From NCBI GenBank assembly GCA_934589155.1, contig CAKTNP010000007.1:1-64000 (forward strand): a DNA stretch of 64,000 bases. Direction: 5' to 3'. The notes below the pieces were generated by a model, which did no database searches, was not told where the DNA came from, and was given only the letters and a program-made list of their open reading frames with translations. This document shows, one piece after another, positions 1 through 64,000 of the stretch (its first letter is position 1; each line of letters begins with the position of its first letter). Made by a program: the position numbers and the translations under genes. This DNA is from an uncultured Oscillospiraceae bacterium (lineage in GTDB: Bacteria; Bacillota; Clostridia; Oscillospirales; Oscillospiraceae).

Positions 1-61
1 ATTCTGCGTAAGGGATGATATTGGAAGTTACATCCGAACCGTGTATCACATGGTAAGCCAT

Positions 62-107
62 ACTCCTAAGCGGAAGGTCGGGGATTCGAATTCCTTCTGG
101 CGCGCCA
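62..107 (+). tRNA. 3' half of tRNA-Arg(CCT), probable attachment site
   Basis: The segment has anticodon loop CTCCTAA (63-69, anticodon CCT), anticodon 3' arm GCGGA, a five-base variable loop, T-arm GGGGA-TTCGAAT-TCCTT (80-96), acceptor 3' strand CTGGCGC, discriminator G and CCA (105-107). This fits the 3' half of a tRNA-Arg(CCU). The bases just upstream (CCATA) do not pair with GCGGA, and no GCGCCAG acceptor 5' strand lies within the 61 bases present, so the 5' half is missing. Tyrosine integrases commonly recombine at the 3' half of tRNA genes, so this is probably the distal att repeat of an element to the left. An intron in the anticodon loop is a less likely alternative. Confidence 0.65.
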
Positions 108-112
108 CAAAC

Positions 113-155
113 AACGCCGAAAGCCCATGTTTTCCGGGGCTTTCGGCGTTTTATC
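113..155 (+). terminator. Rho-independent terminator of the tRNA-Arg remnant
   Basis: A 14-bp perfect stem (113-126 with 137-150) closes a 10-base loop and runs into a T-rich tract. It lies five bases after the CCA end, where a tRNA terminator is expected. Confidence 0.9.
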
Positions 156-263
156 TTTGCGCCCTCAGCCTGCCCACACCCGGATCCCCATCCTTGACGA
201 AAATGGTTCGGTTGTAGTAAAAAAAATATATATGCAGGAAATATGCTTACTGGAGTTGGACAC

Positions 264-636
264 GTGAAAAAGATAGAAACGTTCCTCGCCGCCAGCCGGC
301 GGACCGTCCCGGTTTTCTTTTATGTGGCGGTGCCGCTTCTGCTGAGAAAATCTGGGCTTCCCTATACATGGATTTTGCCGCCGGTTTTGCTCCTCCTTTT
401 GGGGTACTGGCTGATCCGGCGAAAGTTTTACCGAGAATCGGGATCCACCGGAAAATATGGTGGAATCCCTGCTGGAAAGCGGTGCGGAGGCGGTCCCATC
501 GCCGCTTCTGAATGAAAACGACATGATCCAGGCGAGACTGCACCATGAGATCTACCTGACGGATGCCAGAAAGGCCCCGCCGGAAAAGTGGAAAACGGTG
601 ATTCGGCATCCCATCCGGAAGATCCAAGAAATTTAG
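264..636 (+). pseudogene. Small membrane protein, frameshifted
   Basis: A GTG at 264 with Shine-Dalgarno TGGAG (251-255) opens a frame with two hydrophobic helices (around TVPVFFYVAVPLLL and YTWILPPVLLLLLGYWLI). Near position 420 this frame loses protein-like character. The +1 frame instead reads on as a charged tail (ESFTENRDPPENMVESLLE..., ending KIQEI) to a TAG at 634-636. Both parts look protein-like, so a single-base indel, real or a sequencing error, is the simplest reading. A full protein would have about 124 residues. The family is not recognised. Two overlapping genes are possible but less likely. Confidence 0.45.
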
Positions 637-720
637 TCCCCGGCACCATCGGCCGGGGCAGTGATAAATGTGACTTTTATTTTTACCGGAATTAGTTCGC
701 CTTTTAATGAAATACGCCGC

Positions 721-763
721 AAAACAGCCGCCTGGTTTTCACGACCGGGCGGCTGTTTTCGCT
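721..763. terminator. Bidirectional-looking terminator hairpin
   Basis: AAAACAGCCGCC (721-732) pairs with GGCGGCTGTTTT (748-759). The A and T runs on the two sides allow termination in either direction. It lies about 85 bp after the frameshifted gene. Confidence 0.7.
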
Positions 764-1027
764 TGAAAAGGGCCGCCTTCACCGGCCACAGACCCTTTTC
801 TTCCGGGGCCTGCGGCTTTTTGTGTGGCATGTTGTGGATAAATGTGGACGCTTCCGCCGTCCGAATGGACGGGACGCGGTGTTTGTCCACGTAAAACGGA
901 CATTTTGCGTATTCCACATGGGGCTTTGGAAGAAATTCTCCATAGATGAAGGAACTGCAATAAAAATATGTTTGCGAATTGTGTTAAAATCAAATTACTT
1001 TTTTGATTTTCCTACAATAAAAATTAG

Positions 1028-1056
1028 TTGCAAATATCTATAAAACGTGTTAGAAT
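1028..1056 (+). promoter_or_regulatory. Sigma-A-type promoter of the polysaccharide locus
   Basis: TTGCAA (1028-1033), 17-base spacer, TAGAAT (1051-1056), in locally A+T-rich DNA. It is the only good promoter seen upstream of the first glycosyltransferase and probably drives the start of the long operon. It leaves a leader of about 190 bases if the GTG at 1258 is the start. Confidence 0.6.
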
Positions 1057-1257
1057 CGTAGACATTAAAATTTTATGGACTTAGAAAAATGCTGCGGTAT
1101 CAAGAAATAGGAAATGGAAATTTTCGCAAGCCAAGAAAAACAAACCGGATTTCACCTGCTTCTTTTTGATTCATATAGAAAGGCGTTTGTTTTTTCGGAT
1201 ACCACTATAGAACTGCGGCTGGAAAACGAACTTTTGAGAGGGATTGGACGTGAGGAT

Positions 1258-2505
1258 GTGAAGATACTGGTGGTGTGTCAGCATTACTGGCCGGAGCCCT
1301 ATCCCTTGTCCGATGCCTGCGAGGAGCTGGCCCGCCGGGGCCATTCGGTCCACGTGATCACCGGCGTTCCCAACTATCCCATGGGACTCATCTACCCGGA
1401 ATACACCCGGGGCCGGAACCGGGAGCAGCAGCGGGCCGGTGTCCGCATTACCCGTACCTTTACCATTGGCCGCCGGAACAACGTGTTTTTCCGGCTTTTG
1501 AATTATGTGAGCTTTGCTCTGTCCTCCACCTGGTATGCCCGGCGCTTAAAGGAGGAGTACGACATCGTTTTCACCAACCAGACCTCCCCGGTGCTCATGT
1601 CCTCGGCGGCCCTGGCCTACGGGAAGAAGCACGGGGCCCGGGTGGTCCTGTACTGCATGGACCTGTGGCCCGCCAGCCTGGCCGCCGGCGGCATCCGGCG
1701 GGATTCTGTTATCTACCGGATCTTTGAGAAGATCTCCGCCCGCATTTACCGGGGGGCGGACCGGATCCTCATCTCCTCCGAGTCCTTCCGGGACTATTTG
1801 AAGCAGGAATTCGGCATTCCGGAGGATCGGATCCGTTACCATCCCCAGTACACCGAGATCTCCTTCCGGGCGCCCCGGCCCGCCGCACCTAAGACCACGG
1901 TGGACCTGATGTTCGCCGGGAACGTGGGGGCGGCCCAGAGCATCCCCACGGTGTTGAAAGCGGCCCGGCTTCTGGAGGAGCGGCGGGAGCTGCGGTGGCA
2001 CATTCTGGGGGACGGCTCCGAGCTGGAGCGGTGCAGGGACCTGGCCAAAAAGCTGGGCCTTACCAACGTGATCTTCTACGGCAGGAAGGACCCCTCCGAA
2101 ATGCCGGAGTATTTTGCCATGGCCGACGCCATGCTGTTGACCCTGACGGCGGATCCCCTGATCTCCCTGACCCTGCCGGGAAAGGCCCAGGCCTATCTGG
2201 CGGCGGGCAAGCCCATCATCGGCGCCGCCGACGGGGAGATCCCGGCCATGATCCGGAAAAGCGGCTGCGGCTTCTGCGCCGGGGCCGAGGACGAGGCGGG
2301 CCTGGCTCGGGCCGTTCTGGCCTTCCTGGACTGTCCGGATAAGGCCCGGCTGGGCGAAAACGGCAGGCGTTATTATGAGGCCCACTTCTCCAGAGCCCGG
2401 TTCATGGACCGGCTGGAGGCGGAGCTGACGGCCCAGGCGGAGCAGGAGAAGGCGGAGCGGCTGGCGGCGCCCCGGACGGAGGCCGCCCTCCCCCTGTGCC
2501 GGTGA
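1258..2505 (+). CDS. GT4-family glycosyltransferase (WbuB-like)
   Basis: This is a cytoplasmic GT-B glycosyltransferase that would add one sugar to the lipid-linked repeat unit. The N-terminus KILVVCQHYWPEP, followed by a glycine-rich VITGVPNYP segment and YCMDLWPASL, is typical of WbuB-like GT4 enzymes acting on amino sugars. The C-terminal half carries the nucleotide-sugar domain (LMFAGNVGAAQSIPT, then LPGKAQAYLAAGKPII). The frame is open to an ATG at 1114, but homology-like sequence begins at GTG 1258, giving 415 residues. No well-spaced ribosome-binding site marks either start. It is the first gene of the locus. Donor and acceptor sugars are unknown. Confidence 0.85.
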   Translation: MKILVVCQHYWPEPYPLSDACEELARRGHSVHVITGVPNYPMGLIYPEYTRGRNREQQRAGVRITRTFTIGRRNNVFFRLLNYVSFALSSTWYARRLKEEYDIVFTNQTSPVLMSSAALAYGKKHGARVVLYCMDLWPASLAAGGIRRDSVIYRIFEKISARIYRGADRILISSESFRDYLKQEFGIPEDRIRYHPQYTEISFRAPRPAAPKTTVDLMFAGNVGAAQSIPTVLKAARLLEERRELRWHILGDGSELERCRDLAKKLGLTNVIFYGRKDPSEMPEYFAMADAMLLTLTADPLISLTLPGKAQAYLAAGKPIIGAADGEIPAMIRKSGCGFCAGAEDEAGLARAVLAFLDCPDKARLGENGRRYYEAHFSRARFMDRLEAELTAQAEQEKAERLAAPRTEAALPLCR

Positions 2506-2566
2506 GGACCGCCGCTTCGGGGCCTTCCGCCCCCAACCATGATAGAACGGAGGCGGCCCCTATTTT

Positions 2567-3772
2567 ATGAGAGTTTTGATGATCAACTGCGTCTGCGGGG
2601 TCAAGAGCACGGGCCGGATCTGTACCGACCTGGCGGAGGAACTGCAGAAAAGGGGACACACCGTCAGGATCGCCTATGGCCGGGATGCCGTCCCCCGGCA
2701 GTATGCCCCCATTTCCTACAAGATCGGCACCCCACTGGACACCGCCCTGCACGGGGTCCGCGCCAGGCTGGGGGATGCCGCGGGCTGGGGCAGCCGGGCC
2801 GCCACGGAGCGGTTTCTGGCCTGGGTCCGGGAGTATGACCCGGATATGATCCATTTGCATAACCTCCATGGCTACTATATTAATATAGAGCTTTTGTTCC
2901 GGTATCTCCGGCAGTCCGGAAAACCGGTGATCTGGACCCTGCACGACTGCTGGCCCTTTACGGGCCACTGCGCCCACTTCGACGCGGCGGGCTGCGGCCG
3001 GTGGAAGACCCAATGCGGCTCCTGCCCCCAGCGGGGGACCTACCCCGCCAGCCTGTTTCTGGACCGCAGCGCCGAGAATTTTCGGCGGAAGCGGGCGGCC
3101 TTCACCGGCCTGCCCCGAATGACCCTGGTGGCCCCTTCCGCCTGGCTGGCCGGCCGGGTCCGGGATTCCTTCCTGGGGGAGTACCCCGTCCGGGTGATCC
3201 CCAACGGCATCGACCTGGACCGGTTCCGCCCCGTCCCGCCCCTTCCGGAAATGGAGGCGCTCCGGGGGAAAAAGGTCGTCCTGGGCGTGGCCAGCGCCTG
3301 GAGCGGCCATAAGGGCCTGGATACCTTCCTGCGCCTGGCCCGTGCCCTGGACGAGGATTACCGGGTGGTCCTGGTGGGCCTGACCCGGCGGCAGATGGCC
3401 CGCCTGCCCCGGGGTGTGACCGGGGCCCCCTGCACGGACTCCCCCGAGGCTCTGGCGGCCTGGTATTCCCGGGCCGATGTGTTCGTCAACGCCAGCCTGG
3501 AGGAGACCATGGGCATGACCTCCGTGGAGGCCGCCGCCTGCGGCGCCCCCGTCCTCTGCCTGAACGCCACGGCCCTGCCCGAGATTGCCCAGGCCCTGGG
3601 CGGCACCGTAGTGGAGCCCGGAGACTTTCCGGCTCTGTGCCGGGCGGTCCGGGCCCTGGCCGCCGGGCCCCGCCCCGGCCGGGATCCCCGGGTGGAGCGG
3701 TATTCCAGGCAGGCCATGCTGGACCGCTACCTGAAATTGTATCTCCCCGGAGAGGCCTGCGAAGCCCCCTAA
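2567..3772 (+). CDS. GT4-family glycosyltransferase
   Basis: 401 residues. The two-domain GT-B layout is clear: N-terminal MRVLMINCVCGVKSTGRI, then MIHLHNLHGYYIN and WTLHDCWPFTGHC, the latter typical of a GT4 subgroup in exopolysaccharide loci. The C-terminal donor domain has VIPNGIDLDRFRP, a SGHKGLDTF segment and the E-x7-E region ASLEETMGMTSVEAAACG. Cys-rich segment CGRWKTQCGSCPQ sits between the domains. The gene at 12338-13555 is a close paralogue with the same signatures. It starts 61 bp after the previous gene in the same operon. Sugar specificity cannot be read from sequence. Confidence 0.88.
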   Translation: MRVLMINCVCGVKSTGRICTDLAEELQKRGHTVRIAYGRDAVPRQYAPISYKIGTPLDTALHGVRARLGDAAGWGSRAATERFLAWVREYDPDMIHLHNLHGYYINIELLFRYLRQSGKPVIWTLHDCWPFTGHCAHFDAAGCGRWKTQCGSCPQRGTYPASLFLDRSAENFRRKRAAFTGLPRMTLVAPSAWLAGRVRDSFLGEYPVRVIPNGIDLDRFRPVPPLPEMEALRGKKVVLGVASAWSGHKGLDTFLRLARALDEDYRVVLVGLTRRQMARLPRGVTGAPCTDSPEALAAWYSRADVFVNASLEETMGMTSVEAAACGAPVLCLNATALPEIAQALGGTVVEPGDFPALCRAVRALAAGPRPGRDPRVERYSRQAMLDRYLKLYLPGEACEAP

Positions 3773-3903
3773 GCCCCGCCGTCCTCTCCGTACCCCCCTT
3801 CGGGGGAAAGCATTCAGACCGTTTTAGGAGGTGTTCGCCGCTGCCCTGTGGGGACCCCGTCCCCTTCGCATCACAAAAAGACAACACATTGAGGAGGTAC
3901 TGT

Positions 3904-6900
3904 ATGAAGAAAACAAGAAGAGTCCTGTCTCTGCTGCTGTGCGCCGCGCTGATCTTTGCCCTGATCCCCGCGGTCCCCGCCGCGGCCGCGGACGGGCAGT
4001 TCACCCAGTCCCGTCTGACGGTGGCCGCGGAGAAGAGCTCCGCCCTGGCCCCCGGCGTGAGGGAGGACGCCTACACGGTCTACGACAGAAACGGCGACCA
4101 GGTCAAAATGTGGGTCACCACGGCGGACCCCACCCTGGACACCGTGAAGCTGTTCGCGTCCTATAAGAACATGGACCCCACCAACTACGGCATGTCCAAG
4201 CTGACCGAGCAGGTGGCGTCCTTCAACGAGAAGTCCAACGCCGGCGATGCCTATTATCAGGGCACCGTGGTGGCGGGCATCAACGCTTCCTACTATAACA
4301 TGATCAACGGCAAGCCCACCGGCGCCTTCGTCATGAACGGCGTGGACGTGACCACGGAGGCCGAGGGCAATCAGTACGGCTACTTCGCCCTCATGAAGGA
4401 CGGCTCCGTGAAGATCGGCAAGCCCGGCGAGTATTCCTCCGATAAGGGCAGCATCCAGGAGGCCATCGGCATTTACAGAATGTTGGTGGTGGACGGCGCC
4501 ATCTGCGCGAATCTGGACGACGCCACCAAGTATCCCCGGCAGACCATCGGCATCACCGCCGACGGCAAGGTCGTCCTTATGACCGCCGACGGCAACCAGG
4601 AGCCCAGATCCATCGGCCTGACCCTCCGGGAGCAGGCCCAGGTCATGCTGGACCTTGGCTGTGTGGCCGCGGGCCACCTGGACGGCGGCGGCTCCTGCAC
4701 CTACGGCGCCAGAGCCGAGGGCACCAGCGGCTTTGCCCTGGTGAACAGCCCCTCCGACGGCTCCGAGCGTTCCATTTCCAACGGCTTCCTCATCGTCTCC
4801 ACCGCGGTGTCCGACGGCGTTTTTGCCAACGCGGCCCTGACCGCCGAGCACAGCTACGTGACCCCCGGCTCCGCCGTTGCGGTCTCCGCCGTGGGCACGG
4901 ATAAGGCCGGCGCTCCCGCCGAGATTCCTGACGATGTGACCTGGACCCTGGAGAATTCCGAACTGGGCACGGTCCGGGACGGCGTGTTCCGGTCCAACGG
5001 CACTGTGGGCGACGCCAGGGTCCAAATGGTCTATAACGGCGCCGTGGTGGGCGAGACCACCGTTCACGTGGTGATCCCCGACGCCATCCGTTTCACCAGC
5101 CAGACCATCACCATCCCCTACGGCAAGACCGCCAAGCTGGAGATCGCCGCCACCTACGGCGCCAGCGATGTGGCCACCAAGGAGGACGACTTCGTCCTGA
5201 CCCTGAGCAACCCCGCCATCGGCACGCTGGAGGGCCTGACCTTCACCGCCGCCGAGGAGGGGACCGAGGCCTATTCCAGCACCCTGACGGCGGCCCTGGC
5301 CGCGGATCCCACCCTGACCGCCACGGCTCAGATCGTCCTGGACAAGGGTTCCGAGGTGGTCGTGGACTTCGAGGACGGCACGGACAACGGCTTTGGCCTG
5401 TCCTATAAGGACTATAACTACTACCTGCCCCGGAGCGAGGTCCGGGTGGTCACCGCCGAGGACGGCCAGGTCCACAGCGGCAAGTACGCCCTGGCTCTGA
5501 ACATCGACTACTCCAACTCCCTGGAATCCGGCTATCAGATGATCTCCCTGTACCAGAAGAAGCAGGATTACAACGGCGTGGGCGCCAAGCGCCTGGGCAT
5601 GTGGATGTACATCCCCGACGAGTACGTGGGCCTTTGGGGCAGATGGATGGTTCCCCCCATCGACAGCGTCAGCGACACCGGCGAGATCACCTACGGTTCC
5701 ACCATCACCGGCGGGATCTTTGACGGCGTCTCCGCCGCCACCGGCATCGTCTATACCTTCAACGAGTCCGGCTGGCACTATGTGTCCATCGACACCAGTA
5801 AGTATGCCGGCGCTGCCATGCTGGACGGATACTACTGCTTCCAGTTCTACATTTCCGACCGTGACGGCGCGAACTTCGGCTATTATTTCAAGAACCAGCA
5901 CAACGTCAACGGCAACTTCACCGTTTACATCGACGACATCACCTTCGACTACTCCACGGTGGTGGAGGATCGGGAGGCTCCCGTGTTCGGGGACATGACC
6001 TACGCCACCCCCGCCATGTCCGACGCTCTGGTTCTGAAGGACGGGGCCACCGTCAACTCCGGCGCCATCGACTTCGCCGCCGCCGTAGCGGACAACACCC
6101 AGAAGGACAACGATACCGGCATCGACCCCACTACGGCCAAGGCCTATGTGGACGGAAACGAGGTCCCTGCCACCTATGCCAACGGCAAGATCGCTCTGAA
6201 CAGCAGCGCCTCCTTTACGGCGGGCAAGCACACCGTGAAGCTGTCCATCCGCGATAAGCAGGGCAACTACGCCAGCCTCATCCGGACCTTTACGGTGGAG
6301 GCGGACAAGGCCCAGCCCATCCGGGTGGCCGCCCATGATCCCGGCGCGGACCGGGTGCTCCTGGGTTCCGTCCAGTATATGGATGTGATCGCCGCCAATA
6401 TTGATAAGATCCAGTCCGTCACCACGACCCTGGACCTGGATAACATGAGCGACTGGCAGCTGGATCATATGATCCCCGCCGACGGCTTCACCGTGACCTA
6501 CTCCCTGCAGAAGGACGAGAACATCGCCACCCTGGAGATCACCCGCACCGGCGAGAATACCCAGACCGGCGAGGCTCCTCTGGTGTCCGTCCCCGTCCGG
6601 GCCTGGTTCCTGGAGAACAGCGACAAGGTCAATCCCTCCAGCAACAAGGAGTGGACCCTGGCCCAGTTCTTCGCCGGCAAGGAGTTCTGGCCCATCGCCA
6701 TTGACCTGCAGGTGGACCGGGGCCTTGTGACCTATACCGACGGCACCACCGACACCTTTACGGGAGACGGCGTCCTGATCTGGACGGAAATGTGGGCCAA
6801 TTACGGCAACATGACCGCCACCCAGGAGGGCAAGGATTACCTCAAGAGCTGGAACGGCGGCCACACCCACAGCCCCGAGGCGGTGGCGGATCTGGCTCCC

Positions 6901-9534
6901 ACCTGCACCGAGGACGGCTATACCGGCCGCACCTTCTGCAGGGGCTGCGATTCCGTGGTGGATTGGGGCACCGTAGTCCCCGCTGCGGGCCACAGCTATG
7001 CGCTTGTGGATGAGGTCCTCAGCTGCTCCGTCTGCGGCCAGGTCCTCAGCGGTGTCTGGACCGACGGCAGACTCTATGCCGACGGCCGCGTGGTCACCGA
7101 GCAGTGGATCGACGAGTCCTATTACCGGAACGGCATGAAGCTGACCGGCCTGCGGAAGATCGGCGATTACTACTATGACTTCGGCCAGGAGGGCGTCTGC
7201 CCCAACCGGGCCCGGGTGGACGGCTTCTTCTATGATCCCGCCGTCCAGGCTTACCGCTACTTCAGTGCCGGTATCATGGCTGTGGGCGAGGTGTCCCTGT
7301 ACCCCGAGGTCTACTTCTTTGATGCCGACGGCGTGGCCGTCAGCGGCAAGGTGGACGTTCTGGGCTACACCTGCTATTTCACGGAGCAGGGCGCCTTTGA
7401 CTGCTCCGACGACAGCTCCGTGGTGGACGCCGGATACTGCGGCACCAACATTCAGTATGTCCTGCTGTCCAACGGCACCCTGAAGGTGGACGGCCAGGGC
7501 GTTATGAAGGATTATTCCTCCTCCGGAAATTACCCCGCCTGGGTGACCCAGAACGATTCCAAGAGCATCACCGCCCTGGAGATCGGCAGCGGCATCACCA
7601 AGATCGGCAAGTTCGGCTTCTTCCGGACCCCCTATCTGCGGACCGTCACCTTTGCCAAGGACTCCTCTCTGGAGACCATCGGCTGGGGCGCCTTCGGCCA
7701 CTGCTGGCGGCTCACCGGCGTGACCATTCCCGCCAGCGTGGTGACCCTGGATTCCTACGCCTTCTATGAGTGCGGCGCCATGACCTATGTGAAGTTTGAG
7801 GAAAACAGCAAGCTGACCACCATCAACTACGGCGCTTTCCTCCACGGCATGGAGCTGAAGACCGTGTACATTCCCGAGACCGTCACCAAGATGGGCGCCG
7901 ACGTGTTCTATAACGCCAACGCCAATGTGGTCCTCCAGGTGGCAGACGGCTCCGTGGGCCATACCTACGCCATGGACCACGACTTGAAATATGAGCTCCG
8001 GCCCGGCAAGGTCACCGTCGTGGAGACCGGCAAGCTCACGGATACCGTGGACTGGACTCTCTATTCCAACGGCACCCTGGAGATCCGGGGCACCGGGGCC
8101 ATGCCCAATTTCACCAGCCAGACCCAGCAGCCCTGGGCCGGCCGCCGGGACAGCATCCGGAAGGTGGTCGTCGGCAGGGGCATTACCACCGTGGGCAATT
8201 ACGCCTTTGCTTACTGCCAGCACAATACCGCCATTGAGTTCGAGGCGGGCAGCAAGCTCACCACTCTGGGCGTTCTGGCCTTCTTCAACAACCCCAAGGT
8301 GGAGACCGTCACCATCCCCGACTCCGTGACCTTCATTTCCGCCTACGCCTTGGGCGACTGCTTCGTCCTGACAAGCGTGTACGTGCCCCAGGGTGTCACC
8401 GGCATTTACAAGACGGCCTTCGCCAATTCCGCCAAGGCGGTCCTGAATGTGGCGGCGGGCACCTATGCCGAGACCTTCGCCAAGGATCACGGCCTTCGGT
8501 ATACCACCCGGGACTTCGTCTATATTCCCGTTGCCAGCGGCAGCTGCGGCGAGAACGCCACCTGGGAGATGTATGAAAACGGCGAATTGTGGATCAAGGG
8601 CTCCGGCGCCATGGAGAACTACACCAGCCATACCCAGCAGCCCTGGGCCAATATCCGCCACACCATCAAGAAGATCGTCATCGGCAAGGACATTACCACC
8701 GTGGGCAATTACGCCTTTGCCTACTGCCAGAACACCACCGCCATCGAGTTCAAGGCGGGCAGCAAGCTCACCACCCTGGGCGTCCTGGCCTTCTTCAACA
8801 ATCCCAAGGTGGAGTCCGTCGCCATCCCTGACACCGTGACCTACATTTCCGCTTACGCCCTGGGCGACTGCTTCGCCTTGACGAGCGTGTATGTGCCCCA
8901 GGGTGTCACCGGCATTTATAAGACGGCCTTCACCAATTCTTCCAAGGCGGTCCTGAACGTGGCGGAGGGCACCTACGCCGAGACCTACGCCCGGGACCAC
9001 GGCATCCCCTACACCACCCGGGCCTTCCTGGAGGAGCCCATCGCCGGCGGCACCTGCGGCGAGGACGCTGTCTGGGAGCTGTATGAGAACGGTGAGCTGC
9101 GGGTCAAGGGCACCGGCCCCATGGAGAACTACACCACCCATACCCAGCAGCCCTGGGCCAGCCTCCGGCATACCATCAAGAAGATCGTCATCGGCAAGGA
9201 CATCACCACCGTGGGCAATTACGCCTTTGCCTATTGCCAGAACACCACGGCCATCGAGTTTGAGGAGGGAAGCAAGCTCACCGCCCTGGGCATCCTGGCC
9301 TTCTTCAACAACCCCAAAGTGGAGACCGTGGTCCTGCCCGAGACCGTGACCTACATCTCCGCCTACGCCCTGGGTGACTGCTTCGCCCTGACGAGCGTGT
9401 ATGTACCCCAGAGCGTCACCGGCATTTACAAGACGGCCTTCACCAATTCCGCCAAGGCGGTCCTGAATGTGGCGGCGGGCTCCTATGCCGAGACCTTCGC
9501 CAAGGACCACGGCATTTCCTACACCACAAGATAA
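3904..9534 (+). CDS. Secreted phosphodiester glycosidase (NAGPA-like) with BspA-type leucine-rich repeats
   Basis: 1876 residues. ATG 3904 follows GAGGAGG; the frame is open further upstream without a start signal. A signal peptide (about 1-28, cut near VPAAAA) precedes an NAGPA/DUF2233-type domain (about 100-300) with AGINASYYNMINGKPTG and AGHLDGGGSCTYG. That family hydrolyses sugar-1-phosphodiesters. Ig-like and jelly-roll-like segments follow (300-700), then a cohesin-like stretch (about 800-950), Cys-pair repeats with HTHSPEAV and CTEDGYTG, cell-wall-binding-like repeats (about 1040-1180) and LRR_5 repeats to the end. The last 510 residues are three 170-residue copies. No LPXTG or SLH anchor is present. 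It sits inside the capsule operon, so it may act on the surface glycan. Confidence 0.8.
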   Translation: MKKTRRVLSLLLCAALIFALIPAVPAAAADGQFTQSRLTVAAEKSSALAPGVREDAYTVYDRNGDQVKMWVTTADPTLDTVKLFASYKNMDPTNYGMSKLTEQVASFNEKSNAGDAYYQGTVVAGINASYYNMINGKPTGAFVMNGVDVTTEAEGNQYGYFALMKDGSVKIGKPGEYSSDKGSIQEAIGIYRMLVVDGAICANLDDATKYPRQTIGITADGKVVLMTADGNQEPRSIGLTLREQAQVMLDLGCVAAGHLDGGGSCTYGARAEGTSGFALVNSPSDGSERSISNGFLIVSTAVSDGVFANAALTAEHSYVTPGSAVAVSAVGTDKAGAPAEIPDDVTWTLENSELGTVRDGVFRSNGTVGDARVQMVYNGAVVGETTVHVVIPDAIRFTSQTITIPYGKTAKLEIAATYGASDVATKEDDFVLTLSNPAIGTLEGLTFTAAEEGTEAYSSTLTAALAADPTLTATAQIVLDKGSEVVVDFEDGTDNGFGLSYKDYNYYLPRSEVRVVTAEDGQVHSGKYALALNIDYSNSLESGYQMISLYQKKQDYNGVGAKRLGMWMYIPDEYVGLWGRWMVPPIDSVSDTGEITYGSTITGGIFDGVSAATGIVYTFNESGWHYVSIDTSKYAGAAMLDGYYCFQFYISDRDGANFGYYFKNQHNVNGNFTVYIDDITFDYSTVVEDREAPVFGDMTYATPAMSDALVLKDGATVNSGAIDFAAAVADNTQKDNDTGIDPTTAKAYVDGNEVPATYANGKIALNSSASFTAGKHTVKLSIRDKQGNYASLIRTFTVEADKAQPIRVAAHDPGADRVLLGSVQYMDVIAANIDKIQSVTTTLDLDNMSDWQLDHMIPADGFTVTYSLQKDENIATLEITRTGENTQTGEAPLVSVPVRAWFLENSDKVNPSSNKEWTLAQFFAGKEFWPIAIDLQVDRGLVTYTDGTTDTFTGDGVLIWTEMWANYGNMTATQEGKDYLKSWNGGHTHSPEAVADLAPTCTEDGYTGRTFCRGCDSVVDWGTVVPAAGHSYALVDEVLSCSVCGQVLSGVWTDGRLYADGRVVTEQWIDESYYRNGMKLTGLRKIGDYYYDFGQEGVCPNRARVDGFFYDPAVQAYRYFSAGIMAVGEVSLYPEVYFFDADGVAVSGKVDVLGYTCYFTEQGAFDCSDDSSVVDAGYCGTNIQYVLLSNGTLKVDGQGVMKDYSSSGNYPAWVTQNDSKSITALEIGSGITKIGKFGFFRTPYLRTVTFAKDSSLETIGWGAFGHCWRLTGVTIPASVVTLDSYAFYECGAMTYVKFEENSKLTTINYGAFLHGMELKTVYIPETVTKMGADVFYNANANVVLQVADGSVGHTYAMDHDLKYELRPGKVTVVETGKLTDTVDWTLYSNGTLEIRGTGAMPNFTSQTQQPWAGRRDSIRKVVVGRGITTVGNYAFAYCQHNTAIEFEAGSKLTTLGVLAFFNNPKVETVTIPDSVTFISAYALGDCFVLTSVYVPQGVTGIYKTAFANSAKAVLNVAAGTYAETFAKDHGLRYTTRDFVYIPVASGSCGENATWEMYENGELWIKGSGAMENYTSHTQQPWANIRHTIKKIVIGKDITTVGNYAFAYCQNTTAIEFKAGSKLTTLGVLAFFNNPKVESVAIPDTVTYISAYALGDCFALTSVYVPQGVTGIYKTAFTNSSKAVLNVAEGTYAETYARDHGIPYTTRAFLEEPIAGGTCGEDAVWELYENGELRVKGTGPMENYTTHTQQPWASLRHTIKKIVIGKDITTVGNYAFAYCQNTTAIEFEEGSKLTALGILAFFNNPKVETVVLPETVTYISAYALGDCFALTSVYVPQSVTGIYKTAFTNSAKAVLNVAAGSYAETFAKDHGISYTTR
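8005..9534 (+). repeat. Three tandem 510-bp repeats inside the LRR protein gene
   Basis: Identical landmarks recur at exact 510-bp steps: the CAGCAGCCCTGGGCC block is centred at about 8131, 8641 and 9151. Each unit encodes 170 residues with TQQPWA, VGNYAFAYCQ, LAFFNNPKVE, YISAYALGDCF and VTGIYKTAF. The third unit ends at the stop codon. High nucleotide identity suggests recent duplication or gene conversion. Confidence 0.92.
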
Positions 9535-9559
9535 TTTTTCGATCCTACGATCCCGCATA

Positions 9560-9613
9560 ACAACAGCGGGGCGGCTGTCCGTTGGGGACAGCTGCCCCTG
9601 CTGTTGTGCTGTT
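9560..9613 (+). terminator. Strong hairpin after the LRR protein gene
   Basis: A 21-base arm (9560-9580) pairs with 9585-9607 around a GTTG loop with one mismatch or bulge. The following GCTGTTTCT is only weakly T-rich, so it may attenuate rather than fully terminate the operon. Confidence 0.7.
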
Positions 9614-9881
9614 TCTCGGAGGTTCGTCCCGGAGATCCAAAAGGGACGTAAAATGCGGGTAAAAGCGAAAAATGATCGGAGAAATTCGTCGAAGGCGGGC
9701 GAATGGGACATAGGATCCTGCCGAAGACCGTCGGATCGAAATGTCGCCTTTCGTCGAGCCCTGCCGAAACAGGGCGGCGGGAAAAAGCAGGGATGATCCT
9801 GATAAGACGCGCTTTTTTGCGGTGACTGAAAAGCGCCTCCTATGAAGACCATCCGAAAAACCGGGAATTTTAGGGATTTGT
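9608..9881. other. Non-coding gap within the polysaccharide locus
   Basis: No ORF is supported. A perfect hairpin GCCCTG-CCGAAA-CAGGGC lies at 9758-9775, and other short complementary segments occur between 9680 and 9760. No known riboswitch core was recognised. The gap probably carries a leader or promoter for the genes from 9882 onward. Confidence 0.5.
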
Positions 9882-11132
9882 GTGGAAAAGAACATGAATA
9901 TTTTGTATTTTGGCACCGTATGCGATCTGGGATCCTACGAAGCCCTGCTGAAAAACTGCGCGGAAAAGCCCTCCGTTGCCCCAATTGTGTTTGAATCCGC
10001 CCTTTTGCGGGGCTTTTTTCAAAACGGCGCCTCCGTGGAGGTCCATAGTTTCCCCATGATCCCCCCGTTTTCGCAGTCCCAACTGCTGAAATTTGGGGGA
10101 AATCGGGAGAATTTGTCCTGTGGTTATTCCTGCCGCTGGCTGAAAACCGTCAATATTCCGGTATTAAAGCAGATTTCCCGTCGAATGGACGCCCATCGTG
10201 TCATTCGCCGCTGGGCCAGGGCCAACCGGGACACCGGCGTCATTTTCACCTACTCCATCCCGCCCTTTTTAGTCCATGACATTCTCTCCTGCGCCCGGCG
10301 CTATCACATCGCTACGGCGGCCATTATTCCGGATCTGCTCCGGGATATGTATATGAACGAGGCTCTGGACAAATGGAAAACGAAGATAAAAAATTGGTAC
10401 TTAAAACCGGCAATTTCCGTGCAGGGATACTATGACGGCTATATTTATCTAACAAAATCCATGGAAAAGGTCGTTGCACCGGGGAAGCCCTATTTGGTGA
10501 TGGAGGGCATTGCGGACCCCTCGGAGGCCCGGATCTCCCAGAGGCGGGAGCCCGGACCCAAGGCCGTTATGTACGCCGGCCTCCTCTGCGAAAAATACGG
10601 GATTTTGAATCTTTTGGACGGATTTTGCATGTCGAATCTGCCCGATGCGGAGCTGTGGCTCTTCGGCACCGGCACCGCCGTCCCTGAGATCCGCCGGCGC
10701 ATGGAGCAGGACAACCGGATCCGCTATTTCGGCAGCGTTCCCCGGGAGAAAATCCTGTTTTACGAACGAAAAGCGTCGCTTTTGGTCAATCCCCGGGACC
10801 CGGAGGAGCTGTTTACCCAGTACAGTTTCCCCTCCAAGACCATCGAGTATATGCTCTCCGGCACGCCTCTGCTGACCACGAAGCTGAAGGGCATTCCGGA
10901 GGAATATTTCAATTATGTGTTTACGGCCCTGTCGAATCGGCCCGAGGACCTGGCGGTGGGGATCCGAAAAGCCCTGACCTGCTCAGAGGAGGACCGGCTC
11001 CGGATGGGAGCGGCGGCCCAGCAATTTATTGTGGAGAAGAAAAACGCCGGGGCCCAGGGCGCCCGGATCCTGGCGTTTTTGGAAGAATTGACGGACTCGA
11101 AAAAGAAGGTATCTAATGGAGAGAAGGGCTGA
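9882..11132 (+). CDS. GT4-like glycosyltransferase
   Basis: 416 residues. The C-terminal donor domain is recognisable: AVMYAGLLCEKYGILNLLDGF, ELWLFGTGTAVPEI, IRYFGSVPREKILFYERKA, and FPSKTIEYMLSGTPLL with the acidic and serine residues of GT4 enzymes. The N-terminal half (YFGTVCDLG, FTYSIPPFLVHDI) is more diverged. GTG 9882 has AGGGA five bases upstream; ATG 9894 is an alternative. Its 3' end overlaps the polymerase gene by 17 bp. Codon use looks more A+T-rich than in its neighbours, so this part of the locus may have a separate history. Substrate unknown. Confidence 0.82.
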   Translation: MEKNMNILYFGTVCDLGSYEALLKNCAEKPSVAPIVFESALLRGFFQNGASVEVHSFPMIPPFSQSQLLKFGGNRENLSCGYSCRWLKTVNIPVLKQISRRMDAHRVIRRWARANRDTGVIFTYSIPPFLVHDILSCARRYHIATAAIIPDLLRDMYMNEALDKWKTKIKNWYLKPAISVQGYYDGYIYLTKSMEKVVAPGKPYLVMEGIADPSEARISQRREPGPKAVMYAGLLCEKYGILNLLDGFCMSNLPDAELWLFGTGTAVPEIRRRMEQDNRIRYFGSVPREKILFYERKASLLVNPRDPEELFTQYSFPSKTIEYMLSGTPLLTTKLKGIPEEYFNYVFTALSNRPEDLAVGIRKALTCSEEDRLRMGAAAQQFIVEKKNAGAQGARILAFLEELTDSKKKVSNGEKG

Positions 11133-12408
11133 AAACCGAGAAAACCGGGAGATCCTGGCGTTTTTGCTGCTGTTTCTGGCGGCCATGAACTTCGGCGCGA
11201 AGTTTTTCTATTTCGTGCTGCTGGCCCTTCTGACGGTCCTTGTCAGAAAGGGCTGCCTGGAATTTGACGGGATCTCCGTTCTGCATTTGGTCCTGTGCGC
11301 CTGGATGGGCGTTTACAACATCCGGGAAGGATTTCTGTCCGTACTCCGGTGTTTTGCGCCCTTCTGCTTTTATCTGGTGGGGCTGAATCTGGTTTCGGAT
11401 CCTTCATCGGCCCTGCCTGATTTCCAGAAAGGCAACAATGCCCGGAGACAGGGGTATGGGATCCTGGCGGTGATCTCCTTGGGCTCCTTTGCCCACTATG
11501 TTCTGAATTTTTTGTATAATTTTGGCGCTTCCATGGGGCGAAACACCAACGACATCTGGACCGGCAGCAGAATGGCGGCCACGGGCCAGAACGCCCTGAC
11601 CTGCCTTATGCTGGGGTTGGCCTGCGCGGTGATTTTCCTTCCTACCCAAAAATGGCATCGGTGGGGCGGCATCGCCAGCATTCTGCTGATCGTGGCCTAT
11701 AACATGGTCCTTTCCTGTCGAACCATGCTGGCCATGCTGGCAATACTACTGTTTCTTGGCATGTTGTATCCCAGAAAAGATATTAAGTACGGGACCCAGC
11801 TCCTGCGGTGCCTTGTGTGGGTCCTGATCCTGGGCGGGGCCGCTTTTGCCCTGTACCAATGGAATGTGGGCGGCATTCGGGACCTGATCCGAAGCTCGAC
11901 CCTGTTCTCCCGGTTGGGAGGGTCCCTGAATTCCCTGACGGACAACGACTCCCGGCAGTATGCAAAGAAAATGTTTCTCTCCCAGATGGGGAAATACCCC
12001 TTTGGGGGCTGCCATATGCGCAGCATGTACAACTACGCTCACGACCTGCTCCTGGACGCCTACGATGAATACGGGATCGTTGTGTTCGCAATGCTGACGG
12101 CGCTGCTGGCCGTGGGATTGGTGCAGCTGTACCGCTTGATCCGCAGGACGGGCTATGACGAGTCCTTTAAGCTGATGGCGCTGCTTATCTCCTGCGGCGT
12201 GCTGCTGGAATTCATGATGGAGCCCATTCTGGTGGGAATGCCATGGCTGTTCTCCTGCTATTGCCTGATCAACGGCTGCATTGTCGGAATGAACCGGACG
12301 TTTTTCACCTATGGAATGGGAGCGAAGGAGCGGAAGGATGAAAGTATTACAGATCAATACGGTGTACGGCCAGGGCAGTACCGGAATGATCGCAAGGTCC
12401 ATTCATGA
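11116..12408 (+). CDS. Wzy-like polysaccharide polymerase / O-antigen ligase family
   Basis: 430 residues with about ten hydrophobic helices and a long extracytoplasmic loop (about 255-300, RSSTLFSRLGGSLNSLTDND) before YAHDLLLDAYDEYGI. That H-D...YG pattern is typical of Wzy polymerases and WaaL-like ligases. It would join lipid-linked repeat units outside the membrane after Wzx export. ATG 11116 overlaps the previous gene. The last 24 residues are encoded in DNA that also encodes the start of the next glycosyltransferase (71-bp overlap), which suggests tight translational coupling. It is the only polymerase candidate in the locus. Confidence 0.8.
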   Translation: MERRAENRENREILAFLLLFLAAMNFGAKFFYFVLLALLTVLVRKGCLEFDGISVLHLVLCAWMGVYNIREGFLSVLRCFAPFCFYLVGLNLVSDPSSALPDFQKGNNARRQGYGILAVISLGSFAHYVLNFLYNFGASMGRNTNDIWTGSRMAATGQNALTCLMLGLACAVIFLPTQKWHRWGGIASILLIVAYNMVLSCRTMLAMLAILLFLGMLYPRKDIKYGTQLLRCLVWVLILGGAAFALYQWNVGGIRDLIRSSTLFSRLGGSLNSLTDNDSRQYAKKMFLSQMGKYPFGGCHMRSMYNYAHDLLLDAYDEYGIVVFAMLTALLAVGLVQLYRLIRRTGYDESFKLMALLISCGVLLEFMMEPILVGMPWLFSCYCLINGCIVGMNRTFFTYGMGAKERKDESITDQYGVRPGQYRNDRKVHS

Positions 12409-13555
12409 CCTTTGCAAAGAGGAGGGTATTGCATGCCTTTCCGCCTGCCGCTGTCTTCCCCGGGAGCCCATGGAGGATGTGACCGCCGTCAGCTCCAAAT
12501 GGGACAGCAGGCTCCACGGACAGCTGTCCCGGTTTACCATGTTCAAGGGGGCGGGCTCTTATGGAAAGACCCGGGCCTTTCTCAAAAAGGCGGAGGCCTT
12601 TGCCCCCGATGTGATCCATCTGCACAATCTCCACGGCAGCTATATCAACCTGCCCCTGCTGTTCCGGTATATCAAAAAGCACCGGATCCCCGTGGTGTGG
12701 ACCCTGCATGACTGCTGGGCCTTTACGGCCATCTGTTCCCATTTTTCCATGGCGGGCTGTGAAAGGTGGCGGTCCGGCTGCGGAAAATGTCCTCAAAAGA
12801 AACGGTACGCCTCGGCGCCGGCGGACCTGAGCCCATGGGTGTGGCGGGCGAAGCGGGCCTGGTTCACGGGCCTTCCCCGGGCGGTCATCGTGACCCCGTC
12901 CCATTGGCTGGAGACCCTTGCGAAGGATTCCTTCCTTGGGGGCTACCCGGTCCGAAGGATCCCCAACGGCATTGATCCGGAGGTGTTCCGGGAAACGGAT
13001 TCCGATTTCCGGCGAAAGCATGGCCTGGAGGGCAAGAAGATCGTGCTGGGGGTGGCCTTTGATTGGAGCGAGGCCAAGGGCCTGGATGTGTTCCTGGAAC
13101 TGGCCCGACGCTTGCCGGAATCCTGCCGGATTGTGCTGGTGGGCACCGCGCCGGAGACGGCGCGGCGGCTGCCGGAGAACGTTCTGGCCATCCCCCGGAC
13201 CAAAGACCGGCGGGAGCTGGCGGAGATCTACACGGCGGCGGACGTTTTTGTCAATCCCACCCGGGAGGAGGTCCTGGGCCTGGTCAACCTGGAGGCCCTG
13301 GCCTGCGGCACCCCGGTGGTCACCTTCGACACCGGCGGCAGTCCGGAGTGCGTGGGCCCCGGCTGCGGTACGGTGGTGCCGAGGGACGACGTGGACGCCA
13401 TGGAGCGGGAGATCCGCCGGATCTGCACCCAAAGCCCCTATGCGAAGGAGGACTGCCGGGCCTGGGCCCTGGAGTTCGACCAACAGCGGTGCCTGCGTAC
13501 CTATATCAGCCTGTACCGGGAGCTGGCCGAGGAAAAGAAAGACGGTTCACAGTGA
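12338..13555 (+). CDS. GT4-family glycosyltransferase (paralogue of 2567-3772)
   Basis: 405 residues from ATG 12338, preceded by AAGGAG with a seven-base spacer. It has MKVLQINTVYGQGSTGMI, VIHLHNLHGSYIN, WTLHDCWAFTAICSHF, a CERWRSGCGKCPQKK cysteine patch, IPNGIDPEVF, and FVNPTREEVLGLVNLEALACG. Every one of these is matched in the gene at 2567-3772, so the two are duplicates that probably transfer different sugars in the same repeat unit. The stop codon overlaps the GTG of the next gene. Confidence 0.87.
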   Translation: MKVLQINTVYGQGSTGMIARSIHDLCKEEGIACLSACRCLPREPMEDVTAVSSKWDSRLHGQLSRFTMFKGAGSYGKTRAFLKKAEAFAPDVIHLHNLHGSYINLPLLFRYIKKHRIPVVWTLHDCWAFTAICSHFSMAGCERWRSGCGKCPQKKRYASAPADLSPWVWRAKRAWFTGLPRAVIVTPSHWLETLAKDSFLGGYPVRRIPNGIDPEVFRETDSDFRRKHGLEGKKIVLGVAFDWSEAKGLDVFLELARRLPESCRIVLVGTAPETARRLPENVLAIPRTKDRRELAEIYTAADVFVNPTREEVLGLVNLEALACGTPVVTFDTGGSPECVGPGCGTVVPRDDVDAMEREIRRICTQSPYAKEDCRAWALEFDQQRCLRTYISLYRELAEEKKDGSQ

Positions 13556-14715
13556 GAATTTTGTTTATTTCCAACTATTATACCCACCACCAGGGGCCCC
13601 TGTGCGAAGCCTTGGACAGGCTGACGGAGCACCGGTTCATCTTTGCGGAGACGGAGCCCTTTCCCGAGGAGCGAAAGCGCCTGGGCTGGAAACCCCAGAC
13701 CGGGGTGCCCTTTGTCCGGCAGTATGGGGAGCTTTGCCGGGACGGCGGCGACCCTGTGCTGGAGGCGGATGTGGTGATCCTGGGCAGCGCCCCCTTGGCC
13801 CTGGTGCGGCAGCGGCTGCGGGCCCGGAAGCTGACGTTTTTATACGCGGAACGGATCTACAAAAACGGCTATGAACCGCTGAAATGGCTGCCTCGGGTGT
13901 TCCGTTTTTGGGCCAGATACGGCAGATACCCTTCGCTGTATCTGCTGGCTGCCAGCGGCTATGCCGCCGGCGACTACAGACGTCACGGGACCTTCCTGGG
14001 AAAAAGCCGCCGGTGGGGATATTTTCCGGAGGCCAAAGCCTATGACCTTTCCTCGCTGCTTGCGGCGAAGGACCCACGGAAGATCCTGTGGTGCGGACGA
14101 TTTTTGGACTGGAAGCATCCGGAGGCCGCACTGGAAACGGCCAAGAGACTGAAGGACCTGGGGACCCCCTTTGAACTGGACCTCATCGGGACCGGCCCCA
14201 TGGAAGAGGAACTGAAGCGGCGGGTCCGGGAGGTGGGGCTGGAGGACCGGGTCCGATTCCTGGGGACCATGGACGCGGAGGCGGTGCGGACCCATATGGA
14301 GTCCGCCGGGATCTTCCTTTTCACCAGCGACTTTCACGAGGGCTGGGGCGCGGTGGTGAACGAGGCCATGAACAGCGGCTGCGCCGTGGTGGCCTCCCAT
14401 GCCGCAGGCTCGGTGCCCTTCCTTCTGCGCCAGGGGGAAAACGGCCTGATCTACCGGAGCGGAGACATTGACGGCCTGTACGGACATGTGAAGACTCTCC
14501 TGGGGCGGCCGGAGCGACAGCGGGAGCTGGGGGCAAAGGCCTATGAGACCATCACGCATTTGTGGAACGCGGACTGCGCCGCGGAGCGGCTCCTGACCCT
14601 GGCGGAGGAGCTCCAAAAGGGCGGAGACGGGGATATATACTCGGAGGGCCCCTGCAGCCGGGCCCCGATCCTTTGGAACAACTGGTTCCCGGAAGAAAAA
14701 TCGGGACAAATCTAG
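13552..14715 (+). CDS. GT4-family glycosyltransferase
   Basis: 387 residues from GTG 13552. The start overlaps the previous stop (GTGA), and the frame is open far upstream without protein-like sequence. The N-terminal domain begins RILFISNYYTHHQGPLCEAL. The C-terminal donor domain has ILWCGRFLDWKHPEAAL, LIGTGPMEEEL, VRFLGTMDAEAV, and SDFHEGWGAVVNEAMNSGC, the E-x7-E region of GT4 enzymes. A 30-residue tail follows the fold. Cytoplasmic; substrate unknown. Confidence 0.87.
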   Translation: MRILFISNYYTHHQGPLCEALDRLTEHRFIFAETEPFPEERKRLGWKPQTGVPFVRQYGELCRDGGDPVLEADVVILGSAPLALVRQRLRARKLTFLYAERIYKNGYEPLKWLPRVFRFWARYGRYPSLYLLAASGYAAGDYRRHGTFLGKSRRWGYFPEAKAYDLSSLLAAKDPRKILWCGRFLDWKHPEAALETAKRLKDLGTPFELDLIGTGPMEEELKRRVREVGLEDRVRFLGTMDAEAVRTHMESAGIFLFTSDFHEGWGAVVNEAMNSGCAVVASHAAGSVPFLLRQGENGLIYRSGDIDGLYGHVKTLLGRPERQRELGAKAYETITHLWNADCAAERLLTLAEELQKGGDGDIYSEGPCSRAPILWNNWFPEEKSGQI

Positions 14716-14746
14716 TCTAGACGAAAATGCGGAAGGAGGCATGAGA

Positions 14747-16009
14747 ATGAAGGAACTGGCCCGGCGCCTGGCCTATGAGCTGACCCGAAAGGAGGTCCGG
14801 GAGGAAAACCTGGAGATCCGGGAGATCCGACTGGAGCGGAAGGACCTGCGGTTTTTCTGCCTGTCCACCAATCCCATTCTCATCTTCCGCCGGGAGGGGG
14901 AGATCTGGTTCTTCCGGGAGTGTCCCGAGAGACTTCCGGCGGGGCCCTATTGGGACCGGGTTTGCGGCCGGTTTTTCGACTCCTTGGACCGGCTGGAGGT
15001 GGATAAGACCCTTTTTCCCCAAGAGATCCCCATTCGGCTGGACTTCGGAGAGGGGGAGATCCGGGCATTCCGGGATTACCTCCGGGAAAAGCGGCAGGAC
15101 AGGGCCTTCCGGCGGGCGCTGCGGAATGCGGACCGAATCGCCCGGCGGGTCCGGTTTTCCGTTTGGGAGGAGCGGACCTATGACGGGGCCTTTTTTGAGG
15201 CCTTTCACATGGAGGACCTGCCGGAGGGGTGCCGGGATCTGGGGGTGTATTTTCTCTGGAATATGCGCACCGCCGCCGGAAATTTCCGCCTGCGCAATGT
15301 GGCCCGGGCCGGAAACTATTCCTGCTTCGGCGCCCTCCGGGCCGCGGCGACCCAGGCCGCGGCGGAGCTGCTCCGGGCGGAGGACCTGGTCACGCCGGTT
15401 TTCTGGTGCCGCCTGACGGTGGAGGGAGAGGAGTTGTTCGGAACCCTGAGCCCCGCCGCCCCCGGCGGCCGCATGACGGACCGGGCGGCGGAGCCGACCC
15501 CCGCCCTGCAGCGGGAGCTGTCCCGGCTGAATATCCTGGATGTGGTCTGCCGCCAGACGGACCACGGCCCCAACAACTATAATATCTGGACGGACGAAAA
15601 CGGAAATTGCAGGGTCCGGGCCTTTGACAACGACAATCCCCAGACCTTTTTTCCGGCCCCTTCCATTGGAGGGGCCCTGGCGGGCTGTACCCCATGGGCG
15701 GACGGAAAGGGCCGGGTCCTGCGGCCCGGCGTGGACCGGCGCCTGGCGGAGCGTTTGAAAGAACTGAGATACAAAGATCTGCGCCGGGCCTTGAGGCCCT
15801 ATCTTAACGGCCTGCAGATCGCCGCCGTGAATGGGCGGGTCCGCCGGATGAACCGGGCCATTGCCAGGACCGCGGAACAGACTCCGGGTTTTTTGAAAGA
15901 CGAGACCCGGTGGGATGAAGACTCCCTGGCGGAGGAAATGAGCGGACGGTACGGCCGGACGTATTTAACGAGGGCGGCGGGCCCACGGAAAGAGAGGGAG
16001 AGAGAATGA
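14747..16009 (+). CDS. Putative atypical (PI3K/Fam20-like) kinase of the polysaccharide locus
   Basis: 420 residues. ATG 14747 lies seven bases after GGAAGGAGG; ATG 14741 is too close. No signal peptide or membrane helix is seen. The middle reads RNVARAGNYSCFG, then ALRAAATQAAAELLRAEDLV. This resembles the segment of PI3/4-kinase-like and Fam20-like proteins in which an early-helix Arg/Ala-rich run precedes a VP-type hinge. Further on, CRQTDHGPNNYNIW matches a D-[RH]-x3-N catalytic loop, and VRAFDND could be the metal-binding aspartate motif. The fold call is an inference from these motifs. It lies between glycosyltransferases and the flippase, so a sugar or lipid-linked glycan is a plausible substrate. 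The next gene overlaps it by four bases. Confidence 0.5.
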   Translation: MKELARRLAYELTRKEVREENLEIREIRLERKDLRFFCLSTNPILIFRREGEIWFFRECPERLPAGPYWDRVCGRFFDSLDRLEVDKTLFPQEIPIRLDFGEGEIRAFRDYLREKRQDRAFRRALRNADRIARRVRFSVWEERTYDGAFFEAFHMEDLPEGCRDLGVYFLWNMRTAAGNFRLRNVARAGNYSCFGALRAAATQAAAELLRAEDLVTPVFWCRLTVEGEELFGTLSPAAPGGRMTDRAAEPTPALQRELSRLNILDVVCRQTDHGPNNYNIWTDENGNCRVRAFDNDNPQTFFPAPSIGGALAGCTPWADGKGRVLRPGVDRRLAERLKELRYKDLRRALRPYLNGLQIAAVNGRVRRMNRAIARTAEQTPGFLKDETRWDEDSLAEEMSGRYGRTYLTRAAGPRKERERE

Positions 16010-16980
16010 AAGAGAACGAGAACACCCAAAAGGGCACCGGCAGGGGCCGGCCCTGGCTGACGGCAGGTCTGGCGGCCCTGGCAGTAGCGCTGGTTTGCGG
16101 CCTGGCCTTTGGCCTGAGCCGCAGGGCCCCGGCGAAGCCGGCGGCCCCCGGCACCGAGCAGACGGAGAGCCTCCGGGCCACGGAGACCCAGGCCGGGACC
16201 CAGGAGACCTTGGGAGATCTTCTTGTGGAGACCCCCTTCGGCACCCTGCGCTGCCCCGGGACCTGGGGCAGCGGGCTCTATGCCGAGACCGAGGATCTTG
16301 GCAGCGGCTATGTGGTCCGGTTTTACGGCACCTGCGGCAGCGGAACAAAGAAGCTCTTCACGATCCGGTTCGGCTCCGGTGGGGAAAACGGGACCTATGT
16401 GGGAAAGATCACCCAGGGCGGCATCGAGACGGAGGTGTATCTGGAAAGAGAGGACCTTACGGACACCGCCTCCTGGAGCGACCAGGACAGAAAACTCATG
16501 GAAGAAATGCAGGACGCCAGCGGCGGCCTGATCGGAGATTTGTCGGAGGACGTATTTTTCAGCGGTGACGAGGAGGAGCGGGAGGAAGAGATCCCGGCCC
16601 CCGATTCGGCGGATACGCGGATCGAGACACCCTACGGTGCCCTGTACCTCCCCGCCCAATGGACGGACGCCCTCCGCTGGGACCTGGAAACCGGGGAGGA
16701 CGGAGCCGTCCTCCGGTTCTATGGAACGGTAGGGCAGGGGGAGTATCCCCTCTTCACCTATAGCTTTGAAACGCCGGCCGAGGACGGGTTCCGGGTGGGG
16801 AGCCTGGACCGGGGCGGGGAGACCCTGGGGGTGTACCTGACCATCTATGATCTGCCGGAGGGGGACTGGACCGAGGGGGAGGAGAGCCTCTTTGGGGCCC
16901 TCCGGGATCAGGCCTATTCCGTCCTGAACAGGCTGTCGGAGGAGCCGGACTTTCGGCCCCTGGACGGAGAGGAAGAATAG
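16006..16980 (+). CDS. Membrane-anchored protein with duplicated domain, function unknown
   Basis: 324 residues. A charged N-terminus and one helix (LTAGLAALAVALVCGLAFGL) would anchor it with the rest outside. Two similar domains follow. About 70-150 begins VETPFGTLRCPGTWG and has GYVVRFYGTCGSGTKKLFTI. About 205-285 begins IETPYGALYLPAQW and has AVLRFYGTVGQGEYPLFTYSF. An acidic linker (EEEREEEIP) joins them. ATG 16006 overlaps the kinase-like gene (ATGA), so the two are probably translated together. No known family was recognised. Confidence 0.75.
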   Translation: MKENENTQKGTGRGRPWLTAGLAALAVALVCGLAFGLSRRAPAKPAAPGTEQTESLRATETQAGTQETLGDLLVETPFGTLRCPGTWGSGLYAETEDLGSGYVVRFYGTCGSGTKKLFTIRFGSGGENGTYVGKITQGGIETEVYLEREDLTDTASWSDQDRKLMEEMQDASGGLIGDLSEDVFFSGDEEEREEEIPAPDSADTRIETPYGALYLPAQWTDALRWDLETGEDGAVLRFYGTVGQGEYPLFTYSFETPAEDGFRVGSLDRGGETLGVYLTIYDLPEGDWTEGEESLFGALRDQAYSVLNRLSEEPDFRPLDGEEE

Positions 16981-16992
16981 AGGAGTTGGACC

Positions 16993-18303
16993 ATGGCTGA
17001 ACGGAATCTGTTTCGGAACCGGGTCGTAAAGAACGCGGGGTGGCTCATCGGCGGCCAGGTCGCCAATAAGCTGCTGTCGTTTCTGGTGGGGATCCTGACG
17101 GCCCGCTATCTGGGCCCCAGCAACTACGGCCTGGTGAATTATGCCGCGGCCTACACCTCCTTTTTCGCCTCCTTCTGCACCCTGGGCATCAATTCCATTA
17201 TCGTCAAGAATTTTGTGGACCACCCGGAAGAGGAGGGTACCACCATAGGCACCGCCTTTTTGCTGCGGGCCGTTTCCAGCTTCCTGTCCATGGTGATGAT
17301 CCTTGGCGTGGTCTGCGTTGTGGACAGGGGAGAGCCCCTGACCATCGTCGTGGTGGCCCTGTCCAGCGTGGGCCTCCTGTTCCAGGTATTTGACACCGTC
17401 AACTACTGGTTCCAGGCCCATTTGCAGTCCAAGTACTCCGCCATCGCCTCCGTGCTTTCCTACATGCTGGTCTCCGGGTATAAGATCATCCTTCTGGCCA
17501 TGGGAAAGAGCGTGGAGTGGTTCGCGGTGGCCACCTCTCTGGATTATCTGTTTCTGGCCCTGTTCCTTTTGACGGCTTACTTCAAAAAGGGCGGCGGCCG
17601 GCTCCGGATCTCCCGGGCCAAGGCCAAGGAGCTGCTGGGGGCCAGCAAGAGCTTTATTATCCCGGGGCTTATGGTGTCCGTTTATGCCAGCACGGACAAG
17701 CTGATGCTCAAGGGTATGCTGGACGAGGCCGCCGTGGGCTATTACGCTCTGGCTTCCACCCTGAGCTCGGCCTGGGCCTTTGTGCTGGCGGCCATCATCG
17801 ACTCGCTGTATCCCGAGATCGTGCAGGCCTTCGGAAGGGACCGGCGGCAGTATGAAAGAAAGAACCGGCAGCTGTATGCCATTGTGTTTTACGCTTCGGT
17901 TTTCGTATCAGCGGCGATCTGCGTCCTGGCAGGGCCCATTATCCGGCTGCTCTATGGAGCGTCCTATCTTCCGGCGGCGGAGCCGCTGCGGGTAGTGACC
18001 TGGTATACCGCCTTTTCCTATCTGGGTGTGGCGAGAAATGCCTGGATCGTCTGTGAAAACCAGCAGAAATACCTGAAATACATCTATATCGGGGCGGCCC
18101 TCATCAACGTGGCGCTGAATCTGGCGCTGATCCCTCTGTGGGGGGCCGCCGGCGCGGCGGCGGCGTCGCTGATCACCCAGGTGTCAACGATCCTGCTGCC
18201 GTCCCTCATCCGCCCCCTGCGGCCCAATGTGAAGCTGATGCTGGAGGCGGTGGGGCTCAAAGACGTCCTGCCCCAAAGACGGGACGCAGACAGGAAGGAG
18301 TGA
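16993..18303 (+). CDS. Wzx-type polysaccharide flippase (MVF/MOP family)
   Basis: 436 residues with about 12-14 hydrophobic helices. The N-terminus NAGWLIGGQVANKLLSFLVG followed by LTARYLGPSNYGLVNYA is the classical start of Wzx/RfbX lipid-linked oligosaccharide flippases. It would move the undecaprenyl-linked repeat unit across the membrane for the polymerase at 11116-12408. GAGGAG lies seven bases before ATG 16993. Confidence 0.93.
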   Translation: MAERNLFRNRVVKNAGWLIGGQVANKLLSFLVGILTARYLGPSNYGLVNYAAAYTSFFASFCTLGINSIIVKNFVDHPEEEGTTIGTAFLLRAVSSFLSMVMILGVVCVVDRGEPLTIVVVALSSVGLLFQVFDTVNYWFQAHLQSKYSAIASVLSYMLVSGYKIILLAMGKSVEWFAVATSLDYLFLALFLLTAYFKKGGGRLRISRAKAKELLGASKSFIIPGLMVSVYASTDKLMLKGMLDEAAVGYYALASTLSSAWAFVLAAIIDSLYPEIVQAFGRDRRQYERKNRQLYAIVFYASVFVSAAICVLAGPIIRLLYGASYLPAAEPLRVVTWYTAFSYLGVARNAWIVCENQQKYLKYIYIGAALINVALNLALIPLWGAAGAAAASLITQVSTILLPSLIRPLRPNVKLMLEAVGLKDVLPQRRDADRKE

Positions 18304-18309
18304 ACCAAG

Positions 18310-19341
18310 GTGTCTCAATCATTTGAAAACGCAGTCCTGCTGATCACCGGCGGAACGGGATCCTTTGGAAACGCGGTACTGGACCGATTTCTCACCACGG
18401 GGATCCGGGAGATCCGGATCCTGTCCCGGGACGAGAAGAAGCAGGACGATATGCGCCACGCTTACCAGGCGAAAATGCCGGAGCTGGCGGGAAAGATCAA
18501 ATTTTACATCGGAGACGTGCGGGACTATCATTCCATTACGGGGGCCTTCCGGGGGGTGGACTATGTGTTCCACGCGGCGGCTCTGAAGCAGGTGCCCTCC
18601 TGCGAGTTCTACCCCATGGAGGCGGTCAAGACCAACGTGCTGGGCTCCGACAACGTGATCACGGCCTGCGTGGAAAATCACGTGAAAAAAGCCATATTCC
18701 TGTCCACGGACAAAGCGGCCTATCCCATCAACGCTATGGGCATGACCAAGGCGGTAATGGAGAAAAACGTGATCGCCCGGTCCCGCCAGATGCTGCCCGG
18801 GGACCCGGTGCTGTGCCTGACGAGATACGGCAACGTCATGGCCTCCCGAGGCTCCGTGATCCCCCTGTTCTGCGAGCAGCTGGAGGAGGGCAAGCAGCTT
18901 ACGGTCACAAATCCGGACATGACCCGCTTTATGATGACCCTGAACGACGCTGTGGACCTGGTCCTCTACGCCTTTGAGCACGGCGCCCAGGGGGATCTGT
19001 TTGTCCAGAAGGCCCCCGCCGCCACCATCGAGACCCTGGCCCGGGCCATCCTGGAGCTGAAGGAGTCCGACCTGGGCTATACCTGCATCGGGACCCGCCA
19101 CGGGGAGAAGCTGTATGAGGTGCTGGTCACGGCGGAGGAAATGTTGCGGGCCGAGGACCTGCCGGGATTTTTCCGGATCCACGCCGACGGTCGGGACCTG
19201 AACTATGACAATTACATCAGCAGGGGGAACAAGGCACTGGGGAACATGGTCCAGTACACCTCCCACAACACGGAGCGGCTGGACGTGGAGGGCATGAAGG
19301 CCCTGCTGCGGAAGCTGAAGCTCTTTGGAGGGGAATGCTGA
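18310..19341 (+). CDS. capE: UDP-GlcNAc 4,6-dehydratase/5-epimerase (CapE/FnlA type)
   Basis: 343 residues, extended SDR fold. The NAD(P)-binding motif is ITGGTGSFGNAVLDRF, followed by RILSRDEKKQDDMR, HAAALKQVPSCEFYPMEA and FLSTDKAAYPINAMGMTK. The last carries the M-x3-K variant of the SDR catalytic motif seen in CapE and FlaA1 relatives. It would catalyse the first step from UDP-GlcNAc toward UDP-L-FucNAc. The start is GTG 18310 after GGAAGGAG. The following capF and capG complete the pathway. Confidence 0.88.
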   Translation: MSQSFENAVLLITGGTGSFGNAVLDRFLTTGIREIRILSRDEKKQDDMRHAYQAKMPELAGKIKFYIGDVRDYHSITGAFRGVDYVFHAAALKQVPSCEFYPMEAVKTNVLGSDNVITACVENHVKKAIFLSTDKAAYPINAMGMTKAVMEKNVIARSRQMLPGDPVLCLTRYGNVMASRGSVIPLFCEQLEEGKQLTVTNPDMTRFMMTLNDAVDLVLYAFEHGAQGDLFVQKAPAATIETLARAILELKESDLGYTCIGTRHGEKLYEVLVTAEEMLRAEDLPGFFRIHADGRDLNYDNYISRGNKALGNMVQYTSHNTERLDVEGMKALLRKLKLFGGEC

Positions 19342-20540
19342 TGAAGATCCTGATCACCGGGGCGGCGGGATTTGTCGGGAAGAATCTGACGGCGGCCCTG
19401 GAAAATATCCGGGAGGGAAAGGACCGGACCCACCCCCTGTGCTCCGTTACGGAGCTCTATGCCTATGACCGGGACACGGATCCCGCCCTTTTGAAGACCT
19501 ATTGCCGGGAGGCGGACTTCGTGTTCCACCTGGCGGGGGTGAACCGGCCCAAGGCGCCGGAAGAATTTATGGCGGGCAACTTCGGCTTTACCTCCGTCCT
19601 GCTGGATACGCTGCGGGAGGCCGGGAATACCTGCCCGGTGCTGTTGGCCAGCTCTGCCCAGGCCTCCCTGGCGGGCAGATACGCCGGCAGCGAATACGGC
19701 AAAAGCAAGCTGGCCGGGGAGGAGCTGCTGCGCCGCTACGGGCAGGAGACCGGGGCCCGGGTCCTGATCTACCGGTTCCCCAACGTGTTCGGCAAATGGT
19801 GCCGCCCCAACTACAACAGCGCCGTGGCCACCTTCTGCTACAATGTGGCCCATGATCTGCCCGTTTCCGTGACGGATCCCCAGATGGAGCTGGAGCTGGT
19901 GTACATTGACGATCTGGTGGAGGAGCTCTTGGGGGCCCTTTCAGGCCAGGAGCACCGCTGCGCGTATGAGGGCCTGAGGGCGGTCCCTGATGAAACGGGA
20001 CCCTACTGCTATGTGCCCGTGACCCACAGGGAGACCCTGGGGGAGATCGTGGAGCTTCTCCGGGGCTTTGACCGGCAGCCCAAGACCCTTCTCATGCCGC
20101 CCATGCCGGAGGACTCCTTTGCCAAGAAACTATACGCCGCCTACCTGTCCTATCTGCCCAAGGAGAAGATCGCCGTTCCTATGAAAATGAACGTGGACGC
20201 CCGGGGCAGCTTTACGGAGCTTCTGAGGACGGAGGCCTGCGGCCAGATCTCCGTGAACATCTCCAAGCCCGGGGTCACCAAGGGGCAGCATTGGCACAAT
20301 ACCAAATGGGAGTATTTCGTGGTGGTATCCGGCCATGGCCTGATCCGGGAGCGAAGGATCGGGGACGATGAGATATTGGAATTTGAGGTATCGGGTGATA
20401 CAATAGAGGCGGTCCACATGCTGCCGGGATATACCCACAGCATTATTAATCTGAGCGAGACGGAAAATCTGGTGACCGTGATGTGGGCCAGCGAGTGCTT
20501 CGACCAGGCCCACCCCGACACCTTCCGGGAGGAGGTATGA
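19341..20540 (+). CDS. capF: Bifunctional SDR reductase / cupin enzyme of UDP-L-FucNAc synthesis
   Basis: 399 residues from ATG 19341, which overlaps the capE stop by one base and sits seven bases after GGAGGGG. The N-terminal SDR domain (1-240) has ILITGAAGFVGKNL and EYGKSKLAGEELL. The C-terminal cupin domain (about 275-395) has KGQHWHNTKWEYFVVVSG, with metal-binding histidines and a glutamate. This two-domain layout is specific to CapF/FnlB, in which the cupin half epimerises and the SDR half reduces the 4-keto intermediate. Confidence 0.9.
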   Translation: MKILITGAAGFVGKNLTAALENIREGKDRTHPLCSVTELYAYDRDTDPALLKTYCREADFVFHLAGVNRPKAPEEFMAGNFGFTSVLLDTLREAGNTCPVLLASSAQASLAGRYAGSEYGKSKLAGEELLRRYGQETGARVLIYRFPNVFGKWCRPNYNSAVATFCYNVAHDLPVSVTDPQMELELVYIDDLVEELLGALSGQEHRCAYEGLRAVPDETGPYCYVPVTHRETLGEIVELLRGFDRQPKTLLMPPMPEDSFAKKLYAAYLSYLPKEKIAVPMKMNVDARGSFTELLRTEACGQISVNISKPGVTKGQHWHNTKWEYFVVVSGHGLIRERRIGDDEILEFEVSGDTIEAVHMLPGYTHSIINLSETENLVTVMWASECFDQAHPDTFREEV

Positions 20541-20542
20541 GT

Positions 20543-21706
20543 ATGGAGACGGGATTTCAGAACAACGGAAAATTAAAGCTCCTGATCACCCTGGGGACCC
20601 GGCCGGAGATCATCCGGCTGTCCGAGGTGATCCGGAAATGCCGCCGGTATTTCGACACCCTGGTGGCCCACACCGGGCAGAATTATGACTATACCCTCAA
20701 CGAGATCTTCTTCCGGGATCTGGACCTGGCCCTGCCGGAGATCTACCTGAACGCGGTGGGGAAGGACCTGGGGCAGACCATGGGCAACATCATCGCCAAG
20801 AGCTACTCGCTCATGGCGGAGCTCCGGCCCGATGCCGTGCTGGTGCTGGGGGATACCAACTCCTGCCTGTCCGTCATTGGGGCCAAGCGGCTGCACATCC
20901 CCATTTTCCACATGGAAGCGGGCAACCGCTGCAAGGACGAGTGCCTGCCGGAGGAGACCAACCGCCGGATCGTAGACATCATCTCCGACGTGAATCTGGC
21001 CTATTCGGAGCACGCCCGCCGCTATTTGGCGGAGTGCGGCTGCCCCCGGGAGCGTACCTACGTGACCGGGAGCCCCATGGCGGAGGTGCTCCACCGGAAC
21101 CTTTCCCGGATGGAGGCCAGCGACGTTCTGACCCGGCTGGGCCTGGAGCGGAAGCGGTACATCCTGCTGTCCGCCCACCGGGAGGAGAACATCGACACCG
21201 AGAAGAATTTCAGGTCCCTGTTCGAGGCGGTGAACGCCCTGGCCCGACGGTACGATATGCCCATCCTCTATTCCTGCCACCCCCGCAGCCGAAAGCGGCT
21301 GGAGGCCAGCGGCTTCCGGCTGGACGGGCGGGTCATCCGCCATGAGCCCCTGGGCTTTCATGATTACAACTGCCTGCAGATGAACGCCTACTGCGTGGTG
21401 TCGGATTCCGGGACCCTGCCGGAGGAGAGCAGCTTCTTTGCCTCCGTGGGCCGGCCCTTCCCGGCGGTGTGCATCCGCACCTCCACCGAGCGGCCGGAGG
21501 CCCTGGACAAGGGCTGCTTCGTCCTGGCGGGGATCGACACAAAGTCCCTCCTGCAGGCGGTGGAGACGGCGGTGGCCCTGCAGGAGGACGGGTGCTTTGG
21601 AACTCCGGTGCCGGATTATACCGACGAGAACGTGTCGGATAAGGTGGTGCGGATCATCCAAAGCTATACGGGGATCGTCGACCGGACCGTGTGGAGGAAG
21701 GAGTAG
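20543..21706 (+). CDS. capG: UDP-N-acetylglucosamine/talosamine 2-epimerase (CapG/WecB family)
   Basis: 387 residues. ATG 20543 is seven bases after GGAGG; ATG 20537 overlaps the capF stop but is too close. LITLGTRPEIIRL, VAHTGQNYDY, LVLGDTNSCLS, IFHMEAGNRC, EETNRRIVD and SDSGTLPEESSF are the signature motifs of hydrolysis-free nucleotide-sugar 2-epimerases. In this context it would make the last step to UDP-N-acetyl-L-fucosamine, a building block used in Staphylococcus type 5/8 capsules. Confidence 0.9.
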   Translation: METGFQNNGKLKLLITLGTRPEIIRLSEVIRKCRRYFDTLVAHTGQNYDYTLNEIFFRDLDLALPEIYLNAVGKDLGQTMGNIIAKSYSLMAELRPDAVLVLGDTNSCLSVIGAKRLHIPIFHMEAGNRCKDECLPEETNRRIVDIISDVNLAYSEHARRYLAECGCPRERTYVTGSPMAEVLHRNLSRMEASDVLTRLGLERKRYILLSAHREENIDTEKNFRSLFEAVNALARRYDMPILYSCHPRSRKRLEASGFRLDGRVIRHEPLGFHDYNCLQMNAYCVVSDSGTLPEESSFFASVGRPFPAVCIRTSTERPEALDKGCFVLAGIDTKSLLQAVETAVALQEDGCFGTPVPDYTDENVSDKVVRIIQSYTGIVDRTVWRKE

Positions 21707-21708
21707 AA

Positions 21709-22449
21709 ATGGCCTTTGCGGATATTCACATCCATGCCCTGTCCGGCGTGGATGACGGAGCCAAGACCGAGGCGGAGATGCGGGCCATGGTGGACGCGTC
21801 CTATGCCGACGGCGTCCGGCTCCTTTGCGTGACGCCCCATTTTCACCCCGGCTATTTCGGGGAGAACGGGGCCCTGGCCGACAGAGCCTATGAGAAGATG
21901 GAGGCCTACGTCCGGCAGCGGTACGGGGACCTGGAGCTGTTCCGGGGGAACGAACTGCGGTACAGCGGGGACTGCGTCTCCTGGCTGGACGGCGGACAGT
22001 GCAGGACCCTGAACGGGACCCGGTTCGTGCTGGTGGACTTCTCAGAAGGGGAGGAGGCCAGGCGGATCGCGAACGGCCTGGACCGGCTGCTGAACGGGGG
22101 CTACCGTCCGGTCCTGGCCCATGTGGAGCGGTACCGCAGCCTCTTCGGAAAGCTCCGGGAGATCCAATCCTATTGTGACAACGGGGTCCTGCTGCAAATG
22201 GACACTCAGTCGCCCCTAGGGGGCTTCGGGTTTCGGGTGCGGCAGCAGAGCCGGGAGCTTTTGGCCCGGGGAATGGTGGATCTGGTCTGCTCCGATGGGC
22301 ACGACGCCCAAAGGCGCTCGCCGCAGATGTCGGAATGCTGCCGGTATATTCAGAAGAAAGTGGGACCGGAATACGCCCAGCTGGTCTGTTATGACAACGG
22401 GGCCCGTATTCTGCGGGGAACATCCGGGGAGGATTTTGAGGAACGATGA
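21709..22449 (+). CDS. CpsB/YwqE-type PHP-fold tyrosine phosphatase
   Basis: 246 residues from ATG 21709 after GGAGGAAGGAG. The metal-binding PHP motifs are present: FADIHIHALSGVDDGAKT, TPHFHPGYF, FRGNELRYS, AHVERYRSL, and the late CSDGHDAQ. Such enzymes dephosphorylate the tyrosine cluster of CpsD-type kinases, and the kinase gene lies two genes downstream. Its last four bases overlap the next gene (ATGA). It is somewhat shorter than B. subtilis YwqE but all key residues are kept. Confidence 0.9.
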   Translation: MAFADIHIHALSGVDDGAKTEAEMRAMVDASYADGVRLLCVTPHFHPGYFGENGALADRAYEKMEAYVRQRYGDLELFRGNELRYSGDCVSWLDGGQCRTLNGTRFVLVDFSEGEEARRIANGLDRLLNGGYRPVLAHVERYRSLFGKLREIQSYCDNGVLLQMDTQSPLGGFGFRVRQQSRELLARGMVDLVCSDGHDAQRRSPQMSECCRYIQKKVGPEYAQLVCYDNGARILRGTSGEDFEER

Positions 22450-23198
22450 ATGAAGTAAACGGTGTACGGATCGTCACATTGAAGGATCTGTGGGAGCTGC
22501 TGGTCAAGCATATCGGCATCCTGATCCTGGCCGCCCTTGCGGCGGCGGGGGGAATGTTCGCCATCCATGGGGTGACCTATGTACCGGCCTATTCCTCCAC
22601 GGCAACCCTTTATATTCTCCGCCAGGACGGCGGGACCACTGCCGGCAGCTCGGATTCCGACTTTTCCCTGGCCCTGAAGGTGGTCAACGACTGCGATTAT
22701 CTGCTGAAGAGCCACTCCGTGCTGGACGACGTGATCCAGGAACTGAACCTGGACATCAGCTATAAGGACCTGAGCGAAAGCATTTCCACCTCCAACCCGG
22801 ACAATACCCGGATCCTGGAGGTGACGGCCCAGGCGAATTCGCCGGAGCAGGCCAAGGCGATCGTGGACAAGGTCTGCGAGGTGGGCCAGGAGAAGATCGC
22901 GGAGGCCATGGGCTTCCAGCAGGTGAATCTCTATGAGTACGGGACCCTGGACCCCAAGCCCTGCAACAGGACCAGGCTCATGACCTATTTCCTGGTGGGC
23001 TTCGTTGCGGCAATTCTGACATACGCGGTGTATCTGGTGATCTTCCTGCTGGACGATCGGATCCACTCCGAGGAGGATATTGAGCGCTATCTGGGGCTTA
23101 GTATCCTCGGCGACATTCCGGATGCGGGAGAGAAGAGGAGCCATTGGTATGGCTACGGCGCCTATGGCGCCAAGAAAACGGAACAAAAAAGGGGGTGA
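22446..23198 (+). CDS. CpsC/YwqC-type chain-length and kinase-modulator protein
   Basis: 250 residues with two membrane helices (about 20-45 and 180-207) flanking an extracytoplasmic Wzz-like domain (YSSTATLYILRQD, then coiled segments with ILEVTAQANSPEQAKAIVD). The cytoplasmic tail after helix 2 (DDRIHSEEDIERYLGLSILG) is the usual contact region for the CpsD kinase. It would control polysaccharide chain length. It overlaps cpsB and ends eight bases before cpsD. Confidence 0.9.
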   Translation: MNEVNGVRIVTLKDLWELLVKHIGILILAALAAAGGMFAIHGVTYVPAYSSTATLYILRQDGGTTAGSSDSDFSLALKVVNDCDYLLKSHSVLDDVIQELNLDISYKDLSESISTSNPDNTRILEVTAQANSPEQAKAIVDKVCEVGQEKIAEAMGFQQVNLYEYGTLDPKPCNRTRLMTYFLVGFVAAILTYAVYLVIFLLDDRIHSEEDIERYLGLSILGDIPDAGEKRSHWYGYGAYGAKKTEQKRG

Positions 23199-23206
23199 AG
23201 GGATCT

Positions 23207-23881
23207 ATGAATACCATTAAATTAAATCTCCCCGGAGAGGAGGATTTCTTCACCCAGGAGGCCTATAAGGCCCTGCGGACCAACCTGCAGTTCTGCGGCC
23301 AGGACATCCAGCTTATCTGCGTGACCAGCTGTGACGAAAACGAAGGAAAGACTACGGTCTGCCTCCAGCTGGCCAGGAGCCTGGCGGAGCTGGGAAAGAA
23401 CGTACTGGTGATCGACGCGGACATGCGGAAATCCGTAATGGCCGGCCGGAATACCAACGCGGTGAAGGCTGTAGGCCTCAGCGAGATCCTGACGGGCATG
23501 GTGAAGCTGGGGGACGCCATCTATGCGACCCAGTACCCCACCATGCAGATCATTTTCGCCGGAAAGTATCCACCCAACCCCGTGGAGCTTTTGAACGGGA
23601 AATACTTCTCCGCCCTGCTAGCCGAGACCCGGAAGGTCTATCAGTACGTGATCGTGGACACGCCGCCTCTGGGCAGGGTCATCGATGCGGCCGTGGTGGC
23701 GCCCCACTGCGACGGCTCTATCCTGATCATCGGCAGCAATTCCATTCACCGCCGCCAGGCCCAGGAGGTGGTTGCCCAGCTTCAAAAGAGCGGCAGCAAG
23801 ATCCTGGGCGTGGTCAGGAATAACATGAAGAAAAAGGACAACATCTATTATTACGCCCACGACGAGAAGAAGAGAAAATAA
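23207..23881 (+). CDS. CpsD/YwqD-type bacterial tyrosine kinase
   Basis: 224 residues from ATG 23207. It has the Walker A variant CDENEGKTT, Walker A' VLVIDADMRKS and Walker B YVIVDTPPLG of BY-kinases. The C-terminus ends NIYYYAHDEKKRK, whose tyrosine run is the expected autophosphorylation cluster. With CpsC it would couple phosphorylation cycling to polymerisation and export. It is the last gene of the locus, whereas in many Firmicutes these control genes come first. Confidence 0.92.
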   Translation: MNTIKLNLPGEEDFFTQEAYKALRTNLQFCGQDIQLICVTSCDENEGKTTVCLQLARSLAELGKNVLVIDADMRKSVMAGRNTNAVKAVGLSEILTGMVKLGDAIYATQYPTMQIIFAGKYPPNPVELLNGKYFSALLAETRKVYQYVIVDTPPLGRVIDAAVVAPHCDGSILIIGSNSIHRRQAQEVVAQLQKSGSKILGVVRNNMKKKDNIYYYAHDEKKRK

Positions 23882-23884
23882 AGA

Positions 23885-23966
23885 CGGGGCAGACCCGGCT
23901 TCAAACCCGGATCTGCCCCGCAAAAGGCCGAAGATCTTGAACATCAGGATCTTCGGCCTTTTATAA
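23885..23966 (+). terminator. Double terminator of the polysaccharide locus
   Basis: Hairpin one is CGGGGCAGA...TCTGCCCCG (23885-23920). Hairpin two is a 15-bp perfect stem (23922-23936 with 23948-23962) ending in TTTT. The second also has an A run on its left, so it could act on transcripts from either side. Confidence 0.85.
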
Positions 23967-23969
23967 ATG

Positions 23970-23997
23970 AAAAGACCTGCCGACAAACGGCAGGTCA
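23970..23997 (-). terminator. Terminator of rpmB
   Basis: On the minus strand GACCTGCCG-TTTGT-CGGCAGGTC (23974-23996) is followed by TTTTCATTT, a normal intrinsic terminator 17 bases after the rpmB stop. Confidence 0.85.
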
Positions 23998-24013
23998 TTC
24001 ATAACAGAACCTG

Positions 24014-24202
24014 TTAGATGGCACGCTCAACCTTGTTGGAACGGAGACATCTTGTACAGACGTATACATGGCGCGGAGTACCGTCGACAACTGCCTTGAC
24101 ACGCTTCACGTTGGGTTTCCACGCACGGTTGCTGCGTCTGTGGGAGTGGGAAACCTTAATACCAAAGGTCACGCCCTTGCCGCAAATATCGCACTTAGCC
24201 AT
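24014..24202 (-). CDS. rpmB: 50S ribosomal protein L28
   Basis: 62 residues from ATG at 24202, after GGAGG. MAKCDICGKG, VSHSHRRSNR and VCTRCLRS are L28 signatures. Both Cys pairs (CDIC and CTRC) are kept, so this is the zinc-binding form. It is a single-gene unit with its own promoter and terminator. Confidence 0.97.
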   Translation of the reverse strand: MAKCDICGKGVTFGIKVSHSHRRSNRAWKPNVKRVKAVVDGTPRHVYVCTRCLRSNKVERAI

Positions 24203-24262
24203 TAGCTGCACCTCCAATCCATGGGAAAAATCACTGTATCGTCCAAGCGGACGCTGAAACAT

Positions 24263-24291
24263 ATGATAGCAAAAAATCCGGAAAAATGCAA
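24263..24291 (-). promoter_or_regulatory. Sigma-A-type promoter of rpmB
   Basis: On the minus strand TTGCAT (24291-24286), 17-base spacer, TATCAT (24268-24263), about 60 bases before the rpmB start. Confidence 0.65.
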
Positions 24292-24329
24292 GTGGTATTT
24301 AGATTTTTTTGAAAAAATTTTGAAAGCAG

Positions 24330-24358
24330 TTGATATATTTCCAGCCGGAGGCTATAAT
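24330..24358 (+). promoter_or_regulatory. Sigma-A-type promoter of hprK
   Basis: TTGATA (24330-24335), 17-base spacer, TATAAT (24353-24358), 31 bases before the GTG start. Confidence 0.75.
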
Positions 24359-24389
24359 GAAAGCAAATTTGTGGAGATGAGGTGTCTAA

Positions 24390-25337
24390 GTGGTAGATTC
24401 GCATTGCGTCCCTCTGCAGAAGCTGGTGGAGGCTTTCCACATGACCGTGGCCTATGAGGCCAGCGACTATGCCGCCATTCGCATTACGGTGGAGGATGTG
24501 TCCCGGCCCGGGCTCCAGCTGGCGGGATATTTTGACCATTTTGAGCCCATGCGGCTGCAGCTGCTGGGCAAGGTGGAAATGAGCTATCTGGAGAAAATGA
24601 CCAGCAGCGAGCGCTACGCCGCCTTTGACGCCTTGTTTTCCTATAAGATCCCGGCGCTGATCATCTCCCGGGATATGGAGCCCCATCCCGAGTGCCTGGA
24701 AATGGCCCAGAAGCACGACATTACGGTGCTCCGCTGCCAGGAGGCCACCTCTTATATGGCCTCCAGCATCATCACCTATCTGAAAACCGCCCTGGCCCCC
24801 TGTATCACCCGTCACGGCGTTCTGGTGGAGGTTTACGGCGAGGGCCTTCTCCTGGTAGGCGAGAGCGGCATCGGCAAGAGTGAGGCCGCTGTGGAGCTGC
24901 TGAAGCGGGGCCACCGGCTCATTGCCGACGACGCCGTAGAGATCCGGAAGATCTCCACCACGGGCCTCATGGGCACGGCCCCCTCTCTGATCCGGAACTA
25001 TATCGAGCTCCGGGGCATCGGCGTCATCAACGTGGCAAACCTCTTCGGTATGGGCGCCGTGAAGCAGGAGAATTCCATTGACCTGGTGATCAATATCGTT
25101 CCCTGGTCCAACAAGGCGGTCTATGACCGGCTGGGGCTGGAGGAGCAGTATATCGACATCCTGGGGGTCCGGGTGCCCCAGATTACCATTCCCATCACCC
25201 CGGGCCGGAACCTGGCGGTGATTCTGGAGGTGGCGGCCATGAACAACCGGCAGAAGAAAATGGGCTACAACGCCGCCGTGGAGTTCACGGAGCAGGTCAA
25301 CAAGCATTTTGACGAGGCCATGGGCCAGCAGTTCTGA
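24390..25337 (+). CDS. hprK: HPr kinase/phosphorylase
   Basis: 315 residues from GTG 24390 with GGAGATGAGG upstream. The P-loop is LLVGESGIGKSEAA, followed by LIADDAVEIRK and the HprK signature around ELRGIGVINVANLFG. It would phosphorylate Ser46 of HPr and reverse that reaction, linking carbon status to catabolite control. Length and domain order match the family. Single-gene unit. Confidence 0.95.
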   Translation: MVDSHCVPLQKLVEAFHMTVAYEASDYAAIRITVEDVSRPGLQLAGYFDHFEPMRLQLLGKVEMSYLEKMTSSERYAAFDALFSYKIPALIISRDMEPHPECLEMAQKHDITVLRCQEATSYMASSIITYLKTALAPCITRHGVLVEVYGEGLLLVGESGIGKSEAAVELLKRGHRLIADDAVEIRKISTTGLMGTAPSLIRNYIELRGIGVINVANLFGMGAVKQENSIDLVINIVPWSNKAVYDRLGLEEQYIDILGVRVPQITIPITPGRNLAVILEVAAMNNRQKKMGYNAAVEFTEQVNKHFDEAMGQQF

Positions 25338-25343
25338 AATAGG

Positions 25344-25407
25344 GAAAAGCCGGAGCGGGCATCCGTTCCGGCTTTTTTGCGCTCTGCCCCGGGCACACCG
25401 GGGCGCT
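25344..25407. terminator. Terminators between hprK and the convergent LysR gene
   Basis: AGCCGGA...TCCGGCTTTTTT (25346-25378) ends hprK. Its mirror, with CTTTT on the minus strand, and the nearby GCCCCGG-TGTG-CCGGGGC-type hairpin (25387-25405) can end the convergent LysR gene. Confidence 0.75.
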
Positions 25408-25408
25408 T

Positions 25409-26311
25409 TTAGTAGGCGTTCATGGCAAGACTGGCCTGCTCCAGTGCCTTCAGGAAGGCCTGCTCCATCTGTGTCATGTGGTACTGCTTGTGGTACAGCA
25501 GGGCATCGAAATAGAGGGCCTTGGGCTCGGCGCAGGGCCGCTGGACCAGGTCCCGCCGGGCCAGCTCCTCCGGAGCCATAGGGGCGGCCCAGAGGTAGGC
25601 TCCGGGCACCGTGTGCAGCAGGGTGATCTGGGCCAGCCGGTCCGTGGCGTAGATCCGGCAGCGGGGAGCCTTGGAGGCCTTTCCGGCGCTGCGGAACAGG
25701 TCCCCGTGGACCACCTCCGGATAGGGCAGCAGCTCCTCCCGGCCGATGGCCTCCCGGTCCGCCAGGGGGTGGTTTTTGTGCATCAGGACCCGGCAGCGAA
25801 AGCCGGTGAGCTCCCGCAGGGTCAGGCCCAGGCTCTGGGCCTGCTCCTGGAAATAGTCCTTGTACTCCCCCCGGAAACGGATAAGGGCCAGGTCCATTTC
25901 TCCGCTTTTGAGGTATTGCAGGGCCTGGCGGGGGTGGCACTCCCGCAGGATCACGTCCAGGTCCCTTGGCTGGGAAAGGGTGCCCAGGTACTGGGCGGCG
26001 GCCTCCATGTGGGCGGTGGACCGGGGCAGGCAGACCCGCAGACGGCCCACGACGGGGTGCCGGGGCCCCAGGGAATCCATGGCCTCCAGCTCCCGGAGGA
26101 TGGTCCGGGCGTGGGTCAGGAATTCGGCGCCCCGGGTGGTGGGGCGGACGCCTCGGGGGGTCCGCTCAAAAATGGGAAAGCCTACGGAGGCCTCCATTTC
26201 CCGCAGCACCCGGCTCAGGTTGGGCTGGCCGATGTATAGGTTCTCCGCCGCCTGGGAAATGGACCGGGTCCGTTCGATCTCGATGATATACTGCAGATGC
26301 AGGGTGTTCAT
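25409..26311 (-). CDS. LysR-family transcriptional regulator
   Basis: 300 residues, start ATG at 26311 with GGAGGG six bases upstream. The N-terminal winged helix-turn-helix is textbook LysR: YIIEIERTRSISQAAENLYI, then QPNLSRVLREMEASVG and FERTPRGVRPTTRG. The rest is the two-lobed effector domain (about 90-300). The effector is unknown. No divergent target gene adjoins it. The next gene upstream runs in the same direction but is separated by a terminator and a promoter. Confidence 0.93.
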   Translation of the reverse strand: MNTLHLQYIIEIERTRSISQAAENLYIGQPNLSRVLREMEASVGFPIFERTPRGVRPTTRGAEFLTHARTILRELEAMDSLGPRHPVVGRLRVCLPRSTAHMEAAAQYLGTLSQPRDLDVILRECHPRQALQYLKSGEMDLALIRFRGEYKDYFQEQAQSLGLTLRELTGFRCRVLMHKNHPLADREAIGREELLPYPEVVHGDLFRSAGKASKAPRCRIYATDRLAQITLLHTVPGAYLWAAPMAPEELARRDLVQRPCAEPKALYFDALLYHKQYHMTQMEQAFLKALEQASLAMNAY

Positions 26312-26342
26312 GGGCAGGCCCTCCTTCCGTCATATGGATCCT

Positions 26343-26371
26343 ATTATGTCCAATGGGGCGCTTCTTGTCAA
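26343..26371 (-). promoter_or_regulatory. Sigma-A-type promoter of the LysR gene
   Basis: On the minus strand TTGACA (26371-26366), 17-base spacer, CATAAT (26348-26343), ending 31 bases before the start codon. Confidence 0.75.
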
Positions 26372-26380
26372 GTCAATCGA

Positions 26381-26419
26381 AAAGAGCCGGCGGAGCTATG
26401 GCCCGCCGGCCGCTTTTCT
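26381..26419 (-). terminator. Terminator after the flavodoxin operon
   Basis: On the minus strand GCCGGCGG and CCGCCGGC form a strong stem flanked by AAAAG and CTCTTTT, directly overlapping the stop of the 58-residue gene. Confidence 0.75.
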
Positions 26420-26594
26420 ATGCTTCGGATCCCGAAAGATCGGATCCCAGGGCCCAGGCGGCCCTCTGCGATGGCATCTGCCCGGTCTCGTAGGAGGTGT
26501 CGGGACCGAGCAGAGCGAGGATCGCAAGGAGCAGAAACGCCAGGGCCAGGGTGGCGAGCTTCCGCAGGAGCTTTTTCCTGACGTTTTCAGACAT
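26418..26594 (-). CDS. Small single-helix membrane protein (58 residues)
   Basis: ATG at 26594 lies three bases after the flavodoxin stop, and the reading frame ends at a TAG (26418-26420). The protein has a basic N-terminus (MSENVRKKLLRK), one hydrophobic helix (LATLALAFLLLAILALLG) and a polar outside tail (PDTSYETGQMPSQ). The Shine-Dalgarno is weak (GCGGA), so translation is probably coupled to flavodoxin. No family is recognised. It is the last gene before the operon terminator. Confidence 0.6.
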   Translation of the reverse strand: MSENVRKKLLRKLATLALAFLLLAILALLGPDTSYETGQMPSQRAAWALGSDLSGSEA

Positions 26595-26596
26595 GG

Positions 26597-27022
26597 TTAT
26601 TCCGCCAGCTTCTTGCCCAGAGCCTTGCAGGCGGCCAGGGCGTCGTCGTCAGGGGCCTCGCAGCAGATCACGCTGTCGCAGACCAGGTTGATCCCGGCGT
26701 TCTTGCAGTCCTCTTCCCAGGTGCGCATCCACTCGCCGTCGCCCCAGCCGTAGGAGCCGAAGAGCCCGGCGTCCTTGCCGGAGAGGGCGCTCTTGCAGTC
26801 GGAGAACATGGGCTCGAACTCGTCCTCTTCCAGAACCTCGGAGCCCATGGCCGGGCAGCCCATGGCTACGGCGTCCATGGCGGCCAGGGCGGCCTTATCC
26901 ACATCGCCGGGGGTCCAGAGAACGGCCTCGGCGCCGGCTTCCTTCATGCCTTCCAGAACGGCGTTGGCCATAGACTCGGTGTTGCCGGTGCCGCTCCAAT
27001 AAATCACTGCTGTTTTTTTCAT
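26597..27022 (-). CDS. Flavodoxin
   Basis: 141 residues, start ATG at 27022 with AAGGAA upstream. The FMN phosphate-binding loop is WSGTGNTESMANA. Two more flavin-contact regions follow (VAMGCPAMGSEVLEE and LFGSYGWGDGEWM). It is a cytoplasmic electron carrier that can replace ferredoxin. The DUF3793 gene upstream (29-bp gap) and the small membrane protein downstream form one operon. Clostridial flavodoxins are often induced by low iron. Confidence 0.93.
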   Translation of the reverse strand: MKKTAVIYWSGTGNTESMANAVLEGMKEAGAEAVLWTPGDVDKAALAAMDAVAMGCPAMGSEVLEEDEFEPMFSDCKSALSGKDAGLFGSYGWGDGEWMRTWEEDCKNAGINLVCDSVICCEAPDDDALAACKALGKKLAE

Positions 27023-27051
27023 AATGATCGTTCCTTTCTGAGCTGAAATGC

Positions 27052-27618
27052 TTAAACTGTAACGGCAAGCTGCTCCAACGTGGCGCCGGCCTGCCAAAGT
27101 TTACAATAGATGTCCGTGCACTTGCGGTACTTGCGGAACAGGCTCTGGGCCTTTTCCGGGTCCCCGTAGACCTTCCACATCCCGGCGCATTTGTAGTGCC
27201 GGGAGCCGTTGTCCATGAAGCCCGCCACATCCTCCGGGGGATAGCTGAGGAACAGCCCTACCTCGTGGGGGAATTCCTGCCGGGCCCGGATTCTGCGGGT
27301 CAGCCGTATGAGGCAGCTGCTGGGGTCCCGGCTGTCACCGTAGCCGCAGCGGGCCAGCAGAGCCGAGGCCGCCCGATCCTGGAGATCACGGGAAAGATCC
27401 TTGGGACGGTACAGGTACAGCAGGGCCCGCAGGTCGGTTTTTCCCTGGGTCTGCCGCAGGACCAGAAGCCGCAGGCCCTTTTTCTGGAGCCGGCGGTTCA
27501 GATCCCGGATCTGGGAGAGAAACTCCTCCTCGGATCCGTAGGAGCAGGGGAACAGGCTGCCGGTCTTGATCCCGGCCAGGGTGGGGGCGCCTTGGCGCAC
27601 CAGAATTTCTTCGGACAT
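27052..27618 (-). CDS. DUF3793 family protein
   Basis: 188 residues from ATG at 27618 with GGAGGG five bases upstream. It has the features of DUF3793 proteins: KTGSLFPCSYGSEEEF, LNRRLQKKGLRLLVLRQTQG, LYLYRPKDLSRDL, and FPHEVGLFLSYPPEDVAGF. The biochemical role is unknown. The family is often found next to flavodoxin or iron-uptake genes in Clostridia, as here. Two palindromes upstream (27685-27701 and 27748-27765) are candidate operators. Confidence 0.85.
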   Translation of the reverse strand: MSEEILVRQGAPTLAGIKTGSLFPCSYGSEEEFLSQIRDLNRRLQKKGLRLLVLRQTQGKTDLRALLYLYRPKDLSRDLQDRAASALLARCGYGDSRDPSSCLIRLTRRIRARQEFPHEVGLFLSYPPEDVAGFMDNGSRHYKCAGMWKVYGDPEKAQSLFRKYRKCTDIYCKLWQAGATLEQLAVTV

Positions 27619-27684
27619 GGGGATCCCTCCTAAGTTATGGTCCCATTTAGGATACCCAAAGGACCGAAAAATCTGCACGGACGT

Positions 27685-27701
27685 GGTTAGAAACAACTAA
27701 C
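27685..27701. promoter_or_regulatory. Palindromic operator candidate, proximal
   Basis: GGTTAGAAACAACTAAC contains the inverted repeat GTTAG-n6-CTAAC, 67 bases upstream of the DUF3793 start. A related palindrome lies 47 bases further out. The TTAG...CTAA arms recall DtxR/MntR-family operators, which is a weak inference. Confidence 0.5.
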
Positions 27702-27747
27702 TATGACCCTAAGAAAAAGCCCGGAGAGGGATAGACCTTTTCCAAGC

Positions 27748-27765
27748 GGTTAATTGTAACTAACC
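27748..27765. promoter_or_regulatory. Palindromic operator candidate, distal
   Basis: GGTTAATTGTAACTAACC is a near-perfect palindrome with outer arms GGTTA and TAACC. It shares the GTTA/TAAC arms with the site at 27685-27701. Confidence 0.5.
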
Positions 27766-27908
27766 ATGGATGTAGTCTACCACTGAACGGGGTCCTTGTC
27801 AAGCCTCTTTTGCGGGACCGTTCTAAAATTCTTCCCGGGACATACCCTTTAGCAAGACCGCTGCCGGCGGGGTGTGCCCTGCCGCAAAGCTGAAGGAGGC
27901 AGGACTTG

Positions 27909-29384
27909 ATGGAAACGACGATTTACTCCGACATTGCCGCCCGTACCGGCGGGGATATTTACATCGGGGTGGTGGGGCCCGTGCGGACGGGAAAATCCAC
28001 CCTCATCAAGCGGATCATGGAAGAGCTGGTGATCCCCAACATAGACGATCCCTACCGCCGGGACCGGGCCAAGGATGAGCTGCCCCAGAGCGGCTCCGGA
28101 AAGACCATTATGACGGCGGAGCCCAAATTCGTGCCCGAGGAGGCGGTGGAGATCTGCCCCGACGGCAAGGCCCGGCTGCGGGTGCGGATGATCGACTCCG
28201 TGGGCTATATGATCCCCGGCGCCGTGGGGGCCACGGAGGAGGGGGAGCCCCGGATGGTCCGCACCGCATGGTTCCCGGAGCCCATTCCCCTGACCCAGGC
28301 GGCGGAGCTGGGGACGAAAAAGGTCATGGAGGAGCACTGCTCCATCGGCATCGTGGTCACCACAGACGGCACCGTGACGGACATTCCCCGGCAGGATTAT
28401 GAGGAAGCGGAGGATCGGGCCCTTCGGGATATGCAGGCCACGGGCAAGCCATTCCTGGTGGTGGTGAACACCACGGACCCCGACGGGGAGGCGGCCCGGC
28501 AGGTCTGCCGCAGCCTGACGGAGCGCTTCGGCGTGACCTGCGCCGCCGCGGACTGCCAGACCCTGGGGGCAGGGGAGATCGCGGACCTGCTGTCGGACCT
28601 GCTTTATGCCTTCCCGGTGGAGCGGGTCCAGGTGTACCTGCCCCGGTGGATGGACGCCCTGGAGCCGGACCACCCCGTAAAGCAGGAGGTCTACGGCGGC
28701 CTTCTGGCCCTGAGCCGGGACCTGGGCACCCTGCGGTCCGCGGAGACCGCCGTGGGGGGCCTGGCGGAGCTAAGCCATGTGGAGGAGGCCCGGCTGCGGA
28801 AGGCGGACCCGGGCCGGGGAGCCGTGTCCTGGGAGCTGCGGTTCCCGGAGACCCTCTATTACGAGATCCTGAGCCAGCGGACGGGACTGCCCATTTCCGA
28901 CGAAGGGGACCTCATGAACCTCTTGACGGAGCTGGCGGAGGCCAAGCGGGCCTACGACAAGCTGAAGGGCGCCCTGGAGGAGGTCACCGCCAAGGGTTAC
29001 GGCGTGGTCATGCCGGACCGGTCGGAGATGCGGCTGGAGGCGCCGGAGGTGATCCGCCGGGGCGGGGCCTACGGCGTGAAGCTGAAGGCCGGGGCCCCCT
29101 CCATCCACATGCTGCGGGTGGACGTGGACGCGGAGATCAGCCCCATGGTGGGGGACGAGGCCCAGTCCCGGGCCCTGGTGGACCGGCTGGCACGGGAATA
29201 TGAGGAGGACCCGGAAAAGCTCTGGGAGAGCAACATCTTCGGCCGGTCCGTTTATGAGATGGTCTCTGACGGCCTGAACGCCAAGCTGCTGCGGCTGCCG
29301 GAGGACGTGCGGGGCAAATTCCGGGGCTCCCTGGGCCGTATCGTCAACGAAGGGGCCGGGGGCCTGATCTGCCTGATTCTGTAA
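27909..29384 (+). CDS. spoIVA: Stage IV sporulation protein A, spore coat ATPase
   Basis: 491 residues from ATG 27909 with AAGGAGG about ten bases upstream. Walker A is GVVGPVRTGKSTLIKR. SpoIVA-specific blocks follow: RDRAKDELPQSGSGKTIMT, RMIDSVGYMIPGA and GIVVTTDGTVTDIPR. The C-terminus ends GGLICLIL, the conserved membrane-contact end of the family. It polymerises with ATP hydrolysis to form the basement layer of the spore coat, so the organism probably sporulates. CATACCCT at 27841-27848 resembles a sigma-E -10 element, but the -35 is unclear. Confidence 0.97.
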   Translation: METTIYSDIAARTGGDIYIGVVGPVRTGKSTLIKRIMEELVIPNIDDPYRRDRAKDELPQSGSGKTIMTAEPKFVPEEAVEICPDGKARLRVRMIDSVGYMIPGAVGATEEGEPRMVRTAWFPEPIPLTQAAELGTKKVMEEHCSIGIVVTTDGTVTDIPRQDYEEAEDRALRDMQATGKPFLVVVNTTDPDGEAARQVCRSLTERFGVTCAAADCQTLGAGEIADLLSDLLYAFPVERVQVYLPRWMDALEPDHPVKQEVYGGLLALSRDLGTLRSAETAVGGLAELSHVEEARLRKADPGRGAVSWELRFPETLYYEILSQRTGLPISDEGDLMNLLTELAEAKRAYDKLKGALEEVTAKGYGVVMPDRSEMRLEAPEVIRRGGAYGVKLKAGAPSIHMLRVDVDAEISPMVGDEAQSRALVDRLAREYEEDPEKLWESNIFGRSVYEMVSDGLNAKLLRLPEDVRGKFRGSLGRIVNEGAGGLICLIL

Positions 29385-29390
29385 GAAAAG

Positions 29391-29428
29391 CCAGGGGGGA
29401 AAGCGTCGCTTTCCCCCCTGGAATTTTT
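29391..29428 (+). terminator. Terminator of spoIVA
   Basis: CCAGGGGGGAAAGCG pairs with CGCTTTCCCCCCTGG around a one-to-three-base turn, followed by AATTTTT. Confidence 0.92.
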
Positions 29429-29481
29429 CGGGGCTCCGTGCTATAATGTGGGAAAAAGATCCCAAAAGGAGATCGAAAGAC

Positions 29482-30159
29482 ATGGAAAAGAAGGAATCCT
29501 TCCTTCGGCCCGGGGGACGGACGGAGCGGGGCCAGGGTTTGGCCCTGGGGGCCCTGTCTCTGGTCATTGCCTTCTCCGGCGGCGGGACCCTGGCCGCCGG
29601 AGTACTGCTGCCCGTGAAGCGGGGGGCCTGCCTTGCCTGGTGGATTCCCATGGCTCTGGGGCTGGCGGCAGGGATTCTGCTGTTCCACCGGCTGCGGCGG
29701 GGTGGGAAAGTGGCCCAGATGTCCGGCACGAAGCTTTTGTATTTCGGCCTGGCGGCCCTGGGCGCCTCCGGCCTTATAACGGGGCTCTGCGGCCTGCTGC
29801 CGCCGCTGCTGTGCCTGCCCATGGTGCCTTGGGGGCTGGGCACCACGGCCCTGCAAATGGGCTTTGCCCCGGCGGAGGAGGCTCTCATGACCCTGGCCCG
29901 GGCCTTCCCGGAGGAAAAGACCCGATACGCCCGGGTCCAGACCTGGGGCGGCCTTCTGCTGCTTCTGATCCTGATGGGAGCCTATCTGGCCGCCCGGCGG
30001 GCCGGCGGGGATGTGCTGTTTCTGCACCTGCTGGCCGGGGCGGTGGGACCTGCCCTGGCCCTGGCGGGGGCCTGGCTCCTGGACCGGCGGCTGTGCCTGT
30101 CGGACCAGCGGGGAGCGGAGCTCCGGCGGGAGCTGGGGAAAATCCTTAAGGAAATTTAA
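29482..30159 (+). CDS. Polytopic membrane protein, unknown function
   Basis: 225 residues from ATG 29482 with AAAGGAG upstream; the frame extends to 29446 without a better signal. About six hydrophobic helices are visible, with a short basic N-terminus and a charged C-terminal tail (RRELGKILKEI). No signature motif was recognised. TATAAT at 29442-29447 is a possible -10 box but lacks a good -35. It is followed by the promoter of the ABC export operon and is probably a single-gene unit. Confidence 0.7.
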   Translation: MEKKESFLRPGGRTERGQGLALGALSLVIAFSGGGTLAAGVLLPVKRGACLAWWIPMALGLAAGILLFHRLRRGGKVAQMSGTKLLYFGLAALGASGLITGLCGLLPPLLCLPMVPWGLGTTALQMGFAPAEEALMTLARAFPEEKTRYARVQTWGGLLLLLILMGAYLAARRAGGDVLFLHLLAGAVGPALALAGAWLLDRRLCLSDQRGAELRRELGKILKEI

Positions 30160-30171
30160 GGTTTGAAAAGG

Positions 30172-30200
30172 TTGACTTTCCTAAGGCTTGTGAGTATCAT
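30172..30200 (+). promoter_or_regulatory. Sigma-A-type promoter of the ABC export operon
   Basis: TTGACT (30172-30177), 17-base spacer, TATCAT (30195-30200), 48 bases before the first adaptor gene. Confidence 0.7.
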
Positions 30201-30248
30201 GGCACTAGCAAAAATTTGTGAAATCTACGCTTTTGGAGGGCGGATGCA

Positions 30249-31619
30249 ATGAAAATGAAGAAATGGATCGCCGGAGCCCTGACGGCCGCGCTGCTGCTGG
30301 GGCTGAGCGCCTGCGGCGGCAAGGATACCGCCGTGTATGTGCAGTCCGTGGCAGAGATCACCGGCACCGGGGCCGTGGCCATGGAGAACCGGTTTCCCGG
30401 CATGGTGGTGTCCGAGAACGTGACGGAGATCAAGAAGGACACCGACAAGACCGTGGCGGAGCTGAAGGTCAAGGAAGGCGACGATGTGCAGGCGGGCCAG
30501 GAGCTCTTCGCTTACGACGCCGAGGAGATCCAGCTTTCTCTGGACAAGCAGAAGCTGGAGCTGGAGCAGATCCAGGCTCAGATCGACAATTATAAGGATC
30601 AGATCAGCACTCTGGAAAAAGAAAAGAAGAATGCCGGCAAGGATGCCCAGGCCCAGTACACCGTAGACATCAGCGCCGCCAAGCTGAGCCAGAAGGAAGC
30701 GGAGCTGAACCTGAAGAACAAAAAGGCCGAGGTGGAGGCCACCCAGAAGCTCCTGCAGAACGTGAAGGTCACCTCCCCCGTGGCGGGCCGGGTCCAGTCC
30801 ATCAACGAAAACGGCACGGACAGCAACGGCAACCCTGCGGCCTACATCACCATCCAGCAGGAGGGCTCCTTCCGGATCAAGGGCACCCTGGGCGAGCTCC
30901 AGCGGGGCAGCATTACGGAAGGCACCCGCATGAAGATCTACTCCCGGACCGACAACACCGAGTTCTGGACCGGCACCGTGTCCAAGGTGGACTATGAGAA
31001 CGCCAGCCAGGGCAACAACAATGACCGGTACTATGGCATGTCCTCCGATACCATGACCTCCTCCAGCAAGTACCCCTTCTACGTGGAGTTGGATACCACC
31101 ACCGGCCTTATCATGGGCCAGCATGTGTATCTGGAGGTGGACGGCGGTACCTCCGCGGCCTCCGGTCTGCAGCTGCCCAGCTATTACGTGTGCACGGAGG
31201 AAGACGGCAGCGCCTATGTCTGGGCCGAGAGCGCCAAGGGCAAGCTGGAAAAGCGCAGCGTCACCCTGGGAGAGCTCAACGAGGAAATGAGCACCTATGA
31301 GATCCTGGAGGGCCTGACCGCGGAGGATTACATCGCCTATCCCGACGAGACCCTGTGCAAAGAGGGCGTTCCCACCACCCATGAGTATGTAGAGCCCACC
31401 AATGACGGAAACGGCGAGAACGGCGGTGTGAATGACGGAGTCGTGGATGGCGGTATGAATGACGGAGTTGTGGACGGCGGCATTGCGGACGACGGAAACG
31501 GTGCCGTGGACGGCGGCTACGTGGATGGCGAAAACGGTGTGATCGACGGCATGGGCCAGATCGACGGCATTTCCTCCGACGAACCCGAGCCCAGCGAAGA
31601 TGCGGGCATGGAGGGCTGA
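30249..31619 (+). CDS. HlyD/MacA-type efflux adaptor lipoprotein
   Basis: 456 residues. The lipobox LGLSACGG (cysteine near 22) predicts an outer-face lipoprotein. A biotinyl-lipoyl-like segment (VAELKVKEGDDVQAGQELFAYD) and coiled-coil arms (about 95-165) are followed by the returning lipoyl half (NVKVTSPVAGRVQSI) and beta-barrel domains. The tail (about 380-456) is Asp/Gly/Asn-rich with a 9-residue repeat. It would link the ABC transporter at 31623 and 34164 to the wall side. GGAGGG precedes ATG 30249. First gene of a four-gene operon. Confidence 0.9.
   Translation: MKMKKWIAGALTAALLLGLSACGGKDTAVYVQSVAEITGTGAVAMENRFPGMVVSENVTEIKKDTDKTVAELKVKEGDDVQAGQELFAYDAEEIQLSLDKQKLELEQIQAQIDNYKDQISTLEKEKKNAGKDAQAQYTVDISAAKLSQKEAELNLKNKKAEVEATQKLLQNVKVTSPVAGRVQSINENGTDSNGNPAAYITIQQEGSFRIKGTLGELQRGSITEGTRMKIYSRTDNTEFWTGTVSKVDYENASQGNNNDRYYGMSSDTMTSSSKYPFYVELDTTTGLIMGQHVYLEVDGGTSAASGLQLPSYYVCTEEDGSAYVWAESAKGKLEKRSVTLGELNEEMSTYEILEGLTAEDYIAYPDETLCKEGVPTTHEYVEPTNDGNGENGGVNDGVVDGGMNDGVVDGGIADDGNGAVDGGYVDGENGVIDGMGQIDGISSDEPEPSEDAGMEG
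31431..31484 (+). repeat. Two 27-bp tandem repeats in the adaptor tail
   Basis: AATGACGGAGTCGTGGATGG and seven further bases are repeated once with five or so changes, encoding NDGVVDGGM and NDGVVDGGI. Degenerate DGG-rich copies continue to about 31560. Confidence 0.75.
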
Positions 31620-31622
31620 TCC

Positions 31623-32387
31623 ATGATCCTGCAATTAACGGACATCTGCAAGGACTATTACCAGGGCAAGGAACCGGTAAGAGTTCTGAAAAATATCAAC
31701 CTGCAGGTGGAAAAGGGCGATTATATCGCCATTATGGGCCCCTCCGGCTCCGGCAAGACCACATTGATGAACATCATCGGCTGCCTGGACGTGCCCACCT
31801 CCGGCACCTATGAGCTGGACGGGAAGAACCTGAAGGATTATTCCGACGACGGCCTGGCGGAGATCCGGAACAAATACATCGGCTTCGTGTTCCAGAGCTT
31901 CTACCTGCTGCCGAAAATGGACGCGCTGGACAATGTGGCCCTGCCCCTGCTCTATGCCGGGGTGTCCCTGAAGGAGCGCCGGGCCCGGGCCGCCGAGGCT
32001 CTGAAGGCCGTGGGCCTGGAGGAGAGGATCCATTTCCTGCCCAACCAGCTCTCCGGCGGCCAGTGCCAGCGGGTGGCCATTGCCCGGGCCATGGTGGGAA
32101 AACCCACCCTGCTCCTGGCCGATGAGCCTACCGGCGCCCTGGATACCAAGGCGGGCAATCAGATCATGGAGATCTTCCGGGGCCTGAGCCGGGAGGGCAT
32201 GACCATTATCATGATCACCCACGAGCCCAGCATTGCCGCCTGCGCCGATAAAACCTATCATATCCTGGACGGACGGCTCCGCACCGACGGCGGCGAGGTC
32301 CGGCCGGAGGAGGACCCGGAGCCTGCTCCGGGGGACGACCTGGCGGAGCTCCATCGCCTCCTGGACGGCACGGGAAAGGAGGACTGA
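31623..32387 (+). CDS. MacB/LolD-type ABC transporter ATPase
   Basis: 254 residues. Walker A is [14 protein letters not shown], the Q-loop is [11 protein letters not shown], the signature is [15 protein letters not shown], and Walker B is [12 protein letters not shown] with switch histidine ITHEPS. LSGGQ followed by C is a small variation. It would energise the permease at 34164-35420. The last 35 residues are an acidic/proline extension. The start lies three bases after the first adaptor's stop. Confidence 0.94.
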
Positions 32388-32390
32388 CCC

Positions 32391-34151
32391 ATGGAGAAGA
32401 ACAAGACAAAGATCCGGGCCGCAAAGCCCAAGGCCAAGACCAAAAAGATCGTGATCTCGGTGGTGGCCGCCGTGCTGGTGGCGGCCCTGGGATGCGGCCT
32501 TTGGTATTACTACGGCCACCGGAATACGGACCCCGTAAGCGTCTACGACTTTATGAATGTGGGCATGACGGACTACTGGGGCGACAGCAAGGAAAGCTAC
32601 GGCCCCGTGACCACGGACCGGATCCAGACCGTGAACCTGTCCACCACCCAGACCGTGACGGAGGTATTCGTCCAGCAGGGCGACCACGTGAAAAAGGGCG
32701 ACCCCTTGCTGGCCTTTGACACCACCCTGACGGACCTGGCCCTGGAAAAGAAGCGGCTGGAGGTGGAGAAGCTGAAGATCCAGCTGGAAAACGCCCAGAC
32801 GGAGCTGACCCGGATCAAGAACCTGAAGCCCATGGTCATCAATCCGAAACCTACGCCAAAGCCCACCCCCACCACCAACCCGGGGACCCCGCTGCAGGGC
32901 AAGTACGACATCATCAGCAAGAAGACCTCCGACGGCAGCACTCAGCAGAAGGCCCTGGTGGTCTGGGTGTCGGAGAACACCCAGATGGACAACGACCTAT
33001 GGGAGCTGCTGCGGGCCTACGCCGAAAAGCTCCAGAATAAGACCCCGGCTCCCACGGAGCCTACCACCGAGCCCACGGAGACCACGGCCCCCACGGAAAC
33101 GGACCCCACCGGCACCACGGAACCCACCACGGAGCCGACGGAGACCGACCCTGCTACGGAACCCACCACCGAACCTACCACGGCTCCCACGGAGCCCCAG
33201 GCAGCGGTGAAGGAATTCTACATCGTGCTGAAGGTCACGGACGGCGACACCTCCTTTGGCGACACCGTGACCTGGCAGGGCATGAAGGTGACGAAGCTGG
33301 ACAACGGCAGCTTCTCTTTCAGCCTGTTTGACGCCACCGGTGTGAAGGACCCGGTGACGAAGCCTTCGGCCCCCTCCGATGATGACGACAACAGCGGCAT
33401 TGACTATAACAGCGGCTACACCGCCTCCGAGATTGCCAGCATGCGGAACGAACAGGAAAAGACCATTAAGGAGCTGAAGTTCAACATCAAGATGGCGGAA
33501 TCCGAGTACAAGATCATGCAGACCGAGACCGCCGACGGCAAGATCTACGCCGAGTTCGACGGCACCGTGGTGTCTCTGCTCACCGAGCAGGAGGCCAAGG
33601 ACCAGAACGCTCCTATGATGAAGGTCTCCGACGGCGGCGGCTTCTACGTGACCGCCTCCATCGGCGAGTTTGATCGGGACACGGTACAGATCGGCCAGGA
33701 GGTCACCGTCAACGACTGGAACACCGGCATGACCTACACCGGCGTTGTCCAGAAGATCGGAGATTATCCTACGAACGACAGCTATTTCAACGGCTCCGAC
33801 AATCCCGATGTGTCCTATTACCCCATGACGGTGTATGTGGACGGCAGCGCGGACCTGCAGCCAGGCTATTACGCCAATGTCCAGTACTCCGCCGACACCG
33901 AGTCCCAGGGCATCTACCTGGAGAACCCCTTCGTCCGGACGGAGAACGGTAAGAGCTATGTCTATGTCCAGGGCGCCGACGGTAAACTGGAGCGCCGGGA
34001 CGTGGTCACGGGCAAGACCGTCTGGGGCAGCTATGTGGAGATCCGCAGCGGCCTGTCCGCGGATGACAAGATTGCCTTCCCCTATGGGAAGAACGTGAAG
34101 GAGGGCGCCGAGACGGTAGAAGGCGACCTGTCCGACCTGTATAACTACTAA
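32391..34151 (+). CDS. Second HlyD-type efflux adaptor with Thr/Pro/Glu-rich insert
   Basis: 586 residues from ATG 32391 after AAAGGAGG. One N-terminal membrane helix (IVISVVAAVLVAALGCGLWY) anchors it. The lipoyl half (EVFVQQGDHVKKGDPLLAFD) and first coiled arm are followed at about 150-330 by a long insert containing a TEPTTEPTE-type low-complexity stretch. The second coiled arm (about 345-375) and the returning lipoyl half (KIYAEFDGTVVSLL) come next. The C-terminal domain (YVYVQGADGKLERRDVVTG) resembles that of the first adaptor. Two different adaptors in one operon suggest a heteromeric adaptor ring. Confidence 0.88.
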   Translation: MEKNKTKIRAAKPKAKTKKIVISVVAAVLVAALGCGLWYYYGHRNTDPVSVYDFMNVGMTDYWGDSKESYGPVTTDRIQTVNLSTTQTVTEVFVQQGDHVKKGDPLLAFDTTLTDLALEKKRLEVEKLKIQLENAQTELTRIKNLKPMVINPKPTPKPTPTTNPGTPLQGKYDIISKKTSDGSTQQKALVVWVSENTQMDNDLWELLRAYAEKLQNKTPAPTEPTTEPTETTAPTETDPTGTTEPTTEPTETDPATEPTTEPTTAPTEPQAAVKEFYIVLKVTDGDTSFGDTVTWQGMKVTKLDNGSFSFSLFDATGVKDPVTKPSAPSDDDDNSGIDYNSGYTASEIASMRNEQEKTIKELKFNIKMAESEYKIMQTETADGKIYAEFDGTVVSLLTEQEAKDQNAPMMKVSDGGGFYVTASIGEFDRDTVQIGQEVTVNDWNTGMTYTGVVQKIGDYPTNDSYFNGSDNPDVSYYPMTVYVDGSADLQPGYYANVQYSADTESQGIYLENPFVRTENGKSYVYVQGADGKLERRDVVTGKTVWGSYVEIRSGLSADDKIAFPYGKNVKEGAETVEGDLSDLYNY

Positions 34152-34163
34152 GGAGGGAGCCCT

Positions 34164-35420
34164 ATGGGAGAAAATATCAGACTTGCCTTCCAGGGGATCT
34201 GGGGCCACAAGCTCCGTTCCTTCCTGACCATGCTGGGCATCATCATCGGCATCGCATCCATCATCACCATCGTCTCCACCATCAAGGGGACCAACGAGCA
34301 GATCAAGGAAAACCTGATCGGCGCCGGCAACAACGTGGTGACGGTGCAGCTCAACCAAAACGGCTACGCCTACGACCTGAGCTACAACAGCATCCCCGAC
34401 GGGGTCCGGACCATCGACGAGGAGACCCGCCGGGACCTGGAGAAGATCAGCGGCGTGGATGCCGTGGCCCTGTACTATTCCAGAAGCAACGCCGAGCAGG
34501 TGTATTATCAGAACACCCAGTTCAACGGTGCCATGGTGGGCATCGACCAGAGCTATCTGGGGGTCTACGGCTACCAAGTGAAGTCCGGCCGGGGCTTTTT
34601 GGAAAGTGACTACACCGGCCACCGCAAGGTGGTTCTGGTGGACAGCAAGGCCGTGTCCACCCTGTTCAATGGGGAAAACCCGGTGGGCAGATGTATCGAG
34701 ATCCGGGGCGACGTGTTCACCGTGGCCGGCGTGGTGGAGCTGAACAGCAGCTTTACCCCCACCATCAACTCCATGAGCGATTATCAGCTCTATGCCGACA
34801 CCTCATCCGGCTCCATCTTCATGCCGGATTCCGTGTGGCCCACGGTGTACCAGTTTGACGAGCCCCAGAACGTAGCCATCAAGGCCGACAGCACCGACGT
34901 CATGACCACCGCCGGAAAGAAGGCGGCGGATCTGCTGACGGAGCGGACCATCGTGAACCGGGAAAGCAGCGACTTTGACTATCGGAGCCAGGATATGCTG
35001 GAGCAGGCCCAGCAGCTCCAGAGCATGAGCAAATCCACCAACAGTCAGTTAATCTGGATCGCCAGCATCTCCCTTCTGGTGGGCGGCATCGGCGTCATGA
35101 ACATCATGCTGGTATCCGTCACCGAGCGGACCGGCGAGATCGGCCTGAAAAAGGCCATCGGCGCCAAAAAGCGCCGGATCCGGATGCAGTTTTTGACCGA
35201 GGCCGCCGTGCTGACCAGCTTGGGCGGACTCATCGGCGTGGGCACCGGCGTGGGCCTGGCGGAGCTAATCTCCAACATGATGGAGATCCCCGTGGCCATC
35301 AGCATCCCGGCCATCCTCATTGCCGTGGTGTTCTCCATGCTCATCGGCGTGGTCTTCGGCATCCTGCCTGCGGTGAAGGCCGCAAATCTGAACCCCATCG
35401 AGGCTCTGCGGAGAGACTGA
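34164..35420 (+). CDS. MacB/FtsX-type ABC transporter permease
   Basis: 418 residues from ATG 34164 after AAGGAGGG. The first helix is FLTMLGIIIGIASIITIVS. A large outside domain (about 50-285) follows, then three C-terminal helices (SLLVGGIGVMNIMLVSVTER, LTSLGGLIGVGTGVGL, SIPAILIAVVFSMLIGVVFG) and the end APAVKAANLNPIEALRRD-like motif of the family. With the ATPase and the two adaptors it forms a MacAB-like exporter for a peptide, lipid or drug. Confidence 0.94.
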   Translation: MGENIRLAFQGIWGHKLRSFLTMLGIIIGIASIITIVSTIKGTNEQIKENLIGAGNNVVTVQLNQNGYAYDLSYNSIPDGVRTIDEETRRDLEKISGVDAVALYYSRSNAEQVYYQNTQFNGAMVGIDQSYLGVYGYQVKSGRGFLESDYTGHRKVVLVDSKAVSTLFNGENPVGRCIEIRGDVFTVAGVVELNSSFTPTINSMSDYQLYADTSSGSIFMPDSVWPTVYQFDEPQNVAIKADSTDVMTTAGKKAADLLTERTIVNRESSDFDYRSQDMLEQAQQLQSMSKSTNSQLIWIASISLLVGGIGVMNIMLVSVTERTGEIGLKKAIGAKKRRIRMQFLTEAAVLTSLGGLIGVGTGVGLAELISNMMEIPVAISIPAILIAVVFSMLIGVVFGILPAVKAANLNPIEALRRD

Positions 35421-35424
35421 GATC

Positions 35425-35456
35425 AAAAGCGCCCGGATCGCCCGGGCGCTTTTTCA
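35425..35456 (+). terminator. Terminator of the ABC export operon
   Basis: AAAAGCGCCCGG pairs with CCGGGCGCTTTTT around a short loop, four bases after the permease stop. Confidence 0.9.
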
Positions 35457-35466
35457 TAGGGGTACG

Positions 35467-35504
35467 AAAAAAGGCTCCCTTCTTCCGCGGAAGAAGGGAG
35501 CCTC
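35467..35504 (-). terminator. Terminator of the DUF4430 lipoprotein gene
   Basis: A 15-bp arm (35471-35486) pairs with 35488-35503. On the minus strand it runs into TTTTTT. The plus-strand side also has a modest T run. Confidence 0.88.
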
Positions 35505-35524
35505 TTTCTGATTTAGGACCGGGA

Positions 35525-36010
35525 TCACTCGGCCTTGAAGCCGTAGCTGGCACCGGCGGTGATAGCAGTGGCGTCCACACCGGTCTGGGCGTACTCGCCG
35601 TTCTCATAGAAGGCCCAGTACTTGCCGTCCTTGTCGAAGTCCAGGGTCAGACCGTTGACGGTCTTGACGTACAGGCCGTAGTCGCTGTCGTCGCCGGCAA
35701 TGAGGCCCAGCTCCAGCAGGGCCTCGCCCACGGTGGTCTTGTCGGTGTGGATCTCAAAGACGGTCTCCACGCCGTCCAGGTCCGTGACGGTGAAGGAGAA
35801 GACGGTCTCGCCCTCGCCCAGGACGGTCACGTCTCCGGTGTTGACGGGCTGGGTCTCGGCCATGGTCTCCGGCGCGGAGGTTTCGGGAACGGTGGTCTCG
35901 GCGGTGGTGGAGGGCTCGGTGGTGTCGGTGCTGCCGCATCCGGCGGCCACAAGGGCCACGGAGATCAGCATGACAGCGCACAGCAGCAGAGCCAGAACAT
36001 TTTTCTTCAT
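35525..36010 (-). CDS. DUF4430 domain lipoprotein
   Basis: 161 residues from ATG at 36010. The signal peptide and lipobox VAAGCGST give a lipid-anchored protein. A Thr/Glu/Pro-rich linker (about 27-55) is followed by a DUF4430 domain with FEIHTDKTTVGEALLELGL, YGLYVKTVNGL and KYWAFYENGEYAQTGVD. DUF4430 is the beta-grasp-like domain of transcobalamin and intrinsic-factor C-termini and of many clostridial surface proteins. Cobalamin or another ligand is possible but not shown. Single-gene unit. Confidence 0.9.
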   Translation of the reverse strand: MKKNVLALLLCAVMLISVALVAAGCGSTDTTEPSTTAETTVPETSAPETMAETQPVNTGDVTVLGEGETVFSFTVTDLDGVETVFEIHTDKTTVGEALLELGLIAGDDSDYGLYVKTVNGLTLDFDKDGKYWAFYENGEYAQTGVDATAITAGASYGFKAE

Positions 36011-36064
36011 GATAATGACACTCCTTTTGTACAGTTCATTCCGGATCAGGCCGGAACGGAGGCC

Positions 36065-36093
36065 ATTATAGCAGGACTTCCGGAAAAAAGCAA
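36065..36093 (-). promoter_or_regulatory. Sigma-A-type promoter of the DUF4430 gene
   Basis: On the minus strand TTGCTT (36093-36088), 17-base spacer, TATAAT (36070-36065), about 55 bases before the start. Confidence 0.7.
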
Positions 36094-36149
36094 GAGGACG
36101 TTGGATATGGTGCACAGAATATACCAATAAAAACTGTGCAAAGCGCCGG

Positions 36150-37598
36150 TTACTGCTCCAGCAGATTCCGGGCCATCTGACGGATCATGTCGTGGTCCAT
36201 GGTGTCCTCGCTGCATTCCCAGACGATAATGCCTGCCAGACCCTTGGACTGGATAAAGTCCAGTTTATCCTGTAAGGACAGGGCGTTTTCGTAAGACAGA
36301 TACCACAGATAATAGGGAGAGCTTTCGTCGTCGTTGTACATATAGGGACCGCCCACCTTATCGTAGGCACAGTGCCATCCGGTGCCGCCTTTGTCAAAGC
36401 TCTCGCCCAACTCCGGTCTGCCCTCCACCCAGTTGATCTCGTAGCCGCTGACGGCCTCCTGCTCCCAGGCCCGCAGCATTTCCTGGTCGATCTCGCCCTC
36501 GGCGGGAGCCTTGGTCTCAATGGGAACGCCTACGGCGGAGCCGGTGGGGACTTTAGTCATTTTGAAGTCCGTGGCGTACATGGGGGAGCCAATGCAGAGT
36601 TTCTCCGGCTCCACCTTATAGCCCATGGTCATGACGGTAATGGCGCTGCGGATGTCCTGAGGCTTGCTGGCGTGGCCCGTGACCTTGTCCCAGAGCCCCG
36701 CCAGGTCATAGGTCATGACGTTGACCAGATCCATGTAGGGGGACACCAGCCGCCAATTCTGACAGGGCAGGGTCCAGCCGCCGGAGGCGGAGGCGCAGGC
36801 CGTCAGCTTTTTCACCCCGGGGCCGTATTTCTCGTCCATGGCCTGCCGCAGGGCCTGGGCCAGAAGGGCAAAGTTCTGGCTGTCCTCCTCCACGGTGCCC
36901 CAGATGGGACAGCCCTGGTCGTTGTCGTTCTCGGGCAGCCGCTCGCCGTCCTTGCTGCCGCCGAAGTACTCCCAGTCGATGTCGAAGCCGTCCAGCCAGG
37001 GATAGGTCTCCAGGGTCTCCATGCAGCTCTCCACAAAGGAGGCCCGGCCCTCGGGGGTGTAGGCCATTTCGGAGAAGTAGCCGCACCGGGTCCAGCCGCC
37101 GATGGAGATGAGGATGTTCACGTCGGGGTACTGTTCGGCATAGGCCGCGTACTGGGCGAAGTGGTTCCGGGGCAGACCCTCCGCCATTTCGCTGGGGGTG
37201 TCGTCCTCCAGGTCGGCCTTGGGCTGGGTGGAGGCGATGCGGAACCGGGTCCGGGGGGCCTCACCCGCCGCCCGGCGGTCAAAGGAGGTCTCCTGGGTGC
37301 CGTCGTCGGGCTGGACCTCCCAGAAGGCATGGTTCACATAGGTGACGCTGTCCCAGGGAATGCTGCATACCTCGGCCCCCTGCTGGGCGGTCTTGGTCTC
37401 CAGATACCAGTTGGCGAAGTAGACCACCACCTGCTTCGGTACGGAGAGCGGCTCCGTTTCTGGGACGGTGGACTCCGTGGGGGCTGCGGTGGTCTCCGGG
37501 ACCGTTTCTGTGGTGCTCACGGCGGGGGCCGGGGCCTTGGCGCAGCCGCAGAACAGGGCGGCCAGCACCAGCACCATGGCAAGGATTCGCTTCTTCAT
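36150..37598 (-). CDS. Secreted GH18 family glycoside hydrolase (chitinase-like lipoprotein)
   Basis: 482 residues from ATG at 37598 after GGAGGAA. The lipobox ALFCGCAK gives a lipoprotein. A Thr/Pro/Glu linker reaches about residue 50, and a GH18 barrel follows. Strand motif NILISIGGWT and the catalytic DGFDIDWEYFGG (about 203-214, acid/base Glu near 210) are intact. VMTYDLAG is the conserved M-x-Y-D motif. Chitinase, endo-beta-N-acetylglucosaminidase or peptidoglycan-related activity is possible. Two palindromes lie upstream between this gene and alr. Confidence 0.93.
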   Translation of the reverse strand: MKKRILAMVLVLAALFCGCAKAPAPAVSTTETVPETTAAPTESTVPETEPLSVPKQVVVYFANWYLETKTAQQGAEVCSIPWDSVTYVNHAFWEVQPDDGTQETSFDRRAAGEAPRTRFRIASTQPKADLEDDTPSEMAEGLPRNHFAQYAAYAEQYPDVNILISIGGWTRCGYFSEMAYTPEGRASFVESCMETLETYPWLDGFDIDWEYFGGSKDGERLPENDNDQGCPIWGTVEEDSQNFALLAQALRQAMDEKYGPGVKKLTACASASGGWTLPCQNWRLVSPYMDLVNVMTYDLAGLWDKVTGHASKPQDIRSAITVMTMGYKVEPEKLCIGSPMYATDFKMTKVPTGSAVGVPIETKAPAEGEIDQEMLRAWEQEAVSGYEINWVEGRPELGESFDKGGTGWHCAYDKVGGPYMYNDDESSPYYLWYLSYENALSLQDKLDFIQSKGLAGIIVWECSEDTMDHDMIRQMARNLLEQ

Positions 37599-37655
37599 GG
37601 AAATTCCTCCTCTTCTGCGGCGGGTCAAAGGGCCGCAGTTCAATTTTAATCCATC

Positions 37656-37683
37656 ATACCATATCGTGCACGAAAAATGGTAT
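37656..37683. promoter_or_regulatory. Palindrome cluster upstream of the GH18 gene
   Basis: Arms ATACCAT (37656-37662) and ATGGTAT (37677-37683) enclose a perfect 10-base palindrome TCGTGCACGA (37664-37673). The arms are offset two bases from the inner centre. It overlaps the region where the GH18 promoter must lie, so it is an operator candidate. Confidence 0.4.
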
Positions 37684-37695
37684 CAAATTTGACTG

Positions 37696-37711
37696 CGTTT
37701 TGTGCAAAACG
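37696..37711. promoter_or_regulatory. Second palindrome in the GH18-alr intergenic region
   Basis: CGTTTTGTGCAAAACG is a perfect inverted repeat with core TGCA, like the GTGCAC core of the site 28 bases to its left. It may be a second operator for the same regulator. Confidence 0.4.
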
Positions 37712-37750
37712 GTGCATCCTCGGAAGGCCACCTCAGAGGAAGGATTTCGA

Positions 37751-37779
37751 TTTACATTTGCCCGCAAAAATGCTATCAT
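37751..37779 (+). promoter_or_regulatory. Sigma-A-type promoter of the alr operon
   Basis: TTTACA (37751-37756), 17-base spacer, TATCAT (37774-37779), 40 bases before the alr start. Confidence 0.7.
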
Positions 37780-37819
37780 AGAAAGGATATGAATCGGCCC
37801 ATGGCCTGGGAGGATCAGT

Positions 37820-39007
37820 ATGCTGGGATATGAGAGGACCTATGCGGAGGTGGACCTGGACGCCATTTCCCATAATATAGCGGCGGTCCGCCGCCGGGCG
37901 GCGGGGAAGAAGCTGCTGTGCGTTCTGAAGGCCGATGCCTACGGCCACGGCGCCACGGCCATAGCCCGACGGCTCCGGGGCGTCTGCGACTTTTTCGGGG
38001 TGGCCTGCATGGAGGAGGCGGTGGAGCTGCGGCGGCAGGGGATCGAGACCCCCATTCTGCTGCTGGGCTACACCTCTCCCCGGGAGTTCCCCCTGGCCGT
38101 AAAGTACGACCTGCGGACCGCCATCTTCCGCCGGGAGGACGGGGAGCTTTTGAATCGGGAGGCCCTGCGCCAGGGCCGCCAGGCTAAGGTCCACTTCGCC
38201 GTGGATACGGGCATGAGCCGTATCGGCTTTCAGGTCACCGAGGCGGCGGCGGAGGACTGCCGGTATCTGGCGGGGCTGACGGGGCTCCGGCCGGAGGGCA
38301 TGTTCAGCCACTACGCCACGGCGGACGAGGGGGACCTGACCCGGGCCCGGGCCCAGTATGGCCGGTTTTGTGAATTTGACCGGATGCTGAAGGACCGGGG
38401 GGTGCGGATCCCCCTGCGGCACCTGGACAACTCCGCCGGGATCATGAACTTCGGCGGGGAGTTCGAGATGGTCCGCAGCGGCATCGTAACCTACGGCCTG
38501 TATCCCAGCGACGAGGTGGACCGGCGGCTCCTGCCTTTGGAACCGGCCCTGCAGTGGAAGACCAGCGTGTCCTTTGTGAAGTGGCTGGAGCCGGGGCGGG
38601 AGGTGAGCTACGGCGGCACCTACCGGACCCGGGAGCGGCGGCGGGTGGCCACGGTGCCCGTGGGCTATGCCGACGGCTATCCCCGGAGCCTGTCCGGAAG
38701 GTTCTATGTGCTGATCCGGGGCAGACGGGCCCCCATTCTGGGAAAGGTCTGCATGGACCAGATTATGGTGGACGTGACGGATATTCCGGAGGTGGAGGCG
38801 GAGACCTCCGTGACCCTGGTGGGCCGGGACGAGGGAGAGACCATCACCGTGGAGGACATTGCCGGAGCCGCCGGGACCTTTAATTACGAGTTCATCTGCG
38901 GCATTGCCCGGCGGGTCCCCCGGATGTACCGGGTCGGCGGACGGATCGCGGAGCGGTCGGACTATCTGCTCAGCGACTGCATTGTGTATGGGGAGGAAAA
39001 GCCATGA
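37820..39007 (+). CDS. alr: Alanine racemase
   Basis: 395 residues. The PLP-lysine motif is VLKADAYGHGA (Lys near 37). HFAVDTGMSRIGF, HLDNSAGIMN and the second catalytic tyrosine in VPVGYADGYPRSLS are present, as is GKVCMDQIMVDVT. It makes D-alanine for cell-wall peptides. Length fits the family. It is the first gene of an operon whose next two genes overlap by four bases each. Confidence 0.96.
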   Translation: MLGYERTYAEVDLDAISHNIAAVRRRAAGKKLLCVLKADAYGHGATAIARRLRGVCDFFGVACMEEAVELRRQGIETPILLLGYTSPREFPLAVKYDLRTAIFRREDGELLNREALRQGRQAKVHFAVDTGMSRIGFQVTEAAAEDCRYLAGLTGLRPEGMFSHYATADEGDLTRARAQYGRFCEFDRMLKDRGVRIPLRHLDNSAGIMNFGGEFEMVRSGIVTYGLYPSDEVDRRLLPLEPALQWKTSVSFVKWLEPGREVSYGGTYRTRERRRVATVPVGYADGYPRSLSGRFYVLIRGRRAPILGKVCMDQIMVDVTDIPEVEAETSVTLVGRDEGETITVEDIAGAAGTFNYEFICGIARRVPRMYRVGGRIAERSDYLLSDCIVYGEEKP

Positions 39008-39378
39008 AGCTGGTGTTCGGCGGGGCCTATCAGGGAAAGCTGACCTGGGCCCGGGAGGCCTACGGCCTTGCCCAGGACCGGTGCCATGACTGCCGGGAGG
39101 GCCTGCCGGAGGCCCGGCGGGACTGCCTGTACCATTTGGAGGAATTCTCCCTTGTCTGCGCCCGGGCCGGCCTGGACGCGGTGCAGGAATTTTCGGGCCG
39201 CCGGGACCTGTGGCAGGATTCCGTCCTGATCCTTCGGGACATCGGCAGCGGCGTGGTGCCCATGGATAAAACGGAGCGGGCCTGGCGGGAGGAAAACGGA
39301 AAGCTCCTGCGCTATCTGGCCAAAGAGGCGGAGCGGGTGAGCCGGATCTTCTGCGGATTGGAGGAGCGGCTGAAATGA
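39004..39378 (+). CDS. CobU-like protein, short
   Basis: 124 residues. MKLVFGGAYQGKLTWAREAYG resembles the GG-x-x-x-GK P-loop start of CobU (adenosylcobinamide kinase / guanylyltransferase). DIGSGVVPMDKTERAWREENG and AERVSRIFCGL match the family's C-terminal blocks. About 60 residues of the usual core, including the guanylylated-histidine region, are missing. Whether it is active is doubtful. It overlaps alr and the histidine phosphatase gene (ATGA junctions), which points to co-translation. Confidence 0.7.
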   Translation: MKLVFGGAYQGKLTWAREAYGLAQDRCHDCREGLPEARRDCLYHLEEFSLVCARAGLDAVQEFSGRRDLWQDSVLILRDIGSGVVPMDKTERAWREENGKLLRYLAKEAERVSRIFCGLEERLK

Positions 39379-39953
39379 TCCTATATCTGCTGCGCCACGG
39401 CATGACCCGGGCCAACGAGGCCCATTTATACTGCGGCAGCACGGACCTGCCCCTGTCGCCGGAGGGCTGTGCGGCGCTGGAGAGGGCGAAAAACACCGGC
39501 CGCTGGCCCCGGGCGGACCGGTATTACACCAGCGGCATGCGGCGGACGGCGGAGACCCTGGGGATCTTGTACCCCGGCGCCACGGCCGCGGCCCTGCCGG
39601 AGCTTCGGGAGATCGACTTCGGGGACTTTGAGATGAAGTCCTACGAAATGCTGAAGGAGGACCCCCGGTATCTGGCATGGATCTCCGGCGAAAACGAGAA
39701 AAACGTTTGCCCCCATGGGGAAAGCGGGGCCCAGGCCCAGGCCAGAGCCCAAAGGGCTCTGGATGCCCTTCTGGGAGAAAATACCGACGCCCTGGCCGTG
39801 ACCCACGGCGGGGTCATTGCCGGTGCCATGGAGACCTGGTTTCCGGAGGCGGGGAAGAACCGCTATGAATGGCAGCCCCGGCCGGGAGCGGGCTATGGAA
39901 TTTTGTTTGAGGACGGAAAGCCCCTGCGTTATTGGGCCCTTCCGGAAGCCTAA
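39375..39953 (+). CDS. Histidine phosphatase family protein (CobC/phosphoglycerate-mutase-like)
   Basis: 192 residues. The catalytic RHG motif is YLLRHGMTRANE. ELREIDFGDFEMKSYEM provides the acid, and VTHGGVIAG the second histidine. Its place after a CobU-like gene suggests alpha-ribazole phosphatase (CobC), but other phosphomonoesters are possible. Last gene of the alr operon. Confidence 0.88.
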   Translation: MILYLLRHGMTRANEAHLYCGSTDLPLSPEGCAALERAKNTGRWPRADRYYTSGMRRTAETLGILYPGATAAALPELREIDFGDFEMKSYEMLKEDPRYLAWISGENEKNVCPHGESGAQAQARAQRALDALLGENTDALAVTHGGVIAGAMETWFPEAGKNRYEWQPRPGAGYGILFEDGKPLRYWALPEA

Positions 39954-39980
39954 CCGCCGACGGGTTCCTTTCTGCAAATG

Positions 39981-40016
39981 AGAAGCGGGCGGCAGACTGC
40001 CGCCCGCTTCTTTGCG
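39981..40016. terminator. Terminator between the alr operon and the convergent small gene
   Basis: AGAAGCGGGCGGCA pairs with TGCCGCCCGCTTCT, followed by TTTGCG on the plus strand. It can also end the minus-strand gene that stops at 40017. Confidence 0.85.
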
Positions 40017-40190
40017 TCAGCGCATCATTTTGCTGATCCGGTTGGCGGCCTCCGCCATGGCGTCCTCCACCTCCACGGCGGTGCGCTTGGCCAGCCGCCG
40101 GGCAGCGTTCTGCCGGGGCAGCATCATGACGGCGACGGCGCCGGCCGCGGCGCCCACGGCCATGGAGGCCGCGATCACTTTTCCGTTCAT
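40017..40190 (-). CDS. Small membrane-associated protein (57 residues)
   Basis: ATG at 40190 is six bases after GGAGGAG. The protein is one hydrophobic helix (VIAASMAVGAAAGAVAVMML) plus an amphipathic basic and acidic tail (RRLAKRTAVEVEDAMAEAANRISKMMR). The layout resembles YtxH-like small proteins. Function unknown. Single-gene unit. Confidence 0.75.
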   Translation of the reverse strand: MNGKVIAASMAVGAAAGAVAVMMLPRQNAARRLAKRTAVEVEDAMAEAANRISKMMR

Positions 40191-40349
40191 ATTGGGCTCC
40201 TCCTTTCCTTTTTGGGCTTTTTCTAGTATGCACCGGTGCGCAGAAATTTGCCGCATTGAGGCGAAAATTTTTTGAAACGGCGCAAAAGATCCCTTTCCGA
40301 CGGGCGAAAACTGTGGTATTATGAAAGAAAAAAGTCAGGGGGAGCCGCC

Positions 40350-41273
40350 ATGTCCATGGAGATCTTACAGGAAAAAATCAGAAAAAAGAAGAATCCGGCC
40401 CTTTTATGCCTGGATCCGACGGGAGATGTGATCCCGCCCCACCTGCTGGAGGAGGCCATCCGGGAAAAGGGCCAGACCCTGGAGGCCCTGGCCCTGGCCT
40501 GTGAGAACTACTGCCGGGGGATTTTGGAGGCAGTAAGTGACAGTATGCCCGGCGTTTCGGTAAAAACCGCCGGATTTTTCGCCCTGGGCCCGGCGGGTGC
40601 GGCGGTTTTGGAGCGGATCCTGGCCTATGCCCGGGAGAAGGAGTTGTATGTGATCCTGGACGGCGCCTTCGGCGAGCCGGGCTTTGCGGGCCAGGCCCTG
40701 GCGGAGAGCATCTTCGGCGGCATCCCTGTGGGAGACCAGGTGTTGACGGCCTATCCCGCTGACGGCGTCACGGTGAATCCCTATGCCGGTGCCGACGGGG
40801 CTGCGGCCTTCCTGACCTATTGCAGGACTGAGGGGAAGAGCCTTTTTGTCCAGGTGCGGACCGCTAATCGGTCCTCGGTGGAGGTCCAGGAGCTTTTGAC
40901 CGGCGGACGGCTGGTGTATACGGCGGTGGCGGATCTGGCCAGCCGCTGGGGGGCAGAACTTTGCGGCAGGAGCGGCTACTCCCAGGTGGGGGCTGTGGCC
41001 AGCGCCTCCCGGGGAGAGGTCCTTAAGACCCTGCGGGAGAAGTATGACCGGCTGTTTTTGCTGGTGACGGGCCTGGGGGTCCAGGGAGGCTGCGTGAAGA
41101 ACGCATCCTATGCCTTTGACCGGCTGGGCCGGGGGGCGGCGGTGTGCGCCGGACACAGCATCCTGGGGGCTTGGAAAAAGGCGGAGACCGACGGCCGGGA
41201 CTATGCGGCCCAGGCCGCTGCCGCAGCGGAAAAGCTGAAGCGGGACTTGTCAAAATATGTACTTGTGATGTGA
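40350..41273 (+). CDS. PyrF-like (OMP decarboxylase family) protein lacking the catalytic motif
   Basis: 307 residues from ATG 40350 after AGGGGGAG. It aligns by eye with type-2 orotidine-5'-phosphate decarboxylases: ALLCLDPTGDVIPP, VKTAGFFALGPAG, ADGVTVNPYAGAD, FVQVRTANRSSVEVQE, and TGLGVQGGC. The catalytic DAKRGDIG motif is replaced by DGAFGEPG (about 104-111), which removes the essential Lys and Asp. Decarboxylase activity is therefore unlikely unless another residue substitutes. No other pyr gene adjoins it. Confidence 0.75.
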   Translation: MSMEILQEKIRKKKNPALLCLDPTGDVIPPHLLEEAIREKGQTLEALALACENYCRGILEAVSDSMPGVSVKTAGFFALGPAGAAVLERILAYAREKELYVILDGAFGEPGFAGQALAESIFGGIPVGDQVLTAYPADGVTVNPYAGADGAAAFLTYCRTEGKSLFVQVRTANRSSVEVQELLTGGRLVYTAVADLASRWGAELCGRSGYSQVGAVASASRGEVLKTLREKYDRLFLLVTGLGVQGGCVKNASYAFDRLGRGAAVCAGHSILGAWKKAETDGRDYAAQAAAAAEKLKRDLSKYVLVM

Positions 41274-41329
41274 ATCGGATCGAAATAAGGCGGCCGGTCC
41301 CAATAGGGCCGACCACCTTTGCCGCTTTT

Positions 41330-41650
41330 TTACCGATCCAGGCCGTAGGCCCCGGGGCGACCGGCCCCGGCCATACGGCCCCGGGCGGCGGAGCGGGCGC
41401 CCTCCGTGGTGCCGTCCTCGGTGGTCCGGGTGTCCTCGGAGCCGTGGGTGCTTTCGGTGGACCGAGTGTCCTCCATGCCGCGGGTCATTTCGGTGCCGCG
41501 GGTGCTCTCCGTGGGCCGGGAGGTCTCCCGGGGAGCCGTGGCGGCGGTGCCGCTGGGCCGGGAGGTGGGAGTCGTTGTGTTGGTGCGGCGGCAGGCCGTC
41601 AGGCCTGCGGCCAGGCTCAGGCAAAGAAGCAGTGCTGCAAGACGTTTCAT
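41330..41650 (-). CDS. Small lipoprotein with Thr/Arg/Glu-rich repeats
   Basis: 106 residues from ATG at 41650 after GGAGGAAA. Signal peptide and lipobox LTACRR. The mature part is low complexity, built of STRGTE / DTRSTE / DTRTTE-type units, and ends in an Arg/Gly/Ala-rich tail. No folded domain is visible. It may be a wall-spanning linker or a degenerate gene. It converges with the PyrF-like gene. Confidence 0.65.
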   Translation of the reverse strand: MKRLAALLLCLSLAAGLTACRRTNTTTPTSRPSGTAATAPRETSRPTESTRGTEMTRGMEDTRSTESTHGSEDTRTTEDGTTEGARSAARGRMAGAGRPGAYGLDR

Positions 41651-41821
41651 AGTCGATTTCCTCCTGCGTTGAATTTCCGGGGATAGTATCTGCGCTTTTT
41701 CGGAAATTAGCCGCCGGGCTCCTGGAAAGAACAGGTAGGACAGGAAGAATCCGTCAAATGCTGACAGGACCCGGCATTTGGCGGAATCGGGAAAAATTCG
41801 GAGAAAAAGCCCAAAGAGCGG

Positions 41822-41850
41822 TTGCTATTTGGCGGCAATTCCGGTATAAT
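41822..41850 (+). promoter_or_regulatory. Sigma-A-type promoter of the ferredoxin gene
   Basis: TTGCTA (41822-41827), 17-base spacer, TATAAT (41845-41850), 41 bases before the start codon. Confidence 0.75.
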
Positions 41851-41891
41851 GGAGCCAATCAAATCACCTACATAAAGGAGCGTCTGTTTCC

Positions 41892-42278
41892 ATGAAGAAA
41901 CTCACCGTGAAAAAGGGTTCCGCCTGCATGGCCTGTCTGGAATGCGTCCAGGCCTGTTCCATGGCGTTTTACAAGGAATTCCACCAGGACAAGTCCTGCA
42001 TCAAGATCGTGGAGAAGAAGGGCGAAGCAAAGCCCCAGATCTGCGTCCAGTGCGGCAAGTGCGCCAAGGTCTGTGAGGCAGGCGCCATTACTCAGAACCC
42101 CAAGACCGGGGTCTATATGATCAACAAGAAGCTGTGCAACGGCTGCGGCAAGTGCGCCGAGGTCTGTCCCTTCGGGGTCATGGTCCCCAACGAGAACGGC
42201 CCCACCTCTAAGTGCATCGCCTGCGGCATCTGCGTCAAGGCATGTCCCATGGAGATCCTGGAGATCGTAGAAAAGTAA
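41892..42278 (+). CDS. Four-cluster 4Fe-4S ferredoxin-like protein
   Basis: 128 residues with four cysteine motifs: CMACLECVQAC, CVQCGKCAKVC, CNGCGKCAEVC and CIACGICVKAC. Together they could hold four 4Fe-4S clusters, like the HycB/CooF electron-transfer subunits. No signal peptide. It stands alone, so its redox partner is not evident. Confidence 0.92.
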   Translation: MKKLTVKKGSACMACLECVQACSMAFYKEFHQDKSCIKIVEKKGEAKPQICVQCGKCAKVCEAGAITQNPKTGVYMINKKLCNGCGKCAEVCPFGVMVPNENGPTSKCIACGICVKACPMEILEIVEK

Positions 42279-42287
42279 AAAAGCATG

Positions 42288-42324
42288 GAAAAACGCCGGG
42301 TTTTTGAAAACCCGGCGTTTTTTG
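42288..42324. terminator. Bidirectional terminator
   Basis: AAAACGCCGGGTTT pairs with AAACCCGGCGTTTT around a short loop, with an A run left and a T run right. It ends both the ferredoxin gene and the convergent EamA gene. Confidence 0.92.
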
Positions 42325-42326
42325 AT

Positions 42327-43229
42327 TCAAGCGGGGACCGCTTTCTTGGCGGGCAGCTGGGCCAGCACAATGGCGCCGAAGACCAGGACACAGCCGAAAA
42401 GCTCCCGGGGGGACAGGGCGGCCTTCAGGATCAGCCAGCCGAACAGGGCGGAGAATACGGATTCCAGGCTCAGGATCAGGCTGGCCAGGGCCACGTTGGA
42501 GGACTTCTTCTGCCCCGTAATCTGCAGGGTGTAGGCGATTCCCATGGACAAAACGCCGGTGTAGAGAATGGGAACGGCGCAGCTGGGGGCGGCGGAGAGA
42601 TCCATCCCCTCAAACAGGAGCATGCTGAAAAAGGACAGCACGCAGGTCACCATGGTCTGGATCAGGGACAGCCGCAGACAGTCCACATAGGGGGAGACCC
42701 GGTCGATGCAGGTGATCTGGATGGCGAAGAACAGGGCGCAGACCAGGGTGAGGGCGTCGCCCAGGTTCACACCGTCGGCACCGGAGAGACTGAGAAAATA
42801 CAGGCCCAGGACCGCCAGCCCCACGGAGATCCACACCCGGCCCCGGAGCCGCTGATGCAGGAATAGGCCCAGCAGTGGTACCAGAACGATGTACATGGCG
42901 GTGATAAAGCCGGACTTTCCGGGGCTGGTGTAGACCAGACCCACCTGCTGAAAGGCGTTGCCCAGGAACATACCCAGGCCGCAGCATAGGCCGCCCAGCA
43001 GCAGGCGCTTATCCCGGAACCGGGTAAAAAAGGTTTTTCCGTCGTTTTTGCCCCGGTCGCCGATGGCGACCAGAGGAATCAGGGTCAGGACCGCCGTCAA
43101 AGAACGGCAGAACTGAAAGGTCATGGGGGCCATCCGGTCCACGCCTACGCTTTGGGCCACGAAGGCCAGGCCCCAGATCAGGGCGGTGGTAAGAAGCATG
43201 AGGTTTCCCACCACGGCATTCTTTTTCAT
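42327..43229 (-). CDS. EamA/DMT-family transporter
   Basis: 300 residues from ATG at 43229. Ten hydrophobic helices in two EamA halves are seen: LLTTALIWGLAFVAQSVG opens the first, and VLGLYFLSLSGADG with ILSLESVFSALFGWLILKA marks the second. It would export or import a small metabolite. On the minus strand TTGACT (43293-43288), 17 bases and TAGCCT (43270-43265) form a possible promoter, back to back with that of pepF. Confidence 0.9.
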   Translation of the reverse strand: MKKNAVVGNLMLLTTALIWGLAFVAQSVGVDRMAPMTFQFCRSLTAVLTLIPLVAIGDRGKNDGKTFFTRFRDKRLLLGGLCCGLGMFLGNAFQQVGLVYTSPGKSGFITAMYIVLVPLLGLFLHQRLRGRVWISVGLAVLGLYFLSLSGADGVNLGDALTLVCALFFAIQITCIDRVSPYVDCLRLSLIQTMVTCVLSFFSMLLFEGMDLSAAPSCAVPILYTGVLSMGIAYTLQITGQKKSSNVALASLILSLESVFSALFGWLILKAALSPRELFGCVLVFGAIVLAQLPAKKAVPA

Positions 43230-43300
43230 GAAGTGCTCACCTACAAAAGACAAAATACCAGGTTAGGCTACCACAATTTCCAAAGAAAGTCAATCCCGCC

Positions 43301-43328
43301 TTGCAAAACCCCGGGAGTGTGATATACT
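43301..43328 (+). promoter_or_regulatory. Sigma-A-type promoter of pepF
   Basis: TTGCAA (43301-43306), 16-base spacer, TATACT (43323-43328), 33 bases before the start. Confidence 0.65.
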
Positions 43329-43361
43329 AAGACCATAATACAGAATGGAGGAAACGATCCT

Positions 43362-45164
43362 ATGGACGAAAAGAAAATCCCCCAGCGCTCCGAGATCGCC
43401 GAAGAGGACAAGTGGGCCATCTGCGACCTTTACGCCACCGACGAGGACTGGGAAAAAGACCTGGAAAAGCTGAATGACTATACCGCAAAGGTCAAGACCT
43501 TTGCCGGACACCTGGCTGACAGCGCCGACACCATGCTGGAGTTTTACAACCTGGTGGAGGCTGTGGCGCTGCTGACCGGCGATCTGGGCAACTATGCGGG
43601 CCGTCAGAATGACTCCGACACCCGGGTGGGCAAGTACCAGACCATGATGGGCAAGTTCATGACGGCCTATGTGGCCTATCACTCCGCCGCCAGCTTCGAG
43701 ACTCCGGAGCTGCTGGCCATCGCCCCCGAGACCCTGGAGGGCTTCTACAAGGCCCAGCCCCTGCTGGAGCGGTACCGCCGCCACATTGAGAACGCCACCC
43801 GCCGCCGGGCCCATGTGCTCTCTGCTGCGGAGGAGAAGTTGCTGGCTGCCGCCGGTGAACTGGCGGACACGCCCAGCAACGTTTTCGGCATGTTTGAGAA
43901 CGCGGACCTGACCTTCCCCGACGCTGTGGACAGCCAGGGCAATCATCTGCCCCTGAGCCAGGGCACCTTCGCCAGCTATGAGGAGAGCTCCGACCGGGGC
44001 CTGCGGAAGAGCGCCTATGAGAACCTGTATCACACCCTGGGCGGTTTCCGGAACACCGCCGCCGCCATGCTTAACGGCCAGATGAAGCAACTGCAGTTCT
44101 TCGCCAACGCTCGGAAGTACGACTCTGCCCGACAGGCGTCCTTGGATGCCACCAATGTGCCGGAATCCGTGTATGATAACCTCATTGAGGCTGTCCATAA
44201 CAATATGGATAAGCTGCATCGGTATGTTGCCCTGCGGAAAAAGCTGCTGGGCCTGGATGAGCTCCACTTCTACGATTCGTATACACCCCTCCTGTCTGAG
44301 GATCGGGAAAAGATCCCCTTCGCCCAGGCAAAGGAGACCGTGTATGAGGCCCTGGCGCCCATGGGAGATTACTACCGCGGCATTCTCAGGGAGGGCTTTG
44401 ACAATCGTTGGATCGACGTGTACCAGAACGAGGGCAAGCGGTCCGGCGCCTACTCAGCCGGGGCCAGCGTCCACCCCTATGTGCTGCTGAACTACTCCGG
44501 AACCCTGGGCAGTCAGTTCACCCTGGCCCACGAAATGGGCCACGCTCTACACTCCTATCTTTCCACCAAAAACCAGACACCTCTGGATGCAGATTATGTG
44601 ATCTTTGTGGCGGAAGTGGCCTCTACCTGCAACGAAGCTTTGCTTATGGAGCACCTGCTGGCCAAGACTACGGACAAGAAGGAGAGGGCTTACCTCATTA
44701 ACCACTTTTTGGACCAGTTCAAGGGCACTCTGTATCGCCAGACTATGTTCGCCGAGTTCGAGCGGAACATCGGCCGCATGACTCAGGAGGGCACCCCTCT
44801 GACGGCGGATGTGCTATGCGCCGAGTACAAGCGGCTGAATGAGGAGTACTACGGCCCCGATATGGTGGTGGATGACGAGATTGCCATGGAGTGGGCCCGG
44901 ATTCCTCACTTCTACTACGACTACTATGTGTTCCAGTATGCCACAGGCTACTCCGCCGCCATCGCCCTGTCCCGCCGGATCCTGCGGGAGGGCGAGCCCG
45001 CTGTGAAGGATTATCTGAACTTCCTGTCCGGCGGCTGCTCCAAGACTCCCATTGATCTTCTGAAGGGCGCCGGTGTGGATATGACCACCCCCGAGCCCGT
45101 GAACCAGGCTCTGGAGCTCTTCGGCACCCTGCTGGATGAGATGGAGCAGCTCATGGAGGCCTGA
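43362..45164 (+). CDS. pepF: Oligoendopeptidase F (M3 metallopeptidase)
   Basis: 600 residues. Zinc motif TLAHEMGHALHSYL (HExxH) with the downstream glutamate in FVAEVASTCNEALL. The N-terminal region AEEDKWAICDLYATDEDWEKD and the C-terminal YYYDYYVFQYATGYSAA are typical of PepF. It cleaves short peptides in the cytoplasm. Full length. A small gene follows four bases after its stop. Confidence 0.96.
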   Translation: MDEKKIPQRSEIAEEDKWAICDLYATDEDWEKDLEKLNDYTAKVKTFAGHLADSADTMLEFYNLVEAVALLTGDLGNYAGRQNDSDTRVGKYQTMMGKFMTAYVAYHSAASFETPELLAIAPETLEGFYKAQPLLERYRRHIENATRRRAHVLSAAEEKLLAAAGELADTPSNVFGMFENADLTFPDAVDSQGNHLPLSQGTFASYEESSDRGLRKSAYENLYHTLGGFRNTAAAMLNGQMKQLQFFANARKYDSARQASLDATNVPESVYDNLIEAVHNNMDKLHRYVALRKKLLGLDELHFYDSYTPLLSEDREKIPFAQAKETVYEALAPMGDYYRGILREGFDNRWIDVYQNEGKRSGAYSAGASVHPYVLLNYSGTLGSQFTLAHEMGHALHSYLSTKNQTPLDADYVIFVAEVASTCNEALLMEHLLAKTTDKKERAYLINHFLDQFKGTLYRQTMFAEFERNIGRMTQEGTPLTADVLCAEYKRLNEEYYGPDMVVDDEIAMEWARIPHFYYDYYVFQYATGYSAAIALSRRILREGEPAVKDYLNFLSGGCSKTPIDLLKGAGVDMTTPEPVNQALELFGTLLDEMEQLMEA

Positions 45165-45167
45165 GCC

Positions 45168-45446
45168 GTGAAGGCCGTGGACATTTTCATCCCCACCCTG
45201 CACACCTTTGCCATGAACAACGTTTTCACCGGGTCCTGGGGCCGCCTTCGATTCCGGATCGCCCCCAATGTGGTCATGCGGACCCCCAAGGAGGTCAACA
45301 TGGAAGAAAGCTCCATGGAGGCCGAATTCTGGCACGGGGTATTCTGCTATGAGAAAAGCGAAATGGAGGGCAGGCGGGTCTTCCCTATGAGCGAGGAGGG
45401 CCGGGTGGAAATGAAAGCCTGGCTGGAAGCACAGGCGGAAGAATAA
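45168..45446 (+). CDS. Hypothetical protein, translationally linked to pepF
   Basis: 92 residues from GTG 45168 with GGAGG eight bases upstream. KAVDIFIPTLHTFAMNNVFTG is followed by RLRFRIAPNV, a Met/Glu-rich loop and FWHGVFCYEKSEMEG. No helix or signal peptide. No family is recognised. The short gap to pepF and the shared terminator indicate one operon. Confidence 0.7.
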   Translation: MKAVDIFIPTLHTFAMNNVFTGSWGRLRFRIAPNVVMRTPKEVNMEESSMEAEFWHGVFCYEKSEMEGRRVFPMSEEGRVEMKAWLEAQAEE

Positions 45447-45449
45447 GAA

Positions 45450-45477
45450 AAGCGGGAGCTTCAGCTCCCGCTTTTTT
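45450..45477 (+). terminator. Terminator of the pepF operon
   Basis: AGCGGGAGCT pairs with AGCTCCCGCT and runs into TTTTTT. Confidence 0.9.
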
Positions 45478-45592
45478 GCGTAAAAACAGGGGAGGGAGGC
45501 CTGCGGCAGGCGAGAGATGCACGGTTTTGGGCAACAGATCCCTGCAAAATCAATAGAAGTGAAGGAACCCAAATGAAGAACGGAGGAAAATT

Positions 45593-47935
45593 ATGGAGCT
45601 TCTATTTGAAAACTGGAAGATCAAAGTCCAAAAGGATCCGTCGCCCCAGCAGTACGACAACGGCGTCTGGAAACTCAGCCTGCGAGGCGGCCTGCCGGAG
45701 GACTGGTCCTGGCAGGCCCTTCTTGCCCAGGGGGACAAGCTGGACATCATTGACCTGAGCCTGGGGGAGAACGGTGCGGAAGCCATGCTGACGGCGGAGA
45801 ACTTGTCCCTGTTCGGACCCTATACGGTTCAGATTCGGGGCAGCCAGGGGGACAAGGTCCGGCATACGGACAGGGTCCGGATTTATGTGCATCGAAGTCT
45901 GTCGGGAGACGCCAACTGGCCAGAGATCCCCACGGAATTTTCCCAGTTGGAGGCCCGGGTGGCCGCCGCGGCGGCCCATCCGCCGATCCCCGGGGAGGGG
46001 AACTGCTGGCAACTTTGGAACCCGGAGCAAATGGCATATGTGCAGTCGGAGATCCCGGTGCCTGCGGCCCGGGACGGCGCTGCCGGAGCAAAGGGCGACA
46101 CCGGTCCCCAGGGAGAGACCGGGGCGGCGGGAACGGACGGGAAGAGCGCCTATCAGCTCTACGTGGACGGCGGCGGGACCCTGACCCAAGCCCAGTGGCT
46201 GGCCAGTCTGGCCGCTACGCCGCCCAAGTATGCCGCCACCGAGGCGGACATGACGGACACCTCCCAGTGCTACATCGGCGCAAACGGGCACCTCTGGGCC
46301 TACATCAAGGCTACCGTGGAGCAGGAAGTGACGGAGACCATCTCGCCCACCACGGACAACCCCTACTATGACGGCTATCGCTTCGGCTCTTCCATCGCCA
46401 GCGATTCCATGGAGCACGACGCGGCGGGGTATCACCTGACGCCCATCATCGACCTGACCAAGGCGGCCTATCAGGGCAAGACCATCCAGATCAAATTGTC
46501 CGGCGCACAGTACGCCTCCACCGGGGCCTATGCCGTGTGGATCCAGTCCAGGACATACGGCATGGATAAAACGCCGCTGGAAAACCGGCCCTACACCTGC
46601 GACACGAACCTGAGCGGTGCAGGGCTGGCCGATACGAAGAACGGAACGATCTCCGTGACCTATGAAAGCGCCACCTCGGCCATCATCACGGTCACGGTGC
46701 CGCCCACCCTCGGCGCGGCCAAGACCAAGATCGGCTATCTGCGCTTCTGCGGCAAGGGGGCCGTGGCGGATTCTCAGATCACCGTCACCTATACCACTCC
46801 CGTGACGGGCTACCAGTGGGCGGACACCGGGATCTCCTATGGCGGAGGCGGTGAGGCCCAGGTATCTGCCAAGGCGGCGGCTCTGAACAACGAAGGAGCG
46901 GACCCGGCTGTTTATAATCTGCTGCCCCCTGCGGTTCTGACCTACTACAACAGCGCCGCCTACTCCGACAGCGATTACAGTGGCACCAATATCGTTCGGG
47001 CCACACTGCCCTATCGGGGAGACCAGCCCCGGCCCGTGACCCTCAAGTGGCAGCACAACGAGGACGCCATGGGCACCACGGTATCCCTGAACACCTCTCC
47101 CACGGTGCTGTCCACCGGGGTTCGGCAGTATGACGCCACGGGCCTGGACCGGCTGGGCATTTATAACCTGCTTCCCGGGACCAAGTACTACTACGCCGTG
47201 ATCCACGTGCTCCCTGACGGTTCCGTGGTGACGGCCAAGACCGGCAGCTTCACCACCGGGGCCCAGCCCTGGCGGCTCCTGCGGGTGGAGGGTATCCAGA
47301 ACGTCCGGGACCTGGGCGGCTGGACGGGCCTGGACGGGAAAAAGGTCAAGTACGGCATGCTCTTCCGGGGTTCCGCCATGGATGACGGCACCTTCCGGGA
47401 CCTGCTCCTGACTGGCAGCGGCAGAAACGAGATGGCCAGCAATCTTGGGATTCGGGCGGAACTGGATCTTCGGTGGAACTATACGGAAAGCTCCATCAGC
47501 CCGGACACGGACTATCTGTGCATTTCCGTATCCCAGTATGCGGAGGCCATTACGGACGCAGAGCGCCGGGCGCAGTTCAAGACCTGCTTTGAGTGGATCA
47601 TGGGGCGGCTGACGGAGAGTCCGGCCAAGCCTGTCTATTTCCACTGCCAGGGCGGGTGCGACCGGACGGGGGCCATGGCGTTCCTGCTGCTGGGGCTCCT
47701 GGGGGTCAGCGAATCCGATTTGGCCCGGGACTATGAGCTCAGCAGCTTCAGCCCCATCGGCATGTACGACCGGACCCGGAACAGCACGGTCTACGGCTAC
47801 AAGGCCATGGTGGAGGCGCTGAAGGCCTACTCCGGTGACACCATCACGGAGAAGTTCGTGGATTTTGCCGTGACCGGCTGCGGGATCGGGGCGGAGACCA
47901 TCAACAGTTTCCGGACATTGATGTTGGAAGGGTAA
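45593..47935 (+). CDS. Phage-tail-fibre-like protein fused to a tyrosine phosphatase domain
   Basis: 780 residues from ATG 45593 after CGGAGG. The N-terminus (about 1-155) resembles modules in clostridial phage tail or baseplate proteins, including the AHPPIPGEGNCWQLWNPE motif. A short collagen-like Gly-x-y run (GAAGAKGDTGPQGETGAAG) leads to GKSAYQLYVDGGGTLTQAQW and LASL, a linker common in tail fibres. A lectin-like region and a fibronectin-III-like segment (about 465-555) follow. The last 220 residues form a Y_phosphatase3-like domain: NVRDLGGW, then HCQGGCDRTGAMA with Cys685 and Arg691. No signal peptide, and no phage genes adjoin it. Confidence 0.82.
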   Translation: MELLFENWKIKVQKDPSPQQYDNGVWKLSLRGGLPEDWSWQALLAQGDKLDIIDLSLGENGAEAMLTAENLSLFGPYTVQIRGSQGDKVRHTDRVRIYVHRSLSGDANWPEIPTEFSQLEARVAAAAAHPPIPGEGNCWQLWNPEQMAYVQSEIPVPAARDGAAGAKGDTGPQGETGAAGTDGKSAYQLYVDGGGTLTQAQWLASLAATPPKYAATEADMTDTSQCYIGANGHLWAYIKATVEQEVTETISPTTDNPYYDGYRFGSSIASDSMEHDAAGYHLTPIIDLTKAAYQGKTIQIKLSGAQYASTGAYAVWIQSRTYGMDKTPLENRPYTCDTNLSGAGLADTKNGTISVTYESATSAIITVTVPPTLGAAKTKIGYLRFCGKGAVADSQITVTYTTPVTGYQWADTGISYGGGGEAQVSAKAAALNNEGADPAVYNLLPPAVLTYYNSAAYSDSDYSGTNIVRATLPYRGDQPRPVTLKWQHNEDAMGTTVSLNTSPTVLSTGVRQYDATGLDRLGIYNLLPGTKYYYAVIHVLPDGSVVTAKTGSFTTGAQPWRLLRVEGIQNVRDLGGWTGLDGKKVKYGMLFRGSAMDDGTFRDLLLTGSGRNEMASNLGIRAELDLRWNYTESSISPDTDYLCISVSQYAEAITDAERRAQFKTCFEWIMGRLTESPAKPVYFHCQGGCDRTGAMAFLLLGLLGVSESDLARDYELSSFSPIGMYDRTRNSTVYGYKAMVEALKAYSGDTITEKFVDFAVTGCGIGAETINSFRTLMLEG

Positions 47936-47942
47936 AAGTCAA

Positions 47943-47988
47943 AAAGCCCCCGGCGGAGGACGTAGGTCCTCTGCCGGGGGCAATTTTT
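47943..47988. terminator. Bidirectional terminator
   Basis: AGCCCCCGGC(G)GAGGAC pairs with GTCCTCTGCCGGGGGC. T runs exist on both strands, serving the phosphatase gene and the convergent pot operon. Confidence 0.9.
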
Positions 47989-47997
47989 ATGGGGTGC

Positions 47998-49119
47998 TCA
48001 GCTGATCTTGGCCTTCAGCCACAGATCTTCCATGAGCTGGGTGGTCTCTGCGGGCAGGCCCAGGAAGCTGGTGCCGTGGGACAGGGTCTCGGCGCTGGGA
48101 TAGGCCACGGGGCTGGCCGCCACGTCGGGATCCAGATAGTCCCGGGCCGCGGTCTCCGGGGTGCTGTAACCGATCCAATCCAGGTTGCCGCCGGAGATCT
48201 CCGGCTCGCACAGGAAGTTGATGAAGGTTTCGGCGGCCTCCTTGTTCTGGCAGCAGGTGGGGATACAGGCACTGTCGATGAACACGTTGAAGCCCTGGCT
48301 CTCGGGGAAGTAGAAGCCCAGGTCCTCGTTCACGACGGACATGGTCAGGTAGTCGCCGGCGTAGTAGGGGGCAATCCAGGCCTCCTCATTTTCCATGATC
48401 TCAAAGACCTCGTCCATGATATACTGCTGGACCAGGGGCTTCTGCTCCGCCAGCTTGTCGGCGCAGGCCTGGAGCTCGGCTTCGTCCGTGGTGTTCACGT
48501 CATAGCCCAGCAGATACTCGGCGATGCCGAAGGCGTCCCGGGAGTTGCCGAACATGAGGATCTTTCCGGCGTACTTCTCGTTCCACAGCAGTTCCCAGCC
48601 GGTGACGTCGGCCTCGTCCACATACTTCTTGTTGTAGATGATGCCCACAGAGCCCCAGGTGTAGGGCACGGAGTACTTGTTCTCCGGGTCAAAGGCGGTG
48701 TTCTTGTAGGCCTCGTCAATGTAGGAGTAGTTGGGGATGTTGTCGAAGTCCAGGGGCAGGAGCATGTCCTCCTCGATCATCCGGGCGATCATGTAGTCGG
48801 AGGGAATGATCACGTCCACGGAAATGCCGCCGGTCTTGAGCTTGGTGTACAGGGTCTCGTTGGTGTCGTAGGTGGTGTAGTTTACGTGGATGTTGGGGTA
48901 CTTCTTTTCAAACTCGGCAATGACGTCAATGGAGCCGTCGTCGCCGTTGGCAATGTACTGGCCCCAGTTGTAGACGTTGATGGTCACGTCCTCGCCGGTA
49001 TTTTTGGAAGCACTGCCGGTGCCGTTGGTGGTGTCGGGATTGCCGGCAAAGGCGCCGCAGCCGGCCAAAAGGGCGCACAGCAGGGTCAGGGTCAGAACGA
49101 GAGAAATTACTTTCTTCAT
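47998..49119 (-). CDS. potD: Spermidine/putrescine-binding lipoprotein
   Basis: 373 residues from ATG at 49119 after GGAGG. Lipobox LLAGCGAF. The periplasmic-binding-type II fold shows INVYNWGQYIANGDDGSIDV, FEKKYPNIHVNYTTYDTNE and DVIIPSDYMIARMIEED, the classic PotD/PotF start. It delivers polyamines to PotBC. Last gene of the pot operon, 82 bp after potC. Confidence 0.94.
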   Translation of the reverse strand: MKKVISLVLTLTLLCALLAGCGAFAGNPDTTNGTGSASKNTGEDVTINVYNWGQYIANGDDGSIDVIAEFEKKYPNIHVNYTTYDTNETLYTKLKTGGISVDVIIPSDYMIARMIEEDMLLPLDFDNIPNYSYIDEAYKNTAFDPENKYSVPYTWGSVGIIYNKKYVDEADVTGWELLWNEKYAGKILMFGNSRDAFGIAEYLLGYDVNTTDEAELQACADKLAEQKPLVQQYIMDEVFEIMENEEAWIAPYYAGDYLTMSVVNEDLGFYFPESQGFNVFIDSACIPTCCQNKEAAETFINFLCEPEISGGNLDWIGYSTPETAARDYLDPDVAASPVAYPSAETLSHGTSFLGLPAETTQLMEDLWLKAKIS

Positions 49120-49201
49120 GGAAAACCTCCTTTTCTTGGGGCCGGGGATCTACCCGGCAAGAGTGAAAGTCCCTCCGCTCTCCTTCGGAGCGGGGACACG
49201 G

Positions 49202-50017
49202 TCAAACGGAACGGGAATGTTGGGCGGCGCGGGTCTTTTCGCCCCGGGCCTGAAGCAGGTTCATCAGCACCATCAGCAGAAGGATCACGCCGAAGAGCAG
49301 GGTGAACAGGGCGTAGATCTTGGGCTGCAGAGGCTTTTTGGTGTAGTTGTAGATCTCCACCGGCAGCGTCACATAGGACGGAGCGTAGGCAAAGTAGCTG
49401 ATGACGAAGTCGTCCAGACTCATGGTAAAGGCCATGATGGCGCCGGAGATGATACCGGGCATGATCTCATGGATGGTCACCTTCAGAAACGCCTGGGTGG
49501 GGGTGCAGCCCAGATCCAGGGCCGCCTCCCGCAGGGAGGGATCCATCTGGTTCAGCTTGGGCATGACGTTCAGGATCACATAGGGCAGATTGAAGGTGAT
49601 GTGAGCGATGAGCAGGGTCCAAAAGCCCAGGATCTGGTTGGTCCGCAGGATGGTCCCCGCAAAGACAAACAGCAAGGCCAGGGACACGCCGGTGACGATG
49701 TCGGGGTTCGTCATGGGGATGTTGGTAATGCCCAGGATCAGAGAACGGATCCGGGGGCCCATGCGGTGGATGCCCAGGGCGGCCATGGTGCCCATGACGG
49801 TGGCAATGATGCTGGACAGGAAGGCAATCTCCAGAGAGTTCCGCAACAGGGGCAGCAGGGTGCTGTCCTGGAATAGCTCCTGATAGCGCTTCAGGGTGAA
49901 GCCCTCAAAGTGGGTGATGTCCCGGCCCGTGTTGAAGGACGCCACGATCAGCACCAGCATGGGGGCGTAGAGGAACACGAAGATCAGGATCGTATAGACC
50001 TTGTTGAGCTTTTTCAT
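49202..50017 (-). CDS. potC: Spermidine/putrescine ABC transporter permease
   Basis: 271 residues from ATG at 50017, overlapping the potB stop by four bases. Six membrane helices and the permease EAA loop (LREAALDLGCTPTQAFLKVTI) are visible. TNPDIVTGVSLALLFVF is typical of PotC. It forms the channel with PotB. Confidence 0.93.
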   Translation of the reverse strand: MKKLNKVYTILIFVFLYAPMLVLIVASFNTGRDITHFEGFTLKRYQELFQDSTLLPLLRNSLEIAFLSSIIATVMGTMAALGIHRMGPRIRSLILGITNIPMTNPDIVTGVSLALLFVFAGTILRTNQILGFWTLLIAHITFNLPYVILNVMPKLNQMDPSLREAALDLGCTPTQAFLKVTIHEIMPGIISGAIMAFTMSLDDFVISYFAYAPSYVTLPVEIYNYTKKPLQPKIYALFTLLFGVILLLMVLMNLLQARGEKTRAAQHSRSV

Positions 50018-50892
50018 ACCATCACCTGTCCTTCTGTATTCTTCCCGGCGAAGTGCTCCATGAGCCCCACGCACAGGAAAATGAGGACCATGAGCACGAG
50101 GCTCAGAGCCGCACCGAAGTTGGGATTCTGGGCGGTCTTGAACTGGCTCTCGATGACGTCGCCGATCATGGTGGTGCTGGCGGAGCCCAGCTTCTGGGAA
50201 ATGTAGAAGGTGGACACGGCGGGCACGAAGACCATGGTAAAGCCGGAGACGATGCCGGGCACCGACAGGGGCAGGATCACCTTGGAAAAGACCTTGCCGC
50301 CGCTGCAGCCCAGGTCCTGGGCCGCCTCAATGAGCATGGGGTTGATCTTCATAATGACGGTGTACAGAGGCATGATCATATAGGGCAGGTAGTTGTAGAC
50401 CATGCCCAGGATCACGGCTCCGTCGGTGCGGATCAGGGTCAGGGGGCCGAGGCCCAGAAGCCCCAGGAACTGGTTGATAATGCCGGTGTCCCGAAGCAAG
50501 CCCACCCAGGCCAGAGTCCGGAGCAGAAAGCTCAGACACATGGGAAGCATGACCATCAGGTACAGAAACCGCTGGACCATGGGTCTTTGCCGGGCAATGA
50601 AGTAGGCCACGGGGTAGCCGATGATCAGGCAGATGCAGGAGGCGATCAGAGAGTACCAGATGGACCGCAGGAAGATCTGCAGAAAGCCGCCGGTGAAGAT
50701 CCTTGTCAGGTTGGACAGGGTGAAGAGTCCGGTGCGGTTGTCCGTAAAGGCATAGGCCACCACCATCCCTAAGGGGATGAGGATGAACAGCAGCATCCAG
50801 ATGATATAGGGCAGGGCCAGAAGAAAGCGGCTGGCGCGGGCGCCGGGGGCGGCCTGGGAGGCGGGGGCTGCCGCCTTGTTATTCTTCCTCAT
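50014..50892 (-). CDS. potB: Spermidine/putrescine ABC transporter permease
   Basis: 292 residues. An Ala-rich N-terminal extension precedes [20 protein letters not shown]. Six helices and the EAA loop [21 protein letters not shown] are present. It overlaps potA by 14 bp and potC by four, so the operon is tightly coupled. Confidence 0.93.
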
Positions 50893-52000
50893 CTTCTGCG
50901 TCCTCCGTCAGCTCATCGTATTCTGCGGAGTAGGAGCTGTAATCGCCGAACTGGCCGGAGTACTCGCTCTTACGCATGATGTGGATGTCCTCGGGGTTCA
51001 GGCGGATGCCGATGACGGCCCCTACGGGATGGTAATCCGTGGTCTGGATCAGCCACTTGAAGCCCTTGAAATCTACGATAATGTCGTAATTGAGGCCCTT
51101 GAAGGTGACGGAGGTGACGGAGCCGGTGAGGTGGCCGCTGTCCGGCTCCACAATGTCGATGTCCTCGGGACGGATGACCACGTCCACGGGCTCGTTCTTC
51201 TCAAAGCCCTCGTCCACGCAGGGGAAATTCCGGCCGAAGAATTTCACCAGCCGGTCCTCCAGCATGATGCCGTCCAGAATGTTGCTCTCGCCAATGAAGT
51301 CCGCCACAAAGGCGTTCTTGGGCTCGTTGTAAATATCCTCGGGCCGGCCGATCTGCTGGATCTTGCCCTTGTCCATAACGACTACCGTGTCGCTCATAGC
51401 CAGGGCCTCCTCCTGGTCGTGGGTCACATATATAAATGTAATGCCCATGGCCTGCTGGATCCGTTTTAGTTCGTTCTGCATGTCTTTTCGCAGGCGAAGA
51501 TCCAGGGCCCCCAAGGGTTCGTCCAAAAGCAGGACCTTGGGCCGGTTCACCAGGGCACGGGCAATGGCCACCCGCTGCTGCTGGCCGCCGGACAGGGCAG
51601 TAACTTTCCGATTTTCGTAACCCTTTAAGCTGACGATCTCCAGCATTTCCGTCACCCGTTGGTGGATCTCTTCCTTGGGTAGCTTGGAGACCCGCAGGCC
51701 GAAGGCCACGTTCTCATACACATCCAAATGGGGGAAGAGGGCGTACCGCTGAAATACCGTGTTGATCTGCCTTTGATAGGGCGGAACATCGTTGATCCGC
51801 TTGCCGTCAAAGAGGACCTCGCCGGAGGTGGGCGTCAGAAAACCGCCGATGATACGAAGGGTGGTGGTTTTGCCGCAGCCGGAGGGGCCGAGAAGGGTCA
51901 AAAATTCATGGTCATTGATGTAGAGATTGATGCCGTCTAAAATACGTTCACCGTCAAATTCCATGACCAGGTCACGGAGACGAATGAGTTCTTTGGACAT
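50879..52000 (-). CDS. potA: Spermidine/putrescine ABC transporter ATPase
   Basis: 373 residues from ATG at 52000 after GGGGGAGG. Walker [15 protein letters not shown], signature [15 protein letters not shown], Walker [13 protein letters not shown] and H-switch VTHDQEEA are intact. The C-terminal TOBE domain (about 235-345) has [12 protein letters not shown]. The acidic tail is Tyr/Glu-rich. It powers polyamine uptake. Confidence 0.95.
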
Positions 52001-52094
52001 TATCCTCCCCCGTTTCTTTGTTGAGATTTTGCACATGAGAAGGGGGAAGCGGTACGCAGCTCCCCCGAATCCTCCATTTTACGCAATAACTATA

Positions 52095-52123
52095 TGTATA
52101 TATGAAAAGCCCCCCTTTGTCAA
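52095..52123 (-). promoter_or_regulatory. Sigma-A-type promoter of potABCD
   Basis: On the minus strand TTGACA (52123-52118), 17-base spacer, TATACA (52100-52095), about 95 bases before the potA start. Confidence 0.75.
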
Positions 52124-52206
52124 CAAAATTCCCCGTAAATTTTTGGCGAATTTTTGGAAGAAAAGGGGGGCGGTTTTATAGGATTTACCGGAAGGGGAGG
52201 GTGGAC

Positions 52207-53175
52207 TCAAAATTGGGCGGCTCCGGGGAATAGCTCTCGGGCAAAATCCACGTCGGAGACGGTGAAGGTCCTGCCCTTCAGATAGTTGAGGCACCCGGCG
52301 TCGGTGGGGAAGGTGAAGGTCAGCTTGTAGGAATAGAGAGCCTGGTATTTCCGGACGGCGTCCTTTCCCAGCTTGCCGTATTTGCCGTCACCCAGCAGGG
52401 GATGGCCCGCGTGGGCAAACTGGGCCCGGATCTGGTGGGTTCGGCCAGTGAGAAGCTCACACTCCACCAGGGATAATCCCCTGCTCTGGGCCAGGGTCCG
52501 GTATTTGGTGACGGCGGTCTTGGCGCCGGGCTGGGGGGCGTCCGTAACATAGACCCGGTTTTTCACCGCGTCTTTGAACAGATACCCGGACAGGGTGCCG
52601 GCCTGGGGCCGGATCTGACCCTCGATCACCGCCAGATACCGCTTGTCGATCTCCCGGTCCCGGATCTTTTCGTTGAGGATCCGCAGGGCCTCGGCATTTT
52701 TGGCGGCGATGACGATGCCCCCCGTGTTCCGGTCGATGCGGTTGCACAGGGCCGGGGTAAAGGCGTTTTCTTCCCGGGGCCGCCACTCCCGCTTGGCATA
52801 GAGATAGGCCTGGATGTGGTCGATGAGGGTCTTGCCGTACTCCGCCCCGTCGTGGGGATGAACGGCCTGTCCCGGCTTCTTGTCCACCAGCAGGATGTTC
52901 TCGTCCTCATAGACCAGGTTCAGCTTCGGCGCCGACACCGTAAGATAGGCGTTCTCCGCCCGGGGCGTATCGAAAAATTCGTCGTTGATATACAGAGTCA
53001 GCACGTCCCCTTCCTTTAGCCGGGTGTCTCGCTGGGCCCGGCCGCCGTTGAGCTTGATCCGCTTCACCCGGATGTACTTCTGGGCCAGGGAGGCGGGGAG
53101 CAGGGGCACGGCCTTGGAGAGGAACCGGTCCAGCCGCTGGCCGCTGTCGTTTTTGGAAATGTGGAGCTCTTTCAT
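52207..53175 (-). CDS. RluA-family 23S rRNA pseudouridine synthase
   Basis: 322 residues from ATG at 53175 with GGAGGG upstream. An S4 RNA-binding domain (about 10-70, KYIRVKRIKLNGGRAQ) is followed by the synthase domain. The catalytic aspartate is in CNRIDRNTGGIVI. LLTGRTHQIRAQFAHAGHPL is the conserved substrate-binding block. It probably modifies 23S rRNA like RluC or RluD; the exact position is not readable. Single-gene unit. Confidence 0.94.
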   Translation of the reverse strand: MKELHISKNDSGQRLDRFLSKAVPLLPASLAQKYIRVKRIKLNGGRAQRDTRLKEGDVLTLYINDEFFDTPRAENAYLTVSAPKLNLVYEDENILLVDKKPGQAVHPHDGAEYGKTLIDHIQAYLYAKREWRPREENAFTPALCNRIDRNTGGIVIAAKNAEALRILNEKIRDREIDKRYLAVIEGQIRPQAGTLSGYLFKDAVKNRVYVTDAPQPGAKTAVTKYRTLAQSRGLSLVECELLTGRTHQIRAQFAHAGHPLLGDGKYGKLGKDAVRKYQALYSYKLTFTFPTDAGCLNYLKGRTFTVSDVDFARELFPGAAQF

Positions 53176-53305
53176 TAAAATGCCCTCCGGGGAGAAAAAG
53201 ATACCTAAACTATGCGATAGATGGACCGGAAAGTCAAGATGTTTTTGAAAGAAGGGGCTTTTCCGGGGGAAGGGAAGAAAGTCGGCAAAATTCCAAAAAT
53301 AATGT

Positions 53306-53334
53306 TTGACAAAGCGGCACTTTTCCCTTATAAT
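53306..53334 (+). promoter_or_regulatory. Consensus sigma-A promoter of the yceD-rpmF unit
   Basis: TTGACA (53306-53311), 17-base spacer, TATAAT (53329-53334): an exact consensus match, fitting strong ribosomal-protein expression. Confidence 0.9.
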
Positions 53335-53367
53335 ACTTCGTGCATGACTGTACGGGAAGGGATCGCT

Positions 53368-53871
53368 ATGCTGCTGGATTTGTCGAAAATCATAGATCGT
53401 CCAGGGGCATCCCAGTCCTTTTCGGAGGACCTGGATCTCAGCGATCTGACCTTCGGAAACTGCAAGCCTGCCGAGGAGCCGGTCCATGCGGGAGGCGTCA
53501 TCCACAACACCGCCGGAGTTCTGCTGGTGGACGGAATGGTGACGGCTCGGCTGCACGGGATCTGCGACCGCTGCGCCCGGGAATTCCGGCGCTGCGTCCA
53601 GTACCCCATTGAGGCCGTTCTGGTCCAGGAGCTATTGGACGAGGAGAGCGAGGGCCGCTGGGCCTTCGAGCTTCAGGGCAATAACGCAGATCTGGAGGAT
53701 ATGATCCGTACCGTCTTTGTCCTGGGCATGGACTCCAAGCTCCTGTGCCGGGACGACTGCAAGGGGCTGTGCTGCCGCTGCGGAGCCAATCTCAACGACG
53801 GCCCCTGCTCCTGCGGGAAAGAAGTCGATTCCCGTTTTGCTGCGTTACAGCAGCTTCTCAAGGATAAATAA
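53368..53871 (+). CDS. DUF177/YceD family protein
   Basis: 167 residues from ATG 53368 after GGGAAGGG; ATG 53344 is a weaker alternative. It has the DUF177 core: LLVDGMVTARLHGICDRCAR, then DLEDMIRTVFVLGMDSKLLC and CKGLCCRCGANLNDGPCSCG. The cysteine groups probably bind zinc. The family is linked to 23S rRNA levels and nearly always precedes rpmF, as here (37-bp gap). Confidence 0.92.
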   Translation: MLLDLSKIIDRPGASQSFSEDLDLSDLTFGNCKPAEEPVHAGGVIHNTAGVLLVDGMVTARLHGICDRCAREFRRCVQYPIEAVLVQELLDEESEGRWAFELQGNNADLEDMIRTVFVLGMDSKLLCRDDCKGLCCRCGANLNDGPCSCGKEVDSRFAALQQLLKDK

Positions 53872-53908
53872 TGCCCTGAAAAGCAGTTTGACCAAGGAGG
53901 TGTCACTC

Positions 53909-54094
53909 ATGGCTGTTCCTAAGTGTAAAGTATCCAAGGCAAGAAGAGACAGGAGACGCGGTTCCAACTGGAAGCTGTCTGCGCCCGGCGTCATTACCTG
54001 CCCCAAGTGCGGTGCGGTGGTCCTGCCCCACAGAGCCTGCAAGGCTTGCGGTACCTACAATGGCCGCCAGGTCGTCAGCGCTCAGGCAGAGTGA
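53909..54094 (+). CDS. rpmF: 50S ribosomal protein L32
   Basis: 61 residues from ATG 53909 after AAGGAGG. MAVPKCKVSKARRDRRRGSN is the L32 N-terminus. CPKC and CKAC form the zinc ribbon. It is expressed with the upstream DUF177 gene. Confidence 0.97.
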   Translation: MAVPKCKVSKARRDRRRGSNWKLSAPGVITCPKCGAVVLPHRACKACGTYNGRQVVSAQAE

Positions 54095-54108
54095 TCTGAC
54101 AACATGAA

Positions 54109-54146
54109 ATGAGAGAGGAAGACGTTGCTTCTTCCTCTCTATTTCT
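54109..54146 (+). terminator. Terminator of the yceD-rpmF unit
   Basis: GAGAGAGGAAGA pairs with TCTTCCTCTC and ends in TATTTCTTT. Confidence 0.88.
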
Positions 54147-54182
54147 TTACCCCGCCGAAACGGGGAATTTCCTGCCCGGCGG

Positions 54183-54211
54183 TTGACCCGGAAAGGAAAA
54201 TGTGCCATAAT
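54183..54211 (+). promoter_or_regulatory. Sigma-A-type promoter of der-plsY-gpsA
   Basis: TTGACC (54183-54188), 17-base spacer, CATAAT (54206-54211), 41 bases before der. Confidence 0.75.
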
Positions 54212-54252
54212 ACCGATAGAATCGGATTTTATTTCAACAGGAGGGAGCGTTT

Positions 54253-55581
54253 ATGGCAAAACCTGTGATCGCCATTGTGGGACGGCCCAACGTGGGCAAG
54301 TCCATGCTCTTTAATAAGCTGACGGGCCAGCGCACCGCCATCGTGGAGGATACCCCCGGCGTCACCCGGGACCGGATCTACGGGGACTGCGAGTGGAACG
54401 GCCGCAGCTTTACGCTGATGGACACCGGCGGCATCGAGCCCAGCACGGACAGTGAGATTCTGCAGTTCATGCGCCGCCAGGCAGAGATCGGCATCGAATT
54501 GGCCTCCGCCGTCGTAATGGTGACGGACGTGAAGGTAGGCGTTACCGCCGCGGACCAGGAGGTGGCCTCCATGCTGCTCCGGGCCCACAAGCCCGTGCTG
54601 CTGGCGGTGAACAAGTGCGACTCCGTGGGCCCCGTGAATCCGGAGGTCTATGAATTTTACTGTCTGGGCCTGGGAGACCCCTTGGAGGTCTCTGCCGTCC
54701 ATGGCCACGGCACCGGTGACCTTCTGGACTGGTGCGTGGAGCAGCTGCCTCCGGAGAAGGACGAGGAGGAGGACGACGGCACCATTAAGGTGGCCATCGT
54801 GGGCAAGCCCAACGTGGGCAAGTCCAGCCTTTTGAACCGGATTCTGGGAGAGGAGCGGGTCATCGTCTCCGACATGGCCGGTACCACCCGGGACGCCATT
54901 GACTCGGATTTTGAAAACGAGTACGGCAAATACTGCTTTATCGACACCGCCGGTATGCGGCGGAAATCCAGGGTGGACGACACCATTGAAAAGTACAGCA
55001 ATATGCGGTCCATCAACGCCATTGACCGTGCGGATGTGTGCCTGATCCTCATCGACGCCAACGAGGGCGTTACGGAGCAGGACACCAAGATCGCGGGCCT
55101 GGTCCACGAGGCGGGCAAGGCCGCAATTATCGTGGTGAACAAGTGGGACATCGTGGACAAAGAGACCAACACCATGAACGAAAAAACCGCCAAGATCCGC
55201 CAGGATCTGAGCTATATGACCTATGCTCCCGTGGTGTTCCTGTCGGCCCTCACCGGACAGCGGGTGGACAAGCTCTTTGCGGTCATCAACGAGGTGGTGG
55301 GGCAGAACCGGAAGCGGATCACCACCGGCGCTCTCAACAGCGTCTTGGCCGACGCTACCTCCCGGGTCCAGCCTCCCTCCGACAAGGGCCGCCGGCTGAA
55401 GATCTACTACATGACCCAGGCCGGGGTGAAGCCTCCCCACTTTGTGATCTTCTGCAACGACGCAAGGCTCTTCCATTTCTCCTATCAGAGGTATCTGGAG
55501 AATCAGATCCGGTCCGTGTTCGGCCTGGAGGGCACTCCTATCCGCATCACCATCCGGCAAAAGGGCGACAAGGAGGAGTAA
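54253..55581 (+). CDS. der: Ribosome assembly GTPase Der (EngA)
   Basis: 442 residues. Two tandem GTPase domains: G1 motifs GRPNVGKSMLFN and GKPNVGKSSLLN, G3 DTGGI and DTAGM, G4 NKCD and NKWD. The C-terminal KH-like domain has KIYYMTQAGVKPPHFVIF. It acts in 50S maturation. First gene of a three-gene operon with plsY and gpsA, separated by three bases each. Confidence 0.97.
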   Translation: MAKPVIAIVGRPNVGKSMLFNKLTGQRTAIVEDTPGVTRDRIYGDCEWNGRSFTLMDTGGIEPSTDSEILQFMRRQAEIGIELASAVVMVTDVKVGVTAADQEVASMLLRAHKPVLLAVNKCDSVGPVNPEVYEFYCLGLGDPLEVSAVHGHGTGDLLDWCVEQLPPEKDEEEDDGTIKVAIVGKPNVGKSSLLNRILGEERVIVSDMAGTTRDAIDSDFENEYGKYCFIDTAGMRRKSRVDDTIEKYSNMRSINAIDRADVCLILIDANEGVTEQDTKIAGLVHEAGKAAIIVVNKWDIVDKETNTMNEKTAKIRQDLSYMTYAPVVFLSALTGQRVDKLFAVINEVVGQNRKRITTGALNSVLADATSRVQPPSDKGRRLKIYYMTQAGVKPPHFVIFCNDARLFHFSYQRYLENQIRSVFGLEGTPIRITIRQKGDKEE

Positions 55582-55584
55582 ACC

Positions 55585-56205
55585 ATGTGGTATTCCTTGG
55601 CGCTGGCGGTGCTGGCGGGATACTTTCTGGGCAACCTCAACGGCGCCGTGACCATGTCGCTCCTCCACGGACGGGAGGATATTCGGGCCAAGGGCAGCGG
55701 CAACGCGGGCCTGACCAATTATTTCCGCAACTATGGTGGCTTGGACACCTTGTTTGTCTTTGCCATTGACGTGGGCAAGACCCTCTTGGCCTGCCTCCTG
55801 GCGGGGCGGCTCATGGCGCCCTACGGCCTGTGGCGGCAGGGGGTCATGATGGGGGGCCTGGCAGTGATCCTGGGCCATAATTTTCCGGCCCTTCTGGGCT
55901 TCCGGGGCGGCAAGGGTATCGTGTGCAGCGCCTTTTTAATGCTGGTGGCGGACTGGCGGATCTTCCTCATTATCGTGGCGGTCTTCGTTCTGGTCTATGC
56001 CGGGAGCAAATATGTCTCCCTGGCCTCCTGCTCCGCGGCGGCGGCCCTTATTGCCTGCTCCTGGAGCTTCTATTGGAGGGACCTGTGGATGGCCCTGGCC
56101 GGAACCCTGGTGGGTCTGCTGGCCCTCTACATGCACCGGGAGAACCTTGCCCGGTTGGCCAAGGGGACCGAGCGGAAAACTTATCTGCGAAAGGATAAGA
56201 AATAA
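55585..56205 (+). CDS. plsY: Acyl-phosphate:glycerol-3-phosphate acyltransferase
   Basis: 206 residues, about five membrane helices. PlsY motifs are present: GNLNGAVTMSLLHGREDIRA with KGSGNAGLTNYFRNYG, and GHNFPALLGFRGGKGIVCS. It makes lysophosphatidic acid from glycerol-3-phosphate, the product of the next gene. LTNYFRN is slightly unusual (TNVLR is typical). Confidence 0.94.
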   Translation: MWYSLALAVLAGYFLGNLNGAVTMSLLHGREDIRAKGSGNAGLTNYFRNYGGLDTLFVFAIDVGKTLLACLLAGRLMAPYGLWRQGVMMGGLAVILGHNFPALLGFRGGKGIVCSAFLMLVADWRIFLIIVAVFVLVYAGSKYVSLASCSAAAALIACSWSFYWRDLWMALAGTLVGLLALYMHRENLARLAKGTERKTYLRKDKK

Positions 56206-56208
56206 GCC

Positions 56209-57204
56209 ATGAAAATTACGGTGTTAGTCAGCGGCGGCTGGGGCACGGCCCTGGCCATGACCCTGTTCAAAAACGGCCATGCGGTGACCTTATGGTCCCG
56301 GCGACAGGAAATCACGGACCTGCTCCAAAGGACCCGGGAGAATCCCAAGCTCCCCGGGGTGACGATCCCGGAGGGCATTGCCCTGACCTCGGACCTGGCG
56401 TGCCTCAGGGAGGCGGAGCTGGTGGTCATGAGCGCCCCATCCTTTGCGGTGCGGGATGTGTGCCGCCGGGCGGCCCCTTACCTGCGGCAGGATGCCATTG
56501 TGGTCTCCGTGACCAAGGGCCTGGAGCCGGAGACCTTCCTGCGGATGTCGGAGATCGTGGAGCAGGAGACGGGCAAGACCGTGGTGGTCCTGTCCGGCCC
56601 CAGCCATGCCGAGGAGGTGGCCCGGGGCATGCCCACGGGCTGCGTGGCCGCCAGCCGGGACCGGGCCGCGGCGGAGTTGGTCCAGGACGTGTTTATGAAT
56701 CCCTATTTCCGGGTCTATGCCAGCCCCGATGTGGCGGGGGTAGAGCTGGGCGGCGCTCTGAAGAACGTCATTGCCCTGTGCGCTGGGATCTGCGACGGCC
56801 TGGGCTTCGGCGACAATGCCCGGGCCATGCTCATGACCAGGGGCCTCACGGAAACGGCCCGGCTGGGCCGGAAGCTTGGGGCCCGGCAGGAGACCTTCTC
56901 CGGCCTTACAGGGATCGGGGACCTGATTGTTACCTGCACCTCCATGCACTCCAGAAACCGCCGGGCGGGGATCCTAATCGGAAAAGGAGAGACCCCCGAG
57001 CAGGCCATGGGTGACGTAGGGGCCGTGGTAGAGGGCTACTACGCCGCCAAATCCGTCTACGCCCTGGGCAGGAAGATGGGGGTGGATATGCCCATCACCC
57101 AGGAGGCCTATCGGATCCTCTACGAGGGCAAGAGTGCCAAGGATGCCACGGCGGACCTGCTGACCCGGGAAAAGCGGGCGGAGCTGGAGGACGCCGGCTG
57201 GTAA
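56209..57204 (+). CDS. gpsA: Glycerol-3-phosphate dehydrogenase [NAD(P)+]
   Basis: 331 residues. The Rossmann start VLVSGGWGTALAM replaces the more usual G-x-G-x-W-G pattern at its first glycine. GPSHAEEVARGMPTG, the catalytic-lysine block ELGGALKNVIALCAG and TGIGDLIVTCTSMHSRNRR are intact. It supplies glycerol-3-phosphate to plsY. Last gene of the operon. Confidence 0.96.
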   Translation: MKITVLVSGGWGTALAMTLFKNGHAVTLWSRRQEITDLLQRTRENPKLPGVTIPEGIALTSDLACLREAELVVMSAPSFAVRDVCRRAAPYLRQDAIVVSVTKGLEPETFLRMSEIVEQETGKTVVVLSGPSHAEEVARGMPTGCVAASRDRAAAELVQDVFMNPYFRVYASPDVAGVELGGALKNVIALCAGICDGLGFGDNARAMLMTRGLTETARLGRKLGARQETFSGLTGIGDLIVTCTSMHSRNRRAGILIGKGETPEQAMGDVGAVVEGYYAAKSVYALGRKMGVDMPITQEAYRILYEGKSAKDATADLLTREKRAELEDAGW

Positions 57205-57219
57205 ACTTCTGAAAGATAG

Positions 57220-57250
57220 GTGCCGGAGCGGCCGCTCCGGCATTTTTTTG
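57220..57250 (+). terminator. Terminator of der-plsY-gpsA
   Basis: TGCCGGAGCG pairs with CGCTCCGGCA, followed by seven T. Confidence 0.92.
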
Positions 57251-57259
57251 TTCCATACG

Positions 57260-57288
57260 TTGATTCGGGGAAGGTTCTGCGGTACAAT
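57260..57288 (+). promoter_or_regulatory. Sigma-A-type promoter of the HD-yfcE pair
   Basis: TTGATT (57260-57265), 17-base spacer, TACAAT (57283-57288), 29 bases before the start. Confidence 0.7.
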
Positions 57289-57317
57289 AGGGAAAAATTC
57301 CGAAAAGAGGGATACCC

Positions 57318-57926
57318 ATGCACAAAAGCCATCTTACACGGGACCAGGCACTGGCCCTTTTGGAGCAGTACAACAAGGAGCCCTTCCACATTCAGCACGG
57401 TCTGACGGTGGAGGGGGTCATGGGCTATTACGCCGAGACCCTGGGCTGCGGCCAGGAGACGGACTATTGGCGCCAGGTGGGCCTGCTCCACGACATTGAT
57501 TTTGAGCTTTACCCTCAAGAGCACTGCAAAAGGGCTCCGGAGCTGCTGCGGAGCGCAGGAGTGGGGGAGGACATGATCTACTCCGTCTGCTCCCACGGCT
57601 ACGGCATATGCTGTGACTTGGAGCCCAAGGAGGAAATGGAAAAGGTCCTCTTTGCCGCCGACGAGCTGACGGGCCTCATCTGGTCCGCCGCCCTTATGCG
57701 CCCCTCGAAGAGCGTTATGGATATGGAGCTGTCCAGCCTGAAAAAGAAGTTCAAGGACAAGAAATTTGCCGCGGGCTGCTCCCGGGACGTGATCCGCCAG
57801 GGGGCGGAGCGGTTGGGCTGGGACCTGGACAAGCTGCTGTGGGAGACCATCCTGGCCATGCGCAGCTGCGAGGGCTCCGTGGCGACCTTTATGGCAGACT
57901 ATGAAAAGAAGGGAGAGACCCTATGA
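57318..57926 (+). CDS. HD-domain hydrolase
   Basis: 202 residues. The HD fold is marked by HGLTVEGVMGYYAE, GLLHDIDFELYP (the HD doublet) and SVCSHGY. Such short HD proteins hydrolyse nucleotide or other phosphate esters with a divalent metal. The substrate is unknown. It overlaps the YfcE-like gene by four bases. Confidence 0.88.
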   Translation: MHKSHLTRDQALALLEQYNKEPFHIQHGLTVEGVMGYYAETLGCGQETDYWRQVGLLHDIDFELYPQEHCKRAPELLRSAGVGEDMIYSVCSHGYGICCDLEPKEEMEKVLFAADELTGLIWSAALMRPSKSVMDMELSSLKKKFKDKKFAAGCSRDVIRQGAERLGWDLDKLLWETILAMRSCEGSVATFMADYEKKGETL

Positions 57927-58468
57927 AGCTGATGATCGCCTCGGACATCCACGGTTCCGCCTATTACTGCCGGGCCCTGCTGGAGGCCTTCCGGCGGGAG
58001 GGGGCGGAGAAGCTCCTGCTGCTGGGTGACATTCTCTACCACGGCCCCAGGAACGACCTGCCCCGGGACTATGCCCCCAAGGAGGTCATTGCCATGCTGA
58101 ATCCCCTGAAGGAAAGAATTTACTGCGTCCGGGGCAACTGCGACACCGAGGTGGATCAGATGGTGCTGGACTTTCCCATCCTGGCGGATTACGGGGTCCT
58201 GTCCTGGGAGGGGCGGTGGCTCTATGTGACCCACGGCCACAAGTATAACCGGAAGGAGCCCATGGCCCTGGCCCCCGGGGACATTCTGCTCCACGGTCAC
58301 ACCCACGTACCGGCATGGGAAGATTTCGGAGACGGGAACCGGTACTGGAATCCCGGCTCCGTTTCCATCCCCAAAGAGGGCAGCGCCCACGGCTATATGA
58401 CCCTGGATGGCAGCACCGCTTTGTGGAAAAATTTGGAAGGCGAAGCATACCACAGGGAGACTGTGTAA
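57923..58468 (+). CDS. yfcE: YfcE/MJ0936-family metallophosphodiesterase
   Basis: 181 residues. Calcineurin-type motifs: ASDIHGSAYY, LLLGDILYHGP, VRGNCDTE, THGHKYN and LLHGHTHVP, with the final NPGSVSIPK. E. coli YfcE is a phosphodiesterase of this size. It is co-translated with the HD hydrolase. Confidence 0.92.
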   Translation: MKLMIASDIHGSAYYCRALLEAFRREGAEKLLLLGDILYHGPRNDLPRDYAPKEVIAMLNPLKERIYCVRGNCDTEVDQMVLDFPILADYGVLSWEGRWLYVTHGHKYNRKEPMALAPGDILLHGHTHVPAWEDFGDGNRYWNPGSVSIPKEGSAHGYMTLDGSTALWKNLEGEAYHRETV

Positions 58469-58474
58469 CGAGAA

Positions 58475-58505
58475 GTCCCCCGGAAAAGCAACGCTTTTCC
58501 GGGGG
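58475..58505. terminator. Hairpin between convergent genes
   Basis: TCCCCCGGAAAAGC pairs perfectly with GCTTTTCCGGGGGA. T runs are short on both sides, so strength is uncertain. Confidence 0.7.
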
Positions 58506-58514
58506 ATTGTATAT

Positions 58515-59117
58515 TCAGCTTTCCTGGATCTGGGTAAATTCCCAGGCTCCCAGCATGGCCACCGCCAGGCGGCTGCCGCAGTAGGGGCACTCGGTCTGGC
58601 CGAAGCCGATGGCGCCGCCGCAGTGGGGGCAGCTGGCCGCCGTCTCCGGAGCGCCGCCCTGACCCTGGAGCACGTAGGAATAGCTCAGGTCATAGCGCTT
58701 CTGGACCTTTCGGCCGTTTTCCAGATATTCCGCCGCGGCCTGCATGACAATGGTCTTTTGGGACAGGGACCGGAGATAGCGGAACAGGACGATATTGTGG
58801 ATCCGCAGCCCTCCCTTATCGGAAAGATGCTGCCGGAGGGCGTCTCTTCCGTAGCTTTTCGCCAGGTTAATGTCAAAATCCGGGAAATCCCGAAGGATTT
58901 GAGGCAGCAGAATGGAGTCACAGCCGCTTAAGGATCGGGGCGTGGTTTCCGCCTCGGTCTCTACGGATTTGAACCCCGCCACCAGGTCCGGCGTGCCGAA
59001 GGCGGTCTGCGAAAAATCCCGTACCTTTTGCCGGACCTTGAAATACACAAAGAGGCCTACGGCGGCGACCCCCAGAAAAACTGCAAAAAATATGATCCAA
59101 CCGCGATCCATGGACAT
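58515..59117 (-). CDS. Membrane-anchored zinc-ribbon protein with Tim44-like region
   Basis: 200 residues. One N-terminal helix (WIIFFAVFLGVAAVGLFVYF) is followed by LPQILRDFPDFDINLAKSYG, which resembles Tim44-like domains, and then YDLSYSYVLQGQ. A C-terminal zinc ribbon has CPHC and CPYC. Function unknown. Single-gene unit. Confidence 0.78.
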   Translation of the reverse strand: MSMDRGWIIFFAVFLGVAAVGLFVYFKVRQKVRDFSQTAFGTPDLVAGFKSVETEAETTPRSLSGCDSILLPQILRDFPDFDINLAKSYGRDALRQHLSDKGGLRIHNIVLFRYLRSLSQKTIVMQAAAEYLENGRKVQKRYDLSYSYVLQGQGGAPETAASCPHCGGAIGFGQTECPYCGSRLAVAMLGAWEFTQIQES

Positions 59118-59232
59118 CTCCTCCCGCCCCTATTCTACACGATGGAGGGGCGGGACGCAAGAGGCAAAAGACCCGCTTGCGCCCGGGGGAGAAGTCTGCT
59201 AAAATGGGAGAAAAATAGGGGAGATGAGGGAA

Positions 59233-60003
59233 ATGAATCTGCGCAATCTGCCGGTGGCGGTATTCGACTCCGGCGTCGGCGGGATCAGCGTACTGCGGGA
59301 GTTGACGCACCGAATGCCTCGGGAGAAGTTTCTGTATTTCGGCGACTGCGCTAACGCGCCCTACGGCACCAAAACCACGGAGCGCGTCCGGGAGTTGACC
59401 TGCCGGGCAGTGGAGGATCTGCTGACCCAGGGGGTCAAGGCCGTGGTGGTGGCCTGCAACACCGCCACCAGCGCCGCCATTGAGGACCTGCGCCGGGCCC
59501 ATCCGGACACCATTCTTGTGGGTATCGAACCGGCTCTGAAGCTGGCGGCGGAGCGGCACCCCCGGGGAAAGATCCTGGTCATGGCCACGGACGTGACCCT
59601 GCGGGAGGAAAAATTCCGGGAACTCATGGCCCGGTTTTCCGGTTCCCACCCGGTGGAAGGCATTCATTGCCCGGGCCTTGTGGAGCGAATCGAAGGGGGG
59701 CAGCTGGAAGGCCCGGAGATGGAGGATTACCTCCGCTCTCTGCTGGTGCCCCACCTGACCGGGGACACGGCGGCTGTGGTCCTGGGCTGCACCCACTATC
59801 CCTTTGCGGCCCCGGCCCTGCGGCGGGTCCTGGGGGAGAGCATCGACCTCATCGACGGCGGCGAGGGAACGGCCCGAGAGACGGAGCGCCGTTTGGCCGC
59901 CGCCGGGCTCCTGCGGGAGTCGGGAGACGGAGAGGTCATGTTCCGGAGCAGCGACAATAGAGCGCAGACCCTGTCGCTCATGGAGCACCTGTTGGAGAGT
60001 TAG
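59233..60003 (+). CDS. murI: Glutamate racemase
   Basis: 256 residues from ATG 59233, nine bases after GGGGAG; ATG 59224 is too close. VAVFDSGVGGISVL, GDCANAPYG, VACNTATSAA (catalytic Cys) and LGCTHYPF (second Cys) are intact. It makes D-glutamate for peptidoglycan. An acetyltransferase gene follows after 11 bp. Confidence 0.96.
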   Translation: MNLRNLPVAVFDSGVGGISVLRELTHRMPREKFLYFGDCANAPYGTKTTERVRELTCRAVEDLLTQGVKAVVVACNTATSAAIEDLRRAHPDTILVGIEPALKLAAERHPRGKILVMATDVTLREEKFRELMARFSGSHPVEGIHCPGLVERIEGGQLEGPEMEDYLRSLLVPHLTGDTAAVVLGCTHYPFAAPALRRVLGESIDLIDGGEGTARETERRLAAAGLLRESGDGEVMFRSSDNRAQTLSLMEHLLES

Positions 60004-60014
60004 GAGGCATTTTT

Positions 60015-60626
60015 ATGGCAATGAAGGACAAAATGCACACCGAGGAATTGTACTTGCCCGGGGATCCGGAAATCCTGGAGGATCAGTTTCGGCGGCTGGA
60101 CCTGTTATATGAATTTAACCATACCCGGCCATCGGACCTGAAGCGGAAGACGGAGCTGCTGCGGGAGATGTTTGCGGAGGTAGGGGAGGGCTGTTATATT
60201 GAGACGCCCTTCTTTGCCAACTTCGGCGGCGGCCATGTGCACTTCGGCAAGTGCATCTACGGAAATTTCAACCTGACTCTGGTGGACGACACCCATATTT
60301 ATGTGGGGGATTACACCATGTTCGGCCCCAATGTGACGGTGGCCACGGCGGGGCACCCCATTCTGCCGGAGCTGCGGGAGAAGCAGTATCAGTATAACGC
60401 ACCGGTACACATCGGCCGGTGCTGCTGGATCGGCGCCGGGGCCATTATCCTGCCCGGGGTCACCATCGGAGACAATGTGGTGGTAGGCGCCGGCAGCGTG
60501 GTGACGAAGGATTTGCCCTCCGATGTGGTGGCGGTGGGCAATCCCTGCCGGGTACTGCGGCCGGTAGGTCCTCGGGACCGGGAATACTATTTCAAAGAAC
60601 GAAAGATCCCGGAGGATCTGGAATAA
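60015..60626 (+). CDS. Maltose/galactoside O-acetyltransferase family protein
   Basis: 203 residues. The N-terminal Mac domain (LYEFNHTRPSDLKRKTELLR) and left-handed beta-helix hexapeptides (IHFGK-type, then WIGAGAIILPGVTIGDNVVV) are typical of Maa/LacA. The catalytic histidine lies in ATAGHPI. It would acetylate a sugar using acetyl-CoA. Co-transcribed with murI. Confidence 0.93.
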   Translation: MAMKDKMHTEELYLPGDPEILEDQFRRLDLLYEFNHTRPSDLKRKTELLREMFAEVGEGCYIETPFFANFGGGHVHFGKCIYGNFNLTLVDDTHIYVGDYTMFGPNVTVATAGHPILPELREKQYQYNAPVHIGRCCWIGAGAIILPGVTIGDNVVVGAGSVVTKDLPSDVVAVGNPCRVLRPVGPRDREYYFKERKIPEDLE

Positions 60627-60630
60627 CGAG

Positions 60631-60667
60631 CAAGGGCCCCGGCAGAGTTTCTGCCGGGGCCCTTGGC
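60631..60667. terminator. Bidirectional terminator hairpin
   Basis: CAAGGGCCCCGGCAGA pairs with TCTGCCGGGGCCCTTG. It lies between the convergent acetyltransferase and ldh genes. T runs are weak. Confidence 0.75.
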
Positions 60668-60678
60668 GGTAGTTTCGC

Positions 60679-61623
60679 TTACAGATCCAGGGTTTTGATG
60701 ACTTCCCGCATCTGGGCGGCGGAGGCCTGGAGCGCCGCATTCTCGGACTCGCTCAGGGGGATCTCCAGCACCTTTTCCACACCGTTTTTGCCCACGATGG
60801 AGGGCACGCTGAGGGCCAGGTTGCTGAGCCCGTACTGCCCGGCCAGGGCCACGGACACGGGGAGAATGGAGTGCTCGTCCTTCACGATGCACTCGGCAAT
60901 GCGGCCCACGGCCATGGCGATGCCGTAGTAGGTGGCGGACTTCCGGGAGATGATCTCATAGGCGCTGTCCCGGACGCTCTCATAGATCTTCTGCATCTCG
61001 GCGTCGTGGTCCTCGCCGCCCTGCAGATGGCAGTACCGGTTCAGGTCGATGCCGGAGACGTTGGCGCTGCTCCACACGGGCAGCTCGCTGTCGCCGTGCT
61101 CGCCGATGATAAAGGCGTGGACGTTTCGGTTGTCCACCTGGAGGTGGCGGCCCAGCTGGTGCTTTAACCGGGCGGTGTCCAGCACCGTGCCGGAGCCGAA
61201 GACCCGGTGGGCGGGATACCCGGAGATCCGCTGGGCGGCGTAGGTCAGCACGTCCACGGGGTTGGATACGATCATGAGGATGCCCTCAAAGGGCAGGGCC
61301 GTGATCTGGGGCAGGATGCTCTTCAGAATGGCGATGTTCTTGCCGATCAGGTCCAGTCGGGTCTCGCCGGGCTTCTGGTTGGCACCGGCGGTGACGATGA
61401 TGAGGGCGGCGTCGGCGGCGTCGGCATAGGTGCCGGCGGTGATCTCCATGGGGGCGGTGTAGGGCAGACCGTCGCTGAGGTCCATGGCCTCGCCCTCGGC
61501 CTTGGCGCGGTTCACGTCGATGAGGACCATTTCGGAAAACAGCTTGCGCTGCATGAGACTGAAAGCAATGGAGGCGCCAACGAAGCCGCAGCCGACAATG
61601 GCGACTTTTCTGGGATTCATCAT
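60679..61623 (-). CDS. ldh: L-lactate dehydrogenase
   Basis: 314 residues. NAD-binding VAIVGCGFVGASIAF, substrate loop AGANQKPGETRLDL (Gln marks lactate rather than malate specificity), and catalytic IIGEHGDSELPVWS are present. It reduces pyruvate to L-lactate in fermentation. ATG 61623 or 61620 could start it. Single-gene unit, divergent from the murQ fusion. Confidence 0.95.
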   Translation of the reverse strand: MMNPRKVAIVGCGFVGASIAFSLMQRKLFSEMVLIDVNRAKAEGEAMDLSDGLPYTAPMEITAGTYADAADAALIIVTAGANQKPGETRLDLIGKNIAILKSILPQITALPFEGILMIVSNPVDVLTYAAQRISGYPAHRVFGSGTVLDTARLKHQLGRHLQVDNRNVHAFIIGEHGDSELPVWSSANVSGIDLNRYCHLQGGEDHDAEMQKIYESVRDSAYEIISRKSATYYGIAMAVGRIAECIVKDEHSILPVSVALAGQYGLSNLALSVPSIVGKNGVEKVLEIPLSESENAALQASAAQMREVIKTLDL

Positions 61624-61723
61624 AGTACAAGACTCCTTTTCAGAGTGGATTCCGGGATCATTTACCCGTCTATAAGTGTAACACGCCGGGCGAAAGTGTC
61701 AAGGCCGAAAAATGAAATACCCC

Positions 61724-61752
61724 ATGACATTTTTGACATAGTATGATAGAAT
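61724..61752 (+). promoter_or_regulatory. Sigma-A-type promoter of the muramate salvage genes
   Basis: ATGACA (61724-61729), 17-base spacer, TAGAAT (61747-61752), 30 bases before the GTG start. A better -35 match (TTGACA at 61733) is too close to the -10. Confidence 0.55.
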
Positions 61753-61782
61753 ACAGGAGAATCCAACAAGGAGGTGCTTTGC

Positions 61783-63627
61783 GTGGGAGAAGTTATTGAG
61801 CTGAAAGGCTTGACCACGGAGCAGAGAAACGAGAAAACCATGGGCCTGGACCGGATGAGCCCCTTGGAGATCGTTTCCGTTATGAATGAAGAAGACGAAA
61901 ATGTCATAAAGGGCGTCCGGCGGGCCCTGCCGGAGATCGCGAAGGCGGCGTCCTGGGCCACGGAGGCCCTGTCCTCCGGCGGGCGGCTCATCTACATGGG
62001 TGCCGGTACCAGCGGCCGCCTGGGCGTTCTGGACGCCGTGGAGTGCCCCCCGACCTTCGGCACGGAGCCGGAGCAGGTGGTGGGCCTCATTGCCGGCGGC
62101 GATAAGGCCTTTCTGCGGGCAGTAGAGGGCGCCGAGGACAGCATGGACCTGGGCCGCCAGGACCTGGTGGATCTGAAGCTGCAGAGAAACGACCTGGTGG
62201 TGGGCATTGCCGCCAGCGGCCGGACCCCTTATGTGATCGGGGGCCTGCGCTACGCCGGGCAGGTGGGCTGCCGCCGGGTGTCCATCGCCTGCAACCATGG
62301 CAGCGCCGTGGCCAGGGAGGCGGACTGCGCCATTGAGGTGGTCTCCGGCCCCGAGGTCCTTACCGGTTCCACCCGGCTGAAATCCGGCACCGCTCAGAAG
62401 ATGGTGCTGAACATGATCTCCACCACCGCCATGGTGGGCCTGGGCAAGGCCTACGAGAATCTGATGGTGGATGTGCAGCAGACCAACCAGAAGCTGGTGA
62501 CCCGGGCGGAGAATATGGTCATGACCGCAGCCCGCTGCGACCGGGAAACGGCCCGGAAGGCTTTGCGGGAGGGCAAGGGCTCTGCCAAGACGGCCATTGC
62601 CATGCTGCTTATGAACTGCTCTGCCCAGGAGGCCGAAGACCGGCTTCGGGCCTCTGGCGGCAAGATCCGGGGCGCCTTGCGGGCCGAGTCCAAGGCCGAG
62701 GCTAAGGGCCCCTATTTCATGGCCATGGACGGCGGCGGTACCGCCACCATCGTGTACATTGCCTCTGCCCAGGGGGAGGTCCTGCATCGGCTCACCGGCG
62801 GCCCTATGAACCCCAACGGGGCGGCCTCCGCTTCCGTGCGCCACACCCTGGAGGATATTTTCACCCAGGCCGCCGCCTTGGGCTACGGTCCTGAGACCTG
62901 CCTGGGCGTGGGCCTGGGGGTGGCCGGCATCGGCAATCCGGAGGTCCGGGGCTTTTTGGAGGAGATCTTCCGGAACGCAGGCTTCACCTGCACCCTGGGC
63001 TTCTGGGGAGATCAGGAGACGGCGCTGGCCGCCAACATCGCCCCGGGCCGGCCCGGCGCAATTTTGATCGCCGGCACCGGCTCCATCTGCGTGGGACGGG
63101 AGGAAAACGGCAGCCTGGTCCGCACCGGCGGCTTCGGCAGTATTATGGACGACGGCGGCAGCGGTTATGCCATCGCCCGGGACGGCCTTTCTGCCATTGT
63201 CCGGGCGGAGGACGGCCGAGGCCCCAAGACCGTTCTGCGGGACCTGGTCTTGAAGGAGCTGGGCCTTGCCGACATGGGCGGCCTGCTGAAATATCTGTAT
63301 GCCCCCGAGCGGACCAAGGGTGAGATCGCGGCCCTGGCCAAGCTGGTATCCCAGGCGGCGGACCAGGGGGACGAGGCATCCCTGAAGATCCTGGAGCAGG
63401 CGGCCCGGGACCTTCAGGGCCTGGCAAAGCCCATTCTTGCCAAACTGCCCCAGGGGGCCAAGCTCCTGTACAGCGGCAGCGTTTTGAAGAAGAACGAGAA
63501 GATCCGGACCCGGACCCTGGAGCTGCTGCGGGAGGATTTCCCGGCGGTGGACTGGGAAGAGGCCAAGGCAGAGGCAGCCCTGGGCGCCCTGCGCCTGATC
63601 CGGAGCAAGCGGGAGGCAGAGGCATGA
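61783..63627 (+). CDS. murQ: MurQ etherase fused to a BadF-type N-acetylmuramate/glucosamine kinase
   Basis: 614 residues from GTG 61783 with AAGGAGG eight bases upstream. Residues 1-300 are N-acetylmuramic acid 6-phosphate etherase: LIYMGAGTSGRLGVLDAVEC, GIAASGRTPYVIGGL and GPEVLTGSTRLKSGTAQK. Residues 305-614 are a BadF/BadG-type sugar kinase: MAMDGGGTATIVYIA, GPMNPNGAA, and LIAGTGSICVG. Length is the sum of two full enzymes. One chain could phosphorylate MurNAc and then cleave its lactyl ether to GlcNAc-6-phosphate and D-lactate. It overlaps namZ by four bases. Confidence 0.92.
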   Translation: MGEVIELKGLTTEQRNEKTMGLDRMSPLEIVSVMNEEDENVIKGVRRALPEIAKAASWATEALSSGGRLIYMGAGTSGRLGVLDAVECPPTFGTEPEQVVGLIAGGDKAFLRAVEGAEDSMDLGRQDLVDLKLQRNDLVVGIAASGRTPYVIGGLRYAGQVGCRRVSIACNHGSAVAREADCAIEVVSGPEVLTGSTRLKSGTAQKMVLNMISTTAMVGLGKAYENLMVDVQQTNQKLVTRAENMVMTAARCDRETARKALREGKGSAKTAIAMLLMNCSAQEAEDRLRASGGKIRGALRAESKAEAKGPYFMAMDGGGTATIVYIASAQGEVLHRLTGGPMNPNGAASASVRHTLEDIFTQAAALGYGPETCLGVGLGVAGIGNPEVRGFLEEIFRNAGFTCTLGFWGDQETALAANIAPGRPGAILIAGTGSICVGREENGSLVRTGGFGSIMDDGGSGYAIARDGLSAIVRAEDGRGPKTVLRDLVLKELGLADMGGLLKYLYAPERTKGEIAALAKLVSQAADQGDEASLKILEQAARDLQGLAKPILAKLPQGAKLLYSGSVLKKNEKIRTRTLELLREDFPAVDWEEAKAEAALGALRLIRSKREAEA

Positions 63628-64000
63628 TTCAGTGCGGAATCGACCGGATCCGGGAATATGACCGAGTGTTCCGGGGCAAGCGGCTGGGCCTTATCACCTC
63701 CGCCTCCGGCGTGGACCGGAGCCTGACCTCCACGGTGGACCGGCTGGCGGAATGCTATGACCTGGCGGCCCTGTTCAGCCCGGAGCACGGCCTCCGGGGC
63801 AATGTGGAGGCCGGCGGCAATGTGGACACCTACCGGGATCCCGACACCGGGGTCATGGTATACAGCCTCTACGGCCAGGCGGGCCGGAAGCTGAGCCCGG
63901 AGCGGCTCCGGGAGGTGGACGCCGTAGTATATGACATCCAGGACCTGGGCGTCCGGTATTATACCTTTATCTCCACCATGTACTATGCCATGCAGTCCTG
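63624..64000 (+). CDS. namZ: NamZ-like exo-beta-N-acetylmuramidase (DUF1343), 3' end outside window
   Basis: The first 125 residues are present. RLGLITSASGVDRSLTSTVD, LFSPEHGLRGNVEAGGNVDT, VYSLYGQAGRKLSPE and YDIQDLGVRYYTFISTM match the N-terminal half of DUF1343/NamZ proteins, which are about 390-400 residues. No signal peptide is seen, so it may act on imported muropeptides inside the cell. NamZ releases terminal MurNAc, the substrate of the upstream fusion. Confidence 0.88.
   Translation, partial: MIQCGIDRIREYDRVFRGKRLGLITSASGVDRSLTSTVDRLAECYDLAALFSPEHGLRGNVEAGGNVDTYRDPDTGVMVYSLYGQAGRKLSPERLREVDAVVYDIQDLGVRYYTFISTMYYAMQS

Follow-up and report, generated by a model that had tools for sequence, protein, structure and literature searches.

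A previously unrecognised family with a predicted kinase fold in a clostridial surface-polysaccharide locus, and its possible role in glycan phosphorylation

Animal Fam20B and POMK phosphorylate sugars within a growing glycan, and CotH, Fam20C, HipA and CtkA are protein kinases. In bacteria, WbdD of E. coli O9a is described as a kinase whose substrate is a sugar within a glycan attached to polyprenol (PMC3482155), and the Lcin_0519 kinase-methyltransferase family is described as a predicted kinase family with polysaccharide export genes in some of its neighbourhoods (PMC9758233). The protein considered here is encoded in 64,000 nt of an uncultured Oscillospiraceae bacterium (GCA_934589155.1, contig CAKTNP010000007.1, positions 1 to 64,000), referred to as the window. 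By analogy, WbdD would be a precedent for its proposed role, the placing of phosphate on a polyprenol-linked glycan. By description, WbdD combines a eukaryotic-type kinase with a methyltransferase and a coiled coil and belongs to an ABC-transporter pathway, whereas the window kinase is a single domain in a Wzx/Wzy-type locus; no model for a fused methyltransferase matched this protein of 420 aa. The Lcin_0519 family, likewise compared by description, differs in its fusion to a methyltransferase.

Among families related by fold, type II phosphatidylinositol 4-kinases (PI4K-II; PI4K2A/B) share the catalytic D-x4-N and metal-binding DN with the window family (53/53 aligned sequences). Their VFKPK lysine is an arginine in the window family, their CCPCC motif is absent from it (by eye), and the window kinase is bacterial, lies in a polysaccharide locus and has no PF00454 match. 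CotH belongs to the spore coat, in contrast to the capsule locus of the window kinase. The Fam20 enzymes, especially the xylose kinase Fam20B, are secretory-pathway kinases, whereas the window kinase appears, as judged from hydropathy, to have no hydrophobic leader: its highest 19-residue hydropathy is 0.77 and a strongly hydrophobic segment is absent. Across the 53 aligned sequences the corresponding values range from 0.77 to 1.67, one being borderline.

Gene, family and predicted fold

The kinase gene and the sites discussed below are as follows.

14747..16009, + strand: intact in-frame ORF for the kinase-fold protein (420 aa; fold predicted)
14915..14917, + strand: codon of R57 (in FFRECP), which by alignment occupies the site of the beta-3 lysine that binds ATP
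15557..15583, + strand: putative catalytic loop TDHGPNNYN, residues 271-279, aligning with PI4K-II TDRGNDNW
15623..15634, + strand: putative metal-binding loop FDND, residues 293-296; AFDND of relatives aligns with PI4K-II AIDNG

An alternative in-frame ATG lies at 14741; the start at 14747 is favoured because the AGGAGG at 14734-14739, 7 bases ahead of it, is better spaced for that codon. The stop overlaps the start of the downstream gene in the ATGA at 16006-16009. Antisense ORFs across it are presumed to be artefacts of high GC content.

A single protein search returned 37 homologues with 38-98% identity (35 unnamed, two labelled hypothetical), and a profile search listed 50. The homologues from both searches and the window protein were combined in an alignment of 53 rows (A2), in which row P0002 shares 98% identity with the window protein and row P0036 lacks the N-terminus; P0036 was excluded as a fragment from the alignment comparing the family with its relatives at the R57 site. 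In the order to which G004 belongs, profile searches of 394 genomes matched eight: three with family members, four with distant C-lobe relatives (L013-L016) and one with a hit regarded as spurious, L017 (E 7.5e-5), which by eye resembles a signalling protein of another kind and was dropped. In the taxonomic family to which G001 belongs, 300 genomes were searched and eight again matched, two with members of the kinase family, five with a sister group and one with a fragment.

The initial annotation had recognised no annotated family, and this was borne out, as all Pfam, NCBIfam and PADLOC models remained below cut-off. A Pfam scan of 38 members at E <= 1 matched 16 families, and neither PF00454 nor the Fam20 and HipA families were among them. 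The nearest kinase model was CotH (PF08757), in one of the 38 members (E 0.16; 11.9 against a cut-off of 23.8 bits), and DUF6074 matched below threshold in 10/38 (best E 0.0027). The NCBIfam IS701 transposase model (E 0.015) was far under its cut-off. A literature search, with most subscription papers outside its scope, found no paper on the family.

The predicted fold of the window kinase is of the PI4K/Fam20/CotH/HipA type, with PI4K-II as best match and CotH, Fam20C, HipA and CtkA among its neighbours; the prediction agrees with the PI4K-II type, Fam20 and CotH alike. Foldseek TM-scores reach at most 0.38 among the top matches, with 221/420 residues aligned. A kinase fold, as modelled, is very probable, in line with the kinase type suggested by the initial annotation. 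That annotation had named an unrelated fold or non-conserved motif residues as grounds for rejecting its reading, and neither was found.

Profile comparison links the family to seven relatives (L019, L021, L022, L024, L014, L015 and L016) with an hhalign probability of 99.9% (E 8.9e-31, 376 columns), a value reached by 0/60 column shuffles. These relatives in turn align with vertebrate PI4K-II (66.7%, E 5.3e-5), with the catalytic loops aligned to each other and AFDND on AIDNG, a link which alone proves little because one of 60 shuffles scored above the real pair. Compared directly with PI4K-II, the family aligns at the same catalytic loop (4.7%, E 0.0085; 0/60 shuffles as high). Additionally, PF00454 matches below cut-off in three of the four distant relatives (E 4.8e-5, 0.0057 and 0.019), and not in the four sister-group proteins scanned. 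On these sequence links and the fold, the family is placed within the PI4K/Fam20/CotH/HipA group and outside all named families tested. The window kinase is a member of a new, previously unrecognised family of a known kinase superfamily.

Several searches gave no usable relative. A phmmer search of PDB returned seven chains at E 0.46-0.64, including PINK1 over residues 60-128. In the same database the family profile found an integrase (E 0.022) and WlaC (E 0.18), both off the motifs and taken as chance. With a profile built jointly from the family and the sister group, PI4K-II beta came up at no better than E 0.97, ranked below three unrelated chains. Modelling of the sister-group protein L024 from its sequence alone gave a pLDDT of 37.8, and the result was set aside.

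Putative active site

Conservation is strict at the motifs that had been singled out in the initial annotation as catalytic-loop-like (TDHGPNNYN) and as a later FDND. D272, H273, N277 and Y278 are invariant in 53/53 rows, as are D294, N295 and D296; G240, R242 and D245, shortly upstream of the catalytic loop, are also invariant in this alignment. The upstream Arg/Ala-rich segment noted there corresponds to a conserved helix at 194-208 (consensus FFxAVRxxASxIVAEELGL), whereas Arg/Ala richness itself did not prove to be a family trait. By alignment, D272 would be the catalytic Asp and N277 the metal-binding Asn, and the named residues would line one ATP pocket, as placed by alignment with PI4K-II rather than by geometry.

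The place of the beta-3 lysine is occupied by R57 in 52/52 rows with a letter. The motif there is FFRECP in the window kinase, FFKEC in sister kinases and VFKPK in PI4K-II. Lysine stands at this site in five of eight relatives (L019, L021, L014, L015 and, by eye, L022) and glutamate in L024, the residue being unclear for L013 and L016. No clear candidate for the alpha-C glutamate was found in the window kinase family, and together with the arginine this means that catalysis may be altered or lost. The protein could thus be a pseudokinase, or its kinase fold could serve a different chemistry (AMP transfer, glutamylation) or binding only. The uniform R57, against lysine in most relatives, favours that reading; the invariant catalytic Asp, metal Asn and DND triad oppose it, as do the POMK and WNK kinases, described as active without the beta-3 lysine (PMC5142810), and we consider it quite improbable. 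In POMK and WNK the role of this lysine is taken over by others; as a guess by analogy, K15, kept in 49/52 rows, could do so here. Phosphotransferase activity of the window kinase is, on balance, probable. The arginine fixed at the ATP lysine position would offer a test of how far that lysine is dispensable.

The catalytic loop bears on the substrate in two directions. According to PMC4702295, a Lys or Arg in this loop is present in protein kinases and generally absent in small-molecule kinases. The window family carries the invariant H273, neither Lys nor Arg, which fits a small-molecule or glycan kinase and is unlike protein kinases. For UbiB kinases, a His in the catalytic loop is taken there as a hint that peptides may be phosphorylated (PMC4702295), and on that reading H273 could act as the basic residue of a protein kinase and speaks against a small-molecule or glycan kinase. 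In Fam20B, the His described as binding xylose stands at position +2 from the catalytic Asp (PMC5865150), compared with +1 for the His of the window family.

Polysaccharide locus and co-occurrence

The kinase gene lies within a surface-polysaccharide locus with the following further genes.

3907..9534, + strand: locus head, NAGPA phosphodiester glycosidase domain with BspA-type leucine-rich repeats (PF09992, E 6.1e-33; PF13306, E 3.7e-75)
9906..11132, + strand: group-1-type glycosyltransferase, GT_9906 (PF13692, PF00534)
11116..12408, + strand: hydrophobic protein in the place of a Wzy polymerase, by position and look (no Pfam match)
12338..13555, + strand: glycosyltransferase (PF00534, E 1.1e-23)
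13549..14715, + strand: glycosyltransferase (PF00534, E 1.2e-28), ending 31 bases before the kinase
16006..16980, + strand: protein with a hydrophobic segment at its N-terminus and a pair of similar repeats (by eye), its start overlapping the kinase stop
16993..18303, + strand: Wzx-type flippase (PF01943, E 3e-28)
18310..19341, + strand: CapE-like nucleotide-sugar enzyme (PF02719, E 1.4e-100)
19338..20540, + strand: CapF-like enzyme (PF14667, E 6.9e-44)
20534..21706, + strand: CapG-like UDP-GlcNAc 2-epimerase (PF02350, E 1.3e-78)
21703..23881, + strand: CpsB-, CpsC- and CpsD-like regulatory module (PF19567, PF02706, PF13614)

The names CapE, CapF and CapG presumably apply, judged from domain and gene order as in S. 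aureus cap loci. The head protein has a signal-like N-terminus by eye and is similar to PDB 3ohg and NAGPA chains. The Wzy-like protein has relatives in L004, L005 and L072. The product of 16006..16980 has no Pfam match at E <= 0.01, and its gene was not found in L001-L005. No HipB-like partner gene adjoins the window kinase, whose neighbours are a glycosyltransferase and the 16006..16980 gene.

The neighbourhood survey of homologues, as the initial annotation had proposed, covered the window and five kinase loci (L001-L005) in Clostridia and Oscillospiraceae MAGs (genomes G001-G005), whose kinases are 39-50% identical to the window kinase. In 5/5 of these the kinase directly follows Wzx, starting at its end or within 45 bases of it; in the window the order is kinase, 16006..16980 gene, Wzx. 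Such 5/5 counts are conditional on the kinase, because the genomes were found through it. Glycosyltransferases of the same kind lie upstream of the kinase in L003, L004 and L005, with a matched Wzy-like gene upstream in L004 and L005. The glycosidase/BspA-repeat protein heads the locus in the window, G003, G004 and G005. In G001 and G002 a glycosidase head piece and GT_9906 are on another contig than the kinase, and in G001 this contig also carries a partial CapE after the glycosyltransferases.

GT_9906 has relatives in all five kinase genomes at 50-60% identity (G001 60%, G003 52%). Its search covered the 394 genomes of the order and 14 chosen genomes, as distinct from the 300-genome sample, and at E <= 1e-80 it found close relatives in 3/394 genomes of the order, the same three that hold the kinase. 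The figure of 1e-7 obtained for co-occurrence ignores kinship and linkage. The first 998 residues of the glycosidase-repeat protein have near full-length matches in G002-G005 (56-58%), and in G001 the match (53%) covers just the final 139 of them, at a contig edge. Of six comparison genomes without the kinase, chosen via Wzx (G483, G502, G648) or CapE (G312, G358, G376), five had no match to this glycosidase piece and G358 had weaker ones (best 35%, E 6e-76); absence of the kinase in these genomes rests on the searches of the 394- and 300-genome samples.

Within the 300-genome sample, Wzx at 53-58% identity (E <= 1e-110) occurs in five genomes, three of them kinase-free, and these three carry a 30-34% relative in place of GT_9906. 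From this pattern, the kinase travels with a repeat-unit-specific cassette and not with CapEFG or CpsBCD, as a glycan-modifying enzyme would and less like a general regulator or a carrier-lipid kinase. The co-occurrence with GT_9906 may also mirror a cassette moving as a block.

These data also weigh on a protein kinase that would phosphorylate Wzx, another locus protein or the leucine-rich-repeat protein before export, and so regulate capsule assembly. Nearness by fold to CotH, Fam20C, HipA and CtkA, the position after Wzx in 5/5 loci and the possible basic role of H273 are in its favour; the gene nevertheless tracks GT_9906 and neither CpsBCD nor the Wzx clade, whose members occur without it in 3/5 genomes, and the loop lacks the Lys or Arg of protein kinases. 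We judge it unlikely. A lipid kinase like PI4K-II, with either the polyprenol carrier or some membrane lipid as substrate, would agree with the best fold match and the calculated pI of 9.2, but a carrier-lipid kinase should be widely needed, whereas the kinase is found in 3/394 genomes of the order against 97/394 for CapE relatives (E <= 1e-90); this reading is very unlikely.

A kinase that phosphorylates a free precursor, either a monosaccharide or a nucleotide sugar, appears highly improbable as well. It gains from a CapE relative in all five kinase genomes (61-66% identity, one partial), compared with the 97/394 of the order. Against it, CapE is seen near the kinase in two of five loci (L002, L005), and L050, L051, L059, L060 and L061 have CapEFG but no kinase. 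In L052 and L053, also of kinase-free genomes, CapE occurs without CapF or CapG.

Some features of the kinase-free genomes are recorded here. G312, G358 and G376 (L045-L047, L050-L053), unmatched by the kinase profile, have CapE 78-85% identical to that of the window and are, given this identity, perhaps kin of the window organism. Within the same Wzx clade, L059 carries a LicD-like gene and a TagD-like cytidylyltransferase at 3636-5785, and L061 a nucleotidyltransferase-like gene at 2289-3458 between CapE and CapF (names by eye).

Proposed role and related proteins

The protein is proposed to be an ATP-dependent phosphotransferase of PI4K-II/Fam20/CotH/HipA-type fold, acting in the cytosol at the membrane in a late step of Wzx/Wzy surface-polysaccharide assembly. 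The locus glycosyltransferases would first build the lipid-linked repeat unit. The kinase would then phosphorylate a hydroxyl on one of its sugars, D272 serving as catalytic base while Mg-ATP is held by N277 and D294/D296. The phosphorylated unit would finally be flipped by the neighbouring Wzx. Kinase activity, cytosolic place, sugar substrate and order before flipping are what we infer. A sugar of the lipid-linked unit as substrate gains indirect support from synteny and co-occurrence, and we give about even odds to a cytosolic glycan kinase acting on this unit. Counting against it are R57 with no clear alpha-C glutamate, the low TM-scores over about half of the protein, the weak profile links to PI4K-II, the window order with a gene separating kinase and Wzx, the possible block movement of the cassette and the UbiB-based reading of H273. 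If true, the PI4K/Fam20-like fold would serve polysaccharide assembly in bacteria (Clostridia) too, and phosphate-bearing capsules would become predictable from sequence.

With a phosphodiester glycosidase encoded alongside, phosphate in the polymer becomes more likely, whichever enzyme would add it; the glycosidase also gives a direct, testable prediction on the polymer. A two-enzyme phosphate-tag system, in which the kinase would write the phosphate and the secreted leucine-rich-repeat phosphodiester glycosidase would trim or read sugar-phosphodiester bonds outside, is a speculative and rather doubtful extension; if true, bacteria would have a counterpart of the animal mannose-6-phosphate uncovering enzyme and of Fam20B/POMK.

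The relatives vary in architecture. The sister-group proteins of 398-498 aa (L019 1063-2292, L021 1447-2781, L024 1495-2688 and L022 1456-2949) have hydrophobic N-termini that look signal-like by eye, so they are perhaps exported; three of these four keep the Lys at the R57 site, and L022 also carries a ChW repeat (PF07538, E 1.5e-9). L018, L020 and L023 are sister-group copies apparently broken by internal stops or fragments, and the L023 fragment adjoins a LicD-like gene (by eye) 29-30% identical to that of L059. Among the distant relatives, L013 (436-3396; 987 aa) combines a part related to the kinase family with an ADP-ribosyltransferase domain (PF03496, E 8.9e-12).
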